From Blastomonas sp. SL216 (lineage in GTDB: Bacteria > Pseudomonadota > Alphaproteobacteria > Sphingomonadales > Sphingomonadaceae): a stretch of DNA of 64,000 nt. Location: the NCBI GenBank assembly GCA_026625625.1, contig CP113055.1:498501-562500 (forward strand), read 5' to 3'. The first letter of the stretch is position 1; every line of letters begins with the position of its first letter. Positions 1 through 64,000 of the stretch are shown piece by piece. The position numbers and the translations under genes are program-made. Under the pieces are notes generated by a model that was given only the letters and a program-made list of their open reading frames with translations, had not been told where the DNA came from and did not search any database.

Positions 1-418
1 TGCCCGCCGGATGTCGGTCGAGCCGGATCGTCTCGGTCGCAGGCAGCAGCTTGCGCATGCCGAGATGGTCGTAGAGGAACAGCCCGAGCCGCAGCAGCCA
101 GCGCGGGCGCAGGCCCTTGACCCAGGGCAGCACGAACCGCATCGGCCAGATGATGTGCGGCGCGATGCCCCAGAGGATCTCACGCTCCCCCAGCGCCTCG
201 CGCACCAGACCGAATTCGTAATGCTCCAGATAGCGCAGGCCGCCATGGATCAGCTTGCTCGAGTTGGACGAGGTGCCGCTGGCCAGATCCTGCGCCTCGA
301 GCAACAGCACGCGCGCGCCGCGCCCTGCGGCATCGCGCGCAATGCCGGTGCCGTTGACGCCGCCGCCGATCACGGCGACGTCGAACACGCTGGCGTCAGG
401 ATGCGGCGACTGGTCCAT
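1..418 (-). CDS. glpD: Glycerol-3-phosphate dehydrogenase GlpD, N-terminal part (runs off window)
   Basis: Reading from 418 leftward gives about 139 residues with the FAD-binding Rossmann signature VIGGGVNGTGIARDAAG near residues 15-31, then ASGTSSNSSKLIHGGLRYLE and a HIIWPMRFVLP segment, all typical of membrane-associated aerobic GlpD. The enzyme oxidises sn-glycerol-3-phosphate to dihydroxyacetone phosphate and passes electrons to quinone. The rest lies beyond position 1. The start ATG (418-416) overlaps the stop of the upstream monooxygenase gene as TGATG, so the two are very likely cotranscribed and translationally coupled. That link is unusual for glpD. It fits use of glycerol released from sulfoquinovosyl glycerol by the neighbouring glycosidase (inference). 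No glycerol kinase is visible in the window. Confidence 0.9.
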   Translation of the reverse strand, partial: MDQSPHPDASVFDVAVIGGGVNGTGIARDAAGRGARVLLLEAQDLASGTSSNSSKLIHGGLRYLEHYEFGLVREALGEREILWGIAPHIIWPMRFVLPWVKGLRPRWLLRLGLFLYDHLGMRKLLPATETIRLDRHPAG

Positions 419-1515
419 CAGATGTCGAGCGGTCCGTGCTGGATATGCGGCAGAACGTAGCGCGCAAACATATCGGCTTCCTGCACATGCGGATAGCCCG
501 AGAGGATGAACGCCTCGATGCCCTCGGCCTGATAGGCGCGCAGCTTGGCGAGCACCTGATCGGGCGTGCCGACGATCGCTGCGCCACAGCCCGAGCGGGC
601 GCGGCCGATGCCGGTCCAGAGGTTTTCCTCGACAAAGCCATCGCCATCGGCGGCCCCGCGCAGCTCCTGCTGACGCTGCACGCCGTAATTCTTGGCATCG
701 AGCGACTTTTCGCGGATCGCCTTGCCGGCTTCGTCGTCGAGCTTGGAGAGCAGCCGATCAGCATAGGCGCGCGCTTCGTCTTCGGTCTCGCGCACGATGA
801 CATGGACGCGATAACCGAACTTGAGCGTACGGCCATATTTCGCGGCGCGGGCCTTCAGGTCGGCGATGTTCTCGCGCACCTTGTCCATCGTGTCGGGCCA
901 CATCAGGTATACGTCGCAGGCTTCTGCAGCGCACTCGCGCGCTTCATGGCTCAGCCCACCGAAATAGAAGGCGGGGCATTTGCCCGACAGCGTGGTGACG
1001 CGCGGCGGATCGAGCTTCAGGTTGAAAAAATCGCCTTGGAAATCGAGCGCCTCGCCATTCAGCAGGGTGCGCACGATCTTCATGATCTCGGTTGCGCGGG
1101 CATAGCGGGGGCCGGATTCGATCTTCTCGCCCGGCATGTCGGACGAGATGATGTTGACGTTCAACCGCCCGCCGGTGCCTGCGGCATTGGGGCCGAGGAT
1201 GCGGTCCAGCGTCGCGATCCGGCGGGCGAGCTGCGGCGGCCAGTCCTCACCCATGCGCGTCGCCCAGAGCAGCTTGATGCGGCGGACCTGGGTGGCGACG
1301 GCAGCGGCGAAGGCGGTGGTGTCGAGGCCAAGGCTATAGCCCGAAGGCAGCAGGATGTTGTCGAACCCGCCCTCTTCGGCGCGCAACACGATGTTGCGGC
1401 AATGCTCCCAGCTCGACTGCAGATACGGGTCGGGCACGCCCAGGAACTCATAGTCATCGTCGCACAGCGCCGAAAACCAGGCGATTTCGCATTGTTGGTC
1501 GGTGGCTTGGGTCAT
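418..1515 (-). CDS. FMNH2-dependent sulfonate monooxygenase, SsuD/SmoC-like (putative sulfoquinovose monooxygenase)
   Basis: 365 residues of the luciferase-like flavin-dependent monooxygenase family, closest in pattern to alkanesulfonate monooxygenase SsuD. Residues corresponding to SsuD Arg226/His228 appear in GYRVHVIVRET (Arg236, His238); the Arg297 equivalent is in GIGRARSGCGAAIVG (Arg307); the Tyr331 equivalent is in LSGYPH (Tyr341). Such enzymes use reduced FMN and oxygen to cut a C-S bond, releasing sulfite and an aldehyde. Beside a sulfoquinovosidase-like GH31 and an aldo/keto reductase, the best inference is the sulfoquinovose monooxygenase of the sulfo-SMO pathway (SQ to 6-oxo-glucose plus sulfite). 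A flavin reductase partner is needed and is not in the window. An ordinary alkanesulfonate substrate remains possible. It is separated from the upstream reductase gene by a palindromic repeat and coupled to glpD downstream. Confidence 0.8.
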   Translation of the reverse strand: MTQATDQQCEIAWFSALCDDDYEFLGVPDPYLQSSWEHCRNIVLRAEEGGFDNILLPSGYSLGLDTTAFAAAVATQVRRIKLLWATRMGEDWPPQLARRIATLDRILGPNAAGTGGRLNVNIISSDMPGEKIESGPRYARATEIMKIVRTLLNGEALDFQGDFFNLKLDPPRVTTLSGKCPAFYFGGLSHEARECAAEACDVYLMWPDTMDKVRENIADLKARAAKYGRTLKFGYRVHVIVRETEDEARAYADRLLSKLDDEAGKAIREKSLDAKNYGVQRQQELRGAADGDGFVEENLWTGIGRARSGCGAAIVGTPDQVLAKLRAYQAEGIEAFILSGYPHVQEADMFARYVLPHIQHGPLDI

Positions 1516-1542
1516 TGTTGCTTCCTTCGGTCTGGCGCGGGG

Positions 1543-1618
1543 CCTTCGACAAGCTCAGGCTGAGCGGATGGGGTTTGAATGGCTGCTTTGACTCCGCCCA
1601 TGTCGAGCCTGTCGAAGC
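1543..1618. repeat. REP-like palindromic intergenic element
   Basis: Between the reductase and monooxygenase genes, CTTCGACAAGCTCAGGCTGA near 1544 faces TGTCGAGCCTGTCGAAGC at 1601-1618 as an imperfect inverted repeat. The core CTTCGACA.GCTCAG is a short dispersed palindrome common between genes in sphingomonads (from memory). A related copy lies near 9161. It may fold in mRNA and set different expression for the two halves of the operon. Confidence 0.6.
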
Positions 1619-1631
1619 ACGCCGCGCAGCT

Positions 1632-2546
1632 TCAGGGCAGGGGCTCGCCGCGCGCTGCCACGAGCACCGCGTACCAGTCCTGCCGGCTCCAGCGCACCTT
1701 GAGAGCCTGAGCGCCCTCGGCAATGCGCTCGGCCTGTTGCGACCCGATGATGGGCACGATGCCCGCCGGGTGCGCCATCAGCCAGCTATAGGCCGCAACG
1801 CTGCGCGACACGCCTTGCGCCTCTGCAACCACATCCAGCGACGCTGCCACGGCGCGGTCGCGCGCGGTCTCTGCCGCTGCCAGCCGTCCGCCGCCCAGCG
1901 GCGACCAGGCCATCGGCGTGAGGCCCATCATCATCGCCTGATCAAGCTCGCCATTTTCGAAGCAGGTGATGCGCAGCGGGCTGATCTCGGGCTGGGTGGT
2001 GACCAACTTGTTCGCCAGGAAATGGTCGAGCGCCGCAATCTGGGGCATTGTGAAGTTCGACACGCCGATGGTGCGGATCTTGCCCGCACTCACCGCGTCG
2101 TCGAGCACGCGCGCGACCTCCTGCGGGTGCGCCAGAATGTCCGGGCGGTGGATCTGCCACAGGTCGACCATGTCCACCTGCAGGCGGCGCAGCGAATTGT
2201 CGATCGCGGTGCGCAGATAATCGGCGCTCTGGTCATAGGGCAGGGGGGGCAGGATCCCGCCCTTGGTGGCCAGCACCATGCGCTGGCGCAGCGCCGGATC
2301 GGCGGCGATCACCTCGCCCAGCAGCGCCTCGGCATCGCCAAAGCCGCCCTGGCCGTCAAAGCCATAGATGTCCGCCGTATCGAGAAAGTTGATCCCGGCA
2401 TCGAGCGCGGCATGGACCAGCCGTGCGGCATCGGCAGCGCTGCGGCCATTTTCGGCCAGCCGCCACATGCCCCAGGCGATGGGGGAGACAGCAATGTCGC
2501 TTCTGCCCAGCGGACGGAAGGCGGGCGGCAAGGGCAGTTCACTCAT
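1632..2546 (-). CDS. Aldo/keto reductase (putative 6-oxo-glucose reductase, SmoB-like)
   Basis: 304 residues forming an AKR-type TIM barrel. The catalytic tetrad is visible: Asp and Tyr in LDTADIYGF (about residues 55-63), Lys in LATKGG and His in LWQIHRPD. The C-terminal part with SWLMAHPAGIVPIIGS binds NAD(P)H in this family. The start ATG overlaps the stop of the LacI gene (ATGA, 2543-2546), so it belongs to the same transcript as the regulator and the GH31 gene. In the sulfo-SMO pathway an AKR reduces 6-oxo-glucose to glucose, and context suggests that role here. The family assignment is firm; the substrate is inferred from neighbours only. Confidence 0.85.
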   Translation of the reverse strand: MSELPLPPAFRPLGRSDIAVSPIAWGMWRLAENGRSAADAARLVHAALDAGINFLDTADIYGFDGQGGFGDAEALLGEVIAADPALRQRMVLATKGGILPPLPYDQSADYLRTAIDNSLRRLQVDMVDLWQIHRPDILAHPQEVARVLDDAVSAGKIRTIGVSNFTMPQIAALDHFLANKLVTTQPEISPLRITCFENGELDQAMMMGLTPMAWSPLGGGRLAAAETARDRAVAASLDVVAEAQGVSRSVAAYSWLMAHPAGIVPIIGSQQAERIAEGAQALKVRWSRQDWYAVLVAARGEPLP

Positions 2547-3556
2547 GAAAACGTCCTGTTTGGGGGCGCCACGGAGGCGCGTTCGATAAGGGTGTGGGGC
2601 AGGCGGCGATGGCTGATATCGCCGCCTGCGATCAGGATTTCGGTCGCGGTGCGCGCCAGCTCGGCCATCGGCTGATGGATGGTGGTGAGCGGCGGCCAGA
2701 CGGTGCGGGCGAGCGTGGTATCGTCAAACCCTGCGACCGAGAGCTCGGCGGGCACATCCATGCCGCGATCATGCGCGACGGCGAGCACGCCGGCGGCCAT
2801 ATCGTCGTTCGAGGCGAAGATCGCGCTGGGCCGCTGCGGCAGATCGAGCAGCACGCGGCCACCGCGCACGCCCGAATCGAAATCGAACTCACCATCGCAG
2901 ACCAGTACGGGATCATAGGGCAGACCGGCGCGGTCGAGCGCGCGGCGATAGCCGAACAGACGGTCGTCCGACGCCATATGGTTCTGGTGCCCCTTGATGA
3001 AGCCGATGCGGCGGTGCCCAGCATTGATCAGGTGCGTGGTCATGTCGTCGGCAGCCTGGGCATCGTCCATGAACACCGAACTGGTGAGCGCGTGATTGGT
3101 GCCCGGTGAAATACGCACGAACGGAATGTCGAGCGCTTCGAGCGCGCGCAGCACCGGGTCGCAATCGGTCACGGGCGACGACAGGATGATGCCGTCAACA
3201 TGCGTTTCGGTGACCAGCCCGCGCACCTGTTCGCCGACCTGGGGGTCGGCCACATCGACCGGCTGCGCGAGCAGCCGGATGCGGTTGGCGCGGCAGAAAT
3301 CCCAGCAGCCGGTCTGGATCTGGAACATGTAATAGGGGCTGTGATTGTCATAGATCAGCGCGATCTGGTTCGACTTGCCGCCGGACAGGATGCGCGCTGC
3401 CACGCTGGGGCGGAAATCGAGGTCGCGCATCGCCTCCTCGACCCGGTCGCGCGTCGTCTGACTGACATAGGGATGGCCGTTCAGCACGCGGCTGACGGTC
3501 TTGACCGCCACGCCCGCCTTGGCCGCGACATCGCGGATATTCGCCCGTTCGCTCAT
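2543..3556 (-). CDS. LacI-family transcriptional regulator
   Basis: 337 residues. The N-terminal helix-turn-helix and hinge (ANIRDVAAKAGVAVKTVSRV, residues 5-24, then LNGHPYVS) are those of LacI/GalR regulators, followed by a periplasmic-binding-protein-like sensor domain with GHRRIGFIKG, AIFASNDDMAAGVL and VAGFDDT. The start at 3556 is chosen because MSERANIRDVA is the normal family N-terminus. The open frame extends to 3877, but that extension overlaps the GH31 gene and has no family similarity. The gene has 4-nt ATGA overlaps on both sides, with the GH31 stop and the reductase start, so the regulator is embedded in the operon it probably controls. The effector is likely a sugar from the pathway (SQ or a derivative; inference). 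Confidence 0.92.
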   Translation of the reverse strand: MSERANIRDVAAKAGVAVKTVSRVLNGHPYVSQTTRDRVEEAMRDLDFRPSVAARILSGGKSNQIALIYDNHSPYYMFQIQTGCWDFCRANRIRLLAQPVDVADPQVGEQVRGLVTETHVDGIILSSPVTDCDPVLRALEALDIPFVRISPGTNHALTSSVFMDDAQAADDMTTHLINAGHRRIGFIKGHQNHMASDDRLFGYRRALDRAGLPYDPVLVCDGEFDFDSGVRGGRVLLDLPQRPSAIFASNDDMAAGVLAVAHDRGMDVPAELSVAGFDDTTLARTVWPPLTTIHQPMAELARTATEILIAGGDISHRRLPHTLIERASVAPPNRTFS

Positions 3557-5577
3557 CGCTCCAGCACCTCGTTTAGCCCGCCAAACAGCGCGGCAAAGGC
3601 GCTGTCGGGGCGATAGAATACTGGCGGCTGGCCGATCGGCGCAGCGATGCGGTGCGTGCCGGGGGCATAATCCACGCCCGTCCACACGTGCCGCCATTGC
3701 CCGGCGCCGGGCAGCACGACATCGCGCACCACGGCGCCCTGTTCGACCACCGGAGCCACCAGCAGGTCGGCACCGTAGAGAAACTGATCCTGCACCGTAA
3801 AGAGGGCAGGGTCGTGCGGATGGTGCAGGAACAGTGGGCGCTGCACCGGCAGGCCGTGTGCGCTTGCCTCCTTGCACAGGTGCCGCACATAGGGTGCCAG
3901 ATGCGCATGCACCCGGCTCCAGCGCGCGAAACTGGCCATCAGCTCGGGCGTCGAATCATATTGCAGATTGTCATCGGGCCGGTTGCCTTCATGGCTCCGC
4001 ATCACAGGCGCGAAGGCGGCCAGCTCGCACCAGCGCTGCATCAGCTCTTCGGTGCGGATATTGCCGTGCAGCGAGGTATAGCCGCCGCAGTCCGAATGGC
4101 TGTACGTATTGCCGACAAGGCCGGCGGACAGTGCGCCTGTGATCACCGTGCCGATGCCGTCATGCCGGGTGAAATCGACCGACTGGTCGCCCGCCCAGAG
4201 CAGCGCGCAATGCGCTTGAACCCCGGAAAATCCGGCGCGCATGAAGAACACCGCATCGCCGGTGCGGCCCCGGCTTTCGACGGCGCGGGCGTTGACCTCG
4301 GCCCAGAGCACTGGCCAGCGATTATGCGCCTCCATCGGGTCGGAGCCATCGGCGAGGCGCAGATCGGTGGGAAGATATTCGCCAAAATCGGCCATCCAGC
4401 CGTCGATGCCGATATCGAGCATCTCGCGGCCCAGCACACGCTCGGCGAACCAGGCGCGGGTTTCCTCCCGGGTGAAATCGACCACGCCGCAGTCGAACTC
4501 GCCGAAATCGACGAGATGGACTTCGTCGCTATCGGTGCGAAGACAAAAGTGGCCGCCGCCTTCCGCCTCGGCGAACAGGTCGCCATCGACGGAGATGTAG
4601 GGGTTGGCATAGGCCATGAACCGGATGCCGCGCTGATGCAGATCTGCAATGCGCGCCTTCAGGTCCGGATAGCGCTGGGCACTGCGCTCTCCATTATGCC
4701 AATCCCAGAACAGGCGGCGGCCAAAGCTGGTTTCGCGGATGCCCGCCCAGTCTTCGCACCACAGGGCGGAGACGGCGGTACCCGCGTCGATAAAGCGTTC
4801 GAGCCGGTCGAAACTGGTAATGCCCGATTTCAGCCCGACGATTGCGCCGCCAATCGCCCAATCGGGCAATTCGGGCTGACGGCCGAAGCGCTTCGAGAGC
4901 GCGGACACAAGCTCCATCGGGCCATCGGCCGCAAACAGCTCAAAACCTGCCTCACCGCTCCACACGTCGACCGCATGGAAAGCGGGGTCGGTGAAATCGA
5001 GCACGCTGTAGCAGCTGGCATCGAGATGCACGGCGATCCAGCGCGAGGTCATGAAGGTTGGCTGCGGATAATTGGTGTTCCAGTAATCGCCGCCCGCCAT
5101 CCCCTCGGCATCCATGATGCGGGTCAGCTCGGTCGATTTGTCGCGGCCCACGCCCGGCTCGCTGGTCCAGATGGGGAAGGCGCGGCCACTCAGCGCCAGA
5201 TAGCTCATCTGCTCGCCGCCGCCCCAGACGCATTCCCCGCTCTCGGCATGGAAGCGGACGCGCAGGCGATCATAGCCATGGGTGAGCGCGCGCACCGTCA
5301 GCCGGTTACCCTTCAGCGCGATGGTGGCGACAGGCTGTCCGTTGCCGATCAGCTCGATACCATCTGCGGTCTCGCGAAACGCGGCGGGCGCCAGCTGATC
5401 GCTGGGCGAGTCGGAAATGCGGAAATTGCCGCGAAACATCGTGATATCGGGGTTGCCGCGCGCCATGACCACCGCCGGACAGGCGGGGCGATGAGACAGC
5501 ACGATCCGGTCCCCGAACAGGAGATCGAACCCGTCATTCTGGGCTTGCACCCGCAGTTTCAACGCGCTTTTCCTCAT
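3553..5577 (-). CDS. GH31 sulfoquinovosidase (YihQ/SmoI-like)
   Basis: 674 residues, collinear with E. coli sulfoquinovosidase YihQ as I recall it. The nucleophile is Asp397 in WMADFGEYLPTD and the acid/base is Asp464 in WAGDQ; their spacing of 67 equals that of YihQ Asp405/Asp472. The sulfonate-recognising residues also line up: Lys250 (GLKSG), Glu275 (WCEDW), Arg288 and Trp291 (GRRLFW), and Tyr500 (GGYTSL). These match YihQ Gln262, Gln288, Arg301, Trp304 and Tyr508 and give the alternative KERWY motif reported for Agrobacterium-type enzymes. Predicted reaction: hydrolysis of alpha-sulfoquinovosyl glycerol or diglyceride to sulfoquinovose. No clear Sec signal is seen, so it is probably cytoplasmic or exported by other means. 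It is first gene of the operon and overlaps the LacI start. A generic alpha-glucosidase is unlikely given the Arg/Trp/Tyr set. Confidence 0.88.
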   Translation of the reverse strand: MRKSALKLRVQAQNDGFDLLFGDRIVLSHRPACPAVVMARGNPDITMFRGNFRISDSPSDQLAPAAFRETADGIELIGNGQPVATIALKGNRLTVRALTHGYDRLRVRFHAESGECVWGGGEQMSYLALSGRAFPIWTSEPGVGRDKSTELTRIMDAEGMAGGDYWNTNYPQPTFMTSRWIAVHLDASCYSVLDFTDPAFHAVDVWSGEAGFELFAADGPMELVSALSKRFGRQPELPDWAIGGAIVGLKSGITSFDRLERFIDAGTAVSALWCEDWAGIRETSFGRRLFWDWHNGERSAQRYPDLKARIADLHQRGIRFMAYANPYISVDGDLFAEAEGGGHFCLRTDSDEVHLVDFGEFDCGVVDFTREETRAWFAERVLGREMLDIGIDGWMADFGEYLPTDLRLADGSDPMEAHNRWPVLWAEVNARAVESRGRTGDAVFFMRAGFSGVQAHCALLWAGDQSVDFTRHDGIGTVITGALSAGLVGNTYSHSDCGGYTSLHGNIRTEELMQRWCELAAFAPVMRSHEGNRPDDNLQYDSTPELMASFARWSRVHAHLAPYVRHLCKEASAHGLPVQRPLFLHHPHDPALFTVQDQFLYGADLLVAPVVEQGAVVRDVVLPGAGQWRHVWTGVDYAPGTHRIAAPIGQPPVFYRPDSAFAALFGGLNEVLER

Positions 5578-5739
5578 CCCTGGCTGTCAGTGTTGCGAAA
5601 TGGTCGCAGCCCTTGTCCGTTTTTCTGACACCGCTTGACATATCGAGGCGGTCATAGCAGATCAAGCGTCAATCGCGGCGACCATATCAAGGGGCATCAA
5701 GCCCCCGCTACGACCGCAATCTCGCAGGGAGAGGGTATC
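5578..5739. promoter_or_regulatory. Divergent promoter/operator region between GH31 operon and TonB receptor
   Basis: This 162-bp gap must hold both promoters and probably the LacI operator. Visible are a direct repeat of TGACA at 5626-5630 and 5636-5640 (10-bp period), an inverted TGTCAG/CTGACA pair at 5585-5590 and 5625-5630, and TTGACA at 5635-5640 that could be a -35 element, though no good -10 follows at the right spacing. The TBDR ribosome site is CAGGGAGAGG just before 5740. No perfect LacI palindrome is evident, so operator assignment is tentative. Confidence 0.4.
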
Positions 5740-8079
5740 ATGAAGCTCACCAATTATCTGTCCATCCGTGCCGCCGCGCTGTCTGCCACCGCGCTTTCGC
5801 TCGCCTTTGCCATGCCCGCTCATGCGCAGGATGCAGCCGATGAAGACCAGGGCGGCATCACCGAAATCGTCGTGACCGCGCAGAAGGTTGCCGAGAACGT
5901 CCAGGACGTTCCCATCGCGATAACCGCGATCACCGCAGACCGTCTGGAAACCACCGGCGTCACCAGCCTCGAAGGGCTGACCCAACTTGTTCCTTCGGTC
6001 AGCTTCCGCAAGGGCACGACCAGCGCCAACAGCGCCATCGTGATGCGCGGCGTTGGCACCATCACCTTCTCGATCGCGGCAGAGCCCAGCGTTTCGACCG
6101 TGGTCGACGGCGTCGTGCTGAGCCGTTCGGGCCAGGCGTTCATGGACCTGGTCGATGCCGAGCGCCTTGAAGTGCTGCGCGGCCCGCAGGGCACGCTGTT
6201 CGGCAAGAACGCATCGGCCGGTCTGGTCAATATCGTGTCCAAGGGCGGCACCGATACGCTGCAGGCCGAAGCGCGCCTCGAAGCGTTCGACGACGATGAA
6301 TACCGTCTGCGCGGCGCGATTTCCGGTCCGCTCGCCGAGAACCTGACCGGTCGCATCACCGCGTTCTACGGCAGCTATGACGGCAACATCACCAATATCA
6401 ACGGCGGCCGTCGCAATACCATCAACGGTTACGAGCATTACGGCGCGCGCGGTATCCTAGATTATGATGGTGGCGGCTCGCGCTTCCGCTTCATTGCCGA
6501 TTATTTCGAGGCCGACGACGATTGCTGCGCCGACGTAACCGGCGTCAGCCGTGGCGCGGTGCTCGATGCCGAACTCGGCCTGCCCGGCGGCGTGGCGCGC
6601 GGTGTCAACCAGCGCTTCGTCAATCACAACCTCGTCACCCGCACGCTCGACAAGCAGTGGAGCCTGACCGCGTCGGCCGATTTCGACGTGTTCACCAGCC
6701 ATGTGCTGAGCGTGATCGCGGGCTATCGCAACTGGGAAAACACCGAAATCCGCGAAGGCGACTTCCTGCCGCGCGCGCTTGTCGGCACTGGCGAACTGCA
6801 CGACAATGGCCAGGTCCGCACCGAGCAGCTCTCGCTCGAAGTGCGTCTCGCCTCGGACCAGACCAAGCCCTTCTTCTATCAGGTCGGCGGCTTCATCTGG
6901 GGTTCGGACAACGAGCAGGACTTCACCCGCCGCAACATCACCTGCGCGACCTCGACGCTGCCGATCGATCCGATCACCGGCGGACGTCCGTGCAACGTCA
7001 ACGATCGCACCAACACGCTGTTCCCGACCGCGACCTCGTTCAGCGCCGTGGAATCGCGCAACTATGCGATTTTCGGCCAGGCGACCTATCGCCTGAGCGA
7101 CATGTTCGCGGTGACGGGCGGCCTGCGCTACACCTGGGATGACCTGAGCTTCGTCCACACCCGCGCGCCGGGCGTGAACGCGACCACCGGCCTGCCGGCG
7201 ACCGGTCCCGGCGTCTCGGGCGCGCCTGCTGGAGGCACGATCGCTTCGGGCGGCAATGGCACCAACACCTCGCGCGGTGACAGCACCAACGGCAACCTTT
7301 CGGGCCGCGCCGTGCTGCAGTTCACGCCCAGCGAAGACGTGATGCTCTATGGCAGCTATACCCGCGGCTACAAGGGCCCGGCGTTCAACGTGTTCTTCAA
7401 CCACACCGCGCCGACCAATGCGATTCCGATCGACGAGGAAACCTCCGACGCGTTCGAAATCGGCATCAAGTCGCAGTTCCTCGACAACCGCGTGCAGCTG
7501 AACGCCTCGGCCTTCACCGTCACCTATGACGGCTTCCAGGCGAACAACTTCGTGCTGCTGAATGGCGCGGTTGTCTCGAACCTGACCAATGCCGGATCGG
7601 TGAAGAGCGAAGGCTTTGAAGTCGATCTGCTTGCCGTACCGGTCGATGGCTGGACGCTGCGCGCGAGCGGGGCCTATGCAGACGCCACCGTCAAGCGGTT
7701 CAACCCCAACCCCGCCACCAACGCACCCGATGCCCGCAACGGCACCCAGCTGCCGCTGGCGCCGAAGTTCACCTGGACCATCGGAACCAGCTACGAGCGC
7801 GATCTGGGCGGCTTCAAGATGTATCTCGACACCGATTTCCGCCATGTCAGCCGCCAGTTCTCCGATCTCGGCGAACAGGGCCCGATCGCGGCCTATGGCA
7901 TCTGGAACGGCTCGATCGGTTTTTCGGACCCCGAAGACAATTACCGCATCAGCTTCCTGGCGCGCAACATCACCGACAAGGCCTACGCCCTGCTCAACGT
8001 GACTGCCGGCCAACGCCTGCAGATCCCGCGCGACGCGGACCGCTATTTCGGCATCAGCCTGCGCGCACGCCTGCGCTGA
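5740..8079 (+). CDS. TonB-dependent outer-membrane receptor (putative SQ/sulfolipid-glycoside importer)
   Basis: 779 residues. Signal peptide of about 29 residues ending AMPAHAQ, TonB box EIVVTAQK at residues 42-49, plug domain with RGVGTITF and VLRGPQGTLFGKNASAG, then a 22-strand type barrel. The ATG at 5740 is preferred over an upstream in-frame start because it has a purine-rich ribosome site and directly precedes the signal peptide. The protein ends GISLRARLR, so the usual terminal aromatic residue is missing. It lies divergent from the GH31 operon and shares its regulatory region, so it probably brings sulfoquinovosyl glycerol or a related glycoside across the outer membrane (inference). 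By sequence alone only the TBDR class is certain. Confidence 0.92.
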   Translation: MKLTNYLSIRAAALSATALSLAFAMPAHAQDAADEDQGGITEIVVTAQKVAENVQDVPIAITAITADRLETTGVTSLEGLTQLVPSVSFRKGTTSANSAIVMRGVGTITFSIAAEPSVSTVVDGVVLSRSGQAFMDLVDAERLEVLRGPQGTLFGKNASAGLVNIVSKGGTDTLQAEARLEAFDDDEYRLRGAISGPLAENLTGRITAFYGSYDGNITNINGGRRNTINGYEHYGARGILDYDGGGSRFRFIADYFEADDDCCADVTGVSRGAVLDAELGLPGGVARGVNQRFVNHNLVTRTLDKQWSLTASADFDVFTSHVLSVIAGYRNWENTEIREGDFLPRALVGTGELHDNGQVRTEQLSLEVRLASDQTKPFFYQVGGFIWGSDNEQDFTRRNITCATSTLPIDPITGGRPCNVNDRTNTLFPTATSFSAVESRNYAIFGQATYRLSDMFAVTGGLRYTWDDLSFVHTRAPGVNATTGLPATGPGVSGAPAGGTIASGGNGTNTSRGDSTNGNLSGRAVLQFTPSEDVMLYGSYTRGYKGPAFNVFFNHTAPTNAIPIDEETSDAFEIGIKSQFLDNRVQLNASAFTVTYDGFQANNFVLLNGAVVSNLTNAGSVKSEGFEVDLLAVPVDGWTLRASGAYADATVKRFNPNPATNAPDARNGTQLPLAPKFTWTIGTSYERDLGGFKMYLDTDFRHVSRQFSDLGEQGPIAAYGIWNGSIGFSDPEDNYRISFLARNITDKAYALLNVTAGQRLQIPRDADRYFGISLRARLR

Positions 8080-8122
8080 GGGTTACCGGCATAGAATAGC
8101 CCTGCAGGTCGTGGGGTGAGAC

Positions 8123-8160
8123 AAAGGGGGCTCTGGGCGCAATGTCCGGAGCCCTTTTTT
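8123..8160 (+). terminator. Rho-independent terminator of the TonB receptor gene
   Basis: GGGCTC and GAGCCC arms (in the 8128-8154 stretch) are separated by a loop and followed by a run of six T residues, about 45 nt after the receptor stop codon. Confidence 0.8.
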
Positions 8161-8163
8161 GAT

Positions 8164-8217
8164 CCTCCCCCAGCTTGCTGGGGCAGGGGGCCGCCCGCGC
8201 AGCGGGTGGTGGAGGGG
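8164..8217. repeat. Palindromic intergenic repeat
   Basis: Two nested hairpins: CTCCCCCAGC/GCTGGGGCAGGGG, then CCGCCCGC/GCGGGTGG, closing with GGAGGGG. The architecture resembles the element at 9271-9336. It probably belongs to a dispersed palindrome family rather than being a second terminator. Confidence 0.45.
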
Positions 8218-8406
8218 AAGCGTCCGGGTATCCTATCCACCCCAAAGCACAATCCCGCTCATACGGAGCGGCGAATGTCGGCTATAGGGCTTTGCAGGAA
8301 AAAACCTGCCGTTCTGCAATCGACTCCCTTCTTGCCGCTCTATAAACCTAGGTGTTGGCCCAAATGCGGGCATTTGGAATTGGCCGATGGATTATAGGCG
8401 CGAAGC

Positions 8407-8961
8407 TTAGCTGTCCCGAAACTTCTGAACGGCTATCCAGATATAGAGGCCAAAGAACGCACCGCTTCCGATGAGCCAAGCCCATGTCTTGAGATCGCGT
8501 TCCGGCGAGTTGAACGATCCTAGGAATGCGACGCCGCTGAACAGGAGCGCAAAGATAATAAAGCGCCAATTGAGCATGGCGCGAGCTTGACGCCGCGCTT
8601 CTGAAGCCGGTCTTGGGGGTGCTATAGTGGGCCGGCCCCGAACGAGGCGACGCGGGGCAAAGCTGGCCCAGATTAGCCACGCTGATATACCGATCACGCA
8701 TGCTGCAACCATGATCGAGTTCGACCAATCCGGCAGTGACAATAATTTTGAGGTGACGGTCCAAACGAAGACCGCCAGCATCACAATGCCCACTACCATC
8801 CAAATACCGCGCCGCCCTGCTACTTTACGCCAGCTTTCGGTCAGTCGTTCATATTCGTCAGCAGTTACAAGCTTACCACCGCTCTTCATCGAAGGGTAAT
8901 AAAGATATCCCCCGTCTATAGGCGTAAATTGCTTCGTGAACACACTAATCGGATCAAACAC
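8407..8961 (-). CDS. Hypothetical membrane protein with four predicted transmembrane segments
   Basis: 184 residues if translation begins at the GTG at 8961, which is preceded by a strong purine-rich ribosome site (GGGGGG) about 5 nt upstream; the resulting N-terminus is FDPISVFTKQFTPID. The open frame extends to 9114 but that part is without a signal or domain. Hydrophobic stretches lie at roughly residues 50-70, 80-100, 130-150 and 160-178, with charged RRLVRGRP and SEARRQAR segments between. I recognise no functional domain. The gene is convergent to the TBDR terminator region and stands alone; its role is unknown. Confidence 0.65.
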   Translation of the reverse strand: MFDPISVFTKQFTPIDGGYLYYPSMKSGGKLVTADEYERLTESWRKVAGRRGIWMVVGIVMLAVFVWTVTSKLLSLPDWSNSIMVAACVIGISAWLIWASFAPRRLVRGRPTIAPPRPASEARRQARAMLNWRFIIFALLFSGVAFLGSFNSPERDLKTWAWLIGSGAFFGLYIWIAVQKFRDS

Positions 8962-9149
8962 CCAAGTCCCCCCTGCCGCCGAGCATTGCGCGTGGATAAT
9001 GCGTTGCACAGGTGTTAAGGCGCGATGATGGCCGAAAGCAAGTGAGCCTGAGGGGCCGCATGCCAAGCGTCCATTCCAAAAGCAGCCTTTCTGCAATCCA
9101 CCCATTCCCGTCATTTGCGCTGCCCCCGCGCTTCGCCAGAACCTGCCGT

Positions 9150-9258
9150 CACACTGAACCCTTCGACGGTGCTCAGGACAGGCTTGTTTCAGGGTCCATT
9201 TATCCCCGCGTACCTTCGGTTTATCCGGCGCGATGGATACTGAAACGCGTTCAGCCTG
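9150..9258. repeat. REP-like inverted repeat region
   Basis: CCTTCGACGG.GCTCAGGACA near 9160-9180 is a variant of the core at 1544. CAGGCTTGTTTCAGGGTCCA (9179-9198) faces ATGGATACTGAAACGCGTTC (9233-9252) followed by AGCCTG as an imperfect inverted repeat. The 8962-9369 gap contains this element and the next, and no convincing gene. Confidence 0.5.
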
Positions 9259-9270
9259 ACGGGCTTTGCT

Positions 9271-9336
9271 CTCTCCCCTTTTGGGGAGAGAAACGAAGGC
9301 TCGGCAGCTTGCTGCCTAGCCGGAGTTGAGAGGGGC
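9271..9336. repeat. Palindromic intergenic repeat
   Basis: CTCTCCCCTTTTGGGGAGAG (9271-9290) is a near-perfect hairpin, followed by GGCAGCTTGCTGCC and a closing GAGAGGGG. The pattern is like the element at 8164-8217. It lies just downstream of the serine hydrolase gene and could also stop its transcript. Confidence 0.5.
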
Positions 9337-9369
9337 GAGCGCGCGGTGTCTGATATCAACGGAGCCTGA

Positions 9370-10590
9370 TCAGGTGCAGGTCTCGCCATCAAACACAATC
9401 GCACGCACCTTGCGCATCATTTCCATGGCCACTGGCGGATCGCGATTGGCCATGATCACAATCGTCATTTGATCATCCGGAAATGTCGCAGTCTCGACAT
9501 TCACCCCCAAAGTCCCGCCATTGTGGCCCGTCCATCGGTGCCCGTTGTAATTGCCAACCGCAAAGCCGAGGCCATGCGACACCGCAGGTCTGTTGGGACC
9601 AGCAGGAGCCACCTCAATCTGCGGGGAAATGAGAAGATCACGCATGGCGGCACTGGTCAGCTTTCCTGACATCAGAGCCGCAAAAAAACGCTGCATATCG
9701 GCTGCGGTGCTATAGGCGCCGCCCGCCGAATTGCCGACAAGTGCTGCTTCCACGGCGGGACGAAGCGGACCGGGCGGCGGCATCTGCATGCCATTCGGCC
9801 CGCCAGGCGTTCCCGGTGGTGGTCCGGGGGGCGGCCCCGGTGGTCCAGCATGCTGGCCGGGTGCGCTGCCAGGGGGCGGGGGCAGCATTTCAGGCATATT
9901 GGTCATCCCGACGGCGCGATTGGCCTTATCGGCTGGCAGGATGCTCGAAGCGGTCATCCCCGATGGCGCAAAGATATGCTGCTGGAGATAGGCCTCAAAG
10001 CTCTCACCGCTGACACGCTCAACCATCAGGCCCAGCAGGAGAAAGCCGGAGTTTGAATATTGGAACCGCGAGCCGGGCGTGAATTGCGGGACGTCGCGCA
10101 CGACCAGAGGTTTCAGATCGGAAAGGCTTCTCGCTGCCTGAAGAGCCGACAGATTGTCCGGCGTGAAGAAGTTGCCGAGCCCGCTGCTATGGGTCAGCAA
10201 CTGACGGACGGTCACTGCTCCAGCTTCGGTCGTCAGGCCATCGACATGAATCTTGATGGGATCGTCCAAACCGATCTTGCCCGCATCGACCAGTTGGGCC
10301 ACCGCGACCGCCGTGAACATTTTGCTGGCTGATCCCAGATTGAACCTGGCATCGCTTGCGATGGCGGCGCTCCCGTCCCCGGCCATCAGGCCCTGCGTAA
10401 AGGATACAGCGCCGCCTTGCCGCGATACTGCAATGACGCCAGAGAAAGACGAAGGGGCTGCAACGCCCGCCAGGCACGCGCGCAACGCATCGTCGTCCAG
10501 CGCTTGTGCGGTGGCGGTGGCACCAGCCCCCGGACAGGCCAGCACTGCCGTGATGAGCATGGCTGAAATCGGTCGAATCAAACGCACCAT
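9370..10590 (-). CDS. Serine hydrolase, beta-lactamase/class C-like family
   Basis: 406 residues from the ATG at 10590, which has GGGAGA about 4 nt upstream; a GTG 12 nt earlier is less likely. A signal peptide ends near GATATAQA. The penicillin-binding fold motifs are present: SASK (Ser87, Lys90), YSN (Tyr178, Asn180) and HNGG near the C-terminus. Such exported proteins are esterases, DD-peptidases or lactamases, and the substrate cannot be told from sequence. A Pro/Gly-rich insert of about 39 residues (237-275) interrupts the fold after SSILPADKANRAVG. The gene is divergent from a winged-helix regulator, which may control it. No relation to the sulfoquinovose cluster is evident. Confidence 0.88.
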   Translation of the reverse strand: MVRLIRPISAMLITAVLACPGAGATATAQALDDDALRACLAGVAAPSSFSGVIAVSRQGGAVSFTQGLMAGDGSAAIASDARFNLGSASKMFTAVAVAQLVDAGKIGLDDPIKIHVDGLTTEAGAVTVRQLLTHSSGLGNFFTPDNLSALQAARSLSDLKPLVVRDVPQFTPGSRFQYSNSGFLLLGLMVERVSGESFEAYLQQHIFAPSGMTASSILPADKANRAVGMTNMPEMLPPPPGSAPGQHAGPPGPPPGPPPGTPGGPNGMQMPPPGPLRPAVEAALVGNSAGGAYSTAADMQRFFAALMSGKLTSAAMRDLLISPQIEVAPAGPNRPAVSHGLGFAVGNYNGHRWTGHNGGTLGVNVETATFPDDQMTIVIMANRDPPVAMEMMRKVRAIVFDGETCT

Positions 10591-10617
10591 TTTGTCTCCC
10601 ACAGAGGTTCAGCAGCT

Positions 10618-10647
10618 TTGACGGGCACCAACTTCAAATTCTATAGA
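10618..10647 (+). promoter_or_regulatory. Candidate sigma70-type promoter for the winged-helix regulator
   Basis: TTGACG (10618-10623) and TATAGA (10642-10647) are separated by 18 bp. This would give a leader of roughly 40 nt before the ATG at 10697, which has a perfect AGGAGG ribosome site. Confidence 0.45.
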
Positions 10648-10696
10648 TGGTCTTGAACTAGCAGGTTTGTTGAATGGTCAGCCCAGGAGGCAGTCG

Positions 10697-11269
10697 ATGC
10701 GTGAACATATGCATGTAACGGAGCGAGCAGCGGCCGCAGCCTTTGCATCGCCCCGTCAGCGCAAGACCATACAAACTCTGATAGCGGGGGAGATGTCGAT
10801 GACCGAACTGGCATCGGCCACCGAGCTCCCGCTCAGCCTGCTACACTATCATGTCTCGCAATGTATGCGACTGGGCCTGGTCGAGATCACGCGAGAGCAG
10901 CCCCGGTCCGGGCGGGCGGTGAAATTCTATCGTGCGGTCGCCAAATCCTTCTTTGTGGCCGCCGATCTCATCGACGAAATGCCGGGGACAGCATTCACAC
11001 GGAAACTGCGGAACCTGCTTGATCAGAATTTGAACAGGTCACTGCAGGGGATTTGCTTCAAACATGATGGCGTTCGTCCCCGCGCCGAGCTTGTGACTGA
11101 TCCCGACCAGCAGAAGGATGCCGTTGAACTATGGCTCGACGTCGGTCTGACGCGAGCCGATGCGGCCCGGCTGCGACAGGAACTGAAAGCCCTGATGGAC
11201 CGCTATCGCGCATGCGAAAGCGCTGCAAGTCCGCGCTATCTGCTGCACGTTGCAGCGGTCAAACTCTGA
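10697..11269 (+). CDS. ArsR-like winged-helix transcriptional regulator
   Basis: 190 residues. The start ATG at 10697 is chosen for the AGGAGG 6-7 nt upstream; two upstream TTG codons extend the frame but lack such a site. Residues of about 15-80 form a winged helix (RQRKTIQTLIAGEMSMTELA, then LPLSLLHYHVSQCMRLGLVE and RAVKFYRAV), as in ArsR-type repressors. The C-terminal half resembles ligand or oligomerisation regions but is not a domain I can name; no metal-binding Cys motif is seen. It is divergent from the serine hydrolase gene and a plausible regulator of it (inference from orientation). Confidence 0.82.
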   Translation: MREHMHVTERAAAAAFASPRQRKTIQTLIAGEMSMTELASATELPLSLLHYHVSQCMRLGLVEITREQPRSGRAVKFYRAVAKSFFVAADLIDEMPGTAFTRKLRNLLDQNLNRSLQGICFKHDGVRPRAELVTDPDQQKDAVELWLDVGLTRADAARLRQELKALMDRYRACESAASPRYLLHVAAVKL

Positions 11270-11292
11270 TCCCGCCGACAACCTCGATACCC

Positions 11293-12519
11293 TCACTCCG
11301 CCGCCAGCTTCAACCTTGGGATCATCACCTGGATGAACGCCAGCGCGACCAGATACGCGCTGCCGCAGATCGCGAACAGGGGCACATATCCCATGCCGCT
11401 GCCCAGCGAATAGCCGGCAAACTCGATGATGGCGGTGCCCGACAAATTGCCCGCGACTGCGCCCAGCGCGATGACGCTGGCGACGCGGGTGGCGGGGATG
11501 ATGTCGGCGGTCATGCCGAAGACATTGGTCGAAAAGCCCTGATGCGCGAACAGGCCGAGGCCGATCAGCACCGCTGCGATCCACGGATTTCCGGTCTGGA
11601 GCGAGAGCGGCATGGCGAGCACCACCAGCGCATAGAACAGCATCGAGGTCTTGCGCGCGGCGTTGACGGTCATGCCCCGGCTCAGCAGGATCGGATACAG
11701 GCCTCCGGACGTGATCGCGCCCAATGCGGCCAGCGTGAAGATGATCGCGATCGGCCAACCCAAGTCGCCCTGGGAAAGCCCGAACTGGCGGTTGAAGAAA
11801 TCGGGCATCCAGAACAGCACGAACCACCATACCGCATCGATGCAGAATTTCGCGCCGATCACGGTCCAGGTCTTGCGGTCGGAGAGCAGCACGCCCCAGG
11901 GCACCGGCGACCGCTCCGGAATGTCGCCGATCGGCTTGAGGTTCCGCGTGCCCCACCACCAGCCGGCGAGCCAGAAGAAGCCGAGCGCGCCGGTGACCCA
12001 GAATGCCGCCTGCCAGCCGAACGCCAGCGCAAAGGGCGGGATCAGCAAGGGGGTGAGGATCGCGCCGATATTGGGCGCGGTGTTGATCAGGCCGATGGCG
12101 ACACTGCGCTGCGCGACGGGCAGGTACATGGCCGCCGCCTTCAGCCCCGCAGGCGTGCTGACCGATTCGCCCGCCGCCAGCACGATCCGCGCGGCGACGA
12201 ATTGCTGCACGGTCTGCGCCAGCGCGTGCGCCATTCCGGCGGCACTCCACACCGTGACCGCGATGGCATAAGCGACGCGCACGCCGAGGCGATCAACGAA
12301 CCAGCCGACGAACAGCAAGGTGCCTGCCGCGGCAATCTGGAAGGAGGAGCCGAGATGCGCGTAATCGGCATCCGACCAGCCGAATTCGGCCTCCAATGTC
12401 GGTTTCAGCAGCGCGAGCACCTGCCGGTCGACATAGTTGAGCGCATTGCCCAGGAAGAGCAGGACGACCAGCGCGATTGCCGCGCCGCGTGCCATGCCCT
12501 GATGCCGTGCCTCGTCCAT
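11293..12519 (-). CDS. MFS transporter, ACS/hexuronate (ExuT-like) family
   Basis: 408 residues from the ATG at 12519, preceded by GGGAGGAAG; the open frame runs further upstream without similarity. Twelve hydrophobic segments are expected. The signatures NYVDRQVLALLKPTL in TM1 and WFVDRLGVRVAYA after TM2 are typical of anion:cation symporters for sugar acids in sphingomonads. Substrates in this family are hexuronates, galactonate and similar anionic sugars. An anionic sugar such as sulfoquinovose would suit it, and no other inner-membrane carrier is visible near the SQ cluster, but the gene lies 6 kb away and this link is speculative. It converges on the ArsR-like gene with only 23 bp between stops. 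Confidence 0.85.
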   Translation of the reverse strand: MDEARHQGMARGAAIALVVLLFLGNALNYVDRQVLALLKPTLEAEFGWSDADYAHLGSSFQIAAAGTLLFVGWFVDRLGVRVAYAIAVTVWSAAGMAHALAQTVQQFVAARIVLAAGESVSTPAGLKAAAMYLPVAQRSVAIGLINTAPNIGAILTPLLIPPFALAFGWQAAFWVTGALGFFWLAGWWWGTRNLKPIGDIPERSPVPWGVLLSDRKTWTVIGAKFCIDAVWWFVLFWMPDFFNRQFGLSQGDLGWPIAIIFTLAALGAITSGGLYPILLSRGMTVNAARKTSMLFYALVVLAMPLSLQTGNPWIAAVLIGLGLFAHQGFSTNVFGMTADIIPATRVASVIALGAVAGNLSGTAIIEFAGYSLGSGMGYVPLFAICGSAYLVALAFIQVMIPRLKLAAE

Positions 12520-12650
12520 CGCGCTTCCTCCCGTTGCACGCGCCTGTCCACGGCGCTTCATGCTTGCACGATAGCCGCTCGCGCGCGTAAGAAAAGCCCT
12601 ATATGACACCGAAGGACATATCCGGGCATCGGGCAGGGGAGGGCTGAGCA

Positions 12651-13754
12651 TTGAAGCGGCAGGAGATTGACTGGGATTCGCTGCCCGCAGCAGGTGACCT
12701 GTTCGGCGAAATGTATCTGGCGGATGTCACGCCGCAGCCAGCCGCCGATGCCGCACCAGAGGCGGCCAAGCCGCGCGACACTATCTTCCAGGGGCTGGCC
12801 ATCTGCGCGATTGCTGCAGGCGCGGCCGCATGGCTTTCCGAACATTACAACTTCCCGATCATCCTGCTCGGGTTGCTGATCGGGCTGTCGCTGAGCTTCG
12901 TCGCGCGCGATCCGCGCAGCCACAAGGGGCTCGATTTCGCCTCGCGCACCTGTCTGCGCTTCGGAGTTGTGCTCCTGGGGTTGCAGGTGACCTTCGCGCA
13001 GATCGGGTCGCTGGGCGTGCAGCCCTTTGCCGCGCTCGCCGCGATCATGACGGTGACCTTCCTCGCTGGGATTCTCGGCGCGCGGCTGGTTGGTCAGTCC
13101 AACTATACCGGCATTCTGGCAGGCGGTGCGACCGCGATCTGCGGGGCCAGCGCGGCAATGGCGCTCTACGGCATTATCGGGCGCGAGCGGCTCAACCAGT
13201 CGCAATTCGCGATCACGCTCGTCGTCGTGTCGCTGGCCAGCGCGCTTGCGATGTCGCTCTACCCGATTCTCGCGGAATATCTGGGCCTGAGCGACCAGCA
13301 GGCGGGGTTCCTGATTGGCGCATCGATCCATGATGTCGCGCAGGCCATCGGCGGCGGCTATGCGTTTTCGGAAGCCGCGGGCAGCTATGCCGCCATCGTC
13401 AAGCTGTCGCGCGTGGCGATGCTGGCACCCGTGGTCATCATCACGGGGCTGGCCATAGGCAATGCCGATCAGGCCGAAGGGAGCCCCTTGTGGAAGCGGC
13501 TGGCGCTGCCCTGGTTCATCGTCGCCTTCTTTGGCGTGGTGTTGCTCAATTCGCTGGTCGCCATGCCCGAACCGGTGCGCGATTCGGCGCTCAGCCTTTC
13601 GAAAGGCCTGCTGCTGATCGCGGTGATCGCCACCGCGATGCGCAGCCGCATGGACCTGTTGCTCGAAACCGGAATTCGTCCGGCAATCCCGGTGATGATC
13701 GCGACATTGACCAGCCTCGCCGCCTCGTTCGCGGTGGTGATGCTGCTCTTTTAA
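12651..13754 (+). CDS. YeiH-family putative sulfate exporter
   Basis: 367 residues; a TTG start at 12651 is supported by GGAGGG seven nt upstream and by lack of a better ATG before residue 21. About ten transmembrane segments begin near residue 45. The family signature GGATAICGASAA (158-169) is clear, as are IGASIHDVAQAIGGGY and the C-terminal MDLLLETG region. Members are annotated as putative sulfate exporters, with little direct proof. Its stop codon interlocks with that of sorB on the other strand (shared TTAA at 13751-13754). Next to a sulfite dehydrogenase, export of sulfate or sulfite is a reasonable role (inference). Confidence 0.85.
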   Translation: MKRQEIDWDSLPAAGDLFGEMYLADVTPQPAADAAPEAAKPRDTIFQGLAICAIAAGAAAWLSEHYNFPIILLGLLIGLSLSFVARDPRSHKGLDFASRTCLRFGVVLLGLQVTFAQIGSLGVQPFAALAAIMTVTFLAGILGARLVGQSNYTGILAGGATAICGASAAMALYGIIGRERLNQSQFAITLVVVSLASALAMSLYPILAEYLGLSDQQAGFLIGASIHDVAQAIGGGYAFSEAAGSYAAIVKLSRVAMLAPVVIITGLAIGNADQAEGSPLWKRLALPWFIVAFFGVVLLNSLVAMPEPVRDSALSLSKGLLLIAVIATAMRSRMDLLLETGIRPAIPVMIATLTSLAASFAVVMLLF

Positions 13755-14110
13755 CCGAAGCGTTCGGCCAGCAGTTTCGCGATCGCCTCGGCATCGGCGG
13801 GCTCGACCGGCGCGCCATAGACCTTGACCATCTTGGTCACCTCGTCGGTCCAGAACTTGTCGCCCATGCCGCGCGGCTGGGTGGTGACATATTCCAGGCT
13901 GTGACAGGCGGTGCAGTTGTTGACCACGACCTCTGCGCCCGCATCCGCAAGCTCGGCAGGAATGGTCTCTTCCGGCAGCTGATAGCTGACCGGCTCTATA
14001 CGTGCTTCGACAACCTGCGGTCCGTTCTCGCTGTCCAGCAGCGACCATGCCGCACCGGCTGCGGCAAGGCCCAGCAGGCCGAGCCCGATGACAAGTCCCT
14101 TGCTCTGCAT
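13751..14110 (-). CDS. sorB: Sulfite dehydrogenase cytochrome c subunit, SorB-like
   Basis: 119 residues: an N-terminal membrane or signal segment (residues 4-24) followed by a short class I cytochrome c with haem motif CTACH (Cys66, Cys69, His70) and a candidate axial Met82 in RGMGDKF. It takes electrons from the molybdenum subunit and passes them to the respiratory chain in the periplasm. The start ATG at 14110 overlaps the sorA stop as TGATG; a GTG three nt upstream is the alternative. The pairing and order with the Mo subunit support the SorAB assignment over a generic cytochrome. Confidence 0.85.
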   Translation of the reverse strand: MQSKGLVIGLGLLGLAAAGAAWSLLDSENGPQVVEARIEPVSYQLPEETIPAELADAGAEVVVNNCTACHSLEYVTTQPRGMGDKFWTDEVTKMVKVYGAPVEPADAEAIAKLLAERFG

Positions 14111-15309
14111 CACACTGCCTCCAGCACGACCGTTTCGGCCACATTGCGCATATAGCCAGCAGGCTGCCAGAGCGGCTCCATCGGCTGAACCTCGCCGCTC
14201 TGGGTCTCTGCGCGCACGCGCAGGGGGTGGCGACCCTTGGCTAGCGTGATGCCGAGCCGCCAGTCGCGGAACGAATAACGGCCCATATCCTCGCCCAGCT
14301 TTGCTTCCTGCCAGTTGCGGCCATTGTCGGGCGAGACCATCACCCGCTTGACCGGATCGCCGCCGCTGAACGCAATGCCGCGCAATTCGGTAGTGCGCCC
14401 GGCACCAATTTTTTCGCCATCGGCATGGCTGGTGATGAAGCTGCGCACGTTGAACCGCGCAATCGGACGGGTCTTGTCGGGCTTGGTGCCCGGCTCGACA
14501 CAGCGGCAGTCATTGTCGGGAATGCGATAGGCGGTCTTCATCCAATACCCGTCAAACTCGGCGTCCACGACATTGATTTCATTAAGGTGCTTGACCCAAT
14601 AGGTGCCGAAATGGCCCGGTACGACCAGGCGCAGCGGATAGCCGTTGAGGAAGGGCAGCTCCTCGCCGTTCATGGCAAAGGCGACCATCACCTCGCCATC
14701 CCGGGCATGGTCGATGTCCAGCGCCTTGACGAAATCGGCAATGCCATCAGCAGGCGGATTGTCGAGCCCGTTGAACGTCACCTGCGCTGCGCCGGGGCGA
14801 ATTCCGGCCTTGTCGAGCAGGTGCTTGAGCGCCACGCCCTGCCAGCGCGCGTTGCCCATCGCGCCATTGCCCAACTGGCCGCCGGCGACGCGCGGAGTGA
14901 CAAAGCCCCGGCTGTTGCCCGAGCACTGGTTCACCGCGACGATCTCGCTCACCGGAAAATCGCGGCGCAGCGAATCGAGCGTCAGCTGCAACGGCTTTTC
15001 GACATGCCCTCCGATGGCCAGGCGGAAGCTGCGCGGATCGATCTCTGTCGGCAGGCCCGACAGGTGATAGCGCACGAAAAAGGCGTCATTGGGCGTCAGC
15101 AGCCCGTCATTGAAGACCGAAAACGGGGTTTCGAGTTGCGGTGGGCGGCTGGTCAGCAGGATCATCGCGCGCTTGCCGGGCAGCTGGACCAGCGGCCGTT
15201 CTCCATTGGCAAAGGGCAGGGTGATGCTGCCGCCACCGCTCTTGGCCGCCGCCCCGATGAGCGCCGCGCCTGCGCCTGCCACGAACAGCCTCCGGTCGAT
15301 CCCGTTCAT
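14110..15309 (-). CDS. sorA: Sulfite dehydrogenase molybdopterin subunit, SorA-like
   Basis: 399 residues. The N-terminus MNGIDRRLFVAGAGAAL is a twin-arginine export signal, which decides the start at 15309 within a longer open frame. The sulfite oxidase fold follows, with the molybdenum-ligand cysteine Cys129 in VNQCSGNSRGF, the conserved LPFLNGYPLRLVVPGHFGTY segment, and a C-terminal dimerisation domain with SPDNGRNWQEAKLG. It oxidises sulfite to sulfate in the periplasm and donates electrons to SorB, whose gene overlaps its stop. Sulfite is the sulfur product expected from the SsuD-like enzyme at 418-1515, so this pair probably detoxifies it and gains energy (inference). A different sulfoxide or protein-repair role (MsrP-like) is less likely given the SorB partner. 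Confidence 0.87.
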   Translation of the reverse strand: MNGIDRRLFVAGAGAALIGAAAKSGGGSITLPFANGERPLVQLPGKRAMILLTSRPPQLETPFSVFNDGLLTPNDAFFVRYHLSGLPTEIDPRSFRLAIGGHVEKPLQLTLDSLRRDFPVSEIVAVNQCSGNSRGFVTPRVAGGQLGNGAMGNARWQGVALKHLLDKAGIRPGAAQVTFNGLDNPPADGIADFVKALDIDHARDGEVMVAFAMNGEELPFLNGYPLRLVVPGHFGTYWVKHLNEINVVDAEFDGYWMKTAYRIPDNDCRCVEPGTKPDKTRPIARFNVRSFITSHADGEKIGAGRTTELRGIAFSGGDPVKRVMVSPDNGRNWQEAKLGEDMGRYSFRDWRLGITLAKGRHPLRVRAETQSGEVQPMEPLWQPAGYMRNVAETVVLEAV

Positions 15310-15380
15310 TTCCGCTCCCATATCCTTCCGCGCCATAGCGCGCATCGCCTTTTTGCGCAGGATGCAGCGTATGTCCACCG

Positions 15381-15950
15381 TTAGTCATAGTCGCGCGCGG
15401 GCAGGAATGCACGATAGCGTTCGCGCCATGCGGCGACCTCGTCGGCGAGGGCGGCAGGCGGCGGGTCACCCGACAGCACGAGCTCGGCAACATCATTTTC
15501 CGGATGCATCAGCATCTTGCGCGCACCGTCGCTGAACCACACCGCGACCAGCTGGTCGCACAGCGAATCGAGCACGCGCGCGGCCATGCCGCTGGCGATC
15601 GCATCGCTGCCGGGAAGCGCCAGCACGGTCAGCGCGATGGCCTCGAACGCGTTGCGCGCTTCTTGGTTGAAGCTGACCGAGACGATCAGGCCCGATCGGT
15701 CTGGCCTCGCCTCTTCGGGCAGCGCCGCCACCCTGCGCCAGGCACAGAACCAGGTGCGGCAGATCGTGGGGCGCACCGCATGGATGCTGCATCCTGTGGG
15801 AGTAAGCTTGGTGCACGGCGTGCCGGCGGGCTTGGCGAAATCCGGCGTATCGACCTTCAGCGTGACGCAGCAGGCGGTGCAACCGCCGCAATCGCGCTCC
15901 GCAAGCACGGGGCCCAGCAGCAGTGTTTCCAGATCCGTATCGCCCGTCAT
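15381..15950 (-). CDS. YkgJ-type cysteine-cluster protein
   Basis: 189 residues from the ATG at 15950; the open frame extends further but lacks family similarity. The N-terminal Cys signature CGGCTACC (residues 21-28) with later GTPCTKL, GCSIHAVRPTICRTWFC is that of the CxxCxxCC zinc or iron-chelating family (YkgJ). The biochemical function of the family is not established. It sits 71 bp upstream of sorA on the same strand and may share its transcript. The C-terminal half has no domain I recognise. Confidence 0.8.
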   Translation of the reverse strand: MTGDTDLETLLLGPVLAERDCGGCTACCVTLKVDTPDFAKPAGTPCTKLTPTGCSIHAVRPTICRTWFCAWRRVAALPEEARPDRSGLIVSVSFNQEARNAFEAIALTVLALPGSDAIASGMAARVLDSLCDQLVAVWFSDGARKMLMHPENDVAELVLSGDPPPAALADEVAAWRERYRAFLPARDYD

Positions 15951-16002
15951 GGCGTCAAGCTGTGGCGGGCAGGGGGGCTGAATGCAAGTGCCCCGGCGTT
16001 GT

Positions 16003-17118
16003 TCAGCGCCAAGCGATCCATTCGCCATAAGGGTGGCAGGTTGCCAGCAGGCGCTGTTCGCCATCGGGCCAGCAGGTGAGCATCAGCTGCACCTCGCTGC
16101 GATCGGGCGTCCATTCCAGGTTGATCCAGGCAAGCGGGCTCTGTTCGGTTGCGCGTTCACCCGCATCGGCGATGATTTCGGCCAGGCGTGCGCGCTCGGG
16201 CACCGGCAGATACTGGCGGAACATCGAATGGAATATCACGCGGCAGGTGCCGGCGGGCTGCGGCCAGGCAAGCTTGCGCTCGATCCAGGCCAGGGCCTCG
16301 GCCTGTTCGATCTGTGGCGGGCAGGCGCGCGCGATGTCGAGTGCATGCTCAAGCCGCTGCACGCGATGGCGCTGATCGGCCCAGATGAATGCCAGCAGTC
16401 GCTCGCAGGAATCGGCATGGCTGGCATAAAGCGGGTGCAGATCGGCGCCGCTGGCGGAGATTATGTCGACCGGAGCGGTTACGGGCGCAGGGCCCCGCCA
16501 TTCGGGCGCGATGCGCAACGGCGATTCCCGGTCTCCGCACTGCACGCCGCCAAGATCATAGCCATAGCGGGCGAGGTTGAGGTTGAGGCCACAGCTGGTG
16601 CCCAGCTCCAGCAGCTCGAAAGGCAGGTCAAAGCGCTTGGCGGCGACCATCAAGGCCGCCATCAGTGCGGCGGAGCGGCCGACCTCGTTGGTCTGTGTCG
16701 GGTCGCGCAGCCATTCGATGATGAACAGGTCGCAACGTGCCAGAGCGAGCGCCAGCGCATGGTCGAAATCGGCATGATCTCCGCGATAGAGCGCGGTCAG
16801 TTCCGGCACGATCCCGCGCCGCGCGATGGCATGCAGCGCACCGTTGAGGCGCATGGCCAAGGCCGCAGCGGCGCGGTCACCCGGCCAGCTGGCAATCACC
16901 GCCTCGGTCATGGGCGCATGGTGGAGTTGCCGGTCGGCAGCCTCCAGCACCCGGCCGACAAAATCCGATCCCAGCGCGCGGCAGATATCTGCCTGCCGCG
17001 TCAATTCCGATGGCGTGTCGATGGTACCAGGCAGCGTCAGCAGGTCGGCGCTGTCTGGCATGCGCTTGCGGTCTGGGCCGAGCTTTTCGGCTGATAATTG
17101 AAGCGCTAGTGAAGTCAT
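16003..17118 (-). CDS. DUF2332 family protein
   Basis: 371 residues from the ATG at 17118, which has GGCGGGAA just upstream; a TTG four codons earlier is the alternative. The sequence shows the family pattern: SELTRQADICRALGSDFVGRVLEAA, FELLELGTSCGLNLNLARY and VIFHSMFRQYLP. ELGTSCGLNL resembles a methyltransferase-like glycine loop but the family has no known activity. It is followed closely by the YkgJ-type gene on the same strand. Function is unknown. Confidence 0.85.
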   Translation of the reverse strand: MTSLALQLSAEKLGPDRKRMPDSADLLTLPGTIDTPSELTRQADICRALGSDFVGRVLEAADRQLHHAPMTEAVIASWPGDRAAAALAMRLNGALHAIARRGIVPELTALYRGDHADFDHALALALARCDLFIIEWLRDPTQTNEVGRSAALMAALMVAAKRFDLPFELLELGTSCGLNLNLARYGYDLGGVQCGDRESPLRIAPEWRGPAPVTAPVDIISASGADLHPLYASHADSCERLLAFIWADQRHRVQRLEHALDIARACPPQIEQAEALAWIERKLAWPQPAGTCRVIFHSMFRQYLPVPERARLAEIIADAGERATEQSPLAWINLEWTPDRSEVQLMLTCWPDGEQRLLATCHPYGEWIAWR

Positions 17119-17130
17119 TTTTCCCGCCAA

Positions 17131-17710
17131 TGAGAAGTCGGCAAGGACACCCGACCACTTTCCAAAAGGCTAGGCATTCAACGTAAACAAGAAGTTAATG
17201 CTGGCGGATGTGACAACGTGAGCCAGTGCCCTCAGGTGGCAGGCCATGCAGGGCTGACGAGGCAGGGCGAAGGGGCCTTGCGGGTCAGGGAACGGCAGGC
17301 CTTTGCGCGAATCGGGCCGACCTTGCGGACGGCGCATGCGATGTTCCGGGCGTTGCTGATGCGGGAAGACTGTCCGAAGCGCGGATGGAAACCGAAAAAA
17401 TCGATCGATCGGGTCCGCATGTCGGCCGCAGCCACAGCAATCTGCAGCATTGAAAGAACTGTTTTGATTTCAACGCTTTGAAAACGATTGCCGGCTTTTA
17501 TCGGTTTCGCCTGCCTATCGCGCTGGACGCCGATGTCACTCGGCTAAATATATGTAAAATCTGGAAAAACTTTAATTTCAGCGTGGGCTGGTTGCAATTC
17601 GTTTGCGTGATCACCTGGCGCTTTAAAACCAGCGTTCAGGTTTAACTTTGCATTAAGCAACCGATCCTAACCCGCCCTCGAAACCAATCGCTATTCTTTT
17701 GGGGGCGCAA
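17131..17710. other. Intergenic gap upstream of tandem TonB receptors
   Basis: About 580 bp without a convincing gene. A short open frame at 17218-17481 has no ribosome site or recognisable domain. The right part, about 17480-17700, is notably AT-rich (for example AAATATATGTAAAATCTGG near 17545) and is the likely promoter region for the receptor at 17711. I see no clear operator or small RNA. Confidence 0.5.
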
Positions 17711-20200
17711 ATGAACACTTTGAAGACCAGTATTTTTACATGTGCATCGTTTTCCGTAATGGCGCTGTGTGCAGTTTCTGCGCCGGCCATGGCGCAGGAC
17801 GAAAAGCCGATGACCGCGTGGGAAGCGAGCCGGACGGTTGACGAGGGCGATATGGTCACCACCGGCGTGGCCCGTGGCCGCGACCGTCTGAACAGCGCGA
17901 CATCGACCAGCGCGATCAAGGAAAACGACATCATCCGCCTGGCGCCGCGTTCGCTGGCCGAACTGTTCCGCAACATCCCGGGCATCCGTGTAGAGGCGGC
18001 CGCAGGCGAGGCGCAGAACAACTATACTGTGCGCGGGTTGCCGATGGTCAATGGCGCCAGCAAGTACATCCAGATCCAGGAAGACGGCCTGCCGGTCATG
18101 GAATTCGGCGATCTGATGCGTCTGACGCCCGATCTGTTCGTGCGCGCCGACTTCAACGTCGCGCAGGTCGAATCCATTCGTGGTGGATCGGCCTCGACCT
18201 TCGCTTCCAACGCACCCGGCGGCGTCATCAACCTGATTTCCAAGACTGGTGAGGTCGAAGGTGGATCGGTGATGGCCACGGTCGGCGTCGACTTTGAAAG
18301 CTATCGCACCGATTTCGACTATGGCGGCCGTCTGGGCAATGGCTGGCGCTTCCATGTCGGCGGCTTCTATCGCGAGGGCGAGGGCGTGCGTGAAACCGGC
18401 TTCAACGCTTCGCGCGGAGGCCAGGTGAAGATGAACGTCACCAAGCAGTTCGATGGCGGCTATATCCGTTTCTACGCCAAGCTGCTCGACGACCGCGTTC
18501 CGACCTTTACCGGCACGCCGCTGCTGGTCACCGGCACCAATGACAATCCGTCTTTTGCCGATCCCGTCGGCATCAACAGCCGCACCGACTCGCTACTGTC
18601 GCCGACGCTGCCCGTGGCGCTGACGCTCGGATCGTCCGGAGCGGTGCGTCGCCGCGACTTCACCAACGGGGTGGAGGTTCAGGCCAAGTCGCTGGGCTTT
18701 GATGCGCAGTTCAGCCTCGGCGAATGGTCGTTCACCAACCGCTTCCGCTATGCCGACCAGTCGACCCGCAACACCACGCTGGTGGTATCTTCGGCTGCTC
18801 CGGCGGGCCAGTTCGCAACGCGCTTCGGCGGTGCGGGCGCGGTCTACCGCTATGCGGCTGGGCCGCGTGCCGGCCAGCTGTTCAACGCAGCAGGCGGCAA
18901 CGGCCTGGCGGCGCTCGCATTCTTCTCGGACAATGCGGCGCCCGATGTCAGCAACATGACCAACGATCTGCGCCTCAGCCGGGTGTGGAAGGTCGGCGGC
19001 GGCGATCTGACCACGACCGCCGGGCTCTATCGCTCCAACCAGAAGTTCGTGTCCGAAATCGGCTTTGCCACCTTCTTCCAGGACGTCGTGGGTGGTGGCC
19101 AGGCGGTTCCGCTGAACCTGTTCAACGCTGCTGGCGCTGCGCTGACCGATGGTGGCTATCGCAATTTCGGCGGCCCGGGTGCTGCCGGCAACATCCGCGA
19201 CAACAATGTCACCTACCAGACCACGGCACCGTTCGCCTCGGTCAACTTTGCCAAGGGCAAGATCGCGGTCGGTGGATCGGTACGCTGGGACAACAGCCGC
19301 GCGCGCGGCAATATCATGAACGACGGTGCAGTGCGCCGGTTCGACATGAATGGTGACGGCTTTATCTCGGTTCCGGAAACGCAGGTGTCGTTCGTACCGG
19401 TCGGCGTGACGCAGCCGGTACGCTACAGCCACGACTATCTGTCCTATTCGGTCAGCGTGAACTATCGCATTGCCGAGCCGTTCGCGATGTTTGCCCGGTA
19501 CAGCCTGGGTGGCCGTGCAGCGGCGGACAAGATCCTGTTCACCCCCGCGATCAGCCGCACGACCGGTGCGCTGCTCAATCCCGGTGCCGGCGATGACAGC
19601 GTGCGCCAGGCCGAGATCGGGCTGAAATATCGCAAGGACGGGCTGGTGCTGAACCTCACCGGTTTCCATGCCAAGACCGATGACACCAACTCGCAGATCC
19701 TGACCAATCCCGTCACCGGCCAGCTGGAGCTGAACTCTGTGACGCGTGCCTATACGGCCTATGGTCTGGAATTCGAAGGCGGCTTCCGCCGTGGTCCGTT
19801 CAGCATCACTGCGCATGCCACCTATACCGATGCCGAAATCAGCAGTGCCGAAAACCCCGCGCTGGAGGGCAACATCCCGCGCAACCAGCCCAAGCTGCTG
19901 TTCGGGGTCACCCCGCAGTTCGACACCGACAGCTTCACCATCGGTGCCAACATCATCGGTGTGACCAAGAGCTTCAGCCAGGACGTCAACCAGCTGCGGA
20001 TGCCGGGCTATGCCACGGTCGGCCTGTTTGCGCAGGTTCGCCCGATGGAGCGCATGGAACTCAGCATCAATGCCAATAACGTGCTGAACGAGCGGGCGAT
20101 AACCGGCATTTCCGAAGGTGTACTGCCGACATCCGGCGTGGTCATGGCGCGGCCGCTGTTCGGGCGCTCGATCTCAGCCTCGGCGCGCTTCTTCTTCTGA
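17711..20200 (+). CDS. TonB-dependent receptor, tandem copy 1, with EF-hand-like loop
   Basis: 829 residues from the ATG at 17711. A signal peptide ends APAMAQ near residue 29; the plug domain contains LFRNIPGIRVEAAAGE, YTVRGLPMVNG and QVESIRGGSASTFASNAPGG. The barrel ends GRSISASARFFF with the terminal Phe expected of outer-membrane proteins. A canonical EF-hand calcium loop, DMNGDGFISVPE, is present around residue 545 (19343-19378), probably in an extracellular loop. The next gene is a paralogue, roughly two thirds identical by eye. Substrate unknown; calcium could be structural or part of ligand capture. A GC-rich terminator follows at 20244-20284. Confidence 0.92.
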   Translation: MNTLKTSIFTCASFSVMALCAVSAPAMAQDEKPMTAWEASRTVDEGDMVTTGVARGRDRLNSATSTSAIKENDIIRLAPRSLAELFRNIPGIRVEAAAGEAQNNYTVRGLPMVNGASKYIQIQEDGLPVMEFGDLMRLTPDLFVRADFNVAQVESIRGGSASTFASNAPGGVINLISKTGEVEGGSVMATVGVDFESYRTDFDYGGRLGNGWRFHVGGFYREGEGVRETGFNASRGGQVKMNVTKQFDGGYIRFYAKLLDDRVPTFTGTPLLVTGTNDNPSFADPVGINSRTDSLLSPTLPVALTLGSSGAVRRRDFTNGVEVQAKSLGFDAQFSLGEWSFTNRFRYADQSTRNTTLVVSSAAPAGQFATRFGGAGAVYRYAAGPRAGQLFNAAGGNGLAALAFFSDNAAPDVSNMTNDLRLSRVWKVGGGDLTTTAGLYRSNQKFVSEIGFATFFQDVVGGGQAVPLNLFNAAGAALTDGGYRNFGGPGAAGNIRDNNVTYQTTAPFASVNFAKGKIAVGGSVRWDNSRARGNIMNDGAVRRFDMNGDGFISVPETQVSFVPVGVTQPVRYSHDYLSYSVSVNYRIAEPFAMFARYSLGGRAAADKILFTPAISRTTGALLNPGAGDDSVRQAEIGLKYRKDGLVLNLTGFHAKTDDTNSQILTNPVTGQLELNSVTRAYTAYGLEFEGGFRRGPFSITAHATYTDAEISSAENPALEGNIPRNQPKLLFGVTPQFDTDSFTIGANIIGVTKSFSQDVNQLRMPGYATVGLFAQVRPMERMELSINANNVLNERAITGISEGVLPTSGVVMARPLFGRSISASARFFF
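19343..19378 (+). other. EF-hand-like calcium-binding loop in TBDR copy 1
   Basis: Encodes DMNGDGFISVPE, which fits the EF-hand loop pattern DxNxDGxIxxxE at all ligand positions (1, 3, 5, 9 and 12). The paralogue has the loop at the same place in the protein. Confidence 0.7.
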
Positions 20201-20243
20201 TCCGCGCCGACCTGACGGTTCTTGTCGTCATGTCCACGTTCCA

Positions 20244-20284
20244 GACCGCCCGGGCCGCCATGGGGGAGGCCCGGGCGGTTCTGT
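20244..20284 (+). terminator. Terminator-like hairpin between the tandem receptors
   Basis: ACCGCCCGGGCC (20245-20256) pairs perfectly with GGCCCGGGCGGT (20268-20279) across an 11-nt loop and is followed by TTCTGTGTG. The T-run is short, so termination may be partial. Confidence 0.7.
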
Positions 20285-20450
20285 GTGTAAGGGGGCCGGT
20301 TGGGACGTGCCGTTCGCTGTCGCCCAGGTTGATGGATTGAGGGCCGGGCCAACAATTTTTCCGCGAGGTCGAACAGGCTGAATCGCCATTAACCACGCTT
20401 TAATTGGAATCACATAGGCCAGTCTCCAAGGTCTAAATCAGGGGCAACCA

Positions 20451-22937
20451 ATGAAGTTCCATAGTAATCGAGTAACTATTTGCACGTCTGTCATCGCTAT
20501 CGCAGCCAGCGCCGTTGCAGCACCCGCAGTCGCGCAGGAAGCAAAGCCGCAAACCGCATGGGAAGCCAGCCGCACCGTCGATGAAGGCGATATGGTCACC
20601 ACTGGCGTGGCCCGTGGTCGCGACCGTCTGAACAGCGCGACCTCGACCAGCGCGATCAAGGAAAACGACATCATCAGCATCGCACCGCGATCGCTGGCCG
20701 AACTGTTCCGCAACATCCCCGGCATCCGCGTCAATGCCGCGACCGGCGAGGGCGGCAACAGCTATACCGTGCGCGGTCTGCCGCTGGTCAATGACGGCGC
20801 CAAGTATATCCAGCTGCAGGAAGACGGCCTGCCGGTGCTCGAATTCGGTGACCTGCTCACCCTGACGCCCGATATCTTCATCCGCGCCGACCTCAATGTC
20901 GCGCAGGTGGAATCGATCCGCGGCGGCTCCGCGTCGACCTTCGCATCGAACGCGCCGGGCGGGGTGATCAACCTGATCTCCAAGACCGGTGAGGTCGAAG
21001 GCGGATCGGTGATGGGCACCATCGGCGTCGACTTTGAAAGCTATCGGACCGATTTCGATTATGGTGCGCGCCTGGGCGATGGCTGGCGCTTCCATGTCGG
21101 CGGGTTCTACCGCGAAGGCGAAGGCCCGCGTGAAACCGGCATGAACTCGATGCGCGGCGGCCAGGTGAAGTTCAATGTCACCAAGCAGTTCGACGGCGGC
21201 TATATCCGCGTCTATGCCAAGGTGCTCGATGATCGTGCGCCCAGCTTCATCAACACCCCGCTGCGCGTCACCGGCACCAATGCCGATCCATCCTATTCGG
21301 ATGTGGCCGGCCTCGACACGCGTACCGATTCGCTCGTCTCGCCGCTGTTGCCGAACTCGCTGCGCCTGGGCACCTCGGGCACGCCGACGCGCCAGACCCT
21401 GGCCGAAGGCACGCATTCCAAGTCCAAGTCGCTGGGCTTCGACGCCCAGTTCAGCCTTGGCGAATGGTCGGTCACCAACCGTTTCCGCTATTCCGATCAG
21501 TCGCTGCGCAGCCTGATCCTGTTCCCGTCGGCCGCAGCGCCTGCGGCTGCTTTCGCCACGCGTTTCGCTGGTCCCGGTGCGACGGTCAGCTATGCGGCGG
21601 GCCCGCGTGCTGGTCAGGCCTTTGACGGGTCGGGCAACGGCCTGCTCAACGTCTCGTTCATCGTCGACTCCGATGTTCCCGATGTCAGCAACATGACCAA
21701 CGACCTGCGCGTCAGCCGCGTATGGAATGTCGGCGGCGGCGATCTGACCACGACGGCTGGCCTTTACCGGTCGAGCCAGGAATATGTATCCGAAATCGGC
21801 TTCACCACCTTCCTTCAGGACGTTGTCGGTGGCGGTCGCTCGGTCGCGGTCAATCTGCGCACGGCGACCGGTATTCCGGTCACCGATGGCGGCGTTCTGG
21901 TCTATGGAAGCGCGGGCGGCGCCGGCAACTCGAAAAATACCGACCTGACCTATCAGGTCACCGCGCCGTTCGGATCGTTCAACTTCGCCAAGGGCAAACT
22001 TGCCGTCGGCGGGTCGATCCGCTGGGACAATGTCCGCGTGCGCGGCAACATCATCAACGATACCGGGGTCCGTCCGTTCGACATGAACGGCAACGGCACG
22101 ATCTCCATTCCGGAGAGCCGCGTCGCGTTCATCCCCAATAACGTGACCTTCCCGGTCAATTATAACCACGACTATGTGTCGTACTCGCTGAGCACCAACT
22201 ATCGCGTGTCCGAGCCGTTCTCGATCTTCGCCCGCTACAGCCGTGGCGGACGTGCAGGGGCGGACAAGATCCTGTTCACGCCCGCCGTCAGCACCGTTAC
22301 CGGCGCGCTGGTCAACAGCGTGGCGGGGCATGATGTGCTGCGCCAGGCGGAACTCGGCCTGAAATACCGCAAGGACGGCATTGTCCTCAACCTGACCGGC
22401 TTTTATGCGCTGACCGACGAGACCAACTCCCAGCTGCGCACCAATGCCGTCACGGGCCTGGCCGAACTCGCCACGGTGGCGCGCTCGTACAAGGCCTATG
22501 GTCTGGAGTTCGAAGGCGGCATCCGTCGGGGTCCGTTCAGCCTGACGGCGCACGCCACCTATACCGAGGCGGAAATCGATGCGGCGGAAAACCCGGCCCT
22601 GGTCGGCAACATTCCGCGCGGTCAGCCCAAGCTGCTCTATGGAATCCGTCCGCAATATGACAGCGACATGTTCTCGGTCGGGTTCAACGTGATCGGCCAG
22701 ACCGGCAGCTTTGCACAGGACGTCAACCTGCTGCGTCTGCCTGCCTTCACCACCGTGGGCGCCTTTGCCCAGTTCCGCCCGATGGAGAAGCTGGAGTTCA
22801 GCGTGAACGCCAGCAACCTGCTCAACGAACGCGCGATAACCGGCGTGTCCGAGGGGGCAATTCCTGCAGCGGGCGTGGTGATGGGACGCACAATGTACGG
22901 CCGCACCGTGTCGGCTTCTGCACGGTTCTTCTTCTGA
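20451..22937 (+). CDS. TonB-dependent receptor, tandem copy 2, with EF-hand-like loop
   Basis: 828 residues, start ATG 20451 with AGGGGCAACC upstream. Signal peptide ends AAPAVAQ. Plug and barrel are collinear with the preceding receptor, and long stretches such as MVTTGVARGRDRLNSATSTS and SIRGGSASTFASNAPGGVIN are identical. Surface-loop regions differ most, suggesting duplication followed by ligand divergence. The EF-hand-like loop is DMNGNGTISIPE (22080-22115). It ends TVSASARFFF. The chemotaxis receptor gene begins 97 bp downstream on the same strand without an obvious terminator between, so the two may be cotranscribed. Confidence 0.92.
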   Translation: MKFHSNRVTICTSVIAIAASAVAAPAVAQEAKPQTAWEASRTVDEGDMVTTGVARGRDRLNSATSTSAIKENDIISIAPRSLAELFRNIPGIRVNAATGEGGNSYTVRGLPLVNDGAKYIQLQEDGLPVLEFGDLLTLTPDIFIRADLNVAQVESIRGGSASTFASNAPGGVINLISKTGEVEGGSVMGTIGVDFESYRTDFDYGARLGDGWRFHVGGFYREGEGPRETGMNSMRGGQVKFNVTKQFDGGYIRVYAKVLDDRAPSFINTPLRVTGTNADPSYSDVAGLDTRTDSLVSPLLPNSLRLGTSGTPTRQTLAEGTHSKSKSLGFDAQFSLGEWSVTNRFRYSDQSLRSLILFPSAAAPAAAFATRFAGPGATVSYAAGPRAGQAFDGSGNGLLNVSFIVDSDVPDVSNMTNDLRVSRVWNVGGGDLTTTAGLYRSSQEYVSEIGFTTFLQDVVGGGRSVAVNLRTATGIPVTDGGVLVYGSAGGAGNSKNTDLTYQVTAPFGSFNFAKGKLAVGGSIRWDNVRVRGNIINDTGVRPFDMNGNGTISIPESRVAFIPNNVTFPVNYNHDYVSYSLSTNYRVSEPFSIFARYSRGGRAGADKILFTPAVSTVTGALVNSVAGHDVLRQAELGLKYRKDGIVLNLTGFYALTDETNSQLRTNAVTGLAELATVARSYKAYGLEFEGGIRRGPFSLTAHATYTEAEIDAAENPALVGNIPRGQPKLLYGIRPQYDSDMFSVGFNVIGQTGSFAQDVNLLRLPAFTTVGAFAQFRPMEKLEFSVNASNLLNERAITGVSEGAIPAAGVVMGRTMYGRTVSASARFFF
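22080..22115 (+). other. EF-hand-like calcium-binding loop in TBDR copy 2
   Basis: Encodes DMNGNGTISIPE. Asp1, Asn3, Asn5, Gly6, Ile8, Ser9 and Glu12 fit the EF-hand loop. The change Asp5 to Asn relative to copy 1 keeps an oxygen ligand. Confidence 0.65.
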
Positions 22938-23034
22938 TGTGCGGCCTGCCCCGGGACGAAGTGCCCGCCGCAATCCGGCTGTTTCCGCGCCCTGGGGCAG
23001 GCGCACCTTCTATCTGGACCACAAAGGCTTGATC

Positions 23035-24867
23035 ATGCTGAACAAACTGAACATTCCGCGGAAGCTCAGCCTGTCCTTCCTGATGATCTGCAGTTCTGCT
23101 GCGCTGATGATGATTGTCTTTGCCGTCAACCTTTGGTTGATCCAGTCGTCGACGGACCAGAACAACCATTCGCAGTTGATCTACGGCAAGGTGCAGGTGC
23201 TGGAAACGTCGCTGCTGCGGCAGAACAGCCAGTTCCGCGGCTTCCTCGTCACCGGCGATGAATCGTACCTCAAGAGCTATTACGAAGGCCGCGACGAATA
23301 TGACGCCGCTGCCGACGAGCTGGAGAAGCTGATCGTCAACCCTGCGCATCTGGCGCTGCTTGAAGAAGCACGCACCGAGACGCTGGCCTGGCGCAAGAAC
23401 TGGGGCGACAAGCTGATCAAGTGGACGCAGAGCGGACGCCGCGAACAGGCGGTCGATGCTGTGCGCAATGCCGGCAAGGCGGTGCTGGTGAGCAAGGCGG
23501 TGCTGCCGCTGCGCGACATTCGCGATGCCGAGCTGGCGTCCATCGAAAACAATTCGGCCCGGCAGGAATCGGCGCTGACCTCTGCGATCATCGCGCTGGT
23601 CGTGGGCGGCATTGCACTGATCGGGATCGCTATCGGTTTGGCCGTTGCACTCAGCCGCGCCATCGCTCTCCCCATCACCCGCCTGACCGAAGCCATGGCC
23701 AGCCTGGCAGCGGGCAAGAACGCGATCGATGTCGATGTGAACCGCGCCGACGAACTGGGTGACATGGCCCGCGCCGTGGTCGTGTTCCGCGACGCTGCGG
23801 TCGCCAAGTCCCGCGCCGACCAGGATCAGGCCAATGTCGTGACGGCCTTGGGCAAGGGTCTGGAAGCGCTCGCCTCGGGCGACATGACCTATCAGATCAC
23901 CGAGCCGTTCGCGGCCAATTACGATGGTCTGCGCATGACCTTCAACCGCACGGTGGAAGGCCTGGAAACCAGCCTGTCGAGCGTCGCCAGCTCTGCCCAG
24001 AGCGTGCACAATGGCGCGGGCGAAATCCGCGCGGCATCCGAAGACCTGTCGCAGCGCACCGAACAGCAGGCAGCCAGCCTGGAAGGTGCGGCCAGCGCGA
24101 TGGACAAGGTCACCGGCATGGTCGGCGAATCCGCCAGCAGCGCCAAGACCGCGCGGATCGAGATTGATACCGTGCACAAGGATGCCAATGAAGGCGGGCA
24201 GGTCGTCGACAAGGCAGTGAGCGCGATGGACGCGATCGAGCGGAGCTCGCAGGAGATCAGCCAGATCATCAACGTCATCGATAGCATTGCCTTCCAGACC
24301 AACCTGCTGGCGCTCAATGCCGGGGTCGAGGCGGCGCGGGCAGGGGAGTCCGGCAAGGGCTTCGCGGTCGTCGCCAACGAGGTTCGCAGCCTCGCCCAGC
24401 GTTCGGCCGATGCCGCCAAGGACATCAAGGCGCTGATCACCGCGTCGAGCGAACAGGTGCAGGAGGGCGTTGGCCTGGTTGCCGAGACCGGCAAGATGTT
24501 CGACCGCATCATGGGTCGCATCGGCGATGTCAGCAAGATGGTGGCAGAGATTGCCGAGGGGGCCGAGACCCAGTCGTCCAACCTGCGCAGCGTCAACAAC
24601 TCGGTCGGCGACATGGACAAGATGACCCAGCAGAATGCCGCGATGGTGGAAGAGACCACGGCTGCTGCACGCACGCTGGCATCGGAAGCCGACGAACTGG
24701 CATCGCTGGTCGGTCGTTTCCGGCTCAAGACCAGCCTTGGCCGCGCACCCAGTGCGCCGAGTGCGCCAGCCAGCCGATCGGTGGCACGGGCACGCCCGAT
24801 CCCCCGCACCTCTGGCAATCTCGCACTCAGCCCTGTCGCGGATGACGATGACTGGAGCGAGTTCTGA
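23035..24867 (+). CDS. Methyl-accepting chemotaxis protein with CHASE3-like sensor and CheR-docking tail
   Basis: 610 residues from the ATG at 23035. TM1 is about residues 15-37; the periplasmic part has the CHASE3-like pattern FRGFLVTGDESYLKSYYEG; TM2 is about 190-212, followed by HAMP (ALSRAIALPITRLTEAMASL). The signalling hairpin tip NLLALNAGVEAARAGESGKG is clear, with adaptation helices on both sides. The protein ends DDDDWSEF; the last five residues DWSEF fit the aromatic-xx-aromatic pentapeptide that tethers CheR in E. coli receptors (NWETF). It follows the tandem TBDRs and may sense the compound they import (inference). Confidence 0.9.
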   Translation: MLNKLNIPRKLSLSFLMICSSAALMMIVFAVNLWLIQSSTDQNNHSQLIYGKVQVLETSLLRQNSQFRGFLVTGDESYLKSYYEGRDEYDAAADELEKLIVNPAHLALLEEARTETLAWRKNWGDKLIKWTQSGRREQAVDAVRNAGKAVLVSKAVLPLRDIRDAELASIENNSARQESALTSAIIALVVGGIALIGIAIGLAVALSRAIALPITRLTEAMASLAAGKNAIDVDVNRADELGDMARAVVVFRDAAVAKSRADQDQANVVTALGKGLEALASGDMTYQITEPFAANYDGLRMTFNRTVEGLETSLSSVASSAQSVHNGAGEIRAASEDLSQRTEQQAASLEGAASAMDKVTGMVGESASSAKTARIEIDTVHKDANEGGQVVDKAVSAMDAIERSSQEISQIINVIDSIAFQTNLLALNAGVEAARAGESGKGFAVVANEVRSLAQRSADAAKDIKALITASSEQVQEGVGLVAETGKMFDRIMGRIGDVSKMVAEIAEGAETQSSNLRSVNNSVGDMDKMTQQNAAMVEETTAAARTLASEADELASLVGRFRLKTSLGRAPSAPSAPASRSVARARPIPRTSGNLALSPVADDDDWSEF

Positions 24868-25346
24868 TCAGCTCAACCTGATACGCGGGCAACCGCGGAC
24901 CATCACGAAAATCGGGAGGATGGGGGCCGGCCTGGCAAGGGCTGGCCCCCATTTTCATGGCCGTGGAGCAGGTGGCAGAAGCACCCCGCAACATGTTACA
25001 AATTGGGGATTTTCTGCGGTCGAGAAACGTATACCGCATGTTGCAACATTTTTATCTTTTGTTAACATCACGGCAGTTCAGGGGATGATCTGGCCCGCGC
25101 GACTCGGCGCGTCCATGGCGTCGAGGGGGCAATATGAAAGCTTGCCTTTTGGCGTGCGAAGTTAAGCAAGCGGCTGATTTTATTGCTAATGCTTGCAATT
25201 GCGCCTCTCATTCCGTTTGCGTTTTTTCCCAATTCTCTCGCCCATCCTCACGGCATGGACATTCCGGCCCGTAAGCGGCTGCGCGCCTTCACAATATACT
25301 TAAACCGGGTCGCAACTGGTTGATAGATTGAGTTTGGGGGGAATTT
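24868..25346. other. Intergenic region between the chemotaxis gene and the giant autotransporter
   Basis: About 480 bp without a gene. It holds the hairpin at 24920-24956, then AT-rich tracts (for example ACATTTTTATCTTTTGTTAA near 25048) likely to carry the promoter and regulatory sites of the autotransporter. The ribosome site GGGGGGA lies at 25336-25342, 4 nt before the ATG at 25347. Confidence 0.5.
24920..24956 (+). terminator. Rho-independent terminator of the chemotaxis gene
   Basis: ATGGGGGCCGGCC and GGCTGGCCCCCAT form a long stem with a short loop, followed by TTTTC, 50-90 nt after the stop codon. Confidence 0.75.
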
Positions 25347-28300
25347 ATGCAGTCGATCCGGAACAGCGGTGCAGACCGTTCGGAACGTCGTGCCAAGTCG
25401 ATGCCGCAGCGGCATGGCTTGTTCAGCAGCACGGCGTTGATTCCCGCGATCGCAGCATTGGCAGGCGGCGTGATCATGCTGCCCACCAGCGAGGCGCAAG
25501 CCCAGACCTTGGTCGATCCAGGCACCGCCGCCAATGGCTTTGGCGACAACAGCCTCTGCCTCGATTCCGCGCTGGATCTGTGCCCGATCGATCTTGGCGC
25601 GATCAACGACACGACCCCACCGGTCCTGGCCGATCTGTCTACTGGCCGCGCTGGTCGTTCGCTGCTGATGGGCGGTGACAATGGCGCGCAGATCTTCAGC
25701 ATCAACGCGGATGGGGACTTTGAGTATTTCTCCGATTTCAACCAGAATACGCTCGTCCTCAACAAGCCCATCACCAATTTCATCGTTAGCGGCAACTCGT
25801 CGCAGTTGGGCGCCATCACTGAAAGCGGTGGCGCGCGCGCGCTCCGCAAGACCGGTTCGGCACGACTTGATATCGGATGTTTAGGCGGGTGCGCCACCAA
25901 CACCTATTCCGGCGGCACCATCATTGCCGAGGGCTTTCTGGGCTGGGACAGGGATAATGCCTTTGGTGCCGCGGGCACGTCGATCACCATCGATGGCGGA
26001 GCAGGGCTGCTGTTTAACGGCACCTTCTCCACGAACCGTCCGATCACGCTGAGCGGCGGCACCGCCACGATCAGCGCGTTCAGAAGCGACCCGATCAATC
26101 ATACCGGCACGATTTCCGGCGTCATCTCCGGCTCCGGCGCGTTGAGAATCGGCGGCAATGCCCAGCAGTTTGGCACGGTGGTGCTGTCGGGTGCCAATAG
26201 CTACCAGGGCGGCACCACCCTTGCCTCGGGAACCTTGTCGGTATCGTCCGATGGCAATCTCGGCGCATCGGGAACCGGGGTCAGCATTGGGAATGCGACC
26301 TTTGCCTTTGGCGGCAGCTTCTCGACCAGCCGCCCGTTCGACCTGACCGGTCAGGCAAAAATCACTGTCGGCACCGGCCTGACCGGAACGATCACCAGCG
26401 CGATAAGCGGCAACAGCGGCAGCCTGGACAAACTGGGCGCGGGCACGCTCGTCCTCAGCGGAACCAACAGCTACCGCTTCGGCACGACCATAGCTGGCGG
26501 CACCCTGCAGATCGAGGCGGACGCCAATCTGGGTGCGGCTGGACTTTTCGTGTCCATCAGCGACGGCGCGGGGCTAACATTTGCCAACAACTCCTTTGCG
26601 ACCACACGCGCTATTACCCTGTCCGGGACGGGTGGCACGATCACGGTCAACCCCTCGCTGACGACCACCCTTAATGGCGTCATCCAGGGGGGAGCAGGCC
26701 TCACCAAGAGCGGTGCGGGCACGCTGATTCTGACCAACGCCAACAGCTATGCCGGCACGACGATCAATGCCGGCACGTTGCAGATCGGCAGTGGTGGTAC
26801 GACGGGTACGCTGGGTCTGGGCGATGTTACCAACAATGCCACGCTGACCTTCAATCGTTCCAATGACCTGACAGTGTCCAACGCCATCTCAGGCGGCGGC
26901 TCGGTCATCAAGAACGGTGCGGGCACGGTGATCCTGACCGGGGCGAACACGTATTCCGGTACAACGACCATTTCGGCGGGCACGCTGCAGATCGGCAATG
27001 GTGGAACCAGTGGCGTGCTGGGGTCCGGCCAGGTCACCAACAGCGGTACGTTGGTTTTCAACCGGTCCGACGACATCACGGTGGCCAATGTCCTTGCCAA
27101 CACGCTCAATGGCGTGGTGGTGAAGCAGGGCGCAGGCATGCTGACCCTGACGGGTGATCTCAGCGGTATCGGTGGCCGGGTAGAGATTGCGGGCGGCACG
27201 CTCTCGCTGGGCAACGCCAGTGGTCTGGGGGCACCGGTCACCTTCACCGGCTCGGGCATGTTGCGGACCGCCGGCAACGCGGGCCAGCCCACGAACAGCT
27301 CCATCGTCAATGGCATCACCGTGAGCAACGGCGTCATCGCCACGCTGGCAGCCGCCAATTCGCGCACGCTGACCATCAACGGCAACTTCGATCTCGGCAC
27401 CGCAGCAGGCACGACCTTGCGCTTCGGCGCGGCGGGCATTGAAGGCGATGTGCAGATGAACATCTCGAGCGTCACAGGCACGCTCGGCAACAGTAGCGTC
27501 ATTGCTATCGACCGCACTCGGTTGATCACCAACGCGACGTTCAACCAGTTGATAGCCGCAGCAACCGGCGGGCTCACGGTCACGGCCGGTGCAACACTTG
27601 ATGTCAATGGCACCAGTGTTCAGGCCAACAACCTGACTGGCAACGGACTGATCACCAATTTCCGCGTCAACGGCAACACAAATTTCACCGCCTTCCAGAC
27701 CGCAAGTTCGACCTATGGCGGTGTCATTGCATCGACCATCGGCACCCTGTCGCTGACCGTTGCGGGGACCGGCGGGCCGCTGATCCTGACGGGAACCTCG
27801 ACCTATAATGGCGGCACCACGATCAACGCCGGCGCAACGCTGCAACTGGGCAACGGCATCACAAGCGGCGCCATCACCCAGGGCAGCTTCGCCAACAACG
27901 GCACGCTGGTCCTGAACCCCGGCGGTGCGTTCACCTTTGACCGGACGGTGACCGGCACGGGCACGCTGATCAAGCGGTCCACCAACACCGCCACCATCAC
28001 CAGCAATCTCCAGCAAGGCGCGATCACGGTCGAGGCGGGGACGCTGGCGCTTTCCGGCACCAACACCATTGGCGGCATCACCGTGAGCGGCGGCATGTTG
28101 CAGCTGGCCAGCAACGCTGCTGCGGGCGGGGCTGGCGGGCAGATCACCACCACCGGATCGGTGATCGATTTTGCCAACGGCATCACCAACGCCACGCCGA
28201 TCCTGCTCAATTCCAATACCACCCGGTTGCAGGTGACCACTGGAACGGCGACGCAATCGGGCATCATTTCGGAAACCGGCGGCGCGCGGCCGCTTGAGAA

Positions 28301-31300
28301 GATCGGTGCTGGAGCGCTCGTCCTTTCGGGCCTGAACAGCTATTCTGGCGGCACTTTGATCAGCGGCGGCACGTTGTCTATCGGTTCTGACGAAAACCTC
28401 GGCGCATCGGGCACCGGAATCGACATCGGCAATGCGACGTTCCAGTTCAACAACAGCTTTTCGACCACTCGTGCCTTCACGCTCACGGGTACGTCTACCA
28501 TCAGTGTGGACGCTACGCGGATTGGTACAATCAACGGCAATATCGCCGGCGTCGGCAGCCTCACCAAGACAAGCTCAGGCACATTGGTTCTGACCAATGG
28601 CAACAGCTATGAAGGCGGGACGACGATCAGTGCCGGTGTTCTGCAGATCGGCAATGGCGGAACCACCGGCACGCTGGGACGGGACGACATTGCCAACAAC
28701 GCCTCGCTCGTGTTCAACCGGTCCAATGATCTCACCGTAGCAAACCGCATCACCGGCACCGGCACCCTAACGAAGCAGGGCGCAGGCACGCTGGTCCTGA
28801 ACGGCCTCAACACCTATGCCGGCGGCACGACGATTTCTGCGGGGACGCTGCAACTCGGCAGTGTCGGCGGCTCATCTGGCACGGTGGGCAATGGCTCGGT
28901 CTCGATTGCTGCGCTGGCCAACCTTAGGTTTGATGGGGGCGGCAACAAAGTGGTTTCCGGCGCGATTTCGGGCGACGGATCGATCACCGTGGCGGGCACC
29001 GGCAGCGCAATACTCGACAACGCGAACAACCCCTTTACCGGCGGCACCACCGTCAATGCGGGCACACTTGCCCTGGCAGCGGCCGGCAGCGCGGGCACCG
29101 GCACGATCCGGATGAACGGCGGCGCATTGCAAGCCAATAGCTCGTTCACGCTGACCAACCGATTGACCGTCGCGCAGGGAGCGGACGTGCGGATCGTGAC
29201 TGCGCCAGGCGTCACGCTGACGAAGACCGGCGACGGAACCAATCCATTGGACCTTGTCGGTACCTTGCGGATTGCAACCACCGGGACCGGCGCAAATGCA
29301 GGGACCTTCCGGTTTTCCTCGGCTGCCACGACAGCCGAAACGGCACGGCTCATTATAGAGAGCGGCACGTTGCTCAACACGACCTCGGTTGTTCTGCCTG
29401 CCCTTCTGAACGTCATTGAGCTCACGCAGATCGACGCGGCCGGAACGCTCAACTTGGGCGGGGTCAATTTCAGCGGCACCGATGGCATCAAGAACCTGCA
29501 GGGCAGCGGCACGCTGATCAACAGCGGCGCGACGACCAGAATCCTTGGCGGCAGCTTCTCAGGCAGCCTCAGCGGCACGCAGAACATCATTTCCACCGGA
29601 ACGCTAAGCCTGTCGGGGACAAGCGATTTTACCGGCACGACGACCGTCCAGTCGGGCAAGCTGACCGTCAGCAGTGCGGGCGCCCTGGGCACCAGTGCCA
29701 GCGGGACGACCGTCAACAGCGGTGCGACTCTGGAGATCGTCGGATCGTCGCCATCGCTGGTGGTCAGCGATGCGCTCACGATCAGCGGTACAGGCGTTGG
29801 TGGCACGGGCGCACTGCGTGTGGTGCCCAACGCTAATCCGGGTTTCCAGGGCGTCAGCTTGTCGGGGGGCGTTACGCTTGCAGCCAACGCGACGATCACG
29901 AACACGGACCGGATGCTGCTGCTGGTGACCGGTTCCCCCATTCAGCTTGGCGCTTCCACGCTCACCTTCAATGCGGAAGGGACCGGAAATTCCACGTTGA
30001 GGCTGAACAGCGTGATTTCGGGCACCGGCGGCCTGATCAAGAACGGCGCATCAGCGATGGACCTGAACGGTGCCAACACGTTCACCGGGCCTTTCGCGAT
30101 CAATGGTGGCGACGTCAGCGTGAACGGCGGGGCGGCGCTTGCGGACACGGTTGCGGTCAGCATGAGCACCGGCACAAGGCTGTTCGTCAACAGCTCTGAA
30201 ACCATCGGGTCGCTGGCCGGGGCGGGTTCGGTCAACTTTCAGAACAATTCGATCCTGACGACCGGGGGCACCAACACGTCGACCAGCTTTGCTGGCAATA
30301 TCCTGGGAATGGGCAGCCTGACCAAGCTGGGGACGGGCACGTTCACCCTCTCCGGGACGAACAGCTATTCCGGCGGCACTACGATCAGTGCAGGGGCGCT
30401 GGCGGTTGGCAGCGATACGGCGCTGGGCACCGGCGCGCTGACCATGGCCGCTGGCACGACGTTGGAATGGGCGGCCACAGGAAATCGTTCGATCAGCAAC
30501 GCCATCAACCTCAGTTCCGGCAACGGCTTCAGCGTTTCAGATCCGAATTTTACCCTGAACTTGGGTGGCGTGATCAGCGGAACGAGCGGTTTCACCGTAA
30601 CCGGTGCTGGCATCGTGGCGGTCACTGGCAACAACCTTCTTGCCGGCACCATCACGATCTCGGCGGGCATCCTGTCGGTCGGCAACGGCGGCACCAGCGG
30701 AACGCTGGGCACTGCCAATGTGGTGAATAATACATCACTTCAGTTGAACCGTTCGGACAATGTCACGCTGAGCAATGTCATCAGCGGCACCGGCTTTTTG
30801 TTCAAGAATGGCTCGGGCACCCTCACGCTGTCAGGCGACAACAGCTATAGCGGAATCACCCGGATCTTCGCAGGCACTCTTCAGATCGGCGATGGCGGTA
30901 CTTCAGGCTCGCTCGGTAGCGGCAGCGTGTTCTTGGAGAACGACTCGTCGCTGCTGTTCAATCGGTCGGACAATATCACTGTCGCCAGCAGCATCGGCGG
31001 TGGCGGCCCGCTGACCAAGCTGGGCGCGGGGACCCTCACGCTGACCGGCGCGAACAACTATGTTGGCACGACCATTATCAGTGCGGGCACCCTGCAGATC
31101 GGAAATGGCGGCACTACAGGCACGCTGAGCACCACTGCAGGCACGCCGAATTTGGGCAATGTCGTGAACAATGCGGCGCTGGTGTTCAATCGGTCGAACG
31201 ATTTGACTGTCGCGAACGCCGTCAGCGGCAGTGGCTCGCTGACCAAGCTGGGCGCCGGCACCCTCACGCTGACCGGCCGAAACACCTATGATGGGGTAAC

Positions 31301-34300
31301 GACTGTTTCTGCGGGTACGCTCGTCGCTCTCAGGGACAGCTCGCTCGGCACCGCGGTCGGGAACACGATCGTTGCCAATGGCGCAACGCTTCAAATCGTC
31401 GCAGATGGCCCAGTGGCCGAATCGATCACCATCAACGGCACCGGGGTGGGCGGCGTTGGTGCACTGCGTTTCAATGGGGCAACCCAACTGAATGGCGCAG
31501 TCACGCTCGGCAGCGCGGCTCGGATCAACACGGATGCCCCCTTTAGTGCCGTCTTGGCCGGTGGCATTACCGGCGACAATCTTGCTCTGACCATTGGCGG
31601 CACAGGCAGCACGACCGTCAACTCGGTGCTCGCGCTCGGCACCGGCAACCTCGTCAAGGATGGTACCGGAACACTGGTACTGGCGGGCAATAACACCTTC
31701 GGTACCACGACCATCAACTCCGGCACATTGCGGATCGGGAATGGCGGCACAACCGGTACGCTGGGCAGTGGCAATGTCTTGAACAACTTCGCGCTGGTGT
31801 TCAACCGGTCGAACGACTTCTCGGTCAGCAACGCCATCAGCGGCGGCGGTACGCTGACCAAGCAGGGCGCGGGAAATCTGACGCTGAGTGGTGCGAACGC
31901 CTATTCAGGGCTGACGACCGTTTCGGCAGGCACGCTGACCGTCAACTCCGATGGCGCGCTGGGCAGCAATGTGGCCGGGACGACGGTCAGCAACGGCGCC
32001 ACGCTGGCGTTCGGCACGGCTGGAACCATTGCCGATGCCATCAGCTTCAGGGGAACCGGGGTGGGCGGCGTCGGCGCGCTGAATGCGCTCGGGTCGGTCA
32101 ACCTCGATGGCAATGTGCTTTTGGAGGCCGCCGGGTTGGTCAGCGTCCAGAACGGACAGTTGATCCGTTTTCGGGGGTCAAGCTTCGGGGCCCTCGGCAA
32201 TGCCGTGCTGACCCTGAATACGGACGGTAATTCGTCGATCTTTGTGAATTCCGCGGTCAGCGGCATCGGCGGCCTGATCAAGAATGGCGCCGGCCAGGTT
32301 CAACTGGCCGGCAACAACAGCTTTACCGGCCCTGTCACCATCAATGCCGGCGTACTGCAGGTAACTGGTGGCAATGCGATCAATGACTCGGTGGCGATCA
32401 CGGGTGTCGGATCGGGCCGCTTGTCGCTGGACGCCAGCGAGACCATCGGATCGATCGCGGGTACAGGGTCGATTGGCCTGTTCAACAATTCGACCCTGAC
32501 GACGGGCGGCAACAATTCGAGCACCAGCTATTCCGGCCAGATCTTGTCGACCGGTAGCCTGGTCAAGCTCGGCACGGGCACGTTCACCCTTACGGGCGAC
32601 AGCAGCTATCTGGGTACGACCACCATCAGCGGGGGCACGCTGCAGATCGGCGATGGCGGCACCACCGGAACGCTGGGCAGCGGCGCGGTGACGAACAATG
32701 CGACGCTGGCGATCAACCTGAGCAGCGACATCACGCTGGCCCAGTTGATCACCGGTACCGGCGCGCTGCGCAAGCTGGGCGCCGGGGTGGCCACGCTGTC
32801 CTCCAACCTTGCGTTGGGTTCGGCAACGGTCGAGGCTGGCACGCTGCTGCTGTCGGGATCAAACAGCTTCACCAATGGTATCACTGTCGCCGGCGGCACG
32901 CTGGCGCTGCGCAGCACCAATGCGGCGGGCGGTGCAACCGGGCTTATCCGCACCACCGGTTCGGTCATCGATTATGGTGACGGCCTGGTCATGGCCACGC
33001 CGATCCAGCTCAACTCGAACACCACGCAGTTGCAGGTCCTCGCGGGATCGGCGACCCAGTCCGGCGTGATTTCCGAAATCGGCGGAGCGCGCCCGCTGGA
33101 AAAGATCGGTGCTGGCACGCTGACCTTGTCGGGCGCGAATACCTATTCGGGTGGCACCACGATCACCGCAGGTCGCCTGAACATCGCGTCCGATGCAAAT
33201 CTGGGCAATGGAACAGGCAGACTTACGATTGGCAATGCCGTGCTGGGCGTGACCTCGACGTTGAGCTCGGGACGCGCAGTGTCACTGACCGGCGCAGCCG
33301 GCATAGATGTCGCATCGGGGCACGGCCTGTTCCTGTTTGGGCTTGTTTCGGGTCTGGGCGGGCTGACGAAGACAGGTACGGGCTCTTTGTTCCTGATCGC
33401 GAACAACGGTTACGCCGGACCCACCACGGTCAGCGGCGGCGACCTTATCGTTGGTGGAGGAAGCACCACGGGAACGCTGGGCGCAGGTAATGTCGTCGTC
33501 AACAACGGCTCCACCTTGCAATTCAACCGGTCTGATGCGTTCACGGTCGCCAATACCATCTCGGGCGCGGGTCTCGTTGCCAAACAGGGCACCGGGGTGA
33601 TGACCCTCACCGGCGCGAATAGCTTTTCCGGCTCGCTGTCCATCCTTGGCGGTGCAGTCGTTCTGGACCACGCCACAGCGGGTGTGATCGACGCGGCTGG
33701 GACAGGCCGAATTTCCCTGTCGAGCAACACCATCTTGCGGACCGATATTTCCGGCTCGCTGGCCAACAACCTTACGTTCCGTAGCGGCAACTCGACGGTG
33801 GCGGCTGCAACCGGCACCACCCTGCGCCTGGCATCGAACCAGATTTCATTTGAAGCCGGGGCGGGTTCGCCGCTCAATTTCGGCGCGGCAACCGCGACCG
33901 GAACCGTTGAGCTGGCCCCGACGATTGTGCTCGTAGGGTCTCAGGTCAATCCGATCAACATCAACGGCATCACGCTGCGACTTGCCAATACCGGCGCTTA
34001 TACGCTGCTGAATGGCTCCAACGGCGTGTTCCTGAACGGCGCGACGCTGGGCGCGGATTTTGCGGGCACGCTCACCAAGCCGCTCACCGTCAGCGCGACC
34101 GGAAGCACGATCGATGTCGCGGCAGCATCGCTGACCTTGCAGGGTGCTAATTCCTATAATGGCGTGCTGACCAAGACGGGTGCGGGCGAATTGCGTCTGA
34201 CGGGCGCAGGGACAGGCAGCAGCACGGTGCAGCTCAACGCGGGCACTCTGGCGCTGCTCTCCACCGATGCACGCTGGGGCACAGGCACGCTGCAGATGGC

Positions 34301-37300
34301 GACCGGCACCACCTTGCGACTGGGCCTGCCGAGTCCTGCGACCCTGGCGAACAACATCGTTCTGGGCGCAGGCGCAGGATCGACGATCATCGCTTCGTCG
34401 ACGACTTTCTCCGGGGCGCTGTCCGGCGGTGCACTGACCATCGCATCGGGCCTCGGCACCGACGGGCCGAGCGTTGTTCGGCTGACGGGCACCAACAGCT
34501 ATGGTGCGACGACCATCGGGGCGGGCAATACGCTGCTGATCGGCACTGTCGCCAGTGGCGGTACGCTCGGCACGGGCAACGTCACCATCAATTCGGGGGC
34601 AACGCTACGCTTCGAGGGCAACAACGACACGGTCGGCAATGTCATTTCGGGCGCAGGACGACTGGTCCGCGACGGGATCGGGACGACCACGCTGACCGCG
34701 GTGAACAGCTATGCCGGTGGTACGCTGATTTCGGGTGGCGGCATCGCGATCGGCAATGCAGGCGCGCTGGGCAGCGGTGCGCTCACCATGACCGGCACGT
34801 CCAGCCTGACCACCGCGACGGGTGTCTCGGCGACGGTCACCGGCGTGACGATCGGCAATTTCGCCAGTTCCAGCATTTCTGCGGCAGCAGGGCAGACGCT
34901 GGCGCTGGGCGGAACGCTCGACCTCAGCAGTTTCGCCAACTCGCTGGTCTTCGGCACGCTTGTCCAGACCGGCACCGTCCAGATCGGTTTTGCCCCTGCA
35001 ACCGGGCCGGTCACCAACGCATCCATGCGCATCGATGCGGGCACCCTGCGTCTGGGCTCGGCGTCGGATGCCTTCCTGCTGCGCCTGGGTGGCGGAATGA
35101 CCATCGGATCGCCAGGCGGCATACTGAGCGGCCTGGTTGGTACGCTCGACCTCAACGGCTTTGCAGGCGGCGGCGTCAACCTCAACGGTTTGGGCGCAAT
35201 CACCAATTCGTCCGCAACGGGCGCTCAGTTCGAAGCTCTGCAGAATGCGGCATCGACTTTCGGCGGCACGATTGGCGGCGGCACCGGCGCGATCTCGCTG
35301 CTCAAGAGCGGCACCGGCGCGCTGACGCTGACCGGCGCGAACACCTATTCCGGCACGACCAGCATCACCGGCGGCAGCCTGCAGATCGGTAATGGCGGCA
35401 CCACCGGAAGCCTTGGCACCGGCGCGGTATCGATCGCCAGTGGCGCGCAGCTACTGCTCAACCGCAGCGACGCAGTCAGCATGGCCAATATCTTCACCGG
35501 TGCTGGCGCGGTGCAGAAGAACCTGGCCAATACGCTGACGCTTACCGGGAGCAACACCGGCGGAAACGCCTTTACCGGCACGTTCAACGTCAATGGCGGG
35601 ATGCTGCTGGTCAATGGAACGCTGGGCGATGTCACCAACCGCGCTGCGACCATCAACGTGGCATCGGGCGCAGCGCTGGGCGGATCGGGTACGATCCAGG
35701 GCAATGTCGTGGTCGCCAATGGCGGCATCCTCTCGCCCGGCAACAGCCCCGCGACGCAGACCATCGCGGGCAACCTCACGCTCAACGCCAGCTCGGTGCT
35801 GAACTTCGAGCTCGCACAGGCGGGCGTTGTCGGCGGCGGGATCAACGACCTGATCAGCGTCGGCGGCAATCTGGTGCTCGACGGGACGCTGAATGTCACC
35901 GCGCTGCCTGGCTTCGGCGCGGGCTTCTACCGCCTGTTCAACTATGGCGGAACGCTGACCAACAACACGCTGAACCTCGGCACGCTTCCGCTGGGCTTTA
36001 CCTCGTCGATTCTCACCGACATTGCGGGCCAGGTGAACATCCTGTTCAACGCGGGCGCGCAGACGGTGCAATATTGGGATGGCACCGACCTGACTGGTGC
36101 CATCGCCACGGTGAACGGCGATGGCGGCGCGGGCAGCTGGACCAGCGCCGCGACCAACTGGACCAACCCCACCGGCTTTGCTGTCAACAGCAGCTGGGCG
36201 GGCCAGGCAGGCGTGTTTGCAGGCGCAGCGGGTGGCACGATCGGCATCACGGGCAGCCAGGCCTTCCAGGAACTGCGCCTCCTGACCAGCGGCTATACGC
36301 TCAACGCTAATAACGCCGCGAGCGGGCTAGCGACGACGGGCGGCTTCTCGATCATCAATGTGGATTCGGGCATTGCGACCCTGATCAACGCCCCGATCTC
36401 GGGCTCGGCAGGGCTGACCAAGACCGGCGGCGGCACGCTGACGCTGGCCGGTGCGAACAGCTATGCGGGGCTCACGACCGTCAGCGGCGGCACGCTGTCG
36501 CTGACCAGCGGTGGGGCGATTGCTGGCGCGGTGCAGAACAATGCGACGCTGACCAATGCGGGGACGATCAGCGGTCTCGTGACCAATGCGGGCACGCTGA
36601 CCAGCACCGGCACGCTGGCGGGTGGGCTTACCAACAACGCGGGTACGACGGCGAATGTCGCTGGCAGTTTTGGCGGCAACGCAATCGTCAACAGCGGCAC
36701 GCTGACGCTGACCGGCGTGACTGGCGGCATCGGTGCGGTGACGCAGAATGTCGGCGGCACGATCAACCTTGGCGGGCAAAGTGTCAGTTTTGGAAGCCTA
36801 GCGGGTACAGGGACGATCAACCAGTCCGGTCCAGGTGTTCTGACCATCGGCGGCAACAATGCGAGCACCAGCTTTGCCGGAAATTTCACCGGCAGCTCTG
36901 GCAGCATTGTCAAGACAGGCACGGGGACCCAGACCCTGAGCGGCTCCAGCAGCTGGGGAGGCCTGACGACCGTGGATGGCGGCACGCTGTCCATTACGGG
37001 TGCGGGCTCGCTTGCTGGCCAGGTCCTCAATCGCGCAAGCTTCACCAATGCCGGTATCGTCGCAGGCTCGGTGATCAATTCGGCAACGCTCGTCTCAACC
37101 GGTGTGATCGGCGGCGGCCTCACCAACAACGCCGGTGCCATCGCCAGTATTGCCGGGCAGTTGAATGGCGCGGTCACCAACACGGGCACGATCACGCTCA
37201 CGGGCATCACCACGGGCATGACCAATGTCGAGAATAATGGAACGCTCAACCTTGCAGGCTTTGACACCAGCATCGGCAGCCTTGGCGGATCTGGCGGGAT

Positions 37301-40300
37301 CGCTCTTGGCAATGGCCTGCTGACGGTCGGCGCAAGCAACGGCGCGCAGCTGTTCGACGGCATCATCTCGGGCACAGGCGGGCTCGTGAAGGTCAATGCA
37401 GCCAGTACCCTGGAGCTGCGCGGTGCGAACAGTTACGCCGGACTCACCACCATCAGCGGTGGGAGGCTGACCGTGTCGGGCTCCGGACGTCTGGCAGGGC
37501 CGGTGCAGAACAATGCCACTTTCATCGTGGATGATGGGGTGATCGCCGGGCTTGTAACCAATGCTGGGACTCTCGTTTCGACCGGGGCACTGAACGGGGG
37601 GCTGGTCAACAGTTCGGGAGCCAATGCCGGGTTGCGCGGCACGCTGAACGGACCCGTTTCGAACTCTGGCACAATCACGCTGACCGGCATCACCACCGGC
37701 AATGCGGCGGTGAGGCAGACCGGCACAGGCACGTTCAACATGGCCGGGTTCAATGCCACCATCGGCAGCCTTGCGGGCAGCGGTCAGGTGCAGCTGGGCA
37801 GCGGCACGCTGACGCTGGGCGGTGCGAACACGAGCACCGATTTTGCCGGGGTGATCTCCGGCAGCGGGTCGCTGGTCAAGACCGGCACGGGCACGCAGAC
37901 ACTCTCGGGCGCGAACACGTTTGCGGGCCTCACGTCGATCACGCAGGGCTCGATCGTCCTGGCCACCGGTGGATCGCTGGCGAGCGCGGTTCAGAACAAT
38001 GCGACCTTCATCAATGCGGGAACGACCGCAGGGCTGGTCACCAATGCAGGCACGCTGACCTCCACCGGGACGCTGGGCGGCGGGCTGATCAACACCGCGG
38101 GCGCGACGGCCAATCTTGCCAACGCGGTCAATGGCGCGATCACCAATTCGGGCGCGATCACGCTGACGGCGGGCCTTTCCGGATCGCCCACCTTCACCCA
38201 GAATGCGGGTGCAAGCCTCAACCTCGCCGGGTTCAGCGCAACGCTGGGCAGCATCGCGGGCAGTGGCGCAATCCAGCTTGGCTCCGGCACGCTGACCGCA
38301 GGGTCAAACAACAGCTCGACCAGCTTTGATGGCGTCATCTCCGGCTCCGGCAGCTTCACCAAGACGGGCAGCGGTGCGCTGACGCTGGGCGGCAGCAACA
38401 CGGCAGAGAGCAATTTCACCGGGACCGTCACCGTCAATTCCGGATCGCTGGTGCTCAACGGACGGCTGGGCGATGCGGTCGCCAACAGCGCGACGCTCAA
38501 TATCGCCAATGGCGCGACGTTGAGCGGCTCGGGCACCTTCCTGGGCAATCTTGCGCTGGGAACGGGCGGCATCTTTGCGCCCGGCAACAGCCCGGGCACG
38601 CTGGCCATCGGCGGCAATCTGCTGCTCGATGCAACCTCGGTGCTCAATTTCGAACTCGCGCAGGCGGGCGTGGTCGGCGGCGGCATCAACGACCTGATCA
38701 CCGTCGGCGGCAACCTGACGCTCGATGGCACGCTCAACGTGGCTGCACTGCCGGGCTTTGGCGATGGCATCTATCGCCTGGTCAATTATGCCGGTGCGCT
38801 GACCGACAATGGCCTCGCGTTCGGCTTGCGTCCCGATGGCTATACCGCCTCGCTGATCACCAATGTCGCTGGACAGGTCAGCGTCCAGTTCACGCTGGGC
38901 GTCCCCACCGTGCTCTACTGGGATGGCGCCGACACCACAGCTGCGTCCAATGCAGTCAACGGCAATGGCGGATCGGGCACCTGGAACAGCACGACCACCA
39001 ACTGGACCTCTGCGCCCGGATTCTCGACCAGCTTTGCCTGGGGCAGCCAGACCGGCGTATTCGCAGGCGCAGCGGGCGGTACGGTTCAGGTCAGCGGAAC
39101 CCAGGCGTTCCAGCAGCTGCGCTTTGAAACCGGCGGCTATGTGCTGGGCACGGCCGCAGGCGGCGGTGCGCTGGCAACCACCGGCGGCACATCGATCATC
39201 GACGTTTCGGCAGGGCTGGCGGCGACGATCGACACGCCGATTCAAGGAACGGCAGGCCTGACCAAGGCCGGCACCGGCACGCTCACTCTGGGCGGCGCAA
39301 ACAGCTATGCCGGGCTCACCAGCATCGCAGCAGGCACGCTGGCCCTGTCCAGCGGCGGCGTGATTGCAGGGGCGGTCGATAACGCCGCAAGCTTTAGCAA
39401 CGCAGGCACCGTGGCGGGTCAGGTGACCAACCGGGCCAGCCTGACTTCGACCGGGGCGCTGAACGGCGGTCTGGTCAACAATGCGGGCGCGACGGCCAGC
39501 CTTGCGGGCACGGTGACGGGCGCGGTATCGAACGCTGGCACGATCGTGCTGACCGGAGCAACCACCGGCATCGGCGCTCTCGTCCAGACCGGCGGTGCGC
39601 TCGACCTCGCCGGGTTCAACACCAGCATCGGCAGCCTTGCGGGCAGCGGATCGGTGGCCCTGGGCAATGGAACGCTGACCCTGGGCAGCGACAACGCCAG
39701 CACCAGCTTTGCGGGCGTCATCACGGGCAACGGTGGCCTGACCAAGACAGGCAGCGGCGCGTTCACGCTCACCGGCGCGAACACCTTCTCAGGCGGTACC
39801 ACGGTCAGCGCCGGCCAGTTGACGCTGGCTGCAGGCGCCTCGCTTGCCGGTGCGGTGATCAACAATGCGAGCTTCGTCAATTCCGGCACTGTCGCCGGGT
39901 CGCTCACCAACAATGGAACCGCGACCTCGAATGGCATCCTGAATCTTGGCCTGACCAACACCGGCGGCGCGACCGCGTTCATTTCCGGACAGCTGAACGG
40001 CGCGGTCACCAATTCGGGCACCATCACGCTCACCGGGCTCACGACGGGAATGGGGTCATTCAACCAGTCTGGCGGCACGCTCAACCTGGCCGGGTTCGGT
40101 ACGACCATCGGCAGTCTGGGTGGCAGCGGGGCAGTCCAGCTTGGCACCGGCGGCTCGCTCGTCACCGGCGGCAACAACACGACAACCACCTTCTCCGGCG
40201 TGATCTCGGGCAATGGCAGCCTGACCAAGACGGGCACCGGCACCTTCACGATGTCGGGCCTGAACACCTTTACCGGTTTGACCACGGTCAATGGCGGACT

Positions 40301-43300
40301 GGTCCAATTGACCAGCAGCGGCGCGATTGCCGGCGCAGTGCAGAACAATGCCAGCTTCACCAATTCCGGCGCAGTGCAGGGGCTGGTCACCAATGCGGGA
40401 GCGCTGCGCTCTACGGGTACGCTGGCTGCCGGACTGACCAACAACGTTGGCGCGGTGGCTGATCTTTCGGGCGTATGGAACGGCACGGTCTCCAACGCAG
40501 GCACCGTGCGCCTCATCGGGTCCATCAGCGGCAATGCCACGTTCAACCAGCTTGGCACCGGTGTGTTCGACCTGGCGGGATCCACTGCATCAATCGGCGC
40601 GCTTTCGGGTGCAGGTTCGGTGCAGCTGGGCACGGGCTCGCTCGCAATGGGCAGCAACAATGCCAGCACCAGCTTTACAGGTGTCATCACCGGCAGTGGC
40701 GGTATCGAAAAGCTCGGCACGGGCACGTTCACGCTGACGGGTGCCAACACATTTGCCGGTCGCACGCTGGTCAGCGCCGGTTCGCTGACCCTGGCATCGG
40801 GAGGCTCGCTGGCCGGGCCGGTGACCAACAGCGCCGTCTTCACCAATGCAGGAACCGTTGCCGGCGCAGTGACCAACAGCGGTACGCTGGTATCGACCGG
40901 CGCGATCAACGGCGGCCTGATCAACAATGCCGGGGCAAGCGCGAACATTTCGGGCGTGCTCGCCGGAAACGCCATCAACCGGGGCACGATCACCCTGACC
41001 GGAGCGACGACAGGCATTGCCGAGCTTTCGATGGCGACGGGAGCCACGTTCAACCTGGGCGGTTTCGCGACAACCATCGGCAATCTGACCGGTGGCGGCG
41101 GCACCATCGCCCTGGGCAGCGCCACGCTGACATTGGGCAGCGGCAACCAGTCGCAGACCTATGACGGCACGATCACCGGAACCGGCGGCCTGACCAAGGT
41201 CAGCGCCAGCACCTTCTCGCTTTCGGGCGCGCAGGGCTATACCGGCCTGACAAGCGTCAATGGCGGCACGTTCATTCTGGGCAGCAATGGCTTGCTGGCA
41301 GGGGCGCTGGCCAATAACGCCACGGTCAGCACCAATGGCCGCATCGCCGGTCTGGTGACGAACAACGCCACGCTCACCTCCACCGGCGCGCTCGATGGCG
41401 GGCTGGTGAACGCGGCGGGCGCTTCTGCGAGTATTCGCGGCACGCTGGCCGGGGCGGTCAGCAATGCAGGCTCGATAACGCTCACGGGTTCGACCACCGG
41501 CATCGGTGCTGTCACCCAGGCGAGCACGGGCAGCTTCGATACGGCTGGGATCAGCACCAGCTTCGGCAGCCTGGCCGGCAGCGGCACGGTGCGCCTGGCC
41601 AATGGCGCGGTCCTGACGACGGGCGGCAACAATGGCAGCACCAGCTTCGGCGGCCTGATCACCGGAAATGGCGGGCTGACCAAGGCGGGTACGGGCACGT
41701 TCACGCTGACTGCGGTGCAGGACTTTACCGGCCTCACCACCGTGGGTGCGGGCACACTGGCGATCGGCACCGGCGCTTCGCTCGCGGGCGGCGTGACCAA
41801 CAACGCCACATTGACCAACGCTGGAACGATCGCTGGCGCGGTGACCAACACCGGTGCGCTGGTTTCGACCGGCACGCTTTCGAGCGCGCTGACCAATGCG
41901 GCTGGCGCAACGGCGCAGATCGCAGGCCTGCTGGACAATGCCGTCAGCAATGCCGGAACGATCACGCTGACCGGCACAACCACCGGCATCGGCGCAGTGA
42001 CTCAGGACGCCACCGGGGTCTTTGCCCTGGGCGGCTTCAATACCAGCATCGGTAGCCTGTCGGGCAGCGGATCGGTGCAGCTGGGCGCGGGCGTGCTCAC
42101 CACCGGCGGGGACAACAGCACGACCAGCTTTGGCGGCGTGCTGTCGGGTACGGGCGGCCTTATCAAGACCGGCAACGGCAGCTTCGCGCTGTCTGGCGCC
42201 AACAGCTATGCCGGCCTCACCACGGTGAACCAGGGCGTGCTCTCGGTGCGCAACAACGCGGCGCTGGGCACAGCAGCGGCTGGAACCGTCGTGGCTGCAG
42301 GGGCGGCGCTGGAACTGCAGGGCGGAGTCACGGTCAATGGCGAGGCGCTGACGATCAGCGGCACCGGTGTCGGTGGCGCGGGCGCATTGCGTAACGTCGC
42401 CGACAACAACATCTGGGCAGGCACGGTCAGCTTGGGATCGGACAGCCTGATCACGGCCGATGCAGGCCGTCTGGACATCGAGTTGCTGGCCGGAACGTCG
42501 CAGGCGTTGACGACCGGCGGCGCGGGCCTGATCGGCCTCGCCAATGCGACCAGCGCAGGCACGCTGATCGTCACCGGTGGGAGCACCGCATTGTTCGGCA
42601 CCGGCAATTTTGCTGCGGGCGTGACCGTCAATGCAGGCAACCTGTTCCTGCAGGGCGGCACCAGCATCGACGATGCAGCGGCCGTGACCCTGGGCACCGG
42701 CAATCTGATCGTCGCGGTGTCCGAGACCATCGGTTCGCTGGCAGGCGCAGGCGGCACGGTGCAGATCGACGCCGGACAGACGCTCAGCCTCGGCGGCAAC
42801 AATGGATCGACCAGCTTTGGCGGCGTGATCTTCAACACCGGCAATCTCGCCAAGCAGGGTACCGGCACCTTCACCGTGACGGGCCTGCTTGCACATAGCG
42901 GCACCACGGCGATCACCGGCGGCACGCTGCTTTCCGGCGCGGCCAATATCTGGTCGGGCAATGGTCTGGTGACGATTGCCACCGGCGGCACGCTCGATCT
43001 GGGCGGTTTTGAACAGGGCATCGGATCGATTAGTCTGGCGGGCGGCACGCTGGCCAACGGCGCGCTGACGGGCAGCATCAGCTCGAGCGGCGGCACCATC
43101 CGCGACATCAGCGGCACCGCCAACGCCTTGCGCGCCATCGGCGGCACCACCACGCTGACCGGCGCGGGCAGCTTTGCCCAAGGCGTGACGCTGGCAGGCG
43201 GCGATGTCGTGCTGCAGGGGGCAGGGGCCTCGATCGCGGACAGCGCCCTGGTCACCGTCGACACCGGTACGCTTGCCGTGAATGTCGGCGAGACGATCGG

Positions 43301-46300
43301 CGCGCTGGCAGGCAGCGGCGGCCGCGTGCAGATCGCCGCGGGTCAGACGCTCACCACTGGCGGCAGTAACCCGAGCACCGCCTATGCGGGCGTGCTGGCG
43401 GGCAATGGCGCTGTGATCAAGACCGGCGCGGGCACGTTCACGCTATCGGGCGCGAACACGCTCACTGGCCCGATCACCGTGAATGCAGGCGTGCTTGCAC
43501 TTGCCAGTGGCGCAAGCCTGGCTGGCGCGGTGCAGAACAATGCCGGGTTCAGCAATGCAGGCACGGTCGCGGGCCTGGTGACCAATAGCGGCACGCTGAT
43601 CTCGACCGGCGTGCTGGGTGGCGGCCTCGTCAACAGCGGTTCGGCGGGCCTTTCCGGCCAGCTCAATGGCGCGGTCAGCAACAGCGGCCTCGTGCAGCTT
43701 CAGGGTGCCCTGACCGGCATCACCGGCTTCAACCAGACCGCCAATGGCATGTTCGATCTGGCCGGGTTCAACACCAGCATCGGCAGCCTTTCGGGTGCTG
43801 GCAGCGTGCTGCTGGGCAGCGCCACCCTGACGCTGGGCAGCAGCAACGCTTCCACGAGCTTCGGCGGCACGATCGGCGGCACCGGCGGGCTGATCAAGAC
43901 AGGGTCGGGCACCTTCACGCTGACCAGCGGCCAGGGCTATACCGGCCTGACCACGGTCAATGCAGGTCTGCTGTCGCTCACGGCGAATGCGGGCCTCAGC
44001 GGATCGGTGCTGAACAATGCCGGTTTCGCAAGCTCCGGCCTCATCCTGGGATCGCTGACCAACAACGGCACCGCGACGCTGGCAGGCCAGATCAACGGCG
44101 CGGTCATCAACGGCGGCAGCATCACCGCCAGCGGTCAGCTGATCGTGCAGGGCCGCCTGACGCAGAATGCGGGCGGCAGCACGAACCTTGCGGGCTTCAA
44201 CGCGTCGCTAGGCAGCCTGGCGGGCGTGGGTCCGATCCAGCTTGGCAGCGGAACGCTCGTGGTGGGCTCGGACAACAGCTCCTCGCTGTTCTCGGGCGTC
44301 ATATCGGGCAGCGGCGGGCTGCAGAAGCTGGGCACCGGCACGTTCACGCTGACCGGCATCAACAGCTATACCGGCGTCACGCTCGTCAACGCCGGTACGC
44401 TGGTGATCGGCGAGGGCGGGAGTGTCGGCGGTACCACGGGCAGCGTGACGGCAACGGTTGCGGCACCTTCGTCCGTGAGTGCACCGGTTGCCGTTGCAGC
44501 TTCGGCGCCGCTCGTGGCTGAACAGGCGAGAATGCCCGAAGCGGTCACCTTGCTGGCAGCGACCAGCGCCACGGCCGATACCGGCCCGGCTTTCGCAGCG
44601 GCCACCAGCACCGCCGCGACCGCCTCGCCGTCGCTTGCTGCGCGTGCGGGCATGATCGTGGACAACGGAGCGATTGCAGGCGGGCTGACGCCAGCCAGCC
44701 TCACCTCCAGCGCAGAGCGTCTGCCGCTGGCAGGCGGCGTCTCCTCCGGACCCGAGCGGGTTGATCTGTTCGGCGATCCGGTATCGGGTGCGGTCTTGGC
44801 CGATCTGCCGGTCGTGACGCTCGGCGAGGCCGCCCAGTCGGTCGCTCCGGCGGCGGCTTCGGCGGCCTCGTCTGAAGGGCGTCTGGCCATGCTGTCCGAT
44901 CTCAGCAACGGCCTGGGCACAGCGCGGCTCGATAACGGCCTTGGCGCAGATGCGCTGCAGGGCGACGCGGAAATGGCGAGCCCGGTTACAGCGGCGCTGC
45001 TCGATCCGGCGGCTCCCGCTGCATCTGCAGGCGAAGCCGCGATGGCGGGCACGCTCAGCACGGCGGTCATCGCAGGCAGCGTGCTCAACAATGCAGGCCT
45101 GATAAACCACGGCTCGATCCTGGGCCAGCTGGTCAATTCGGCAGGCGCTACGGCGGTCAACAATGGCGTGATCCGCGGGCTCGTAACCAACAATGGCACC
45201 TTCACCTCGGTGGGGACGCTTTCGGGAGGCCTGGCCAACAGCGGCACGGCGCGGATCAGCGGTGTGCTGACCGGCGATGTGTTCAACAGCGGCAGCATCA
45301 CGCTGACCGGCCTCACCACCGGCATCGCGCTGTTCCAGCAGGCGGCCACCGGCAGCCTCAATCTGGGCGGCTTCGATACGACGCTGGGCGTGCTGTCGGG
45401 CGCGGGCACGGTCACGCTGGGCAGCGCACGGCTCACAACCGGCACCAACGGCGTGAACTCGTTGTTCAGCGGCGTGATCTCGGGCAGCGGTGCGCTGACC
45501 AAGACGGGCACCGGCGGACTGATCCTCGATGGCGAGAACAGCTATACCGGCGGCACCACCATCGCAGGCGGCACGCTGCAGCTGGGCAATGGCGGCACCA
45601 CCGGTTCGATCATCGGCCCGGTGCTGAACAACGGCGCGCTGATCATCAACCGCAGCAATGGCTATACCTTTGCGAGCACCATCAGCGGCACCGGCATGTT
45701 CGTGCAGGCGGGCACCGGCACCACGACGCTGACCGGCGCGAACAGCTATAGCGGCGGCACGCTGATCTCCGCCGGTCGCCTGATCGGTTCCACGGTCTCG
45801 CTCCAGGGCCTGATCCAGAACGATGCGGCACTCGAATTTGCCCAAGGCACCAACGGCGTATTCGCGGGCCGCATCGGTGGCACCGGGCTGTTCGACAAGA
45901 CCGGCGCAGGGCTGCTGGAACTGACTGGCGACAACAGCGCGCTGCGCGGGGCAACGACGGTGCGCGCAGGTGAATTGCGCGTGACCGGATCGCTGGCGGG
46001 ATCGGCCACCAATGTGCTCTCCGGCGCGACGCTCTCGGGCAACGGCACGGTCGGCGGTTTGGTCGCTCGTAGCGGCGCGACAGTCTCGCCGGGGGCAAAT
46101 GGCCTCGGCATGCTGGGCGTCAATGGCGCGATCCAGCTGCAATCGGGCAGCACGCTCCGGCTGCAGGTGCAGGCCCCCAATGGCTCGGACATGCTGATCG
46201 GCAACGGCACGATGCAGCTGGGCGGCACGGCGGCGATCACCAATCTGGGCGGTACCTATGCCTTCAACAGCAACTATCTGCTGCTTCAGGCCAGCGGCGG

Positions 46301-47519
46301 CCGCACCGGCACGTTCGATACGGTGACCGGCTTTGGCGAGTTCGGCATCCTCTACCGGCCGCAGCTGGTCTATACCGCCAACCAGGTGCTGCTGCGCATG
46401 GCACCCAATCTGCTCACCAACATTGTCGGCGCCACGCCGCTGACCGCCAACCAGCGTTCGGTGGTGTCGCGGATCGATGCGGCGGTGACCGCTGGCTATA
46501 ATCCGCAGCCGCTGTTCAACGTCTATGCGCTGCCCAATGCGCAGCAGCCGAACGCGTTCGATCAGCTCTCGGGCGAGGTCTATGCAACCGCAGCGGGCGT
46601 GGGCATCGAACAGGAGCGGCTGGTGCGCGAGGCTGTGCTGGGCCGCATCGGCGCGGTCGCGTCCGCCTCGCGCGAGACGACCGAATGGGGCAATGGCGCA
46701 GGCGCCTGGGGCCAGGTGTTCGGCAGCTGGGGCGATGGCAAGCGCGACGGCAATGCCGCGCGCTATGAAAGCGATCGTCAGGGCTTCATCACCGGCATCG
46801 ATTACGGCAATGCCAATGGCGAAGGCAGCTGGCGCATCGGCGCATTCGGCATGCACATGACCAGCAAGGTCAGCGTCGATGCACGCGGATCGCGCACCGA
46901 GGTCGAACAGACCGGCGGCGGCCTTTATGCCGGCGTCAACAGCGGTGGCTTGAGCGTCGCCATGGGCGCGAGTGTGACCGGGGTTGACCTCACCAGCGTG
47001 CGCAACATCGTGCTGCCGGGCTTTGCCGAGACCAACCGGGGCCGGGGCGATGGCCGCGCGGTGCAGGGCTTTGCAGAGCTGAGCTATGCGATCGATGCAG
47101 GCAACGCGACCTACCGTCCGTTCGCCAGTGTCGCGGCGGGATCGTTCAAGCTCGATGCGCTGACCGAAACCGGCGGCGCGGCGGCGCTTGCGGTCCGGCG
47201 TCAGAGCTATAGCAGCGGATCGATCACCATAGGTGCCGATGGCGTGGTGCGCATGGGCAAGGTGCAGCTCTCGGGCACGCTGGCAGGGCGGGTCCAGGTC
47301 GGCGATCGCGATCCCGCAGCCCAGATCGCTCTGGCTGCTGCTCCAGCTCAGGCCTTCACGGTTCGCGGTGTCCAGCTCGACAGCTTTGCTCTGGCCGCCA
47401 GGCTTGATGCAACGCTCAAGCTTGGCAGCAATGCCGATCTGTCGCTGGGCTATACCGGCCTGATCGGCAACGACACCGCCGACCATGGGGCAAGGGCGAC
47501 GCTCTCGGTGCGGTTCTGA
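25347..47519 (+). CDS. Giant (7390-residue) autotransporter adhesin with autotransporter-associated beta-strand repeats
   Basis: One uninterrupted frame of 22.2 kb. Residues 1-53 are an extended signal peptide (basic N-terminus RSERRAKSMPQRHG, hydrophobic core, end SEAQAQ). The passenger is almost all Gly/Ser/Thr/Asn-rich beta-strand repeats of the PATR type (KxGxGTLxLxGxNxYxGxTT). About 32 lie in the first half; the second half has about 13 longer units of some 160 residues. Residues about 6366-6571 are Ala/Ser-rich and not repeated. Residues about 7115-7390 form a type Va autotransporter beta-barrel ending LSVRF. I read only four cysteines, all within the first 190 residues. No enzymatic domain is visible, so a surface fibre for adhesion or aggregation is likely. 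Most family members are 1000-4000 residues, so the size is exceptional. Confidence 0.93.
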   Translation: MQSIRNSGADRSERRAKSMPQRHGLFSSTALIPAIAALAGGVIMLPTSEAQAQTLVDPGTAANGFGDNSLCLDSALDLCPIDLGAINDTTPPVLADLSTGRAGRSLLMGGDNGAQIFSINADGDFEYFSDFNQNTLVLNKPITNFIVSGNSSQLGAITESGGARALRKTGSARLDIGCLGGCATNTYSGGTIIAEGFLGWDRDNAFGAAGTSITIDGGAGLLFNGTFSTNRPITLSGGTATISAFRSDPINHTGTISGVISGSGALRIGGNAQQFGTVVLSGANSYQGGTTLASGTLSVSSDGNLGASGTGVSIGNATFAFGGSFSTSRPFDLTGQAKITVGTGLTGTITSAISGNSGSLDKLGAGTLVLSGTNSYRFGTTIAGGTLQIEADANLGAAGLFVSISDGAGLTFANNSFATTRAITLSGTGGTITVNPSLTTTLNGVIQGGAGLTKSGAGTLILTNANSYAGTTINAGTLQIGSGGTTGTLGLGDVTNNATLTFNRSNDLTVSNAISGGGSVIKNGAGTVILTGANTYSGTTTISAGTLQIGNGGTSGVLGSGQVTNSGTLVFNRSDDITVANVLANTLNGVVVKQGAGMLTLTGDLSGIGGRVEIAGGTLSLGNASGLGAPVTFTGSGMLRTAGNAGQPTNSSIVNGITVSNGVIATLAAANSRTLTINGNFDLGTAAGTTLRFGAAGIEGDVQMNISSVTGTLGNSSVIAIDRTRLITNATFNQLIAAATGGLTVTAGATLDVNGTSVQANNLTGNGLITNFRVNGNTNFTAFQTASSTYGGVIASTIGTLSLTVAGTGGPLILTGTSTYNGGTTINAGATLQLGNGITSGAITQGSFANNGTLVLNPGGAFTFDRTVTGTGTLIKRSTNTATITSNLQQGAITVEAGTLALSGTNTIGGITVSGGMLQLASNAAAGGAGGQITTTGSVIDFANGITNATPILLNSNTTRLQVTTGTATQSGIISETGGARPLEKIGAGALVLSGLNSYSGGTLISGGTLSIGSDENLGASGTGIDIGNATFQFNNSFSTTRAFTLTGTSTISVDATRIGTINGNIAGVGSLTKTSSGTLVLTNGNSYEGGTTISAGVLQIGNGGTTGTLGRDDIANNASLVFNRSNDLTVANRITGTGTLTKQGAGTLVLNGLNTYAGGTTISAGTLQLGSVGGSSGTVGNGSVSIAALANLRFDGGGNKVVSGAISGDGSITVAGTGSAILDNANNPFTGGTTVNAGTLALAAAGSAGTGTIRMNGGALQANSSFTLTNRLTVAQGADVRIVTAPGVTLTKTGDGTNPLDLVGTLRIATTGTGANAGTFRFSSAATTAETARLIIESGTLLNTTSVVLPALLNVIELTQIDAAGTLNLGGVNFSGTDGIKNLQGSGTLINSGATTRILGGSFSGSLSGTQNIISTGTLSLSGTSDFTGTTTVQSGKLTVSSAGALGTSASGTTVNSGATLEIVGSSPSLVVSDALTISGTGVGGTGALRVVPNANPGFQGVSLSGGVTLAANATITNTDRMLLLVTGSPIQLGASTLTFNAEGTGNSTLRLNSVISGTGGLIKNGASAMDLNGANTFTGPFAINGGDVSVNGGAALADTVAVSMSTGTRLFVNSSETIGSLAGAGSVNFQNNSILTTGGTNTSTSFAGNILGMGSLTKLGTGTFTLSGTNSYSGGTTISAGALAVGSDTALGTGALTMAAGTTLEWAATGNRSISNAINLSSGNGFSVSDPNFTLNLGGVISGTSGFTVTGAGIVAVTGNNLLAGTITISAGILSVGNGGTSGTLGTANVVNNTSLQLNRSDNVTLSNVISGTGFLFKNGSGTLTLSGDNSYSGITRIFAGTLQIGDGGTSGSLGSGSVFLENDSSLLFNRSDNITVASSIGGGGPLTKLGAGTLTLTGANNYVGTTIISAGTLQIGNGGTTGTLSTTAGTPNLGNVVNNAALVFNRSNDLTVANAVSGSGSLTKLGAGTLTLTGRNTYDGVTTVSAGTLVALRDSSLGTAVGNTIVANGATLQIVADGPVAESITINGTGVGGVGALRFNGATQLNGAVTLGSAARINTDAPFSAVLAGGITGDNLALTIGGTGSTTVNSVLALGTGNLVKDGTGTLVLAGNNTFGTTTINSGTLRIGNGGTTGTLGSGNVLNNFALVFNRSNDFSVSNAISGGGTLTKQGAGNLTLSGANAYSGLTTVSAGTLTVNSDGALGSNVAGTTVSNGATLAFGTAGTIADAISFRGTGVGGVGALNALGSVNLDGNVLLEAAGLVSVQNGQLIRFRGSSFGALGNAVLTLNTDGNSSIFVNSAVSGIGGLIKNGAGQVQLAGNNSFTGPVTINAGVLQVTGGNAINDSVAITGVGSGRLSLDASETIGSIAGTGSIGLFNNSTLTTGGNNSSTSYSGQILSTGSLVKLGTGTFTLTGDSSYLGTTTISGGTLQIGDGGTTGTLGSGAVTNNATLAINLSSDITLAQLITGTGALRKLGAGVATLSSNLALGSATVEAGTLLLSGSNSFTNGITVAGGTLALRSTNAAGGATGLIRTTGSVIDYGDGLVMATPIQLNSNTTQLQVLAGSATQSGVISEIGGARPLEKIGAGTLTLSGANTYSGGTTITAGRLNIASDANLGNGTGRLTIGNAVLGVTSTLSSGRAVSLTGAAGIDVASGHGLFLFGLVSGLGGLTKTGTGSLFLIANNGYAGPTTVSGGDLIVGGGSTTGTLGAGNVVVNNGSTLQFNRSDAFTVANTISGAGLVAKQGTGVMTLTGANSFSGSLSILGGAVVLDHATAGVIDAAGTGRISLSSNTILRTDISGSLANNLTFRSGNSTVAAATGTTLRLASNQISFEAGAGSPLNFGAATATGTVELAPTIVLVGSQVNPININGITLRLANTGAYTLLNGSNGVFLNGATLGADFAGTLTKPLTVSATGSTIDVAAASLTLQGANSYNGVLTKTGAGELRLTGAGTGSSTVQLNAGTLALLSTDARWGTGTLQMATGTTLRLGLPSPATLANNIVLGAGAGSTIIASSTTFSGALSGGALTIASGLGTDGPSVVRLTGTNSYGATTIGAGNTLLIGTVASGGTLGTGNVTINSGATLRFEGNNDTVGNVISGAGRLVRDGIGTTTLTAVNSYAGGTLISGGGIAIGNAGALGSGALTMTGTSSLTTATGVSATVTGVTIGNFASSSISAAAGQTLALGGTLDLSSFANSLVFGTLVQTGTVQIGFAPATGPVTNASMRIDAGTLRLGSASDAFLLRLGGGMTIGSPGGILSGLVGTLDLNGFAGGGVNLNGLGAITNSSATGAQFEALQNAASTFGGTIGGGTGAISLLKSGTGALTLTGANTYSGTTSITGGSLQIGNGGTTGSLGTGAVSIASGAQLLLNRSDAVSMANIFTGAGAVQKNLANTLTLTGSNTGGNAFTGTFNVNGGMLLVNGTLGDVTNRAATINVASGAALGGSGTIQGNVVVANGGILSPGNSPATQTIAGNLTLNASSVLNFELAQAGVVGGGINDLISVGGNLVLDGTLNVTALPGFGAGFYRLFNYGGTLTNNTLNLGTLPLGFTSSILTDIAGQVNILFNAGAQTVQYWDGTDLTGAIATVNGDGGAGSWTSAATNWTNPTGFAVNSSWAGQAGVFAGAAGGTIGITGSQAFQELRLLTSGYTLNANNAASGLATTGGFSIINVDSGIATLINAPISGSAGLTKTGGGTLTLAGANSYAGLTTVSGGTLSLTSGGAIAGAVQNNATLTNAGTISGLVTNAGTLTSTGTLAGGLTNNAGTTANVAGSFGGNAIVNSGTLTLTGVTGGIGAVTQNVGGTINLGGQSVSFGSLAGTGTINQSGPGVLTIGGNNASTSFAGNFTGSSGSIVKTGTGTQTLSGSSSWGGLTTVDGGTLSITGAGSLAGQVLNRASFTNAGIVAGSVINSATLVSTGVIGGGLTNNAGAIASIAGQLNGAVTNTGTITLTGITTGMTNVENNGTLNLAGFDTSIGSLGGSGGIALGNGLLTVGASNGAQLFDGIISGTGGLVKVNAASTLELRGANSYAGLTTISGGRLTVSGSGRLAGPVQNNATFIVDDGVIAGLVTNAGTLVSTGALNGGLVNSSGANAGLRGTLNGPVSNSGTITLTGITTGNAAVRQTGTGTFNMAGFNATIGSLAGSGQVQLGSGTLTLGGANTSTDFAGVISGSGSLVKTGTGTQTLSGANTFAGLTSITQGSIVLATGGSLASAVQNNATFINAGTTAGLVTNAGTLTSTGTLGGGLINTAGATANLANAVNGAITNSGAITLTAGLSGSPTFTQNAGASLNLAGFSATLGSIAGSGAIQLGSGTLTAGSNNSSTSFDGVISGSGSFTKTGSGALTLGGSNTAESNFTGTVTVNSGSLVLNGRLGDAVANSATLNIANGATLSGSGTFLGNLALGTGGIFAPGNSPGTLAIGGNLLLDATSVLNFELAQAGVVGGGINDLITVGGNLTLDGTLNVAALPGFGDGIYRLVNYAGALTDNGLAFGLRPDGYTASLITNVAGQVSVQFTLGVPTVLYWDGADTTAASNAVNGNGGSGTWNSTTTNWTSAPGFSTSFAWGSQTGVFAGAAGGTVQVSGTQAFQQLRFETGGYVLGTAAGGGALATTGGTSIIDVSAGLAATIDTPIQGTAGLTKAGTGTLTLGGANSYAGLTSIAAGTLALSSGGVIAGAVDNAASFSNAGTVAGQVTNRASLTSTGALNGGLVNNAGATASLAGTVTGAVSNAGTIVLTGATTGIGALVQTGGALDLAGFNTSIGSLAGSGSVALGNGTLTLGSDNASTSFAGVITGNGGLTKTGSGAFTLTGANTFSGGTTVSAGQLTLAAGASLAGAVINNASFVNSGTVAGSLTNNGTATSNGILNLGLTNTGGATAFISGQLNGAVTNSGTITLTGLTTGMGSFNQSGGTLNLAGFGTTIGSLGGSGAVQLGTGGSLVTGGNNTTTTFSGVISGNGSLTKTGTGTFTMSGLNTFTGLTTVNGGLVQLTSSGAIAGAVQNNASFTNSGAVQGLVTNAGALRSTGTLAAGLTNNVGAVADLSGVWNGTVSNAGTVRLIGSISGNATFNQLGTGVFDLAGSTASIGALSGAGSVQLGTGSLAMGSNNASTSFTGVITGSGGIEKLGTGTFTLTGANTFAGRTLVSAGSLTLASGGSLAGPVTNSAVFTNAGTVAGAVTNSGTLVSTGAINGGLINNAGASANISGVLAGNAINRGTITLTGATTGIAELSMATGATFNLGGFATTIGNLTGGGGTIALGSATLTLGSGNQSQTYDGTITGTGGLTKVSASTFSLSGAQGYTGLTSVNGGTFILGSNGLLAGALANNATVSTNGRIAGLVTNNATLTSTGALDGGLVNAAGASASIRGTLAGAVSNAGSITLTGSTTGIGAVTQASTGSFDTAGISTSFGSLAGSGTVRLANGAVLTTGGNNGSTSFGGLITGNGGLTKAGTGTFTLTAVQDFTGLTTVGAGTLAIGTGASLAGGVTNNATLTNAGTIAGAVTNTGALVSTGTLSSALTNAAGATAQIAGLLDNAVSNAGTITLTGTTTGIGAVTQDATGVFALGGFNTSIGSLSGSGSVQLGAGVLTTGGDNSTTSFGGVLSGTGGLIKTGNGSFALSGANSYAGLTTVNQGVLSVRNNAALGTAAAGTVVAAGAALELQGGVTVNGEALTISGTGVGGAGALRNVADNNIWAGTVSLGSDSLITADAGRLDIELLAGTSQALTTGGAGLIGLANATSAGTLIVTGGSTALFGTGNFAAGVTVNAGNLFLQGGTSIDDAAAVTLGTGNLIVAVSETIGSLAGAGGTVQIDAGQTLSLGGNNGSTSFGGVIFNTGNLAKQGTGTFTVTGLLAHSGTTAITGGTLLSGAANIWSGNGLVTIATGGTLDLGGFEQGIGSISLAGGTLANGALTGSISSSGGTIRDISGTANALRAIGGTTTLTGAGSFAQGVTLAGGDVVLQGAGASIADSALVTVDTGTLAVNVGETIGALAGSGGRVQIAAGQTLTTGGSNPSTAYAGVLAGNGAVIKTGAGTFTLSGANTLTGPITVNAGVLALASGASLAGAVQNNAGFSNAGTVAGLVTNSGTLISTGVLGGGLVNSGSAGLSGQLNGAVSNSGLVQLQGALTGITGFNQTANGMFDLAGFNTSIGSLSGAGSVLLGSATLTLGSSNASTSFGGTIGGTGGLIKTGSGTFTLTSGQGYTGLTTVNAGLLSLTANAGLSGSVLNNAGFASSGLILGSLTNNGTATLAGQINGAVINGGSITASGQLIVQGRLTQNAGGSTNLAGFNASLGSLAGVGPIQLGSGTLVVGSDNSSSLFSGVISGSGGLQKLGTGTFTLTGINSYTGVTLVNAGTLVIGEGGSVGGTTGSVTATVAAPSSVSAPVAVAASAPLVAEQARMPEAVTLLAATSATADTGPAFAAATSTAATASPSLAARAGMIVDNGAIAGGLTPASLTSSAERLPLAGGVSSGPERVDLFGDPVSGAVLADLPVVTLGEAAQSVAPAAASAASSEGRLAMLSDLSNGLGTARLDNGLGADALQGDAEMASPVTAALLDPAAPAASAGEAAMAGTLSTAVIAGSVLNNAGLINHGSILGQLVNSAGATAVNNGVIRGLVTNNGTFTSVGTLSGGLANSGTARISGVLTGDVFNSGSITLTGLTTGIALFQQAATGSLNLGGFDTTLGVLSGAGTVTLGSARLTTGTNGVNSLFSGVISGSGALTKTGTGGLILDGENSYTGGTTIAGGTLQLGNGGTTGSIIGPVLNNGALIINRSNGYTFASTISGTGMFVQAGTGTTTLTGANSYSGGTLISAGRLIGSTVSLQGLIQNDAALEFAQGTNGVFAGRIGGTGLFDKTGAGLLELTGDNSALRGATTVRAGELRVTGSLAGSATNVLSGATLSGNGTVGGLVARSGATVSPGANGLGMLGVNGAIQLQSGSTLRLQVQAPNGSDMLIGNGTMQLGGTAAITNLGGTYAFNSNYLLLQASGGRTGTFDTVTGFGEFGILYRPQLVYTANQVLLRMAPNLLTNIVGATPLTANQRSVVSRIDAAVTAGYNPQPLFNVYALPNAQQPNAFDQLSGEVYATAAGVGIEQERLVREAVLGRIGAVASASRETTEWGNGAGAWGQVFGSWGDGKRDGNAARYESDRQGFITGIDYGNANGEGSWRIGAFGMHMTSKVSVDARGSRTEVEQTGGGLYAGVNSGGLSVAMGASVTGVDLTSVRNIVLPGFAETNRGRGDGRAVQGFAELSYAIDAGNATYRPFASVAAGSFKLDALTETGGAAALAVRRQSYSSGSITIGADGVVRMGKVQLSGTLAGRVQVGDRDPAAQIALAAAPAQAFTVRGVQLDSFALAARLDATLKLGSNADLSLGYTGLIGNDTADHGARATLSVRF
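25890..35580 (+). repeat. Repeat array A: about 32 PATR-type repeats in the passenger
   Basis: Successive copies of a pattern such as KLGAGTLTLTGANNYVGTTI then SAGTLQIGNGGTTGTLGxGxV and LVFNRSNDLTVANAISG, spaced roughly 60-120 residues. Four inserts carry a GTGVGGxGAL motif in the whole protein: near 29790, 31440 and 32055 here, plus one near 42360. The degree of divergence between copies suggests old expansion rather than recent slippage. Confidence 0.85.
35581..36480 (+). repeat. Duplicated passenger module, copy 1
   Basis: A roughly 300-residue segment with GGILSPGNSPATQTIAGNL, LNFELAQAGVVGGGINDLI, then a WDGTDLTGA..W..NWTNP stretch and AGVFAGAAGGT. It reappears with many substitutions at 38425-39350, starting about 2.84 kb later. 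This is the only place in the passenger where Trp is common. Confidence 0.75.
38425..39350 (+). repeat. Duplicated passenger module, copy 2
   Basis: Same order of motifs as copy 1: GGIFAPGNSPGTLAIGGNLL, the identical LNFELAQAGVVGGGINDLI, WDGADTTAA, NWTSAPGF and TGVFAGAAGGT. It lies between array B units 4 and 5, implying that a block of units plus the module was duplicated. Confidence 0.75.
44442..45060 (+). other. Ala/Ser-rich non-repeat island within the autotransporter
   Basis: About 206 residues rich in Ala, Ser, Pro, Leu and acidic residues (for example VAAPSSVSAPVAVAASAPL and AAQSVAPAAASAASSEG) interrupt the beta-strand repeats. It looks like a flexible linker or an inserted segment. 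The repeat pattern resumes immediately after it. Confidence 0.7.
46660..47516 (+). other. Autotransporter beta-barrel domain
   Basis: From about GAWGQVFGSWGDGKRDGNAA to the terminal RATLSVRF there are alternating amphipathic strands as in the C-terminal translocator of type Va autotransporters. The preceding EQERLVREAVLGRIG is a likely alpha-helical linker through the pore. The terminal Phe is the BAM-recognition residue. Confidence 0.88.
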
Positions 47520-47742
47520 AATCTGGATGTGGGCTGCAGCGATGGCAGCCGCTGGCTGACGCGCTGAGCCCGCGCTCCGCTCGCGCCCGCCGCGACCTTT
47601 TGCCCGTTAAAGCACCGGGGCAGCAGGGCCGTGCGCTCCATCGCCATATTGTCTCGCCGCGGGCAGCGCCTTAAGGGTTCGAGGCCAGACGGGGATCAGG
47701 AAAAGAGCGGTCGGTCTTATGCGCCACCGGGAGGGCCGAAGG

Positions 47743-48372
47743 ATGCAAGTATCGGAACCGACGCCTTTTTCAGGCCGAATGGGGTTGATGACGCGTGCCG
47801 CCGCCCTGCTGACGATCAGCCGCCTGCTGCTGCGCGCTAATATCCGATCGCGTCACCGGCGCACGCTGCTGGGCTATCTGTGGCTCGCCATCCCGGGAAT
47901 GGCATCGGCATTTGCGTTCAGTCTCCTGCGCAAGGGCCAGCTGCTGGCAGTTGGCGAGGTCGCGATGCCCTATCCGCTGTTCGTGTTATCGGGGGTGTTC
48001 CTGTGGCAGGCCTTTGTCGACGCGCTCACTGCGCCGACCCAGCATCTTGTTCAGCAGCGCCGCTTCCTCTCGCTTGTTCCGGCACCCTTTGAAGCGGTGG
48101 TGATCGCTGCTGCGGGCGAGGTCCTGATCAACCTCGCGATCCGGATGGCGATACTGGCGGCCGCCATGCTGGTTTTTGGGCAGGCCCCTGATTCTGCATG
48201 GTTGCTGCTGCCGTTGGCCGGGCTGGCCATGGTTGCGATAGGATTGGTGCTGGGGCTGGCGCGATCAACCCCTGCTGGTTGCAACCTATCTCACGGGCTG
48301 GCTTGCCTTCGCGCTGTATTCCCTGCCGCCATTCCGGTTCAAGTCCCGCGGCATTGCCGGCATCCTTTGTGA
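47743..48372 (+). pseudogene. Truncated ABC-2 type transporter permease (polysaccharide-export type)
   Basis: From the ATG at 47743 (GGGAGG seven nt upstream; an ATG at 47719 is also in frame) the protein resembles the ABC-2 permeases that export capsule or O-antigen: LLLRANIRSRHRRTLLGYLW, then PYPLFVLSGVFLWQAFVDAL and a membrane segment ending GLVLGLA. The family normally continues for about 90 more residues with an LYRDV motif and further helices. Here similarity stops near 48262 and the frame ends in unrelated RSTPAGCNLSHG... The following DNA in another frame encodes part of a UbiA-like protein. The gene has lost its 3' end. No ATP-binding partner gene is nearby. Confidence 0.7.
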
Positions 48373-48970
48373 TGCGACCGGCGCGCATCTTGTCCCATCA
48401 ATGTTGGCAGCCCTTGTCACGGCGCGCGCGCTTGGCATGGCGTTGCACGCCGAATGGGTACTCGCCGTCGGATGCTGGGCCTTGCTCTATGGGCTGCGCG
48501 GCATCCTGTGGCATCAGATCGGCGATCTTGGGGCGGATCAATCCTCTCGAACGCACACATTTGTCGCGCGCTATGGCAAGAGCGTGACGATCGGGACGGT
48601 GCACTGCTTGCTCTTTCCGCTGGAACTGTGCGCGATGGCCGCCATCGTCATCCAGACAGGGCCGGGCGGCGTGGCTGCTGCCTGCGCGGCGCTTCTGCTT
48701 TACGCCGGGCTGGAATATGGCCGTTACGACCGCTTCGACATGAGCGTGATCGTTGTCGAGCCCAGACCGCGCAGCAGCGTCGCCCTGCTCGAATATTACG
48801 GGGTTTTCCTGCCGCTTGCGTTTCTGGTGCTGGGCATCTTCCGCGACTGGGAAACGCTCGCCATCCTGCTGTTGCACGGCCTGCTGTTTCCAGCCCGTTG
48901 CCGGCAGATCTGCGCCGACATCGCAAAGTTCGCCGACCCGCAATACGTTCCGCGCTCCAGGCGTGTGTGA
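48260..48970 (+). pseudogene. UbiA-like prenyltransferase, 3' fragment
   Basis: In the frame starting near 48260 the translation RDQPLLVATYLTGWLAFALY, SLPPFRFKSRGIAGILCDAT, GAHLVPSMLAAL and later WHQIGDLGADQSSRTHTFVA matches the second half of UbiA-type membrane prenyltransferases, including the second Asp motif DLGAD. The N-terminal quarter with the first Asp-rich motif is absent, and the frame has no start codon between the junction and the ATG at 48401. An ORF of 189 residues from 48401 could still be translated but would lack part of the fold. It is joined at about 48262 to the truncated permease, so both appear to be remnants of one deletion. Confidence 0.65.
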
Positions 48971-49128
48971 TCAAGGCAGCGGTGTTCAAGCTTGGCGGTT
49001 ATCGTTCCGAAGCCAAAGCGTGCAGCAACCCGGCCGCCTGCTGTGCAGGGACCGGCGGGTGATGCGATGCCGATCTGCCCGGGGCCGGGGAAATGCCCCA
49101 TGGGGCCAACGTAAACGTAGGGAAAAAA

Positions 49129-49204
<76 letters not shown>

Positions 49205-49362
49205 ATCCATGGCGGGGCGGCTCGAATCAGCCGCCGCCGGGAGAGCCGTGCCTATATAGGAATGAGGACGGATGGGAAGACCTTTTTTGGCCTTCTTGCG
49301 CATAAATTTGCGGGTCGTCGGGTAAGGTCCGGCGCGGCCGCTTTTTGGCGGCGCGCTGTCGT

Positions 49363-50487
49363 TCAGGCGACCACCCGGCCAGCGCTGCCGCCGCCCTGGC
49401 GGGTGGTGCGTTCGATGCCCATCAGCAGGCCGATACAGATCATGATCGTCATCATCGACGATCCCCCATAGCTCAAAAAGGGCAGGGGAATGCCGACCAC
49501 CGGGGCCAGGCCCATGACCATCAGCATGTTGATCGCGATGTAGAAGAAGATCACCATGGTGAGGCCGCCGCCGGCCAGCTTGCCGAATCGGGTAGTCGCG
49601 TTGAGCGACACGATCGTGGCCCAGCGCAGCAGCAACGCGAACATCAGGATCACGAACAGGCCGCCGATCAGCCCCCATTCTTCCGCCATCGTGGCGAAGA
49701 CGAAATCGGTATGCCCCTCGGGCAGATAGTCGAGATGGCTTTGCGAGCCCTGGAGATAGCCCTTGCCGCCGATGCCGCCCGATCCGATCGCGATCTTGGA
49801 CTGGCTGATATGATAGCCGGTGCCCAGTGGGTCGCTCTCCGGATCGAGGAAGATGAGCACGCGGTTCTGCTGATACTCCTTGAGCAGGAAGAAGAAGGCA
49901 AAGGGCACGAAGGCCGCGCCGGCCAGACCCGCCCCGATGAACAGCCGCAGCGGCACGCCCGCCAGGAACATCACGGTGACGCCGCCGGTCATCACCGCGA
50001 TCGATGTGCCAAGGTCGGGCTGGGTCATCACCAGGAACCACGGCACGCCGATCAGCACCAGTGGCGGCCAGATGGCCGACCAGCTGCGCGCCTGGCCGAT
50101 GGGCAGCATCTCGTAGAAGCGCGCGATGGCGAGCACCACCAGCGGCTTCATGAATTCCGATGGCTGCAGGCGGATGAAGCCCAGCTCGATCCAGCGCTGG
50201 CTGCCGCCCTTGACCGCTCCCGCCAGCTCGACGAGCAGCAACAGCACCGCAAACAGCGCATAGGCGGGGAAGGTGCCCAGCTTGACGAAATTCTCGCTGA
50301 ACAGGCGGATGACGAGCGCCATCGTGAGGAAGACGACAAAGCGCAGCGCGTGAATGCCCGCCCAGGGCGAAATGCTGCCCCCGGCGGCCGAATAGAGCAC
50401 GACCACGCCGAAACCGGCGATGGCGATGGTGATGAAGATGATCTGCCAGGGCAGCTCCGCCACCGGGCGGGGGACAAAGGCCAGCAT
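49363..50487 (-). CDS. rodA: Rod shape-determining protein RodA (SEDS peptidoglycan polymerase)
   Basis: 374 residues with about ten transmembrane segments. SEDS signatures are clear: GSQRWIELGFIRLQPSEFMK, MTQPDLGTS, the periplasmic GYHISQSKIAIGSGGIGGKG then LPEGHTDFVFATMAEEWG, and GIPLPFLSYGGSSMM near the C-terminus. It polymerises lipid II into glycan strands together with PBP2. Its start overlaps the mrdA stop as TGATG (50485-50489), showing translational coupling. It is last in the mreB-mreC-mreD-mrdA-rodA operon. Length is normal. Confidence 0.97.
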   Translation of the reverse strand: MLAFVPRPVAELPWQIIFITIAIAGFGVVVLYSAAGGSISPWAGIHALRFVVFLTMALVIRLFSENFVKLGTFPAYALFAVLLLLVELAGAVKGGSQRWIELGFIRLQPSEFMKPLVVLAIARFYEMLPIGQARSWSAIWPPLVLIGVPWFLVMTQPDLGTSIAVMTGGVTVMFLAGVPLRLFIGAGLAGAAFVPFAFFFLLKEYQQNRVLIFLDPESDPLGTGYHISQSKIAIGSGGIGGKGYLQGSQSHLDYLPEGHTDFVFATMAEEWGLIGGLFVILMFALLLRWATIVSLNATTRFGKLAGGGLTMVIFFYIAINMLMVMGLAPVVGIPLPFLSYGGSSMMTIMICIGLLMGIERTTRQGGGSAGRVVA

Positions 50488-52406
50488 CAGTCGGCGGCCT
50501 CTGGCGCTGGCGGTTCAGCCGTCAGGCCTTCGGCCCGCGCCCGGAAGGCGGCGAACTCGCTGGCCATGCGCTCGGAAATATTGCCGCCCCAGCCGGCCTC
50601 CATCGCCAAAAGGCTGTCCATCGCCTTTTGCGGATCGAACATATAGGTCATGAAATCCTTGGCCACCGGCGCTGCGGCGCGCGATCCGCCCAGACCATGT
50701 TCGATCACAACGGCGGCAGCATAAAGCGGCTGTTCGACCGGCGCGAAGCAGACGAACAGGCCATGGTCGCGATATTTCCACGGCACGCCCGCGCCGCCCC
50801 GGCTGCCCGAGCCGAGACCGCGCACCTGCGCGGTACCGGTCTTGCCGGCCATGGCGATGCCGTCCAACGGCAGCTTGGAGCGCGCCGCTGTCCCCTGGCT
50901 CACAACCTGCGCCATGCCCTGCTGCGCGATCGCGAGATGCTCGGGCGCATAGGGCAGGGTGGGCGCGATCTTGTCGTTGGGGATCAGATGCGGATAGAGC
51001 TTGCGGCCCGATGCCAGCCGCGCGACCATCACCGCCAGCTGCAGCGGATTGGCGATGACATAGCCCTGGCCGATCACCGCGTTGAGCGAGTCCGATGCGG
51101 TCCATGCCTGCTTGAACTTGCGCATCTTCCATTCGCTGTCGGGAATGGTGCCGTAACGCTGGTTCAACCCGGCCAGGTTGAAATCCTCGCCCAGCCCCAT
51201 TTCGCGCGCGACCATGGCGATCTTGTCATAGCCCAGCCGGTGCGCCTGCGCGTAGAAATAGGTGTTGCAGCTCTTTTCGATCGCGCGGACCATGTTGACC
51301 GGTCCGTGGCGTCCCAGGCACTGGTAGAAGCGGTTGCCCAGCCGATAGCCGCCGGGGCAGTTGACCGTCTCTTCCGGATCCACCCCGTGCTGCAGGCAGG
51401 CGACCGCGGCCATCGGCTTGAGCGTCGATCCGGGCGGATAGAGCCCGCGCGTCGCCTTGTTGAGCAGCGGCACGCGCTCATCCTGCGACAGCATCGAATA
51501 TTCCAGCCGGCCGATACCATCGGAAAAGCTGTTGGGGTCGAAACTGGGCATCGACGAAAAGGCGAGGATCCCCCCGGTCTGGCAGTCGATCACCACCGCC
51601 GCGCCGGATTCGCGGCCCATCCTGCGCGCGACAAATTCCTGCAGACCGCCATCGATGGTGAGCTTGAGCGGCTTGCCGGGCACGTCTTCCTGCACGCCCA
51701 GTTCGCGCACGATCTTGCCGCGCGCGGTGACTTCCACCTTGCGCGCCCCGGGCTTGCCCTGAAGCTGCGGCTCGAAATATTTTTCCAGCCCGTCCTTGCC
51801 GATCTTGAAACCGGGGGTGATCAGCAGCGGATTCTTGTTTTCCTCATATTCCTCGGCATTGGCGATGCCGACATAGCCCAGCAGATGCCCGACCGCCGCG
51901 CCGGTGGGATATTGACGCGAAAAGCCGCGCTGCGGCGCGACGCCGGGAAGGTCGGGCAGGCGCACCGACAGCGCGGCGAAATCTTCCCAGCTCAGCCCCG
52001 ATGCGACCGGCACCGGTTGCAGACCGTGCGCCTCTTTCATCGCGGCGCGCAGATCGTCGACCTTGTCGGGCGTCATGCGCAGGATGTTGCTCAGCTGATC
52101 GATAGTCGCATCGACATCGCGCACGCGCTGCGGGATCAGGTCGACGCGGAAATCGGCCTTGTTGTTGGCCAGCGGCTTGCCGTTGCGGTCGATGATCCAG
52201 CCGCGGCGGGGCGGAATGAGCGTCAGGTTGACCCGGTTGCTCTCCGACAGCATCTTGTAGCGCTCGTTCTCGACGATCGAGATATAGGCCATGCGCGTGG
52301 CCAGGATGGCGCCGACCAGGCCCTGCGCCCCGCCGATCAGCATCGTGCGGCGGTTGAACGTGATGTTCAGCGAATTGCGCGTGATCAGCTTGCCCGGTCG
52401 TCTCAT
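50487..52406 (-). CDS. mrdA: Penicillin-binding protein 2 (elongasome transpeptidase)
   Basis: 639 residues. One N-terminal membrane anchor (about 24-43), a pedestal domain with RRGWIIDRNGKPLA, and a transpeptidase domain with SxxK as STLK (Ser327-Lys330), SxN as SCN (379-381) and KTG at 522-524. It crosslinks peptidoglycan during lateral growth and works with RodA. The gene is 14 nt downstream of mreD and overlaps rodA. A C-terminal tail of about 30 residues is Ala/Glu/Pro-rich. Length and motifs are usual for alphaproteobacterial PBP2. Confidence 0.97.
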   Translation of the reverse strand: MRRPGKLITRNSLNITFNRRTMLIGGAQGLVGAILATRMAYISIVENERYKMLSESNRVNLTLIPPRRGWIIDRNGKPLANNKADFRVDLIPQRVRDVDATIDQLSNILRMTPDKVDDLRAAMKEAHGLQPVPVASGLSWEDFAALSVRLPDLPGVAPQRGFSRQYPTGAAVGHLLGYVGIANAEEYEENKNPLLITPGFKIGKDGLEKYFEPQLQGKPGARKVEVTARGKIVRELGVQEDVPGKPLKLTIDGGLQEFVARRMGRESGAAVVIDCQTGGILAFSSMPSFDPNSFSDGIGRLEYSMLSQDERVPLLNKATRGLYPPGSTLKPMAAVACLQHGVDPEETVNCPGGYRLGNRFYQCLGRHGPVNMVRAIEKSCNTYFYAQAHRLGYDKIAMVAREMGLGEDFNLAGLNQRYGTIPDSEWKMRKFKQAWTASDSLNAVIGQGYVIANPLQLAVMVARLASGRKLYPHLIPNDKIAPTLPYAPEHLAIAQQGMAQVVSQGTAARSKLPLDGIAMAGKTGTAQVRGLGSGSRGGAGVPWKYRDHGLFVCFAPVEQPLYAAAVVIEHGLGGSRAAAPVAKDFMTYMFDPQKAMDSLLAMEAGWGGNISERMASEFAAFRARAEGLTAEPPAPEAAD

Positions 52407-52420
52407 CGGTCAGCCGCCCC

Positions 52421-52936
52421 TCAGCGCTTGAGGCGGATATGGTCGAGCCGCGCGACGACGCGCAGCACCAGGGGATAGGTGAAGATCGCCAGGATCATCT
52501 GGGGGAACAGCACCGAAAGGCGCGTGTCGCTGACAAGGAAATTGTTGATCGCAAGGCCTCCTGCGAGCGCGAATATAAGCGCTACGGCGGCTATGAACCA
52601 GTCCTGCCAGTAATTGCGCCAGATATAGCGCTGCTCGATCAGGTCGAGCGCGATCAGCACCACCGACCATAGCAGCACCGCGCTGCCTACCGGCTGGCCG
52701 CTCAGGATATCGTCGAACATCCCGAACGGAACGCCCGCCCAGACCGGCCAGATGCCGGGACGCAGCAGCTGCCAGCAGATCAGCACCATCAGGCCGAAGG
52801 GTGGCAGCACCGGGGCAGAGGCGACGATCGGCAGCAGCGGGGTCATCGATCCGATCAGCACCGATCCGATCGGTACGGCGGCCTTGCGAAAGGCAGAAGG
52901 CTCGCGGTTCAGCCGGGCGCGATAGGGCGCGTTCAT
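52421..52936 (-). CDS. mreD: Rod shape-determining protein MreD
   Basis: 171 residues, mostly hydrophobic with five or six membrane segments, including WPVWAGVPFGMFDDILSGQP, the MreD pattern (GLLxDxLxGxPLG). Sequence conservation in MreD is low, so position between mreC and mrdA is important support. The start overlaps the mreC stop by 4 nt (ATGA, 52933-52936). It is a membrane component of the elongasome. Confidence 0.93.
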   Translation of the reverse strand: MNAPYRARLNREPSAFRKAAVPIGSVLIGSMTPLLPIVASAPVLPPFGLMVLICWQLLRPGIWPVWAGVPFGMFDDILSGQPVGSAVLLWSVVLIALDLIEQRYIWRNYWQDWFIAAVALIFALAGGLAINNFLVSDTRLSVLFPQMILAIFTYPLVLRVVARLDHIRLKR

Positions 52937-53973
52937 TGCGGCTGCGGTCCTTGCGCTGTGGCTTCGGTTGCAACCGGCGCGGGCGTTGGCGAAGGCTGGG
53001 ACGCTGGCGCAGACGGCGTGGCTGCCGACGGTGTGGGCATCTTGGCCGGTTCGGCCTTGCGCGGCGCAGACAGCGTCGTCGCCTCTTCCGTATTGGCGGG
53101 CGGAAGGCCGCTGGCTTCGGGATCGACCAGTTCAGGCTCGTACATTTCCTGCACGATGACGAAATCGGTGCCGGCAGGGTTGGCGAGCAGCTTGCCGATC
53201 GCGCCGTCGCCGGTCAGCTTCTCAATGATCGCGACGGGCACATTGGGCGGATAGATGCCGCCATTGCCCGATGTCACCATCACATCGCCGACCTTGAACG
53301 GGTTGATCCCGATATCGATCAGCTTGATGTCCACCCGGCCATCGCCGCGCCCTTGCGAGAAGGCGACCGTGCCATCGCGCGCGCGGCGGACCGGCACGAC
53401 ATTTTCCGCATCGCTCAGCAGCAGCACGCGCGAGGTATTGGGCCCGGTCTCGAGCACGCGGCCGATCAGCCCGCGCTGGGCGCGTACCGGCTGGCCGCGC
53501 TGCACGCCCTGGCGCGATCCGACATCCAGCGTGGCAAAGCGACGGCTGCTCGAGGCGCTGGAGTTGATCAGCCGCGCCGTAGCCACCGGACGGCCCTCCT
53601 GCTTGATCAGGCCGAGCAGACGGCGCAGCTCGCGATTTTCCTGCTTCAGCGCGCGTGCCTCGATCAGACGGATGCGGTTGCGCTCCGCCTCGCGCTGGAG
53701 CGCGGCGTTCTTCGACCCGGCGTTGAAATAGGCGGATAGTTCGCTCCAGCCGCTTTGTACGCCCACGCGCATGCCGGTGAGCAGGCGCGCAGGGGGCGCT
53801 GCGGCTTCAGCCGCGACCGAGCGCACAGCGGAAAAGGCCGCCGGATCGAAATAGGACAGGGCAAGCAGCAGTAATCCGGCAAATGCGCCGGTAAACGCGA
53901 GCAAATACCCGGTGAAAATCTGCAGCTGCGCCTTGCGGGAGAACCCGGGGCGCCGTTTGCGGGGCGGCGCCAT
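52933..53973 (-). CDS. mreC: Rod shape-determining protein MreC
   Basis: 346 residues: cytoplasmic basic N-terminus, one membrane segment (about 20-41), a coiled coil (about 88-124, ALQREAERNRIRLIEARALK), and two beta-barrel subdomains with VGSRQGVQRGQPV, GLIGRVLETGPNTSRVLLLS and VTSGNGGIYPPNVPV. A Pro/Ala-rich tail of about 60 residues follows, longer than in E. coli but common in alphaproteobacteria. It links MreB to the periplasmic synthases. It lies 14 nt downstream of mreB. Confidence 0.96.
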   Translation of the reverse strand: MAPPRKRRPGFSRKAQLQIFTGYLLAFTGAFAGLLLLALSYFDPAAFSAVRSVAAEAAAPPARLLTGMRVGVQSGWSELSAYFNAGSKNAALQREAERNRIRLIEARALKQENRELRRLLGLIKQEGRPVATARLINSSASSSRRFATLDVGSRQGVQRGQPVRAQRGLIGRVLETGPNTSRVLLLSDAENVVPVRRARDGTVAFSQGRGDGRVDIKLIDIGINPFKVGDVMVTSGNGGIYPPNVPVAIIEKLTGDGAIGKLLANPAGTDFVIVQEMYEPELVDPEASGLPPANTEEATTLSAPRKAEPAKMPTPSAATPSAPASQPSPTPAPVATEATAQGPQPQ

Positions 53974-53987
53974 GCTTCAGTCGCCTG

Positions 53988-55106
<1,119 letters not shown>

Positions 55107-55206
55107 TCAGGCGGAGGCTAACCCGTGAACCCGGCCGGACCAGGCGTGAAAAATGCAGGGAACTCGGGAGTCGCGTCCAAGCCGCGCTTGGGCTAGAGCC
55201 GTGGCC

Positions 55207-57009
55207 ATGTCAATACGAAGGCTGCCAAACGCCCTGATAAACCGGATCGCAGCAGGCGAAGTGGTGGAAAGACCAGCCAGTGCGTTGAAGGAGCTTGTCG
55301 AGAACGCGATCGACGCCGGCGCAGACCGCATTGCCATCGCGCTGACCGATGGCGGGCTGGGTGCAATCGAGGTGATCGACAATGGCTGCGGCATGGCCGC
55401 GGACGAGATTGCTCTAGCGCTCGAGCGGCACGCCACCTCGAAACTGCCGGATGATGCGATAGAATTGGTGACCACCATGGGCTTTCGCGGTGAAGCCTTG
55501 CCGAGCATCGCCAGCGTGGCGCGGCTTTCCATCGCCAGCCGCACCGCAACCGGCGATGGCTGGCGGCGGGTGGTCGATCATGGCGATGTCGTCGAGGACG
55601 GCCCGGCCTCGCTGCCGCCGGGCACGCGCATTCGGGTCGACAGCCTGTTCGCCCGGGTCCCGGCGCGTCGCAAGTTTTTACGTTCTGCGCGCAGCGAATA
55701 TGCCGCCTGCAGCGATGTCGTGAAGCGCCTGGCGATGGCGCGGCCCGATATCGCGTTCAGCCTCGAATCGGACGGACGGCGCGTCTTTTCGGTCCAGGTA
55801 GGCGAGGCGCGGCTGACCCGCATCGCCTCGCTCACCGCGCGCGGCCTCGCCGACAATGCGGTGTTGCTCGATTTCGAGCGTGAAGGCGTGCGCCTGAGCG
55901 GGGTGGCGGGGCTGCCGACCTATAACCGGGGCGTGGCGGACCATCAGTTCTTGTTCGTCAACGCCCGCCCGGTGCGCGACCGGTTGCTGAACGGCGCGGT
56001 GCGCGCGGCCTATGCCGAGATGCTGGCACGCGACCGGCATCCGGTTGTGGCCTTGTTCCTCGACGTCGTGCCGCAGGATGTCGATGTGAACGTCCATCCG
56101 GCCAAGACCGAGGTGCGTTTCCGCGATGCGGCGATGGTGCGCGGCATGATCGTCTCCGGCCTCCGCCGCGCGCTTGATGAGGGCGGCTTCCGCGCGGTGC
56201 AGCGCCCGGCAGAAGGCGCGCTTTCGCGATGGCAGAGCGAGCCGGTGGCCCCGCGCCCCAGCGATCCCGACATGTTCAGCATGCCCGCACCGTCGATCGC
56301 AACCACGCCGCAACAGGAGCCGGCATGGCTGGCGGCGGCAGGCGTTGCCGAGCGCAGCCAGCCGTTCATGGCCGCAGCGCCGATGGGCCGCGCCGAGCCC
56401 GCGGCCCAGCCGGTACCGATGGCCGAGCGCTATCCGCTGGGCATTGCGCGCGGACAGATCGCCAAGACCTATATCGTCGCCGAGGCCGAGGACGGCCTGG
56501 TCATCGTCGACCAGCATGCCGCACACGAGCGGCTGGTGCTGGAACGGATGCGCAAGGCGGCCGATGGGGGCAGGGTGGCCGCACAGGCATTGCTGATCCC
56601 CGAAGTGGTCGAAATGGACGAGACCGCCTGCGACCGGATCGAGGAGCGCGCGAGCGAACTCGCCGAATTCGGGCTTGAGGTCGAGCGCTTCGGCCCGCAC
56701 GCGGTGCTGGTCCGCGCCACCCCCGCGATGCTGGGCGGCGGCGACGTCCATGCGCTGGTGCAGGATATTGCCGACGAACTGGCGGCCTTCGATGCGGCGC
56801 TGTCGCTCAAGGAACGGCTCGATCTGGTCGCCTCGACCATGGCCTGCCACGGATCGGTGCGGGCAGGGCGGGTGCTGTCGGTCGCGGAGATGAACGCGCT
56901 GCTGCGCGAGATGGAAATCACCCCGCATTCGGGTCAGTGCAACCACGGCCGCCCGACCTGGGTGAAGCTGGCGCATGGCGATATCGAGCGACTGTTCGGG
57001 CGGAAATGA
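55207..57009 (+). CDS. mutL: DNA mismatch repair protein MutL with endonuclease motif
   Basis: 600 residues from the ATG at 55207; the frame extends 18 codons upstream but family homology starts at MSIRRLPNALINRIAAGEVV. GHKL ATPase motifs are ELVENAIDAGA, DNGCGM and GFRGEALPSIASV. A variable Pro/Ala linker spans about residues 335-405. The C-terminal domain has the metal-dependent nicking motif DQHAAHERLVLE (435-446, DQHAx2Ex4E), ACHGSVRAGR and CNHGRP. MutL proteins with this motif nick DNA themselves and occur in bacteria without MutH. A perfect hairpin lies just downstream. Confidence 0.97.
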   Translation: MSIRRLPNALINRIAAGEVVERPASALKELVENAIDAGADRIAIALTDGGLGAIEVIDNGCGMAADEIALALERHATSKLPDDAIELVTTMGFRGEALPSIASVARLSIASRTATGDGWRRVVDHGDVVEDGPASLPPGTRIRVDSLFARVPARRKFLRSARSEYAACSDVVKRLAMARPDIAFSLESDGRRVFSVQVGEARLTRIASLTARGLADNAVLLDFEREGVRLSGVAGLPTYNRGVADHQFLFVNARPVRDRLLNGAVRAAYAEMLARDRHPVVALFLDVVPQDVDVNVHPAKTEVRFRDAAMVRGMIVSGLRRALDEGGFRAVQRPAEGALSRWQSEPVAPRPSDPDMFSMPAPSIATTPQQEPAWLAAAGVAERSQPFMAAAPMGRAEPAAQPVPMAERYPLGIARGQIAKTYIVAEAEDGLVIVDQHAAHERLVLERMRKAADGGRVAAQALLIPEVVEMDETACDRIEERASELAEFGLEVERFGPHAVLVRATPAMLGGGDVHALVQDIADELAAFDAALSLKERLDLVASTMACHGSVRAGRVLSVAEMNALLREMEITPHSGQCNHGRPTWVKLAHGDIERLFGRK

Positions 57010-57022
57010 TGGCGTCACGCTC

Positions 57023-57046
57023 TCCCCTGCCGCAAGCGGCAGGGGA
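57023..57046. repeat. Perfect 11-bp stem hairpin downstream of mutL
   Basis: TCCCCTGCCGC and GCGGCAGGGGA flank two A residues. There is no T-run directly after it, so it may be a remnant of the palindrome family or a weak transcription stop for mutL. Confidence 0.5.
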
Positions 57047-57120
57047 AAGGCTTGAGGCTTTTGCCCCGCCGATGACCACGCTATAGGCCCATCAACATTC
57101 CCCGATCCCGGAGCTTCCTG

Positions 57121-57633
57121 ATGCGCATCGCACTGCTAATTCCGCTCGCCTTGCTTGCAGCCTGCAGCAGCGACAAGCCGCAACAGGACGAGCTGGTCAC
57201 GCTCGATGGCGGGCCGTCGGCAACATCGGGCAGCGTTTCGGCTTCGGCAGGCGGCACGACGCCAGCGCCGACGACCGGAACTCAGGCAGTCGATGCCGAG
57301 GGATCGAAGCTCGAACCTTTGCTGTCGAGCGCGATCAGCGCGGCGGGGCTCGATAGCGGCGCCTGCCGGTTCAGCCCGGCCGAGGGGGCACTTCCGGTGC
57401 TTGTTGCCGGCAAGACCGGCGGCAAGGCCTTTGTCTCGGTGGCGGGCAAGATGGTGGATGTGGTGGCCTCGGGCCCCGTCGCGCAGACGGGCGGCAGCTT
57501 TTCCGGCGAGGGCGTGACGCTGATGGTCTCGGCATCGGGCAAGGATGCCGCAGGCAGCGCAGCCAGCATGCAGGTCAGCGACAGCGATGGCCCCAGCTTT
57601 TCCTACCAGGATGGTTTCTGGGCCTGCAACTGA
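57121..57633 (+). CDS. Hypothetical lipoprotein
   Basis: 170 residues. A short signal with lipobox LLAAC (Cys15) predicts lipid attachment; the following Ser-Ser-Asp does not give a strong inner-membrane retention signal. A Ser/Thr/Gly/Ala-rich linker runs to about residue 60. The rest is a small beta-rich domain with two further cysteines (near 82 and 169, GACRFSP and FWACN) that may form a disulfide. I recognise no family. It is convergent with the MaoC-like gene 12 bp away. Confidence 0.75.
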   Translation: MRIALLIPLALLAACSSDKPQQDELVTLDGGPSATSGSVSASAGGTTPAPTTGTQAVDAEGSKLEPLLSSAISAAGLDSGACRFSPAEGALPVLVAGKTGGKAFVSVAGKMVDVVASGPVAQTGGSFSGEGVTLMVSASGKDAAGSAASMQVSDSDGPSFSYQDGFWACN

Positions 57634-57645
57634 GGCCCATTGCCC

Positions 57646-58116
57646 TCAATCCTCGATCGGCGCTTCCGGATTGCGCACCTTGATCAGGCCGTTGCTGCGC
57701 ATGGTCATCACCGGCTCGTCATTCTGGTTGAAGATGACGAGATCGGACTTGAACAGCCCCATTTCCGGGCGGTTCTTCGAGCGGCGCTTTTCGATGATCG
57801 TGGTTTCGACACGCAGGGTATCGCCGGGATAGACCGGCTTTACCCAGCGCAGATTGTCCATGCCGGGCGATCCCAGACCTGCCTGGCGGCTGGTCTTCAT
57901 GTTCTCGACCAGCATCGCCATGGTCATCGCGCAGGTATGCCAGCCGCTGGCCGACAGCCGTCCGAAATGCGTCTGCGCCGCTGCCTCGTCATCGAGGTGA
58001 AAGGGCTGCGGGTCGTATTTCTGGGCGAATTCGATCACCTCGTCGCGGTTGACGTCATAGCGGCCGAATTTCGAAGTCGTGCCGACTTCCAGGTCTTCAT
58101 AATAGATCATGGACAT
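57646..58116 (-). CDS. MaoC-like (R)-hydratase/dehydratase family protein
   Basis: 156 residues from the ATG at 58116 (MSMIYYEDLEVG); an ATG two codons later is equally possible and the ribosome site is weak. The single hot-dog fold hydratase motif is seen in AQKYDPQPFHLDDEAA with catalytic Asp and His, followed by FGRLSASGWHTCAM. Such proteins hydrate or dehydrate (R)-hydroxyacyl-CoA. The actual substrate is unknown. Downstream of the phosphodiesterase gene by 36 bp on the same strand, possibly by chance. Confidence 0.88.
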   Translation of the reverse strand: MSMIYYEDLEVGTTSKFGRYDVNRDEVIEFAQKYDPQPFHLDDEAAAQTHFGRLSASGWHTCAMTMAMLVENMKTSRQAGLGSPGMDNLRWVKPVYPGDTLRVETTIIEKRRSKNRPEMGLFKSDLVIFNQNDEPVMTMRSNGLIKVRNPEAPIED

Positions 58117-58152
58117 GAGTTTTGAGGCGCAACCGATTTTTTGCAAGGGAAA

Positions 58153-59361
58153 TCAGCGCGCCAACAGCGGCGCGAGCGTGGCGGCATTGCCGTCCGATGG
58201 CAGCGGCGCAAAGCCGGTCAACGCGGCGATCAGCGGATAGACATCGACATTGTCGAACAGCGGCAACGCAGCCGTCGGGCGGATCGCTGGGCCGAAGGCC
58301 ATGAACAGCGCGTGCATGTCCGCATTGGCGGGGTCATAGCCATGCGCCCCGCCCTTGACCGGATAGGGCGGCGGGCCGGACAGGATCGTCCAGCCATTGT
58401 CGGCAATGCAGATGATCGCCGCGACACGCGGATTGGTGCCGTATTGCAGATGCGCGGGCAGCTGTTCCTTGCGGTGACAGGCCATGTGCTGGTGCGGCTT
58501 CAGCAGTGCCTGATACACGCGTTCATCGGTCCCGGCAGCCGGTTCGATCGCGGCATAGGGCCCGGCCTCGACCGCGATATAGCTGGCCCGGTCGATCAGG
58601 TCATCAAGCTGGATGACCCGATCCTCTGCGGTCTCCGCCATGCCGTGATCGGCGGTGATGATGAAATTGGCGCGCACCCCCATGGCCTCGACGCCGCGCG
58701 CGACTTCGCCGATCCGCGCATCGACCTCGGCGATCGCCGCATCGAGTTCAGGCGAGCGGCCAGGGCCGACGCGGTGCCCGGCGGTGTCGACGGTATCGAA
58801 ATACATGGTGACCAGGCGCGGCCGGATCGCGGCGGGGCGACGCATCCAGTCGAGCACCGTGTTCACCCGCTGCGCGTTGCCGATATTCTGGTCGAAGCGC
58901 ATCCAGTCGCTGGGCCGCCGGTCGCCATGCGCGACCTCGCTGCCCGGCCAGAACATGGTCGCAGTGCGCAATCCGGCCTTCTCGGCGGTTATCCATACCG
59001 GCTCGGCCTGCTGCCACCAGAAGGGATCAAGCGCCTGTTTGGGGTCGCCCATGCTGAACTTCTGGTCGGGCCGCACGGGATCGATCATCGCATTGCCGAC
59101 AATGCCGTTGCGGTCCGGACGCTTGCCGGTGACGATGGTATAATGGTTGGGAAAGGTCTTGCTGGGAAAGCTCGGTCGCATTGCCGCGGCGACACCGCGC
59201 CTGCGGAATTCGGCGAGATTCGGTGTCAGGCCGCGCTCCAGATAATCGGGGCGCATCCCGTCGATCGAGATCAGGATGGTGACGGCTGGCTCGCTTTCCT
59301 CAGCCAGCGCCGGGCTGGCGAGCGCGAGCGTCAGCAGCGCCGTCAGCAGCCGCGCGATCAT
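58153..59361 (-). CDS. Secreted nucleotide pyrophosphatase/phosphodiesterase (NPP-type)
   Basis: 402 residues with a signal peptide ending SPALA (residue 20). The alkaline-phosphatase superfamily metal site of bacterial NPP is complete: Asp34, nucleophile Thr69 (SKTFPNHY), Asn90, Asp192 and His196 (DTAGH), Asp237 and His238 (TADHG), His340 (GGAHGYD). It should hydrolyse phosphodiesters or nucleotide pyrophosphates in the periplasm. The start overlaps the phoD stop by 4 nt (59358-59361), so both are one unit under the candidate Pho box. This points to phosphate scavenging from organic esters. Confidence 0.9.
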   Translation of the reverse strand: MIARLLTALLTLALASPALAEESEPAVTILISIDGMRPDYLERGLTPNLAEFRRRGVAAAMRPSFPSKTFPNHYTIVTGKRPDRNGIVGNAMIDPVRPDQKFSMGDPKQALDPFWWQQAEPVWITAEKAGLRTATMFWPGSEVAHGDRRPSDWMRFDQNIGNAQRVNTVLDWMRRPAAIRPRLVTMYFDTVDTAGHRVGPGRSPELDAAIAEVDARIGEVARGVEAMGVRANFIITADHGMAETAEDRVIQLDDLIDRASYIAVEAGPYAAIEPAAGTDERVYQALLKPHQHMACHRKEQLPAHLQYGTNPRVAAIICIADNGWTILSGPPPYPVKGGAHGYDPANADMHALFMAFGPAIRPTAALPLFDNVDVYPLIAALTGFAPLPSDGNAATLAPLLAR

Positions 59362-60914
59362 GCCGACAGCCCGGTCATCTGCGCGCCGGGCGTGCCATGC
59401 GCGATCTCTGCGGTGGCGCGGCGCTTGATGCTGTTCTGGCGCACCGACACCTTGTCGACGACCTGGAAATGGCTTTGCCAGGCATCGGGCGTGACCTCGC
59501 AGACCACATAACCGCGCTGATCGTTGACGAACTTCAATTCGGGGTTGAACTTCAGGAACTGCTCGCTGCCGGGGCGCAGGTCCGATCCGTCGCCGCCGCT
59601 GCTGATCGACGTGGTGACGATCTCGGTCCCCACCACCTTGTCCTGATGCACCAGATCGCCGACGAAATTCTGGTGCTCGTCGCCGGTCAGCACCACGACA
59701 TTGCCCAGGCCTGCCATGCGCGCAAGCATCCGCTGGCGCGGCACCTCGTACGAGGCCCAGCTGTCCATATTGGCAATCCGGGTCTCTTCATTCGCAGCGC
59801 GGCGGCGATCAAGGCTCATCATCATGATCTGCTGCGCCAGGCAGTTCCAGCGCGCGCTGTTTCGCTTCAGGTTGCGCGCCAGCCACTCTTCCTGCTCTGC
59901 ACCCAGAACTTGCGCGGTCATGTCGCCCACGCCTTCGCAGATCGGCTTGAACCCGTCATCGCACGCCTGGTCGCTGCGATAGGAGCGCGTGTCGAGCAGC
60001 TGCAGCTCTGCCAGATTGCCGAATCGCGCGGTGCGATAGAAGGTGCCGGTCCCGAAGCGCGGCATGTTGGCGCGGCGGACGGGCATGTGCTCGTACCAGG
60101 CCTGCAGCGCAGCGGCGCGCCGCAGCGCGAAATCGTCTGCCGGGACATCGGCATTTTCGCTGATCCCTGCGACCCAGTTATTCTCGATCTCGTGATCGTC
60201 AAAGGTTGGGAAGAAGCTGTGCATGGCATGCGCGCGCTGCAGATCGGTGTCGGTCTTGGTCTGGGCGTAGCGCAGGCGATAATCGGCCAGATCGAACAGT
60301 TCCTGCCCGACATGCTGGCGCACCGGCACCTGCAGCCCGCCGCCAAAATAGTTGGCACGCGTCGGGCTGCCGCGATATTCGTAGATATAGTCGCCATAAT
60401 GGAACACGAAGTCGAGTTCCTCGCGCGCCAGATGGTTGTACGCGCCGTAATAGCCGTCCTCGAAATTCTGGCAGCCGACCACGCCGAACTTCAGCCGTTC
60501 GACCGCGGCCTGCGCCAGCGGCAGGGTGCGTGCGCGACCGGCAAAGCTGCGCTCTCCGCCTGCGGTGAAGCGGTACCAATAGGGGCGCTGGGGTTGCAGC
60601 CCGCTGACCTCGACATGCACCGAATGCGCGGTCTCGGGCCGGGCGATTGTCTGACCCTTGGCGACGATATTGGCGAAACGGTCGTCGCTTGCCACCTCCC
60701 AGTCCACCGGCATCGGCGCCATCGCCATGCCACCGTGCGCCTCGAGCGGATCGGGCGCGAGCCGGGTCCAGATGACGAAGCCGTCGGGCGAGGGATCACC
60801 CGAGGCGATGCCGAGCGCGAAGGGGAAGGTGCGGAACACGCTCTGCGCCTTGAGTATGCCGGGAGCCGCGATGGTGAGCGGCACGGCGGCAATGAACAGG
60901 CGGCGAGAGAGCAT
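59358..60914 (-). CDS. phoD: Alkaline phosphatase PhoD
   Basis: 518 residues. The N-terminus MLSRRLFIAAVPLTIAA is a Tat signal, typical for PhoD. A fibronectin-like N-terminal domain (FALGIASGDPSPDGFVIWTR) precedes the phosphatase domain with metal and active-site motifs FGVVGCQNF, HYGDYIYEY, FDDHEIENNW and VLTGDEHQNF. It hydrolyses phosphomonoesters and diesters using calcium and iron in the periplasm. It is first in a two-gene unit with the NPP gene. A 7-4-7 Pho box candidate lies about 52 bp upstream. Confidence 0.95.
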   Translation of the reverse strand: MLSRRLFIAAVPLTIAAPGILKAQSVFRTFPFALGIASGDPSPDGFVIWTRLAPDPLEAHGGMAMAPMPVDWEVASDDRFANIVAKGQTIARPETAHSVHVEVSGLQPQRPYWYRFTAGGERSFAGRARTLPLAQAAVERLKFGVVGCQNFEDGYYGAYNHLAREELDFVFHYGDYIYEYRGSPTRANYFGGGLQVPVRQHVGQELFDLADYRLRYAQTKTDTDLQRAHAMHSFFPTFDDHEIENNWVAGISENADVPADDFALRRAAALQAWYEHMPVRRANMPRFGTGTFYRTARFGNLAELQLLDTRSYRSDQACDDGFKPICEGVGDMTAQVLGAEQEEWLARNLKRNSARWNCLAQQIMMMSLDRRRAANEETRIANMDSWASYEVPRQRMLARMAGLGNVVVLTGDEHQNFVGDLVHQDKVVGTEIVTTSISSGGDGSDLRPGSEQFLKFNPELKFVNDQRGYVVCEVTPDAWQSHFQVVDKVSVRQNSIKRRATAEIAHGTPGAQMTGLSA

Positions 60915-60965
60915 GGGTCTTGATCCTTCGATGGGCGGCGGCCAGAGCCGCCATGCCCGGATTAT

Positions 60966-60983
60966 CTGACAGGCCTGTGACGG
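60966..60983 (-). promoter_or_regulatory. Candidate Pho box upstream of phoD
   Basis: On the minus strand CCGTCAC-AGGC-CTGTCAG has the 7-4-7 layout of a PhoB site (consensus CTGTCAT-N4-CTGTCAT), matching 5 of 7 and 6 of 7. It lies about 52 bp upstream of phoD. No clear -10 element is seen at the expected distance. Confidence 0.5.
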
Positions 60984-61007
60984 CCTGCCCGATCATGATG
61001 ATCGGCG

Positions 61008-62108
61008 TCAGACGTTGAACTTGAAGTGCAGCACGTCGCCGTCCTGCACGACATATTCCTTGCCTTCCTGGCGCAGCTTGCCGGAATCGCGCGCGCCGGC
61101 TTCGCCGTTCAGCGCGATATAATCGTCATAGGCGATGGTTTCGGCGCGGATGAAGCCGCGTTCGAAATCGCTGTGAATCTCGCCCGCTGCCTGCGGTGCC
61201 TTCGATCCGACCTCGACCGTCCACGCGCGCGCTTCCTTGGGGCCGACGGTGAAGAAGGTGATGAGGTGGAGCAGATCGTATCCGGCGCGGATCACGCGGG
61301 CGAGGCCGGTTTCCTCCAGCCCCAGATCGGAGAGGAATTCCATGCGGCCATCATGGTCCATGCCGACGAGCTCGGATTCGATCGCGGCAGAAACGACGAC
61401 GGCTTCGGCACCTTCGGCCCTGGCCTTTTCGAACACGCGCGTGCTGAACGCATTGCCCTCGGAAGCGCTGCCTTCGTCGACATTGCAGACATAGAGCACG
61501 GGCTTGGAGGTCAGCAGCTGCGCCTGGGCGAGCACGCGGGCTTCCTCGTCATCGGCGGGCTCGGTCAGCCGCGCGGGCTTGCCTTCGCGCAGCAGTTCCA
61601 GCGCCTTGCCGAGCACCGATGCGCCGATCTTCGATTCCTTGTCGCCCTGCTGGCCGCGCTTGATGAGGCCGGGGACGCGCTTTTCGAGGCTTTCGAGGTC
61701 GGAAAGCAGCAGCTCGGTCTCGACCGTTTCCGCATCGGAAATCGGATCAACCTTGTTCTCGACATGCTGGATATCGTCATCCTCGAAGCAGCGCAGCACG
61801 TGCACGATGGCATCGACCTCGCGGATATTGCCGAGGAACTGGTTGCCCAGACCCTCACCCTTGGACGCGCCGCGCACCAGGCCTGCAATATCGACGAACG
61901 CGAGCTGGGTGGGGATGATCTTCTGGCTGCCGGCGATAGCGGCGAGCTTGTCCAGCCGCGGATCGGGCACCGCGACATTGCCGACATTGGGCTCGATCGT
62001 GCAGAACGGATAGTTCGCCGCCTGCGCTGCCTGTGTCTCGGTCAGTGCATTGAACAGCGTGGACTTGCCGACATTCGGCAGCCCGACAATACCGCATTTG
62101 AAACCCAT
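61008..62108 (-). CDS. ychF: Redox-regulated ATPase/GTPase YchF (Obg family)
   Basis: 366 residues, usual length. Walker [10 protein letters not shown] (9-17), switch region and [20 protein letters not shown], the non-canonical NVDE in place of NKxD that gives ATP preference, and a C-terminal TGS domain with [18 protein letters not shown]. It is a ribosome-associated P-loop NTPase linked to translation and oxidative stress. The ATG follows immediately after the TAG of the DUF1330 gene (TAGATG), indicating cotranscription. Confidence 0.97.
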
Positions 62109-62549
62109 CTAATCTTCCTTGCCGAAATTGTGCGCGACGAGCGGCAGCAGGCGCGAATCCTCCAGCGCTGCTGTCCTGTGGCCAATTCCGGCCAGATAGG
62201 CGGCATCGCTGTTCCACGCAATAAAGGCTTCGACACTGGTCTGCTGCACCAGCATGGCCATGTCCCACCGTTCATCCGAAGGGCCGATCAGCCAGGGGCC
62301 GCCATCACCCAGCAGCAGCACCTCGCCGCCGCTCGCCCGCAGAAAGGGCAGGGTGTGCTCGTAATAGCGCATGAAGGCATCGCGGCCGCTGACCGGCGCT
62401 TCAGGGGCCAGATGCGGGCTGGCGCTGTAATCGGCCTGTGCGCGGAAGCGCAGCAGGTTGAGCATCACGACCGGTCCGCTGATGCCGCGCATCATGAAGT
62501 CGCGTCCCGCGGTCTGGCTGACCTCAAGATAGGGTGATGTGCTGTGCAT
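62109..62549 (-). CDS. DUF1330 domain protein
   Basis: 146 residues from the ATG at 62549, which has GCGAGG upstream; the frame begins 11 codons earlier without support. The pattern SGPVVMLNLLRFRAQADYS and later SDERWDMAMLVQQTSVEAF is typical of the ferredoxin-like DUF1330 family (dimeric alpha/beta barrel). No activity is established. It is directly followed by ychF and probably shares its mRNA. Confidence 0.85.
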   Translation of the reverse strand: MHSTSPYLEVSQTAGRDFMMRGISGPVVMLNLLRFRAQADYSASPHLAPEAPVSGRDAFMRYYEHTLPFLRASGGEVLLLGDGGPWLIGPSDERWDMAMLVQQTSVEAFIAWNSDAAYLAGIGHRTAALEDSRLLPLVAHNFGKED

Positions 62550-62700
62550 GATGGCCTCGCCGCTTCGGGTTTCCGGGGCCATGGCCTAGAGTGGTTTCGC
62601 GTGAAAGGGAACATTTCACGGCCCGGAAATCACGGCAAGCCAGGGACCTGGACCCCGCTGGGCGTGTCCCCAAAGCCGCGCCGTGCCGCTCATGCCTGAC

Positions 62701-62741
62701 AGAAAACGGCGGGGAACAGCGCATGGCTGCTCCCCGCCGCA
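62701..62741 (-). terminator. Rho-independent terminator of phoX
   Basis: On the minus strand GCGGCGGGGAGCAGC and GCTGTTCCCCGCCG form a strong stem followed by TTTTCT, about 25-65 nt after the phoX stop codon. Confidence 0.85.
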
Positions 62742-62764
62742 TGATAAGCCGGTGTGACGTCGGC

Positions 62765-64000
62765 TCAGTTGCCGACCGGTTGCTTGTCCGTGCGCGTCAC
62801 CACGATGGTGGACGACCGCGGCTTTTCGCCGTTGATCGGCCAGTTGCCGGTCGGGTGCTGGATGTTCACGAAAAAGTCGGTCAGGTTGGGCGTATAGGCG
62901 ATGCCGGTAATCTCGCAGCCCAGCGGCCCGACGAGGAAGCGCTTCGACTGCTTGGTGCGCTGGTCAACATGGAACATCGCGTTATGGCCGAACGCCTGAT
63001 CGATGGTCACGCCGGTGACGCCCGAGGTGCCGGGGACCGAGTGGTCGGTCTGCACCCACATGCGGCCCTGCGGGTCGATGCGGATGCCATCGGGGCTGGA
63101 GAAGGTATCGCCATTGATGTTGCCGACCAGGTTTTCACCGCCCGGACGCAGCGCAGAATCGCCCGCCAGCAGGAACAGTTCCCAGGTGAAGGTCGTTGCC
63201 AAAGGCGAATCGCCCCCTTCGCGCATCTTCAGGATATGGCCGTGACGGTTGGTGACGCGCGGGTTGGTGGCATCGGTCACGCGGCGACCCGAATTGTTGG
63301 TCAGCGCGACAAAGATCGCGCTGTTGTCCGGGGCGACCGTGATCCATTCGGGGCGGTCCATGACGGTGCCGCCGGCCACGCGCGCTGCCGACTTGGTGTT
63401 GATCAGCACATCGGCCTGGTTGCGGAAATCGACCACGGTCGGGGCGGGAGGCGTCGTGCTCTGGCTGATATTGCCCGGATCACGCGCGCCGACGACAAGG
63501 CCGTTCTGGCCCTGTTGCAGCAGCCGCCATTCGCCAGTGCCGTCCGCGTTGAAGCGCGCAACGAACAGCTGGCCGAAATCGAGCATGTCGATATTGGCGG
63601 CGCGGTTGGTGGCGCTGAACGCGCGTTCGCACACGAACTTGTAGATGCATCCCGGGGTGGCATCATCGCCCATATAGAAAGCGACGCGGCGCTCGGCATT
63701 GGCCATGAACGCGGTGTTTTCATGGTCGAACCGGCCCATTGCAGTGCGCTTGGTCGGCGCGGCAAGCTCCTGGAACGGATCGATTTCGACCACCCAGCCA
63801 TAATCATTGGCAGGCTGGCTGGGGTCGAAATAATTGTCGGTGGTTTCCTCGCAGGTCAGATAGGTATTCCACGGCGTGCGGCCGCTGGCACAGTTGTTGA
63901 GCGTGCCCTTGATCGGGTTGCTGAGCAGGCCAGCAGCCGGGCCACCGACGCGATAGGCGGAGTTGCCGGTGTAACGCTTGTTGTAGCGCGAGTTGGGGAC
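62765..64000 (-). CDS. phoX: PhoX-family alkaline phosphatase (DUF839), C-terminal part
   Basis: 411 residues are in the window; the frame stays open to position 64000, so the N-terminus with its expected Tat signal lies outside. Family motifs: NNCASGRTPWNTYLTCEET (near the edge, about 63840-63900), KRTAMGRFDHENTAF, RPEWITVAPDNSAIFVALTN, FSSPDGIRIDPQGRMWVQTD and GCEITGIAYTPNLTDFFVNI. PhoX enzymes are periplasmic monoesterases using iron and calcium. With PhoD and the NPP enzyme 2-4 kb away this marks a phosphate-acquisition neighbourhood. A strong terminator follows. Confidence 0.92.
   Translation of the reverse strand, partial: VPNSRYNKRYTGNSAYRVGGPAAGLLSNPIKGTLNNCASGRTPWNTYLTCEETTDNYFDPSQPANDYGWVVEIDPFQELAAPTKRTAMGRFDHENTAFMANAERRVAFYMGDDATPGCIYKFVCERAFSATNRAANIDMLDFGQLFVARFNADGTGEWRLLQQGQNGLVVGARDPGNISQSTTPPAPTVVDFRNQADVLINTKSAARVAGGTVMDRPEWITVAPDNSAIFVALTNNSGRRVTDATNPRVTNRHGHILKMREGGDSPLATTFTWELFLLAGDSALRPGGENLVGNINGDTFSSPDGIRIDPQGRMWVQTDHSVPGTSGVTGVTIDQAFGHNAMFHVDQRTKQSKRFLVGPLGCEITGIAYTPNLTDFFVNIQHPTGNWPINGEKPRSSTIVVTRTDKQPVGN

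Follow-up and report, generated by a model that had tools for sequence, protein, structure and literature searches.

A locus in Blastomonas sp. SL216 very probably serves the utilisation of sulfoquinovosyl glycerol (SQGro), spanning import, sulfo-SMO desulfonation, glycerol use, and export and oxidation of sulfite. Its core is an already known pathway, as this has been published for the sphingomonad Novosphingobium aromaticivorans. The operon also encodes a RibB-like protein, to which we give an even chance of being an undescribed, dedicated component of the monooxygenation of sulfoquinovose (SQ), the sugar of plant sulfolipid, in Sphingomonadaceae, acting either in sulfosugar binding, with the sulfonate as a phosphate mimic, or in the hand-over of FMN/FMNH2 from reductase to monooxygenase. 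The window analysed is a stretch of 64,000 nucleotides, bases 498501–562500 of a single 3.86-Mb contig. Genes to its left are cited by their positions in region L002 (contig 484000–500000), where subtracting 14501 gives the window position. A preliminary description had placed the gene cluster at 1–8079, which is too small a range: leftward, the operon continues for ~3.7 kb beyond window position 1, and rightward, linked genes for import and sulfite handling, encoding an MFS permease, a YeiH-type exporter and SorAB, reach 15378, for a true extent of ~19 kb.

The minus-strand order is GH31, LacI, aldo-keto reductase (AKR), SmoC-like monooxygenase, GlpD, FMN reductase, RibB-like and GlpK, with a TonB-dependent receptor (TBDR) divergent from them. 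The layout reported earlier for the central genes agrees with ours: GH31 (3553–5577), LacI (2543–3556) and AKR (1632–2546) share the minus strand with ATGA overlaps at GH31/LacI and LacI/AKR, the SsuD-like gene is coupled to glpD through one common base (TGATG), and the receptor ORF (5635–8079, plus strand) is divergent. Every minus-strand operon junction overlaps except AKR–SmoC, where the overlap is lost to a 116-bp gap (1516–1631) that contains an inverted CTTCGACAAGCTCAGGCTGAGC-type sequence and resembles a repeat insertion. The monooxygenase, AKR, LacI, GH31 and TBDR all passed their Pfam cut-offs.

Conservation of this arrangement was assessed in the best 80 of 179 relatives' loci from the monooxygenase scan. 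Together with the SL216 locus, and at ≥45% identity, these 81 loci contained AKR (81), SmoC (81), LacI (78), GH31 (74), GlpD (55), YeiH (53), TBDR (47), MFS (33), FMN reductase (26), RibB-like (25), GlpK (19), SorA (6) and SorB (4); the counts are lower bounds and absences are overstated because contig ends or the 10-kb flank truncate many of the loci. At 70% coverage without an identity floor, the TBDR was found in 72 of the 81. AKR and SmoC were adjacent in every one of them, their aligned ends no more than 192 bp apart, a linkage far beyond chance. SmoC was present in 103 of 397 family genomes, and in 20 further regions from these, mostly picked for divergent SmoC, AKR again lay beside SmoC in all 20 and GH31 was present in nine. 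Gene order varies among relatives; in L166, L168, L169 and L176, for example, a single strand carries the receptor, MFS, YeiH, GlpD, FMN reductase and RibB-like genes, all directed away from GH31.

The RibB-like gene (L002:12228–12845, minus strand) matched PF00926 at 200.8 bits. It adjoins the FMN reductase gene (L002:12842–13420, minus strand; PF03358, E 1.6e-25), which is the flavin reductase that the preliminary description had proposed to look for left of position 1. The reductase assignment is at the level of PF03358 only, with scores under both SsuE/MsuE NCBIfam equivalog cut-offs (30.7 vs 164.05 and 33.1 vs 212.5 bits). An AlphaFold model of the RibB-like protein (pLDDT 88.9) has the DHBP synthase fold, with Foldseek TM scores (to query) of 0.87–0.89 against the DHBP synthases RibB/RibBX (1g57, 6mnz). 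The nearest solved relative is RibBX (6mnz), 43% identical by the structure-based match.

The RibB-like genes came in two sets totalling 55 rows, which reduced to 47 distinct sequences over the core. In E. coli positions, R37, H136 and R150 are kept in all 47 and D42 in 46, while E38 is kept in one (L173), T154 in three, and H153 and E174, the latter presumably an important position of DHBP synthase, in none. The metal-site Glu of DHBP synthase is thus missing in 46 of 47 and the His in 47 of 47. In a Zymoseptoria tritici DHBP synthase complex, whose numbering is offset by three from that of E. coli (matched by motif), R34, R147, T151 and the H150 main chain hold the phosphonate, D39 and H133 touch the ligand, and metals are bound through the side chains of E35 and H150 (PMC12268802). 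The RibB-like protein probably belongs to this module as a dedicated component and is a DHBP synthase no longer. Judging from the retained two-arginine clamp, its ligand is likely phosphorylated or sulfonated, and the protein likely works with the FMN reductase.

Linkage between the two genes is strict. FMN reductase adjoins RibB-like in all 47 distinct cases, as it does in 25/25 first-set loci and in 30/30 regions from the 30 other family genomes that have RibB-like; the sole FMN reductase without a RibB-like neighbour sits at a locus end (L030). Searched for with its own alignment at a strict cut-off, RibB-like was detected in 31 of 397 family genomes and in 3 of 398 genomes of a phylum sample, all three from the same family. 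In a class sample (385 genomes) the SL216 genome alone stood out of the RibBA background, with ordinary RibBA-type proteins at ~210–230 bits. Of these 31 family genomes, 30 also carried SmoC, compared with 103 among all 397 (Fisher p 1.9e-18, indicative only because the genomes are related), and the one exception is a genome that is 69% complete. The linkage of RibB-like could also be explained by co-inheritance of an operon piece.

Could the RibB-like gene instead be a passenger drifting toward loss? It is missing, at the cut-off used, from 73 of the 103 SmoC-bearing family genomes and so is not essential to the pathway, and the N-terminal part of one copy (L176) is unalignable. Yet dN/dS is 0.08–0.23 in five pairs, R37, H136 and R150 are invariant, and the gene stays next to FMN reductase across differently arranged operons, all of which make a drifting passenger unlikely. 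A second alternative is a working DHBP synthase that boosts the supply of flavin, in the manner of the rib genes present in some lux operons. The PF00926 score, the adjoining flavin reductase and the luciferase-family enzyme in the same operon would suit such a role. However, the loss of the metal-site residues led us to reject it, the score falls under the TIGR00506 cut-off (169.5 vs 177.45), and a separate RibBA with all motifs is encoded elsewhere in the genome, leaving a true synthase very improbable.

The monooxygenase itself (418–1515, minus strand) is of the SmoC/SquD type. Its closest solved structures are 7olf and 7oh2 (50–52% identity, E ~1e-108), which carry generic PDB labels and which we take to be characterised SQ monooxygenases (SmoC), followed by SsuD-type proteins (4e-59 to 5e-54; 34–35% identity to SsuD). 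In a tree of 47 rows (the SL216 protein, 20 of the 80 named-collection loci, 22 further family-genome loci and four PDB rows), the two SsuD rows split at 100/100 from the 45 others, which include 7olf/7oh2; the tree is midpoint rooted, has a long branch for the E. coli SsuD row and includes one row just 37% filled. This is the grouping that a tree had been suggested to check, and together with the closest solved relatives and the flavin reductase it supports the sulfo-SMO reading first put forward. The top NCBIfam match is TIGR03565 alk_sulf_monoox (E 1e-73), which might suggest an ordinary SsuD enzyme that scavenges sulfur from alkanesulfonates. That reading is highly improbable, and we reject it on the tree and on the TIGR03565 score, which at 248 bits is far under the cut-off of 518; the identities and the AKR and GH31 neighbours in relatives argue against it as well. 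The nearest named relatives, at 96–99% identity, are from Sphingomonas sp. 35-24ZXX, Sphingomonas ursincola and Blastomonas sp. AAP53. The adjacent AKR is of the SmoB/SquF type and a predicted 6-oxo-glucose reductase; its best solved relatives are 7bbz and 7bby (E 9e-54), which we take to be SmoB, the PDB label of 7bbz being generic.

The GH31 protein (674 aa, signal peptide none by eye) is assigned as a sulfoquinovosidase. It exceeded the NF007746 cut-off (882.7 vs 553 bits) and possesses equivalents of K245, E270, R283, W286 and Y491 (A. tumefaciens numbering), presumably the sulfonate-pocket residues, along with both catalytic Asp motifs; six motif patterns were all found in 64 of 71 GH31 proteins. 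An operon for plain alpha-glucosides, to which the NCBIfam family name alpha-glucosidase would point, is scarcely credible given these pocket residues and is rejected by the structure-relative scores: 829.7 bits to the A. tumefaciens SQase, 595–664 to other YihQ-type enzymes, and 134.9 to the best GH31 outside the YihQ-type group. The best solved relative is 5ohy (E 1.9e-248), the A. tumefaciens SQase according to PMC11968277.

Import is predicted to proceed through two proteins of the locus. The TBDR (5740–8079, plus strand; likely start ATG 5740 by eye, with a signal-peptide-like start) has plug and barrel domains, is divergent from GH31 in relatives, and is a candidate outer-membrane importer. 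The MFS permease (11293–12519, minus strand; start judged by eye, first ATG 12651 doubtful) matches MFS_1, falls under the TIGR00893 cut-off, has relatives located beside the TBDR, and is the candidate inner-membrane importer. The sugar-type ABC solute-binding families PF01547 and PF13416 had no match anywhere in the genome, whereas 14/14 and 13/14 control genomes matched, making the receptor and MFS permease the best import candidates, on grounds of linkage only. Because a TonB receptor sits in the outer membrane, it cannot stand in for an importer of the inner membrane, and the MFS permease is the likely protein for that step. Of the earlier proposal that the TBDR takes the place of ABC import, the lack of a sugar-type ABC system is supported genome-wide for these two families, but the replacement by the TBDR is not right, the MFS gene (to 12651 if counted from its first ATG) being the likelier substitute. 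In SL216 itself, the MFS and sulfite genes lie ~3 kb from the receptor with other genes between, which counts against the proposed scheme. The interval encodes a serine hydrolase of the beta-lactamase fold, a small protein matching no family and a weakly ArsR-like ORF. This block is probably an insertion, because a home-made gene caller places MFS directly beside the receptor in L005 and L007, among others. A second MFS gene (L002:4406–5884) was set aside, its linkage to the locus being confined to close relatives. The word 'TonB' is absent from the main texts of PMC13372026, PMC10755693 and PMC11968277, and papers that do mention it along with sulfoquinovose and monooxygenase deal, judging by title, with different topics.

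Beyond the MFS gene lies a putative sulfate/sulfite exporter of the YeiH family (12651–13754, plus strand), which scored 195.9 bits to PF03601 and 136.9 to TIGR00698, under the cut-off of 232.6. It is followed by genes for the SorB cytochrome c subunit (13751–14113, minus strand; NF052246, 104.9 vs 93 bits) and the SorA catalytic subunit of sulfite dehydrogenase (14110–15378, minus strand; NF052245, 659.3 vs 600 bits), both above their NCBIfam equivalog cut-offs. SorA is near the locus in just 6 of the 81 first-set loci (flanks ≤10 kb), a further point against the proposed scheme. A literature search found no paper joining sulfoquinovose with YeiH. Among the glycerol genes, GlpD (minus strand; gene start in the window at 1–418, full gene L002:13417–14919) scored 711.1 vs 360 bits to NF008899. 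GlpK (L002:10772–12238, minus strand) scored 574.4 vs 498 to NF000756 and 582.5 vs 590.35 to TIGR01311.

The LacI-family regulator (Pfam LacI and Peripla_BP_3) is encoded within the operon, and the divergent promoter region contains a conserved 15-bp element, TGTCAAGCGGTGTCA (5626–5640, minus strand), which emerged from plain k-mer counting and is present in this genome as a single exact copy. The exact element occurs in 66 of 80 related whole loci; two other sets, whose genomes are partly repeated, have it in 22 of 30 and 8 of 20 loci, and no locus has it more than once. Among 69 excisable TBDR–GH31 intergenic regions, SL216 included, 67 contain it exactly (the exceptions are L065 and L078), and the core GCTTGACA is present in all 69. 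Scanning the genome yielded the one exact site and five with two mismatches, against three sites for a reversed control pattern. A second copy with three mismatches lies between MFS and YeiH (12604–12618, minus strand) and is, alone, within chance. Among 21 loci with that divergent arrangement, however, 18 have a copy with two or three mismatches; in the three without one (L004, L007, L064) the aligned starts are 6, 11 and 34 bp apart, and shuffled regions gave ≤3 mismatches in 2 of 420. We infer that both divergent promoters are probably under the control of the LacI protein, bound at the 15-bp element. The TTGACA inside the element might also act as a -35 box. The element is not a clean palindrome, unlike the usual LacI operator, which counts against LacI binding. 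A scan of the TBDR–GH31 intergenic regions for LacI-type centred dyads found nothing in common; a gapped dyad (GGGGC, spacer 5) occurred in 6 of the 69 regions vs a shuffle maximum of 2 and was left unused, six being few. Neither the element nor the RibB paralogue came up in the open literature searched.

Taking gene identities, clades, linkage and residue losses as the observed part, we propose the following route, in which every substrate and in-cell step is predicted from sequence. SQGro would cross the outer membrane via the TonB receptor and the inner membrane via the MFS permease, both placed here by linkage, and would be hydrolysed by the cytoplasmic GH31 to SQ and glycerol. SmoC, using FMNH2 from the FMN reductase, would cleave the C–S bond, yielding sulfite plus 6-oxo-glucose, and the AKR would reduce the 6-oxo-glucose to glucose. 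The glycerol half would be consumed by GlpK and GlpD, and sulfite would be exported by YeiH and then oxidised to sulfate by SorAB. If true, this locus provides a full route that starts at SQGro, ends in glucose, glycerol phosphate and sulfate, and dispenses with a sugar ABC importer, and it offers candidate transport and sulfite genes for sphingomonads together with a testable new protein and operator. The FMN reductase/RibB-like pair and the 15-bp element may also serve as metagenome markers for such loci.

Several known systems resemble parts of this locus. Lux operons with rib genes likewise combine a luciferase-family enzyme, a flavin reductase and a rib-type gene, but the rib-type gene here is implausible as a DHBP synthase. 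With RibB/RibBX (1g57, 6mnz) the RibB-like protein shares the fold, 43% identity (to 6mnz) and both phosphate-binding arginines, and differs in that both metal ligands and E174 are replaced. The pathway has been described for A. tumefaciens and N. aromaticivorans (PMC9594981, PMC12890257), and its occurrence in a sphingomonad, as read in the preliminary description, had thus been published before. Novosphingobium also assimilates 13C-SQ and is a predicted SQ user (PMC13372026). The sulfo-SMO/sulfo-ASMO system of N. aromaticivorans DSM 12444 (SquD, SquF, YihQ) is similarly from a sphingomonad, with an SQ monooxygenase and an AKR in a YihQ-containing cluster. That cluster is reported without SsuE (PMC9594981), whereas the operon here includes FMN reductase and RibB-like genes. 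The A. tumefaciens smo cluster likewise has an SQase, homologues of SmoB and SmoC, and a flavin reductase. It differs in its SQGro ABC transporter; in SL216 the two sugar-type solute-binding families are unmatched, and a TBDR and an MFS permease are found at the locus.

Gene order was shared among related sulfoquinovose (SQ) loci in other genomes, with the FMN reductase followed by the RibB-like gene, a RibB paralogue lacking the metal ligands, and then YeiH in L170, L171, L172, L173, L174 and L175. This arrangement ties the FMN reductase and RibB-like pair to YeiH, a putative sulfite exporter. The N-terminal part of the RibB-like copy in a further locus, L176, could not be aligned with the other copies, and this gene may therefore be truncated or frame-shifted.

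A CHASE3-HAMP chemoreceptor gene (22939-24867, +) adjoins a giant ORF of 7390 aa (25347-47519, +) containing PATR repeats, of which 29 and 11 stretches were matched in the two pieces of the ORF that were scanned. Its predicted product is a giant passenger of autotransporter type. A search of the surrounding region (24800-48000) for DNA tandem arrays returned only one, which was weak.

The TonB-dependent receptor and MFS permease genes are separated by a block (8407-11269), probably a lineage-specific insertion, encoding a small protein that matched no family, a serine hydrolase of beta-lactamase fold and a further ORF with weak ArsR-type similarity. The hydrolase matches Pfam Beta-lactamase but falls well short of the curated cut-offs for class C. 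Between the aldo-keto reductase and SmoC genes lies an inverted repeat-like insertion of the CTTCGACAAGCTCAGGCTGAGC type (1516-1631), which resembles dispersed repeats of sphingomonads.
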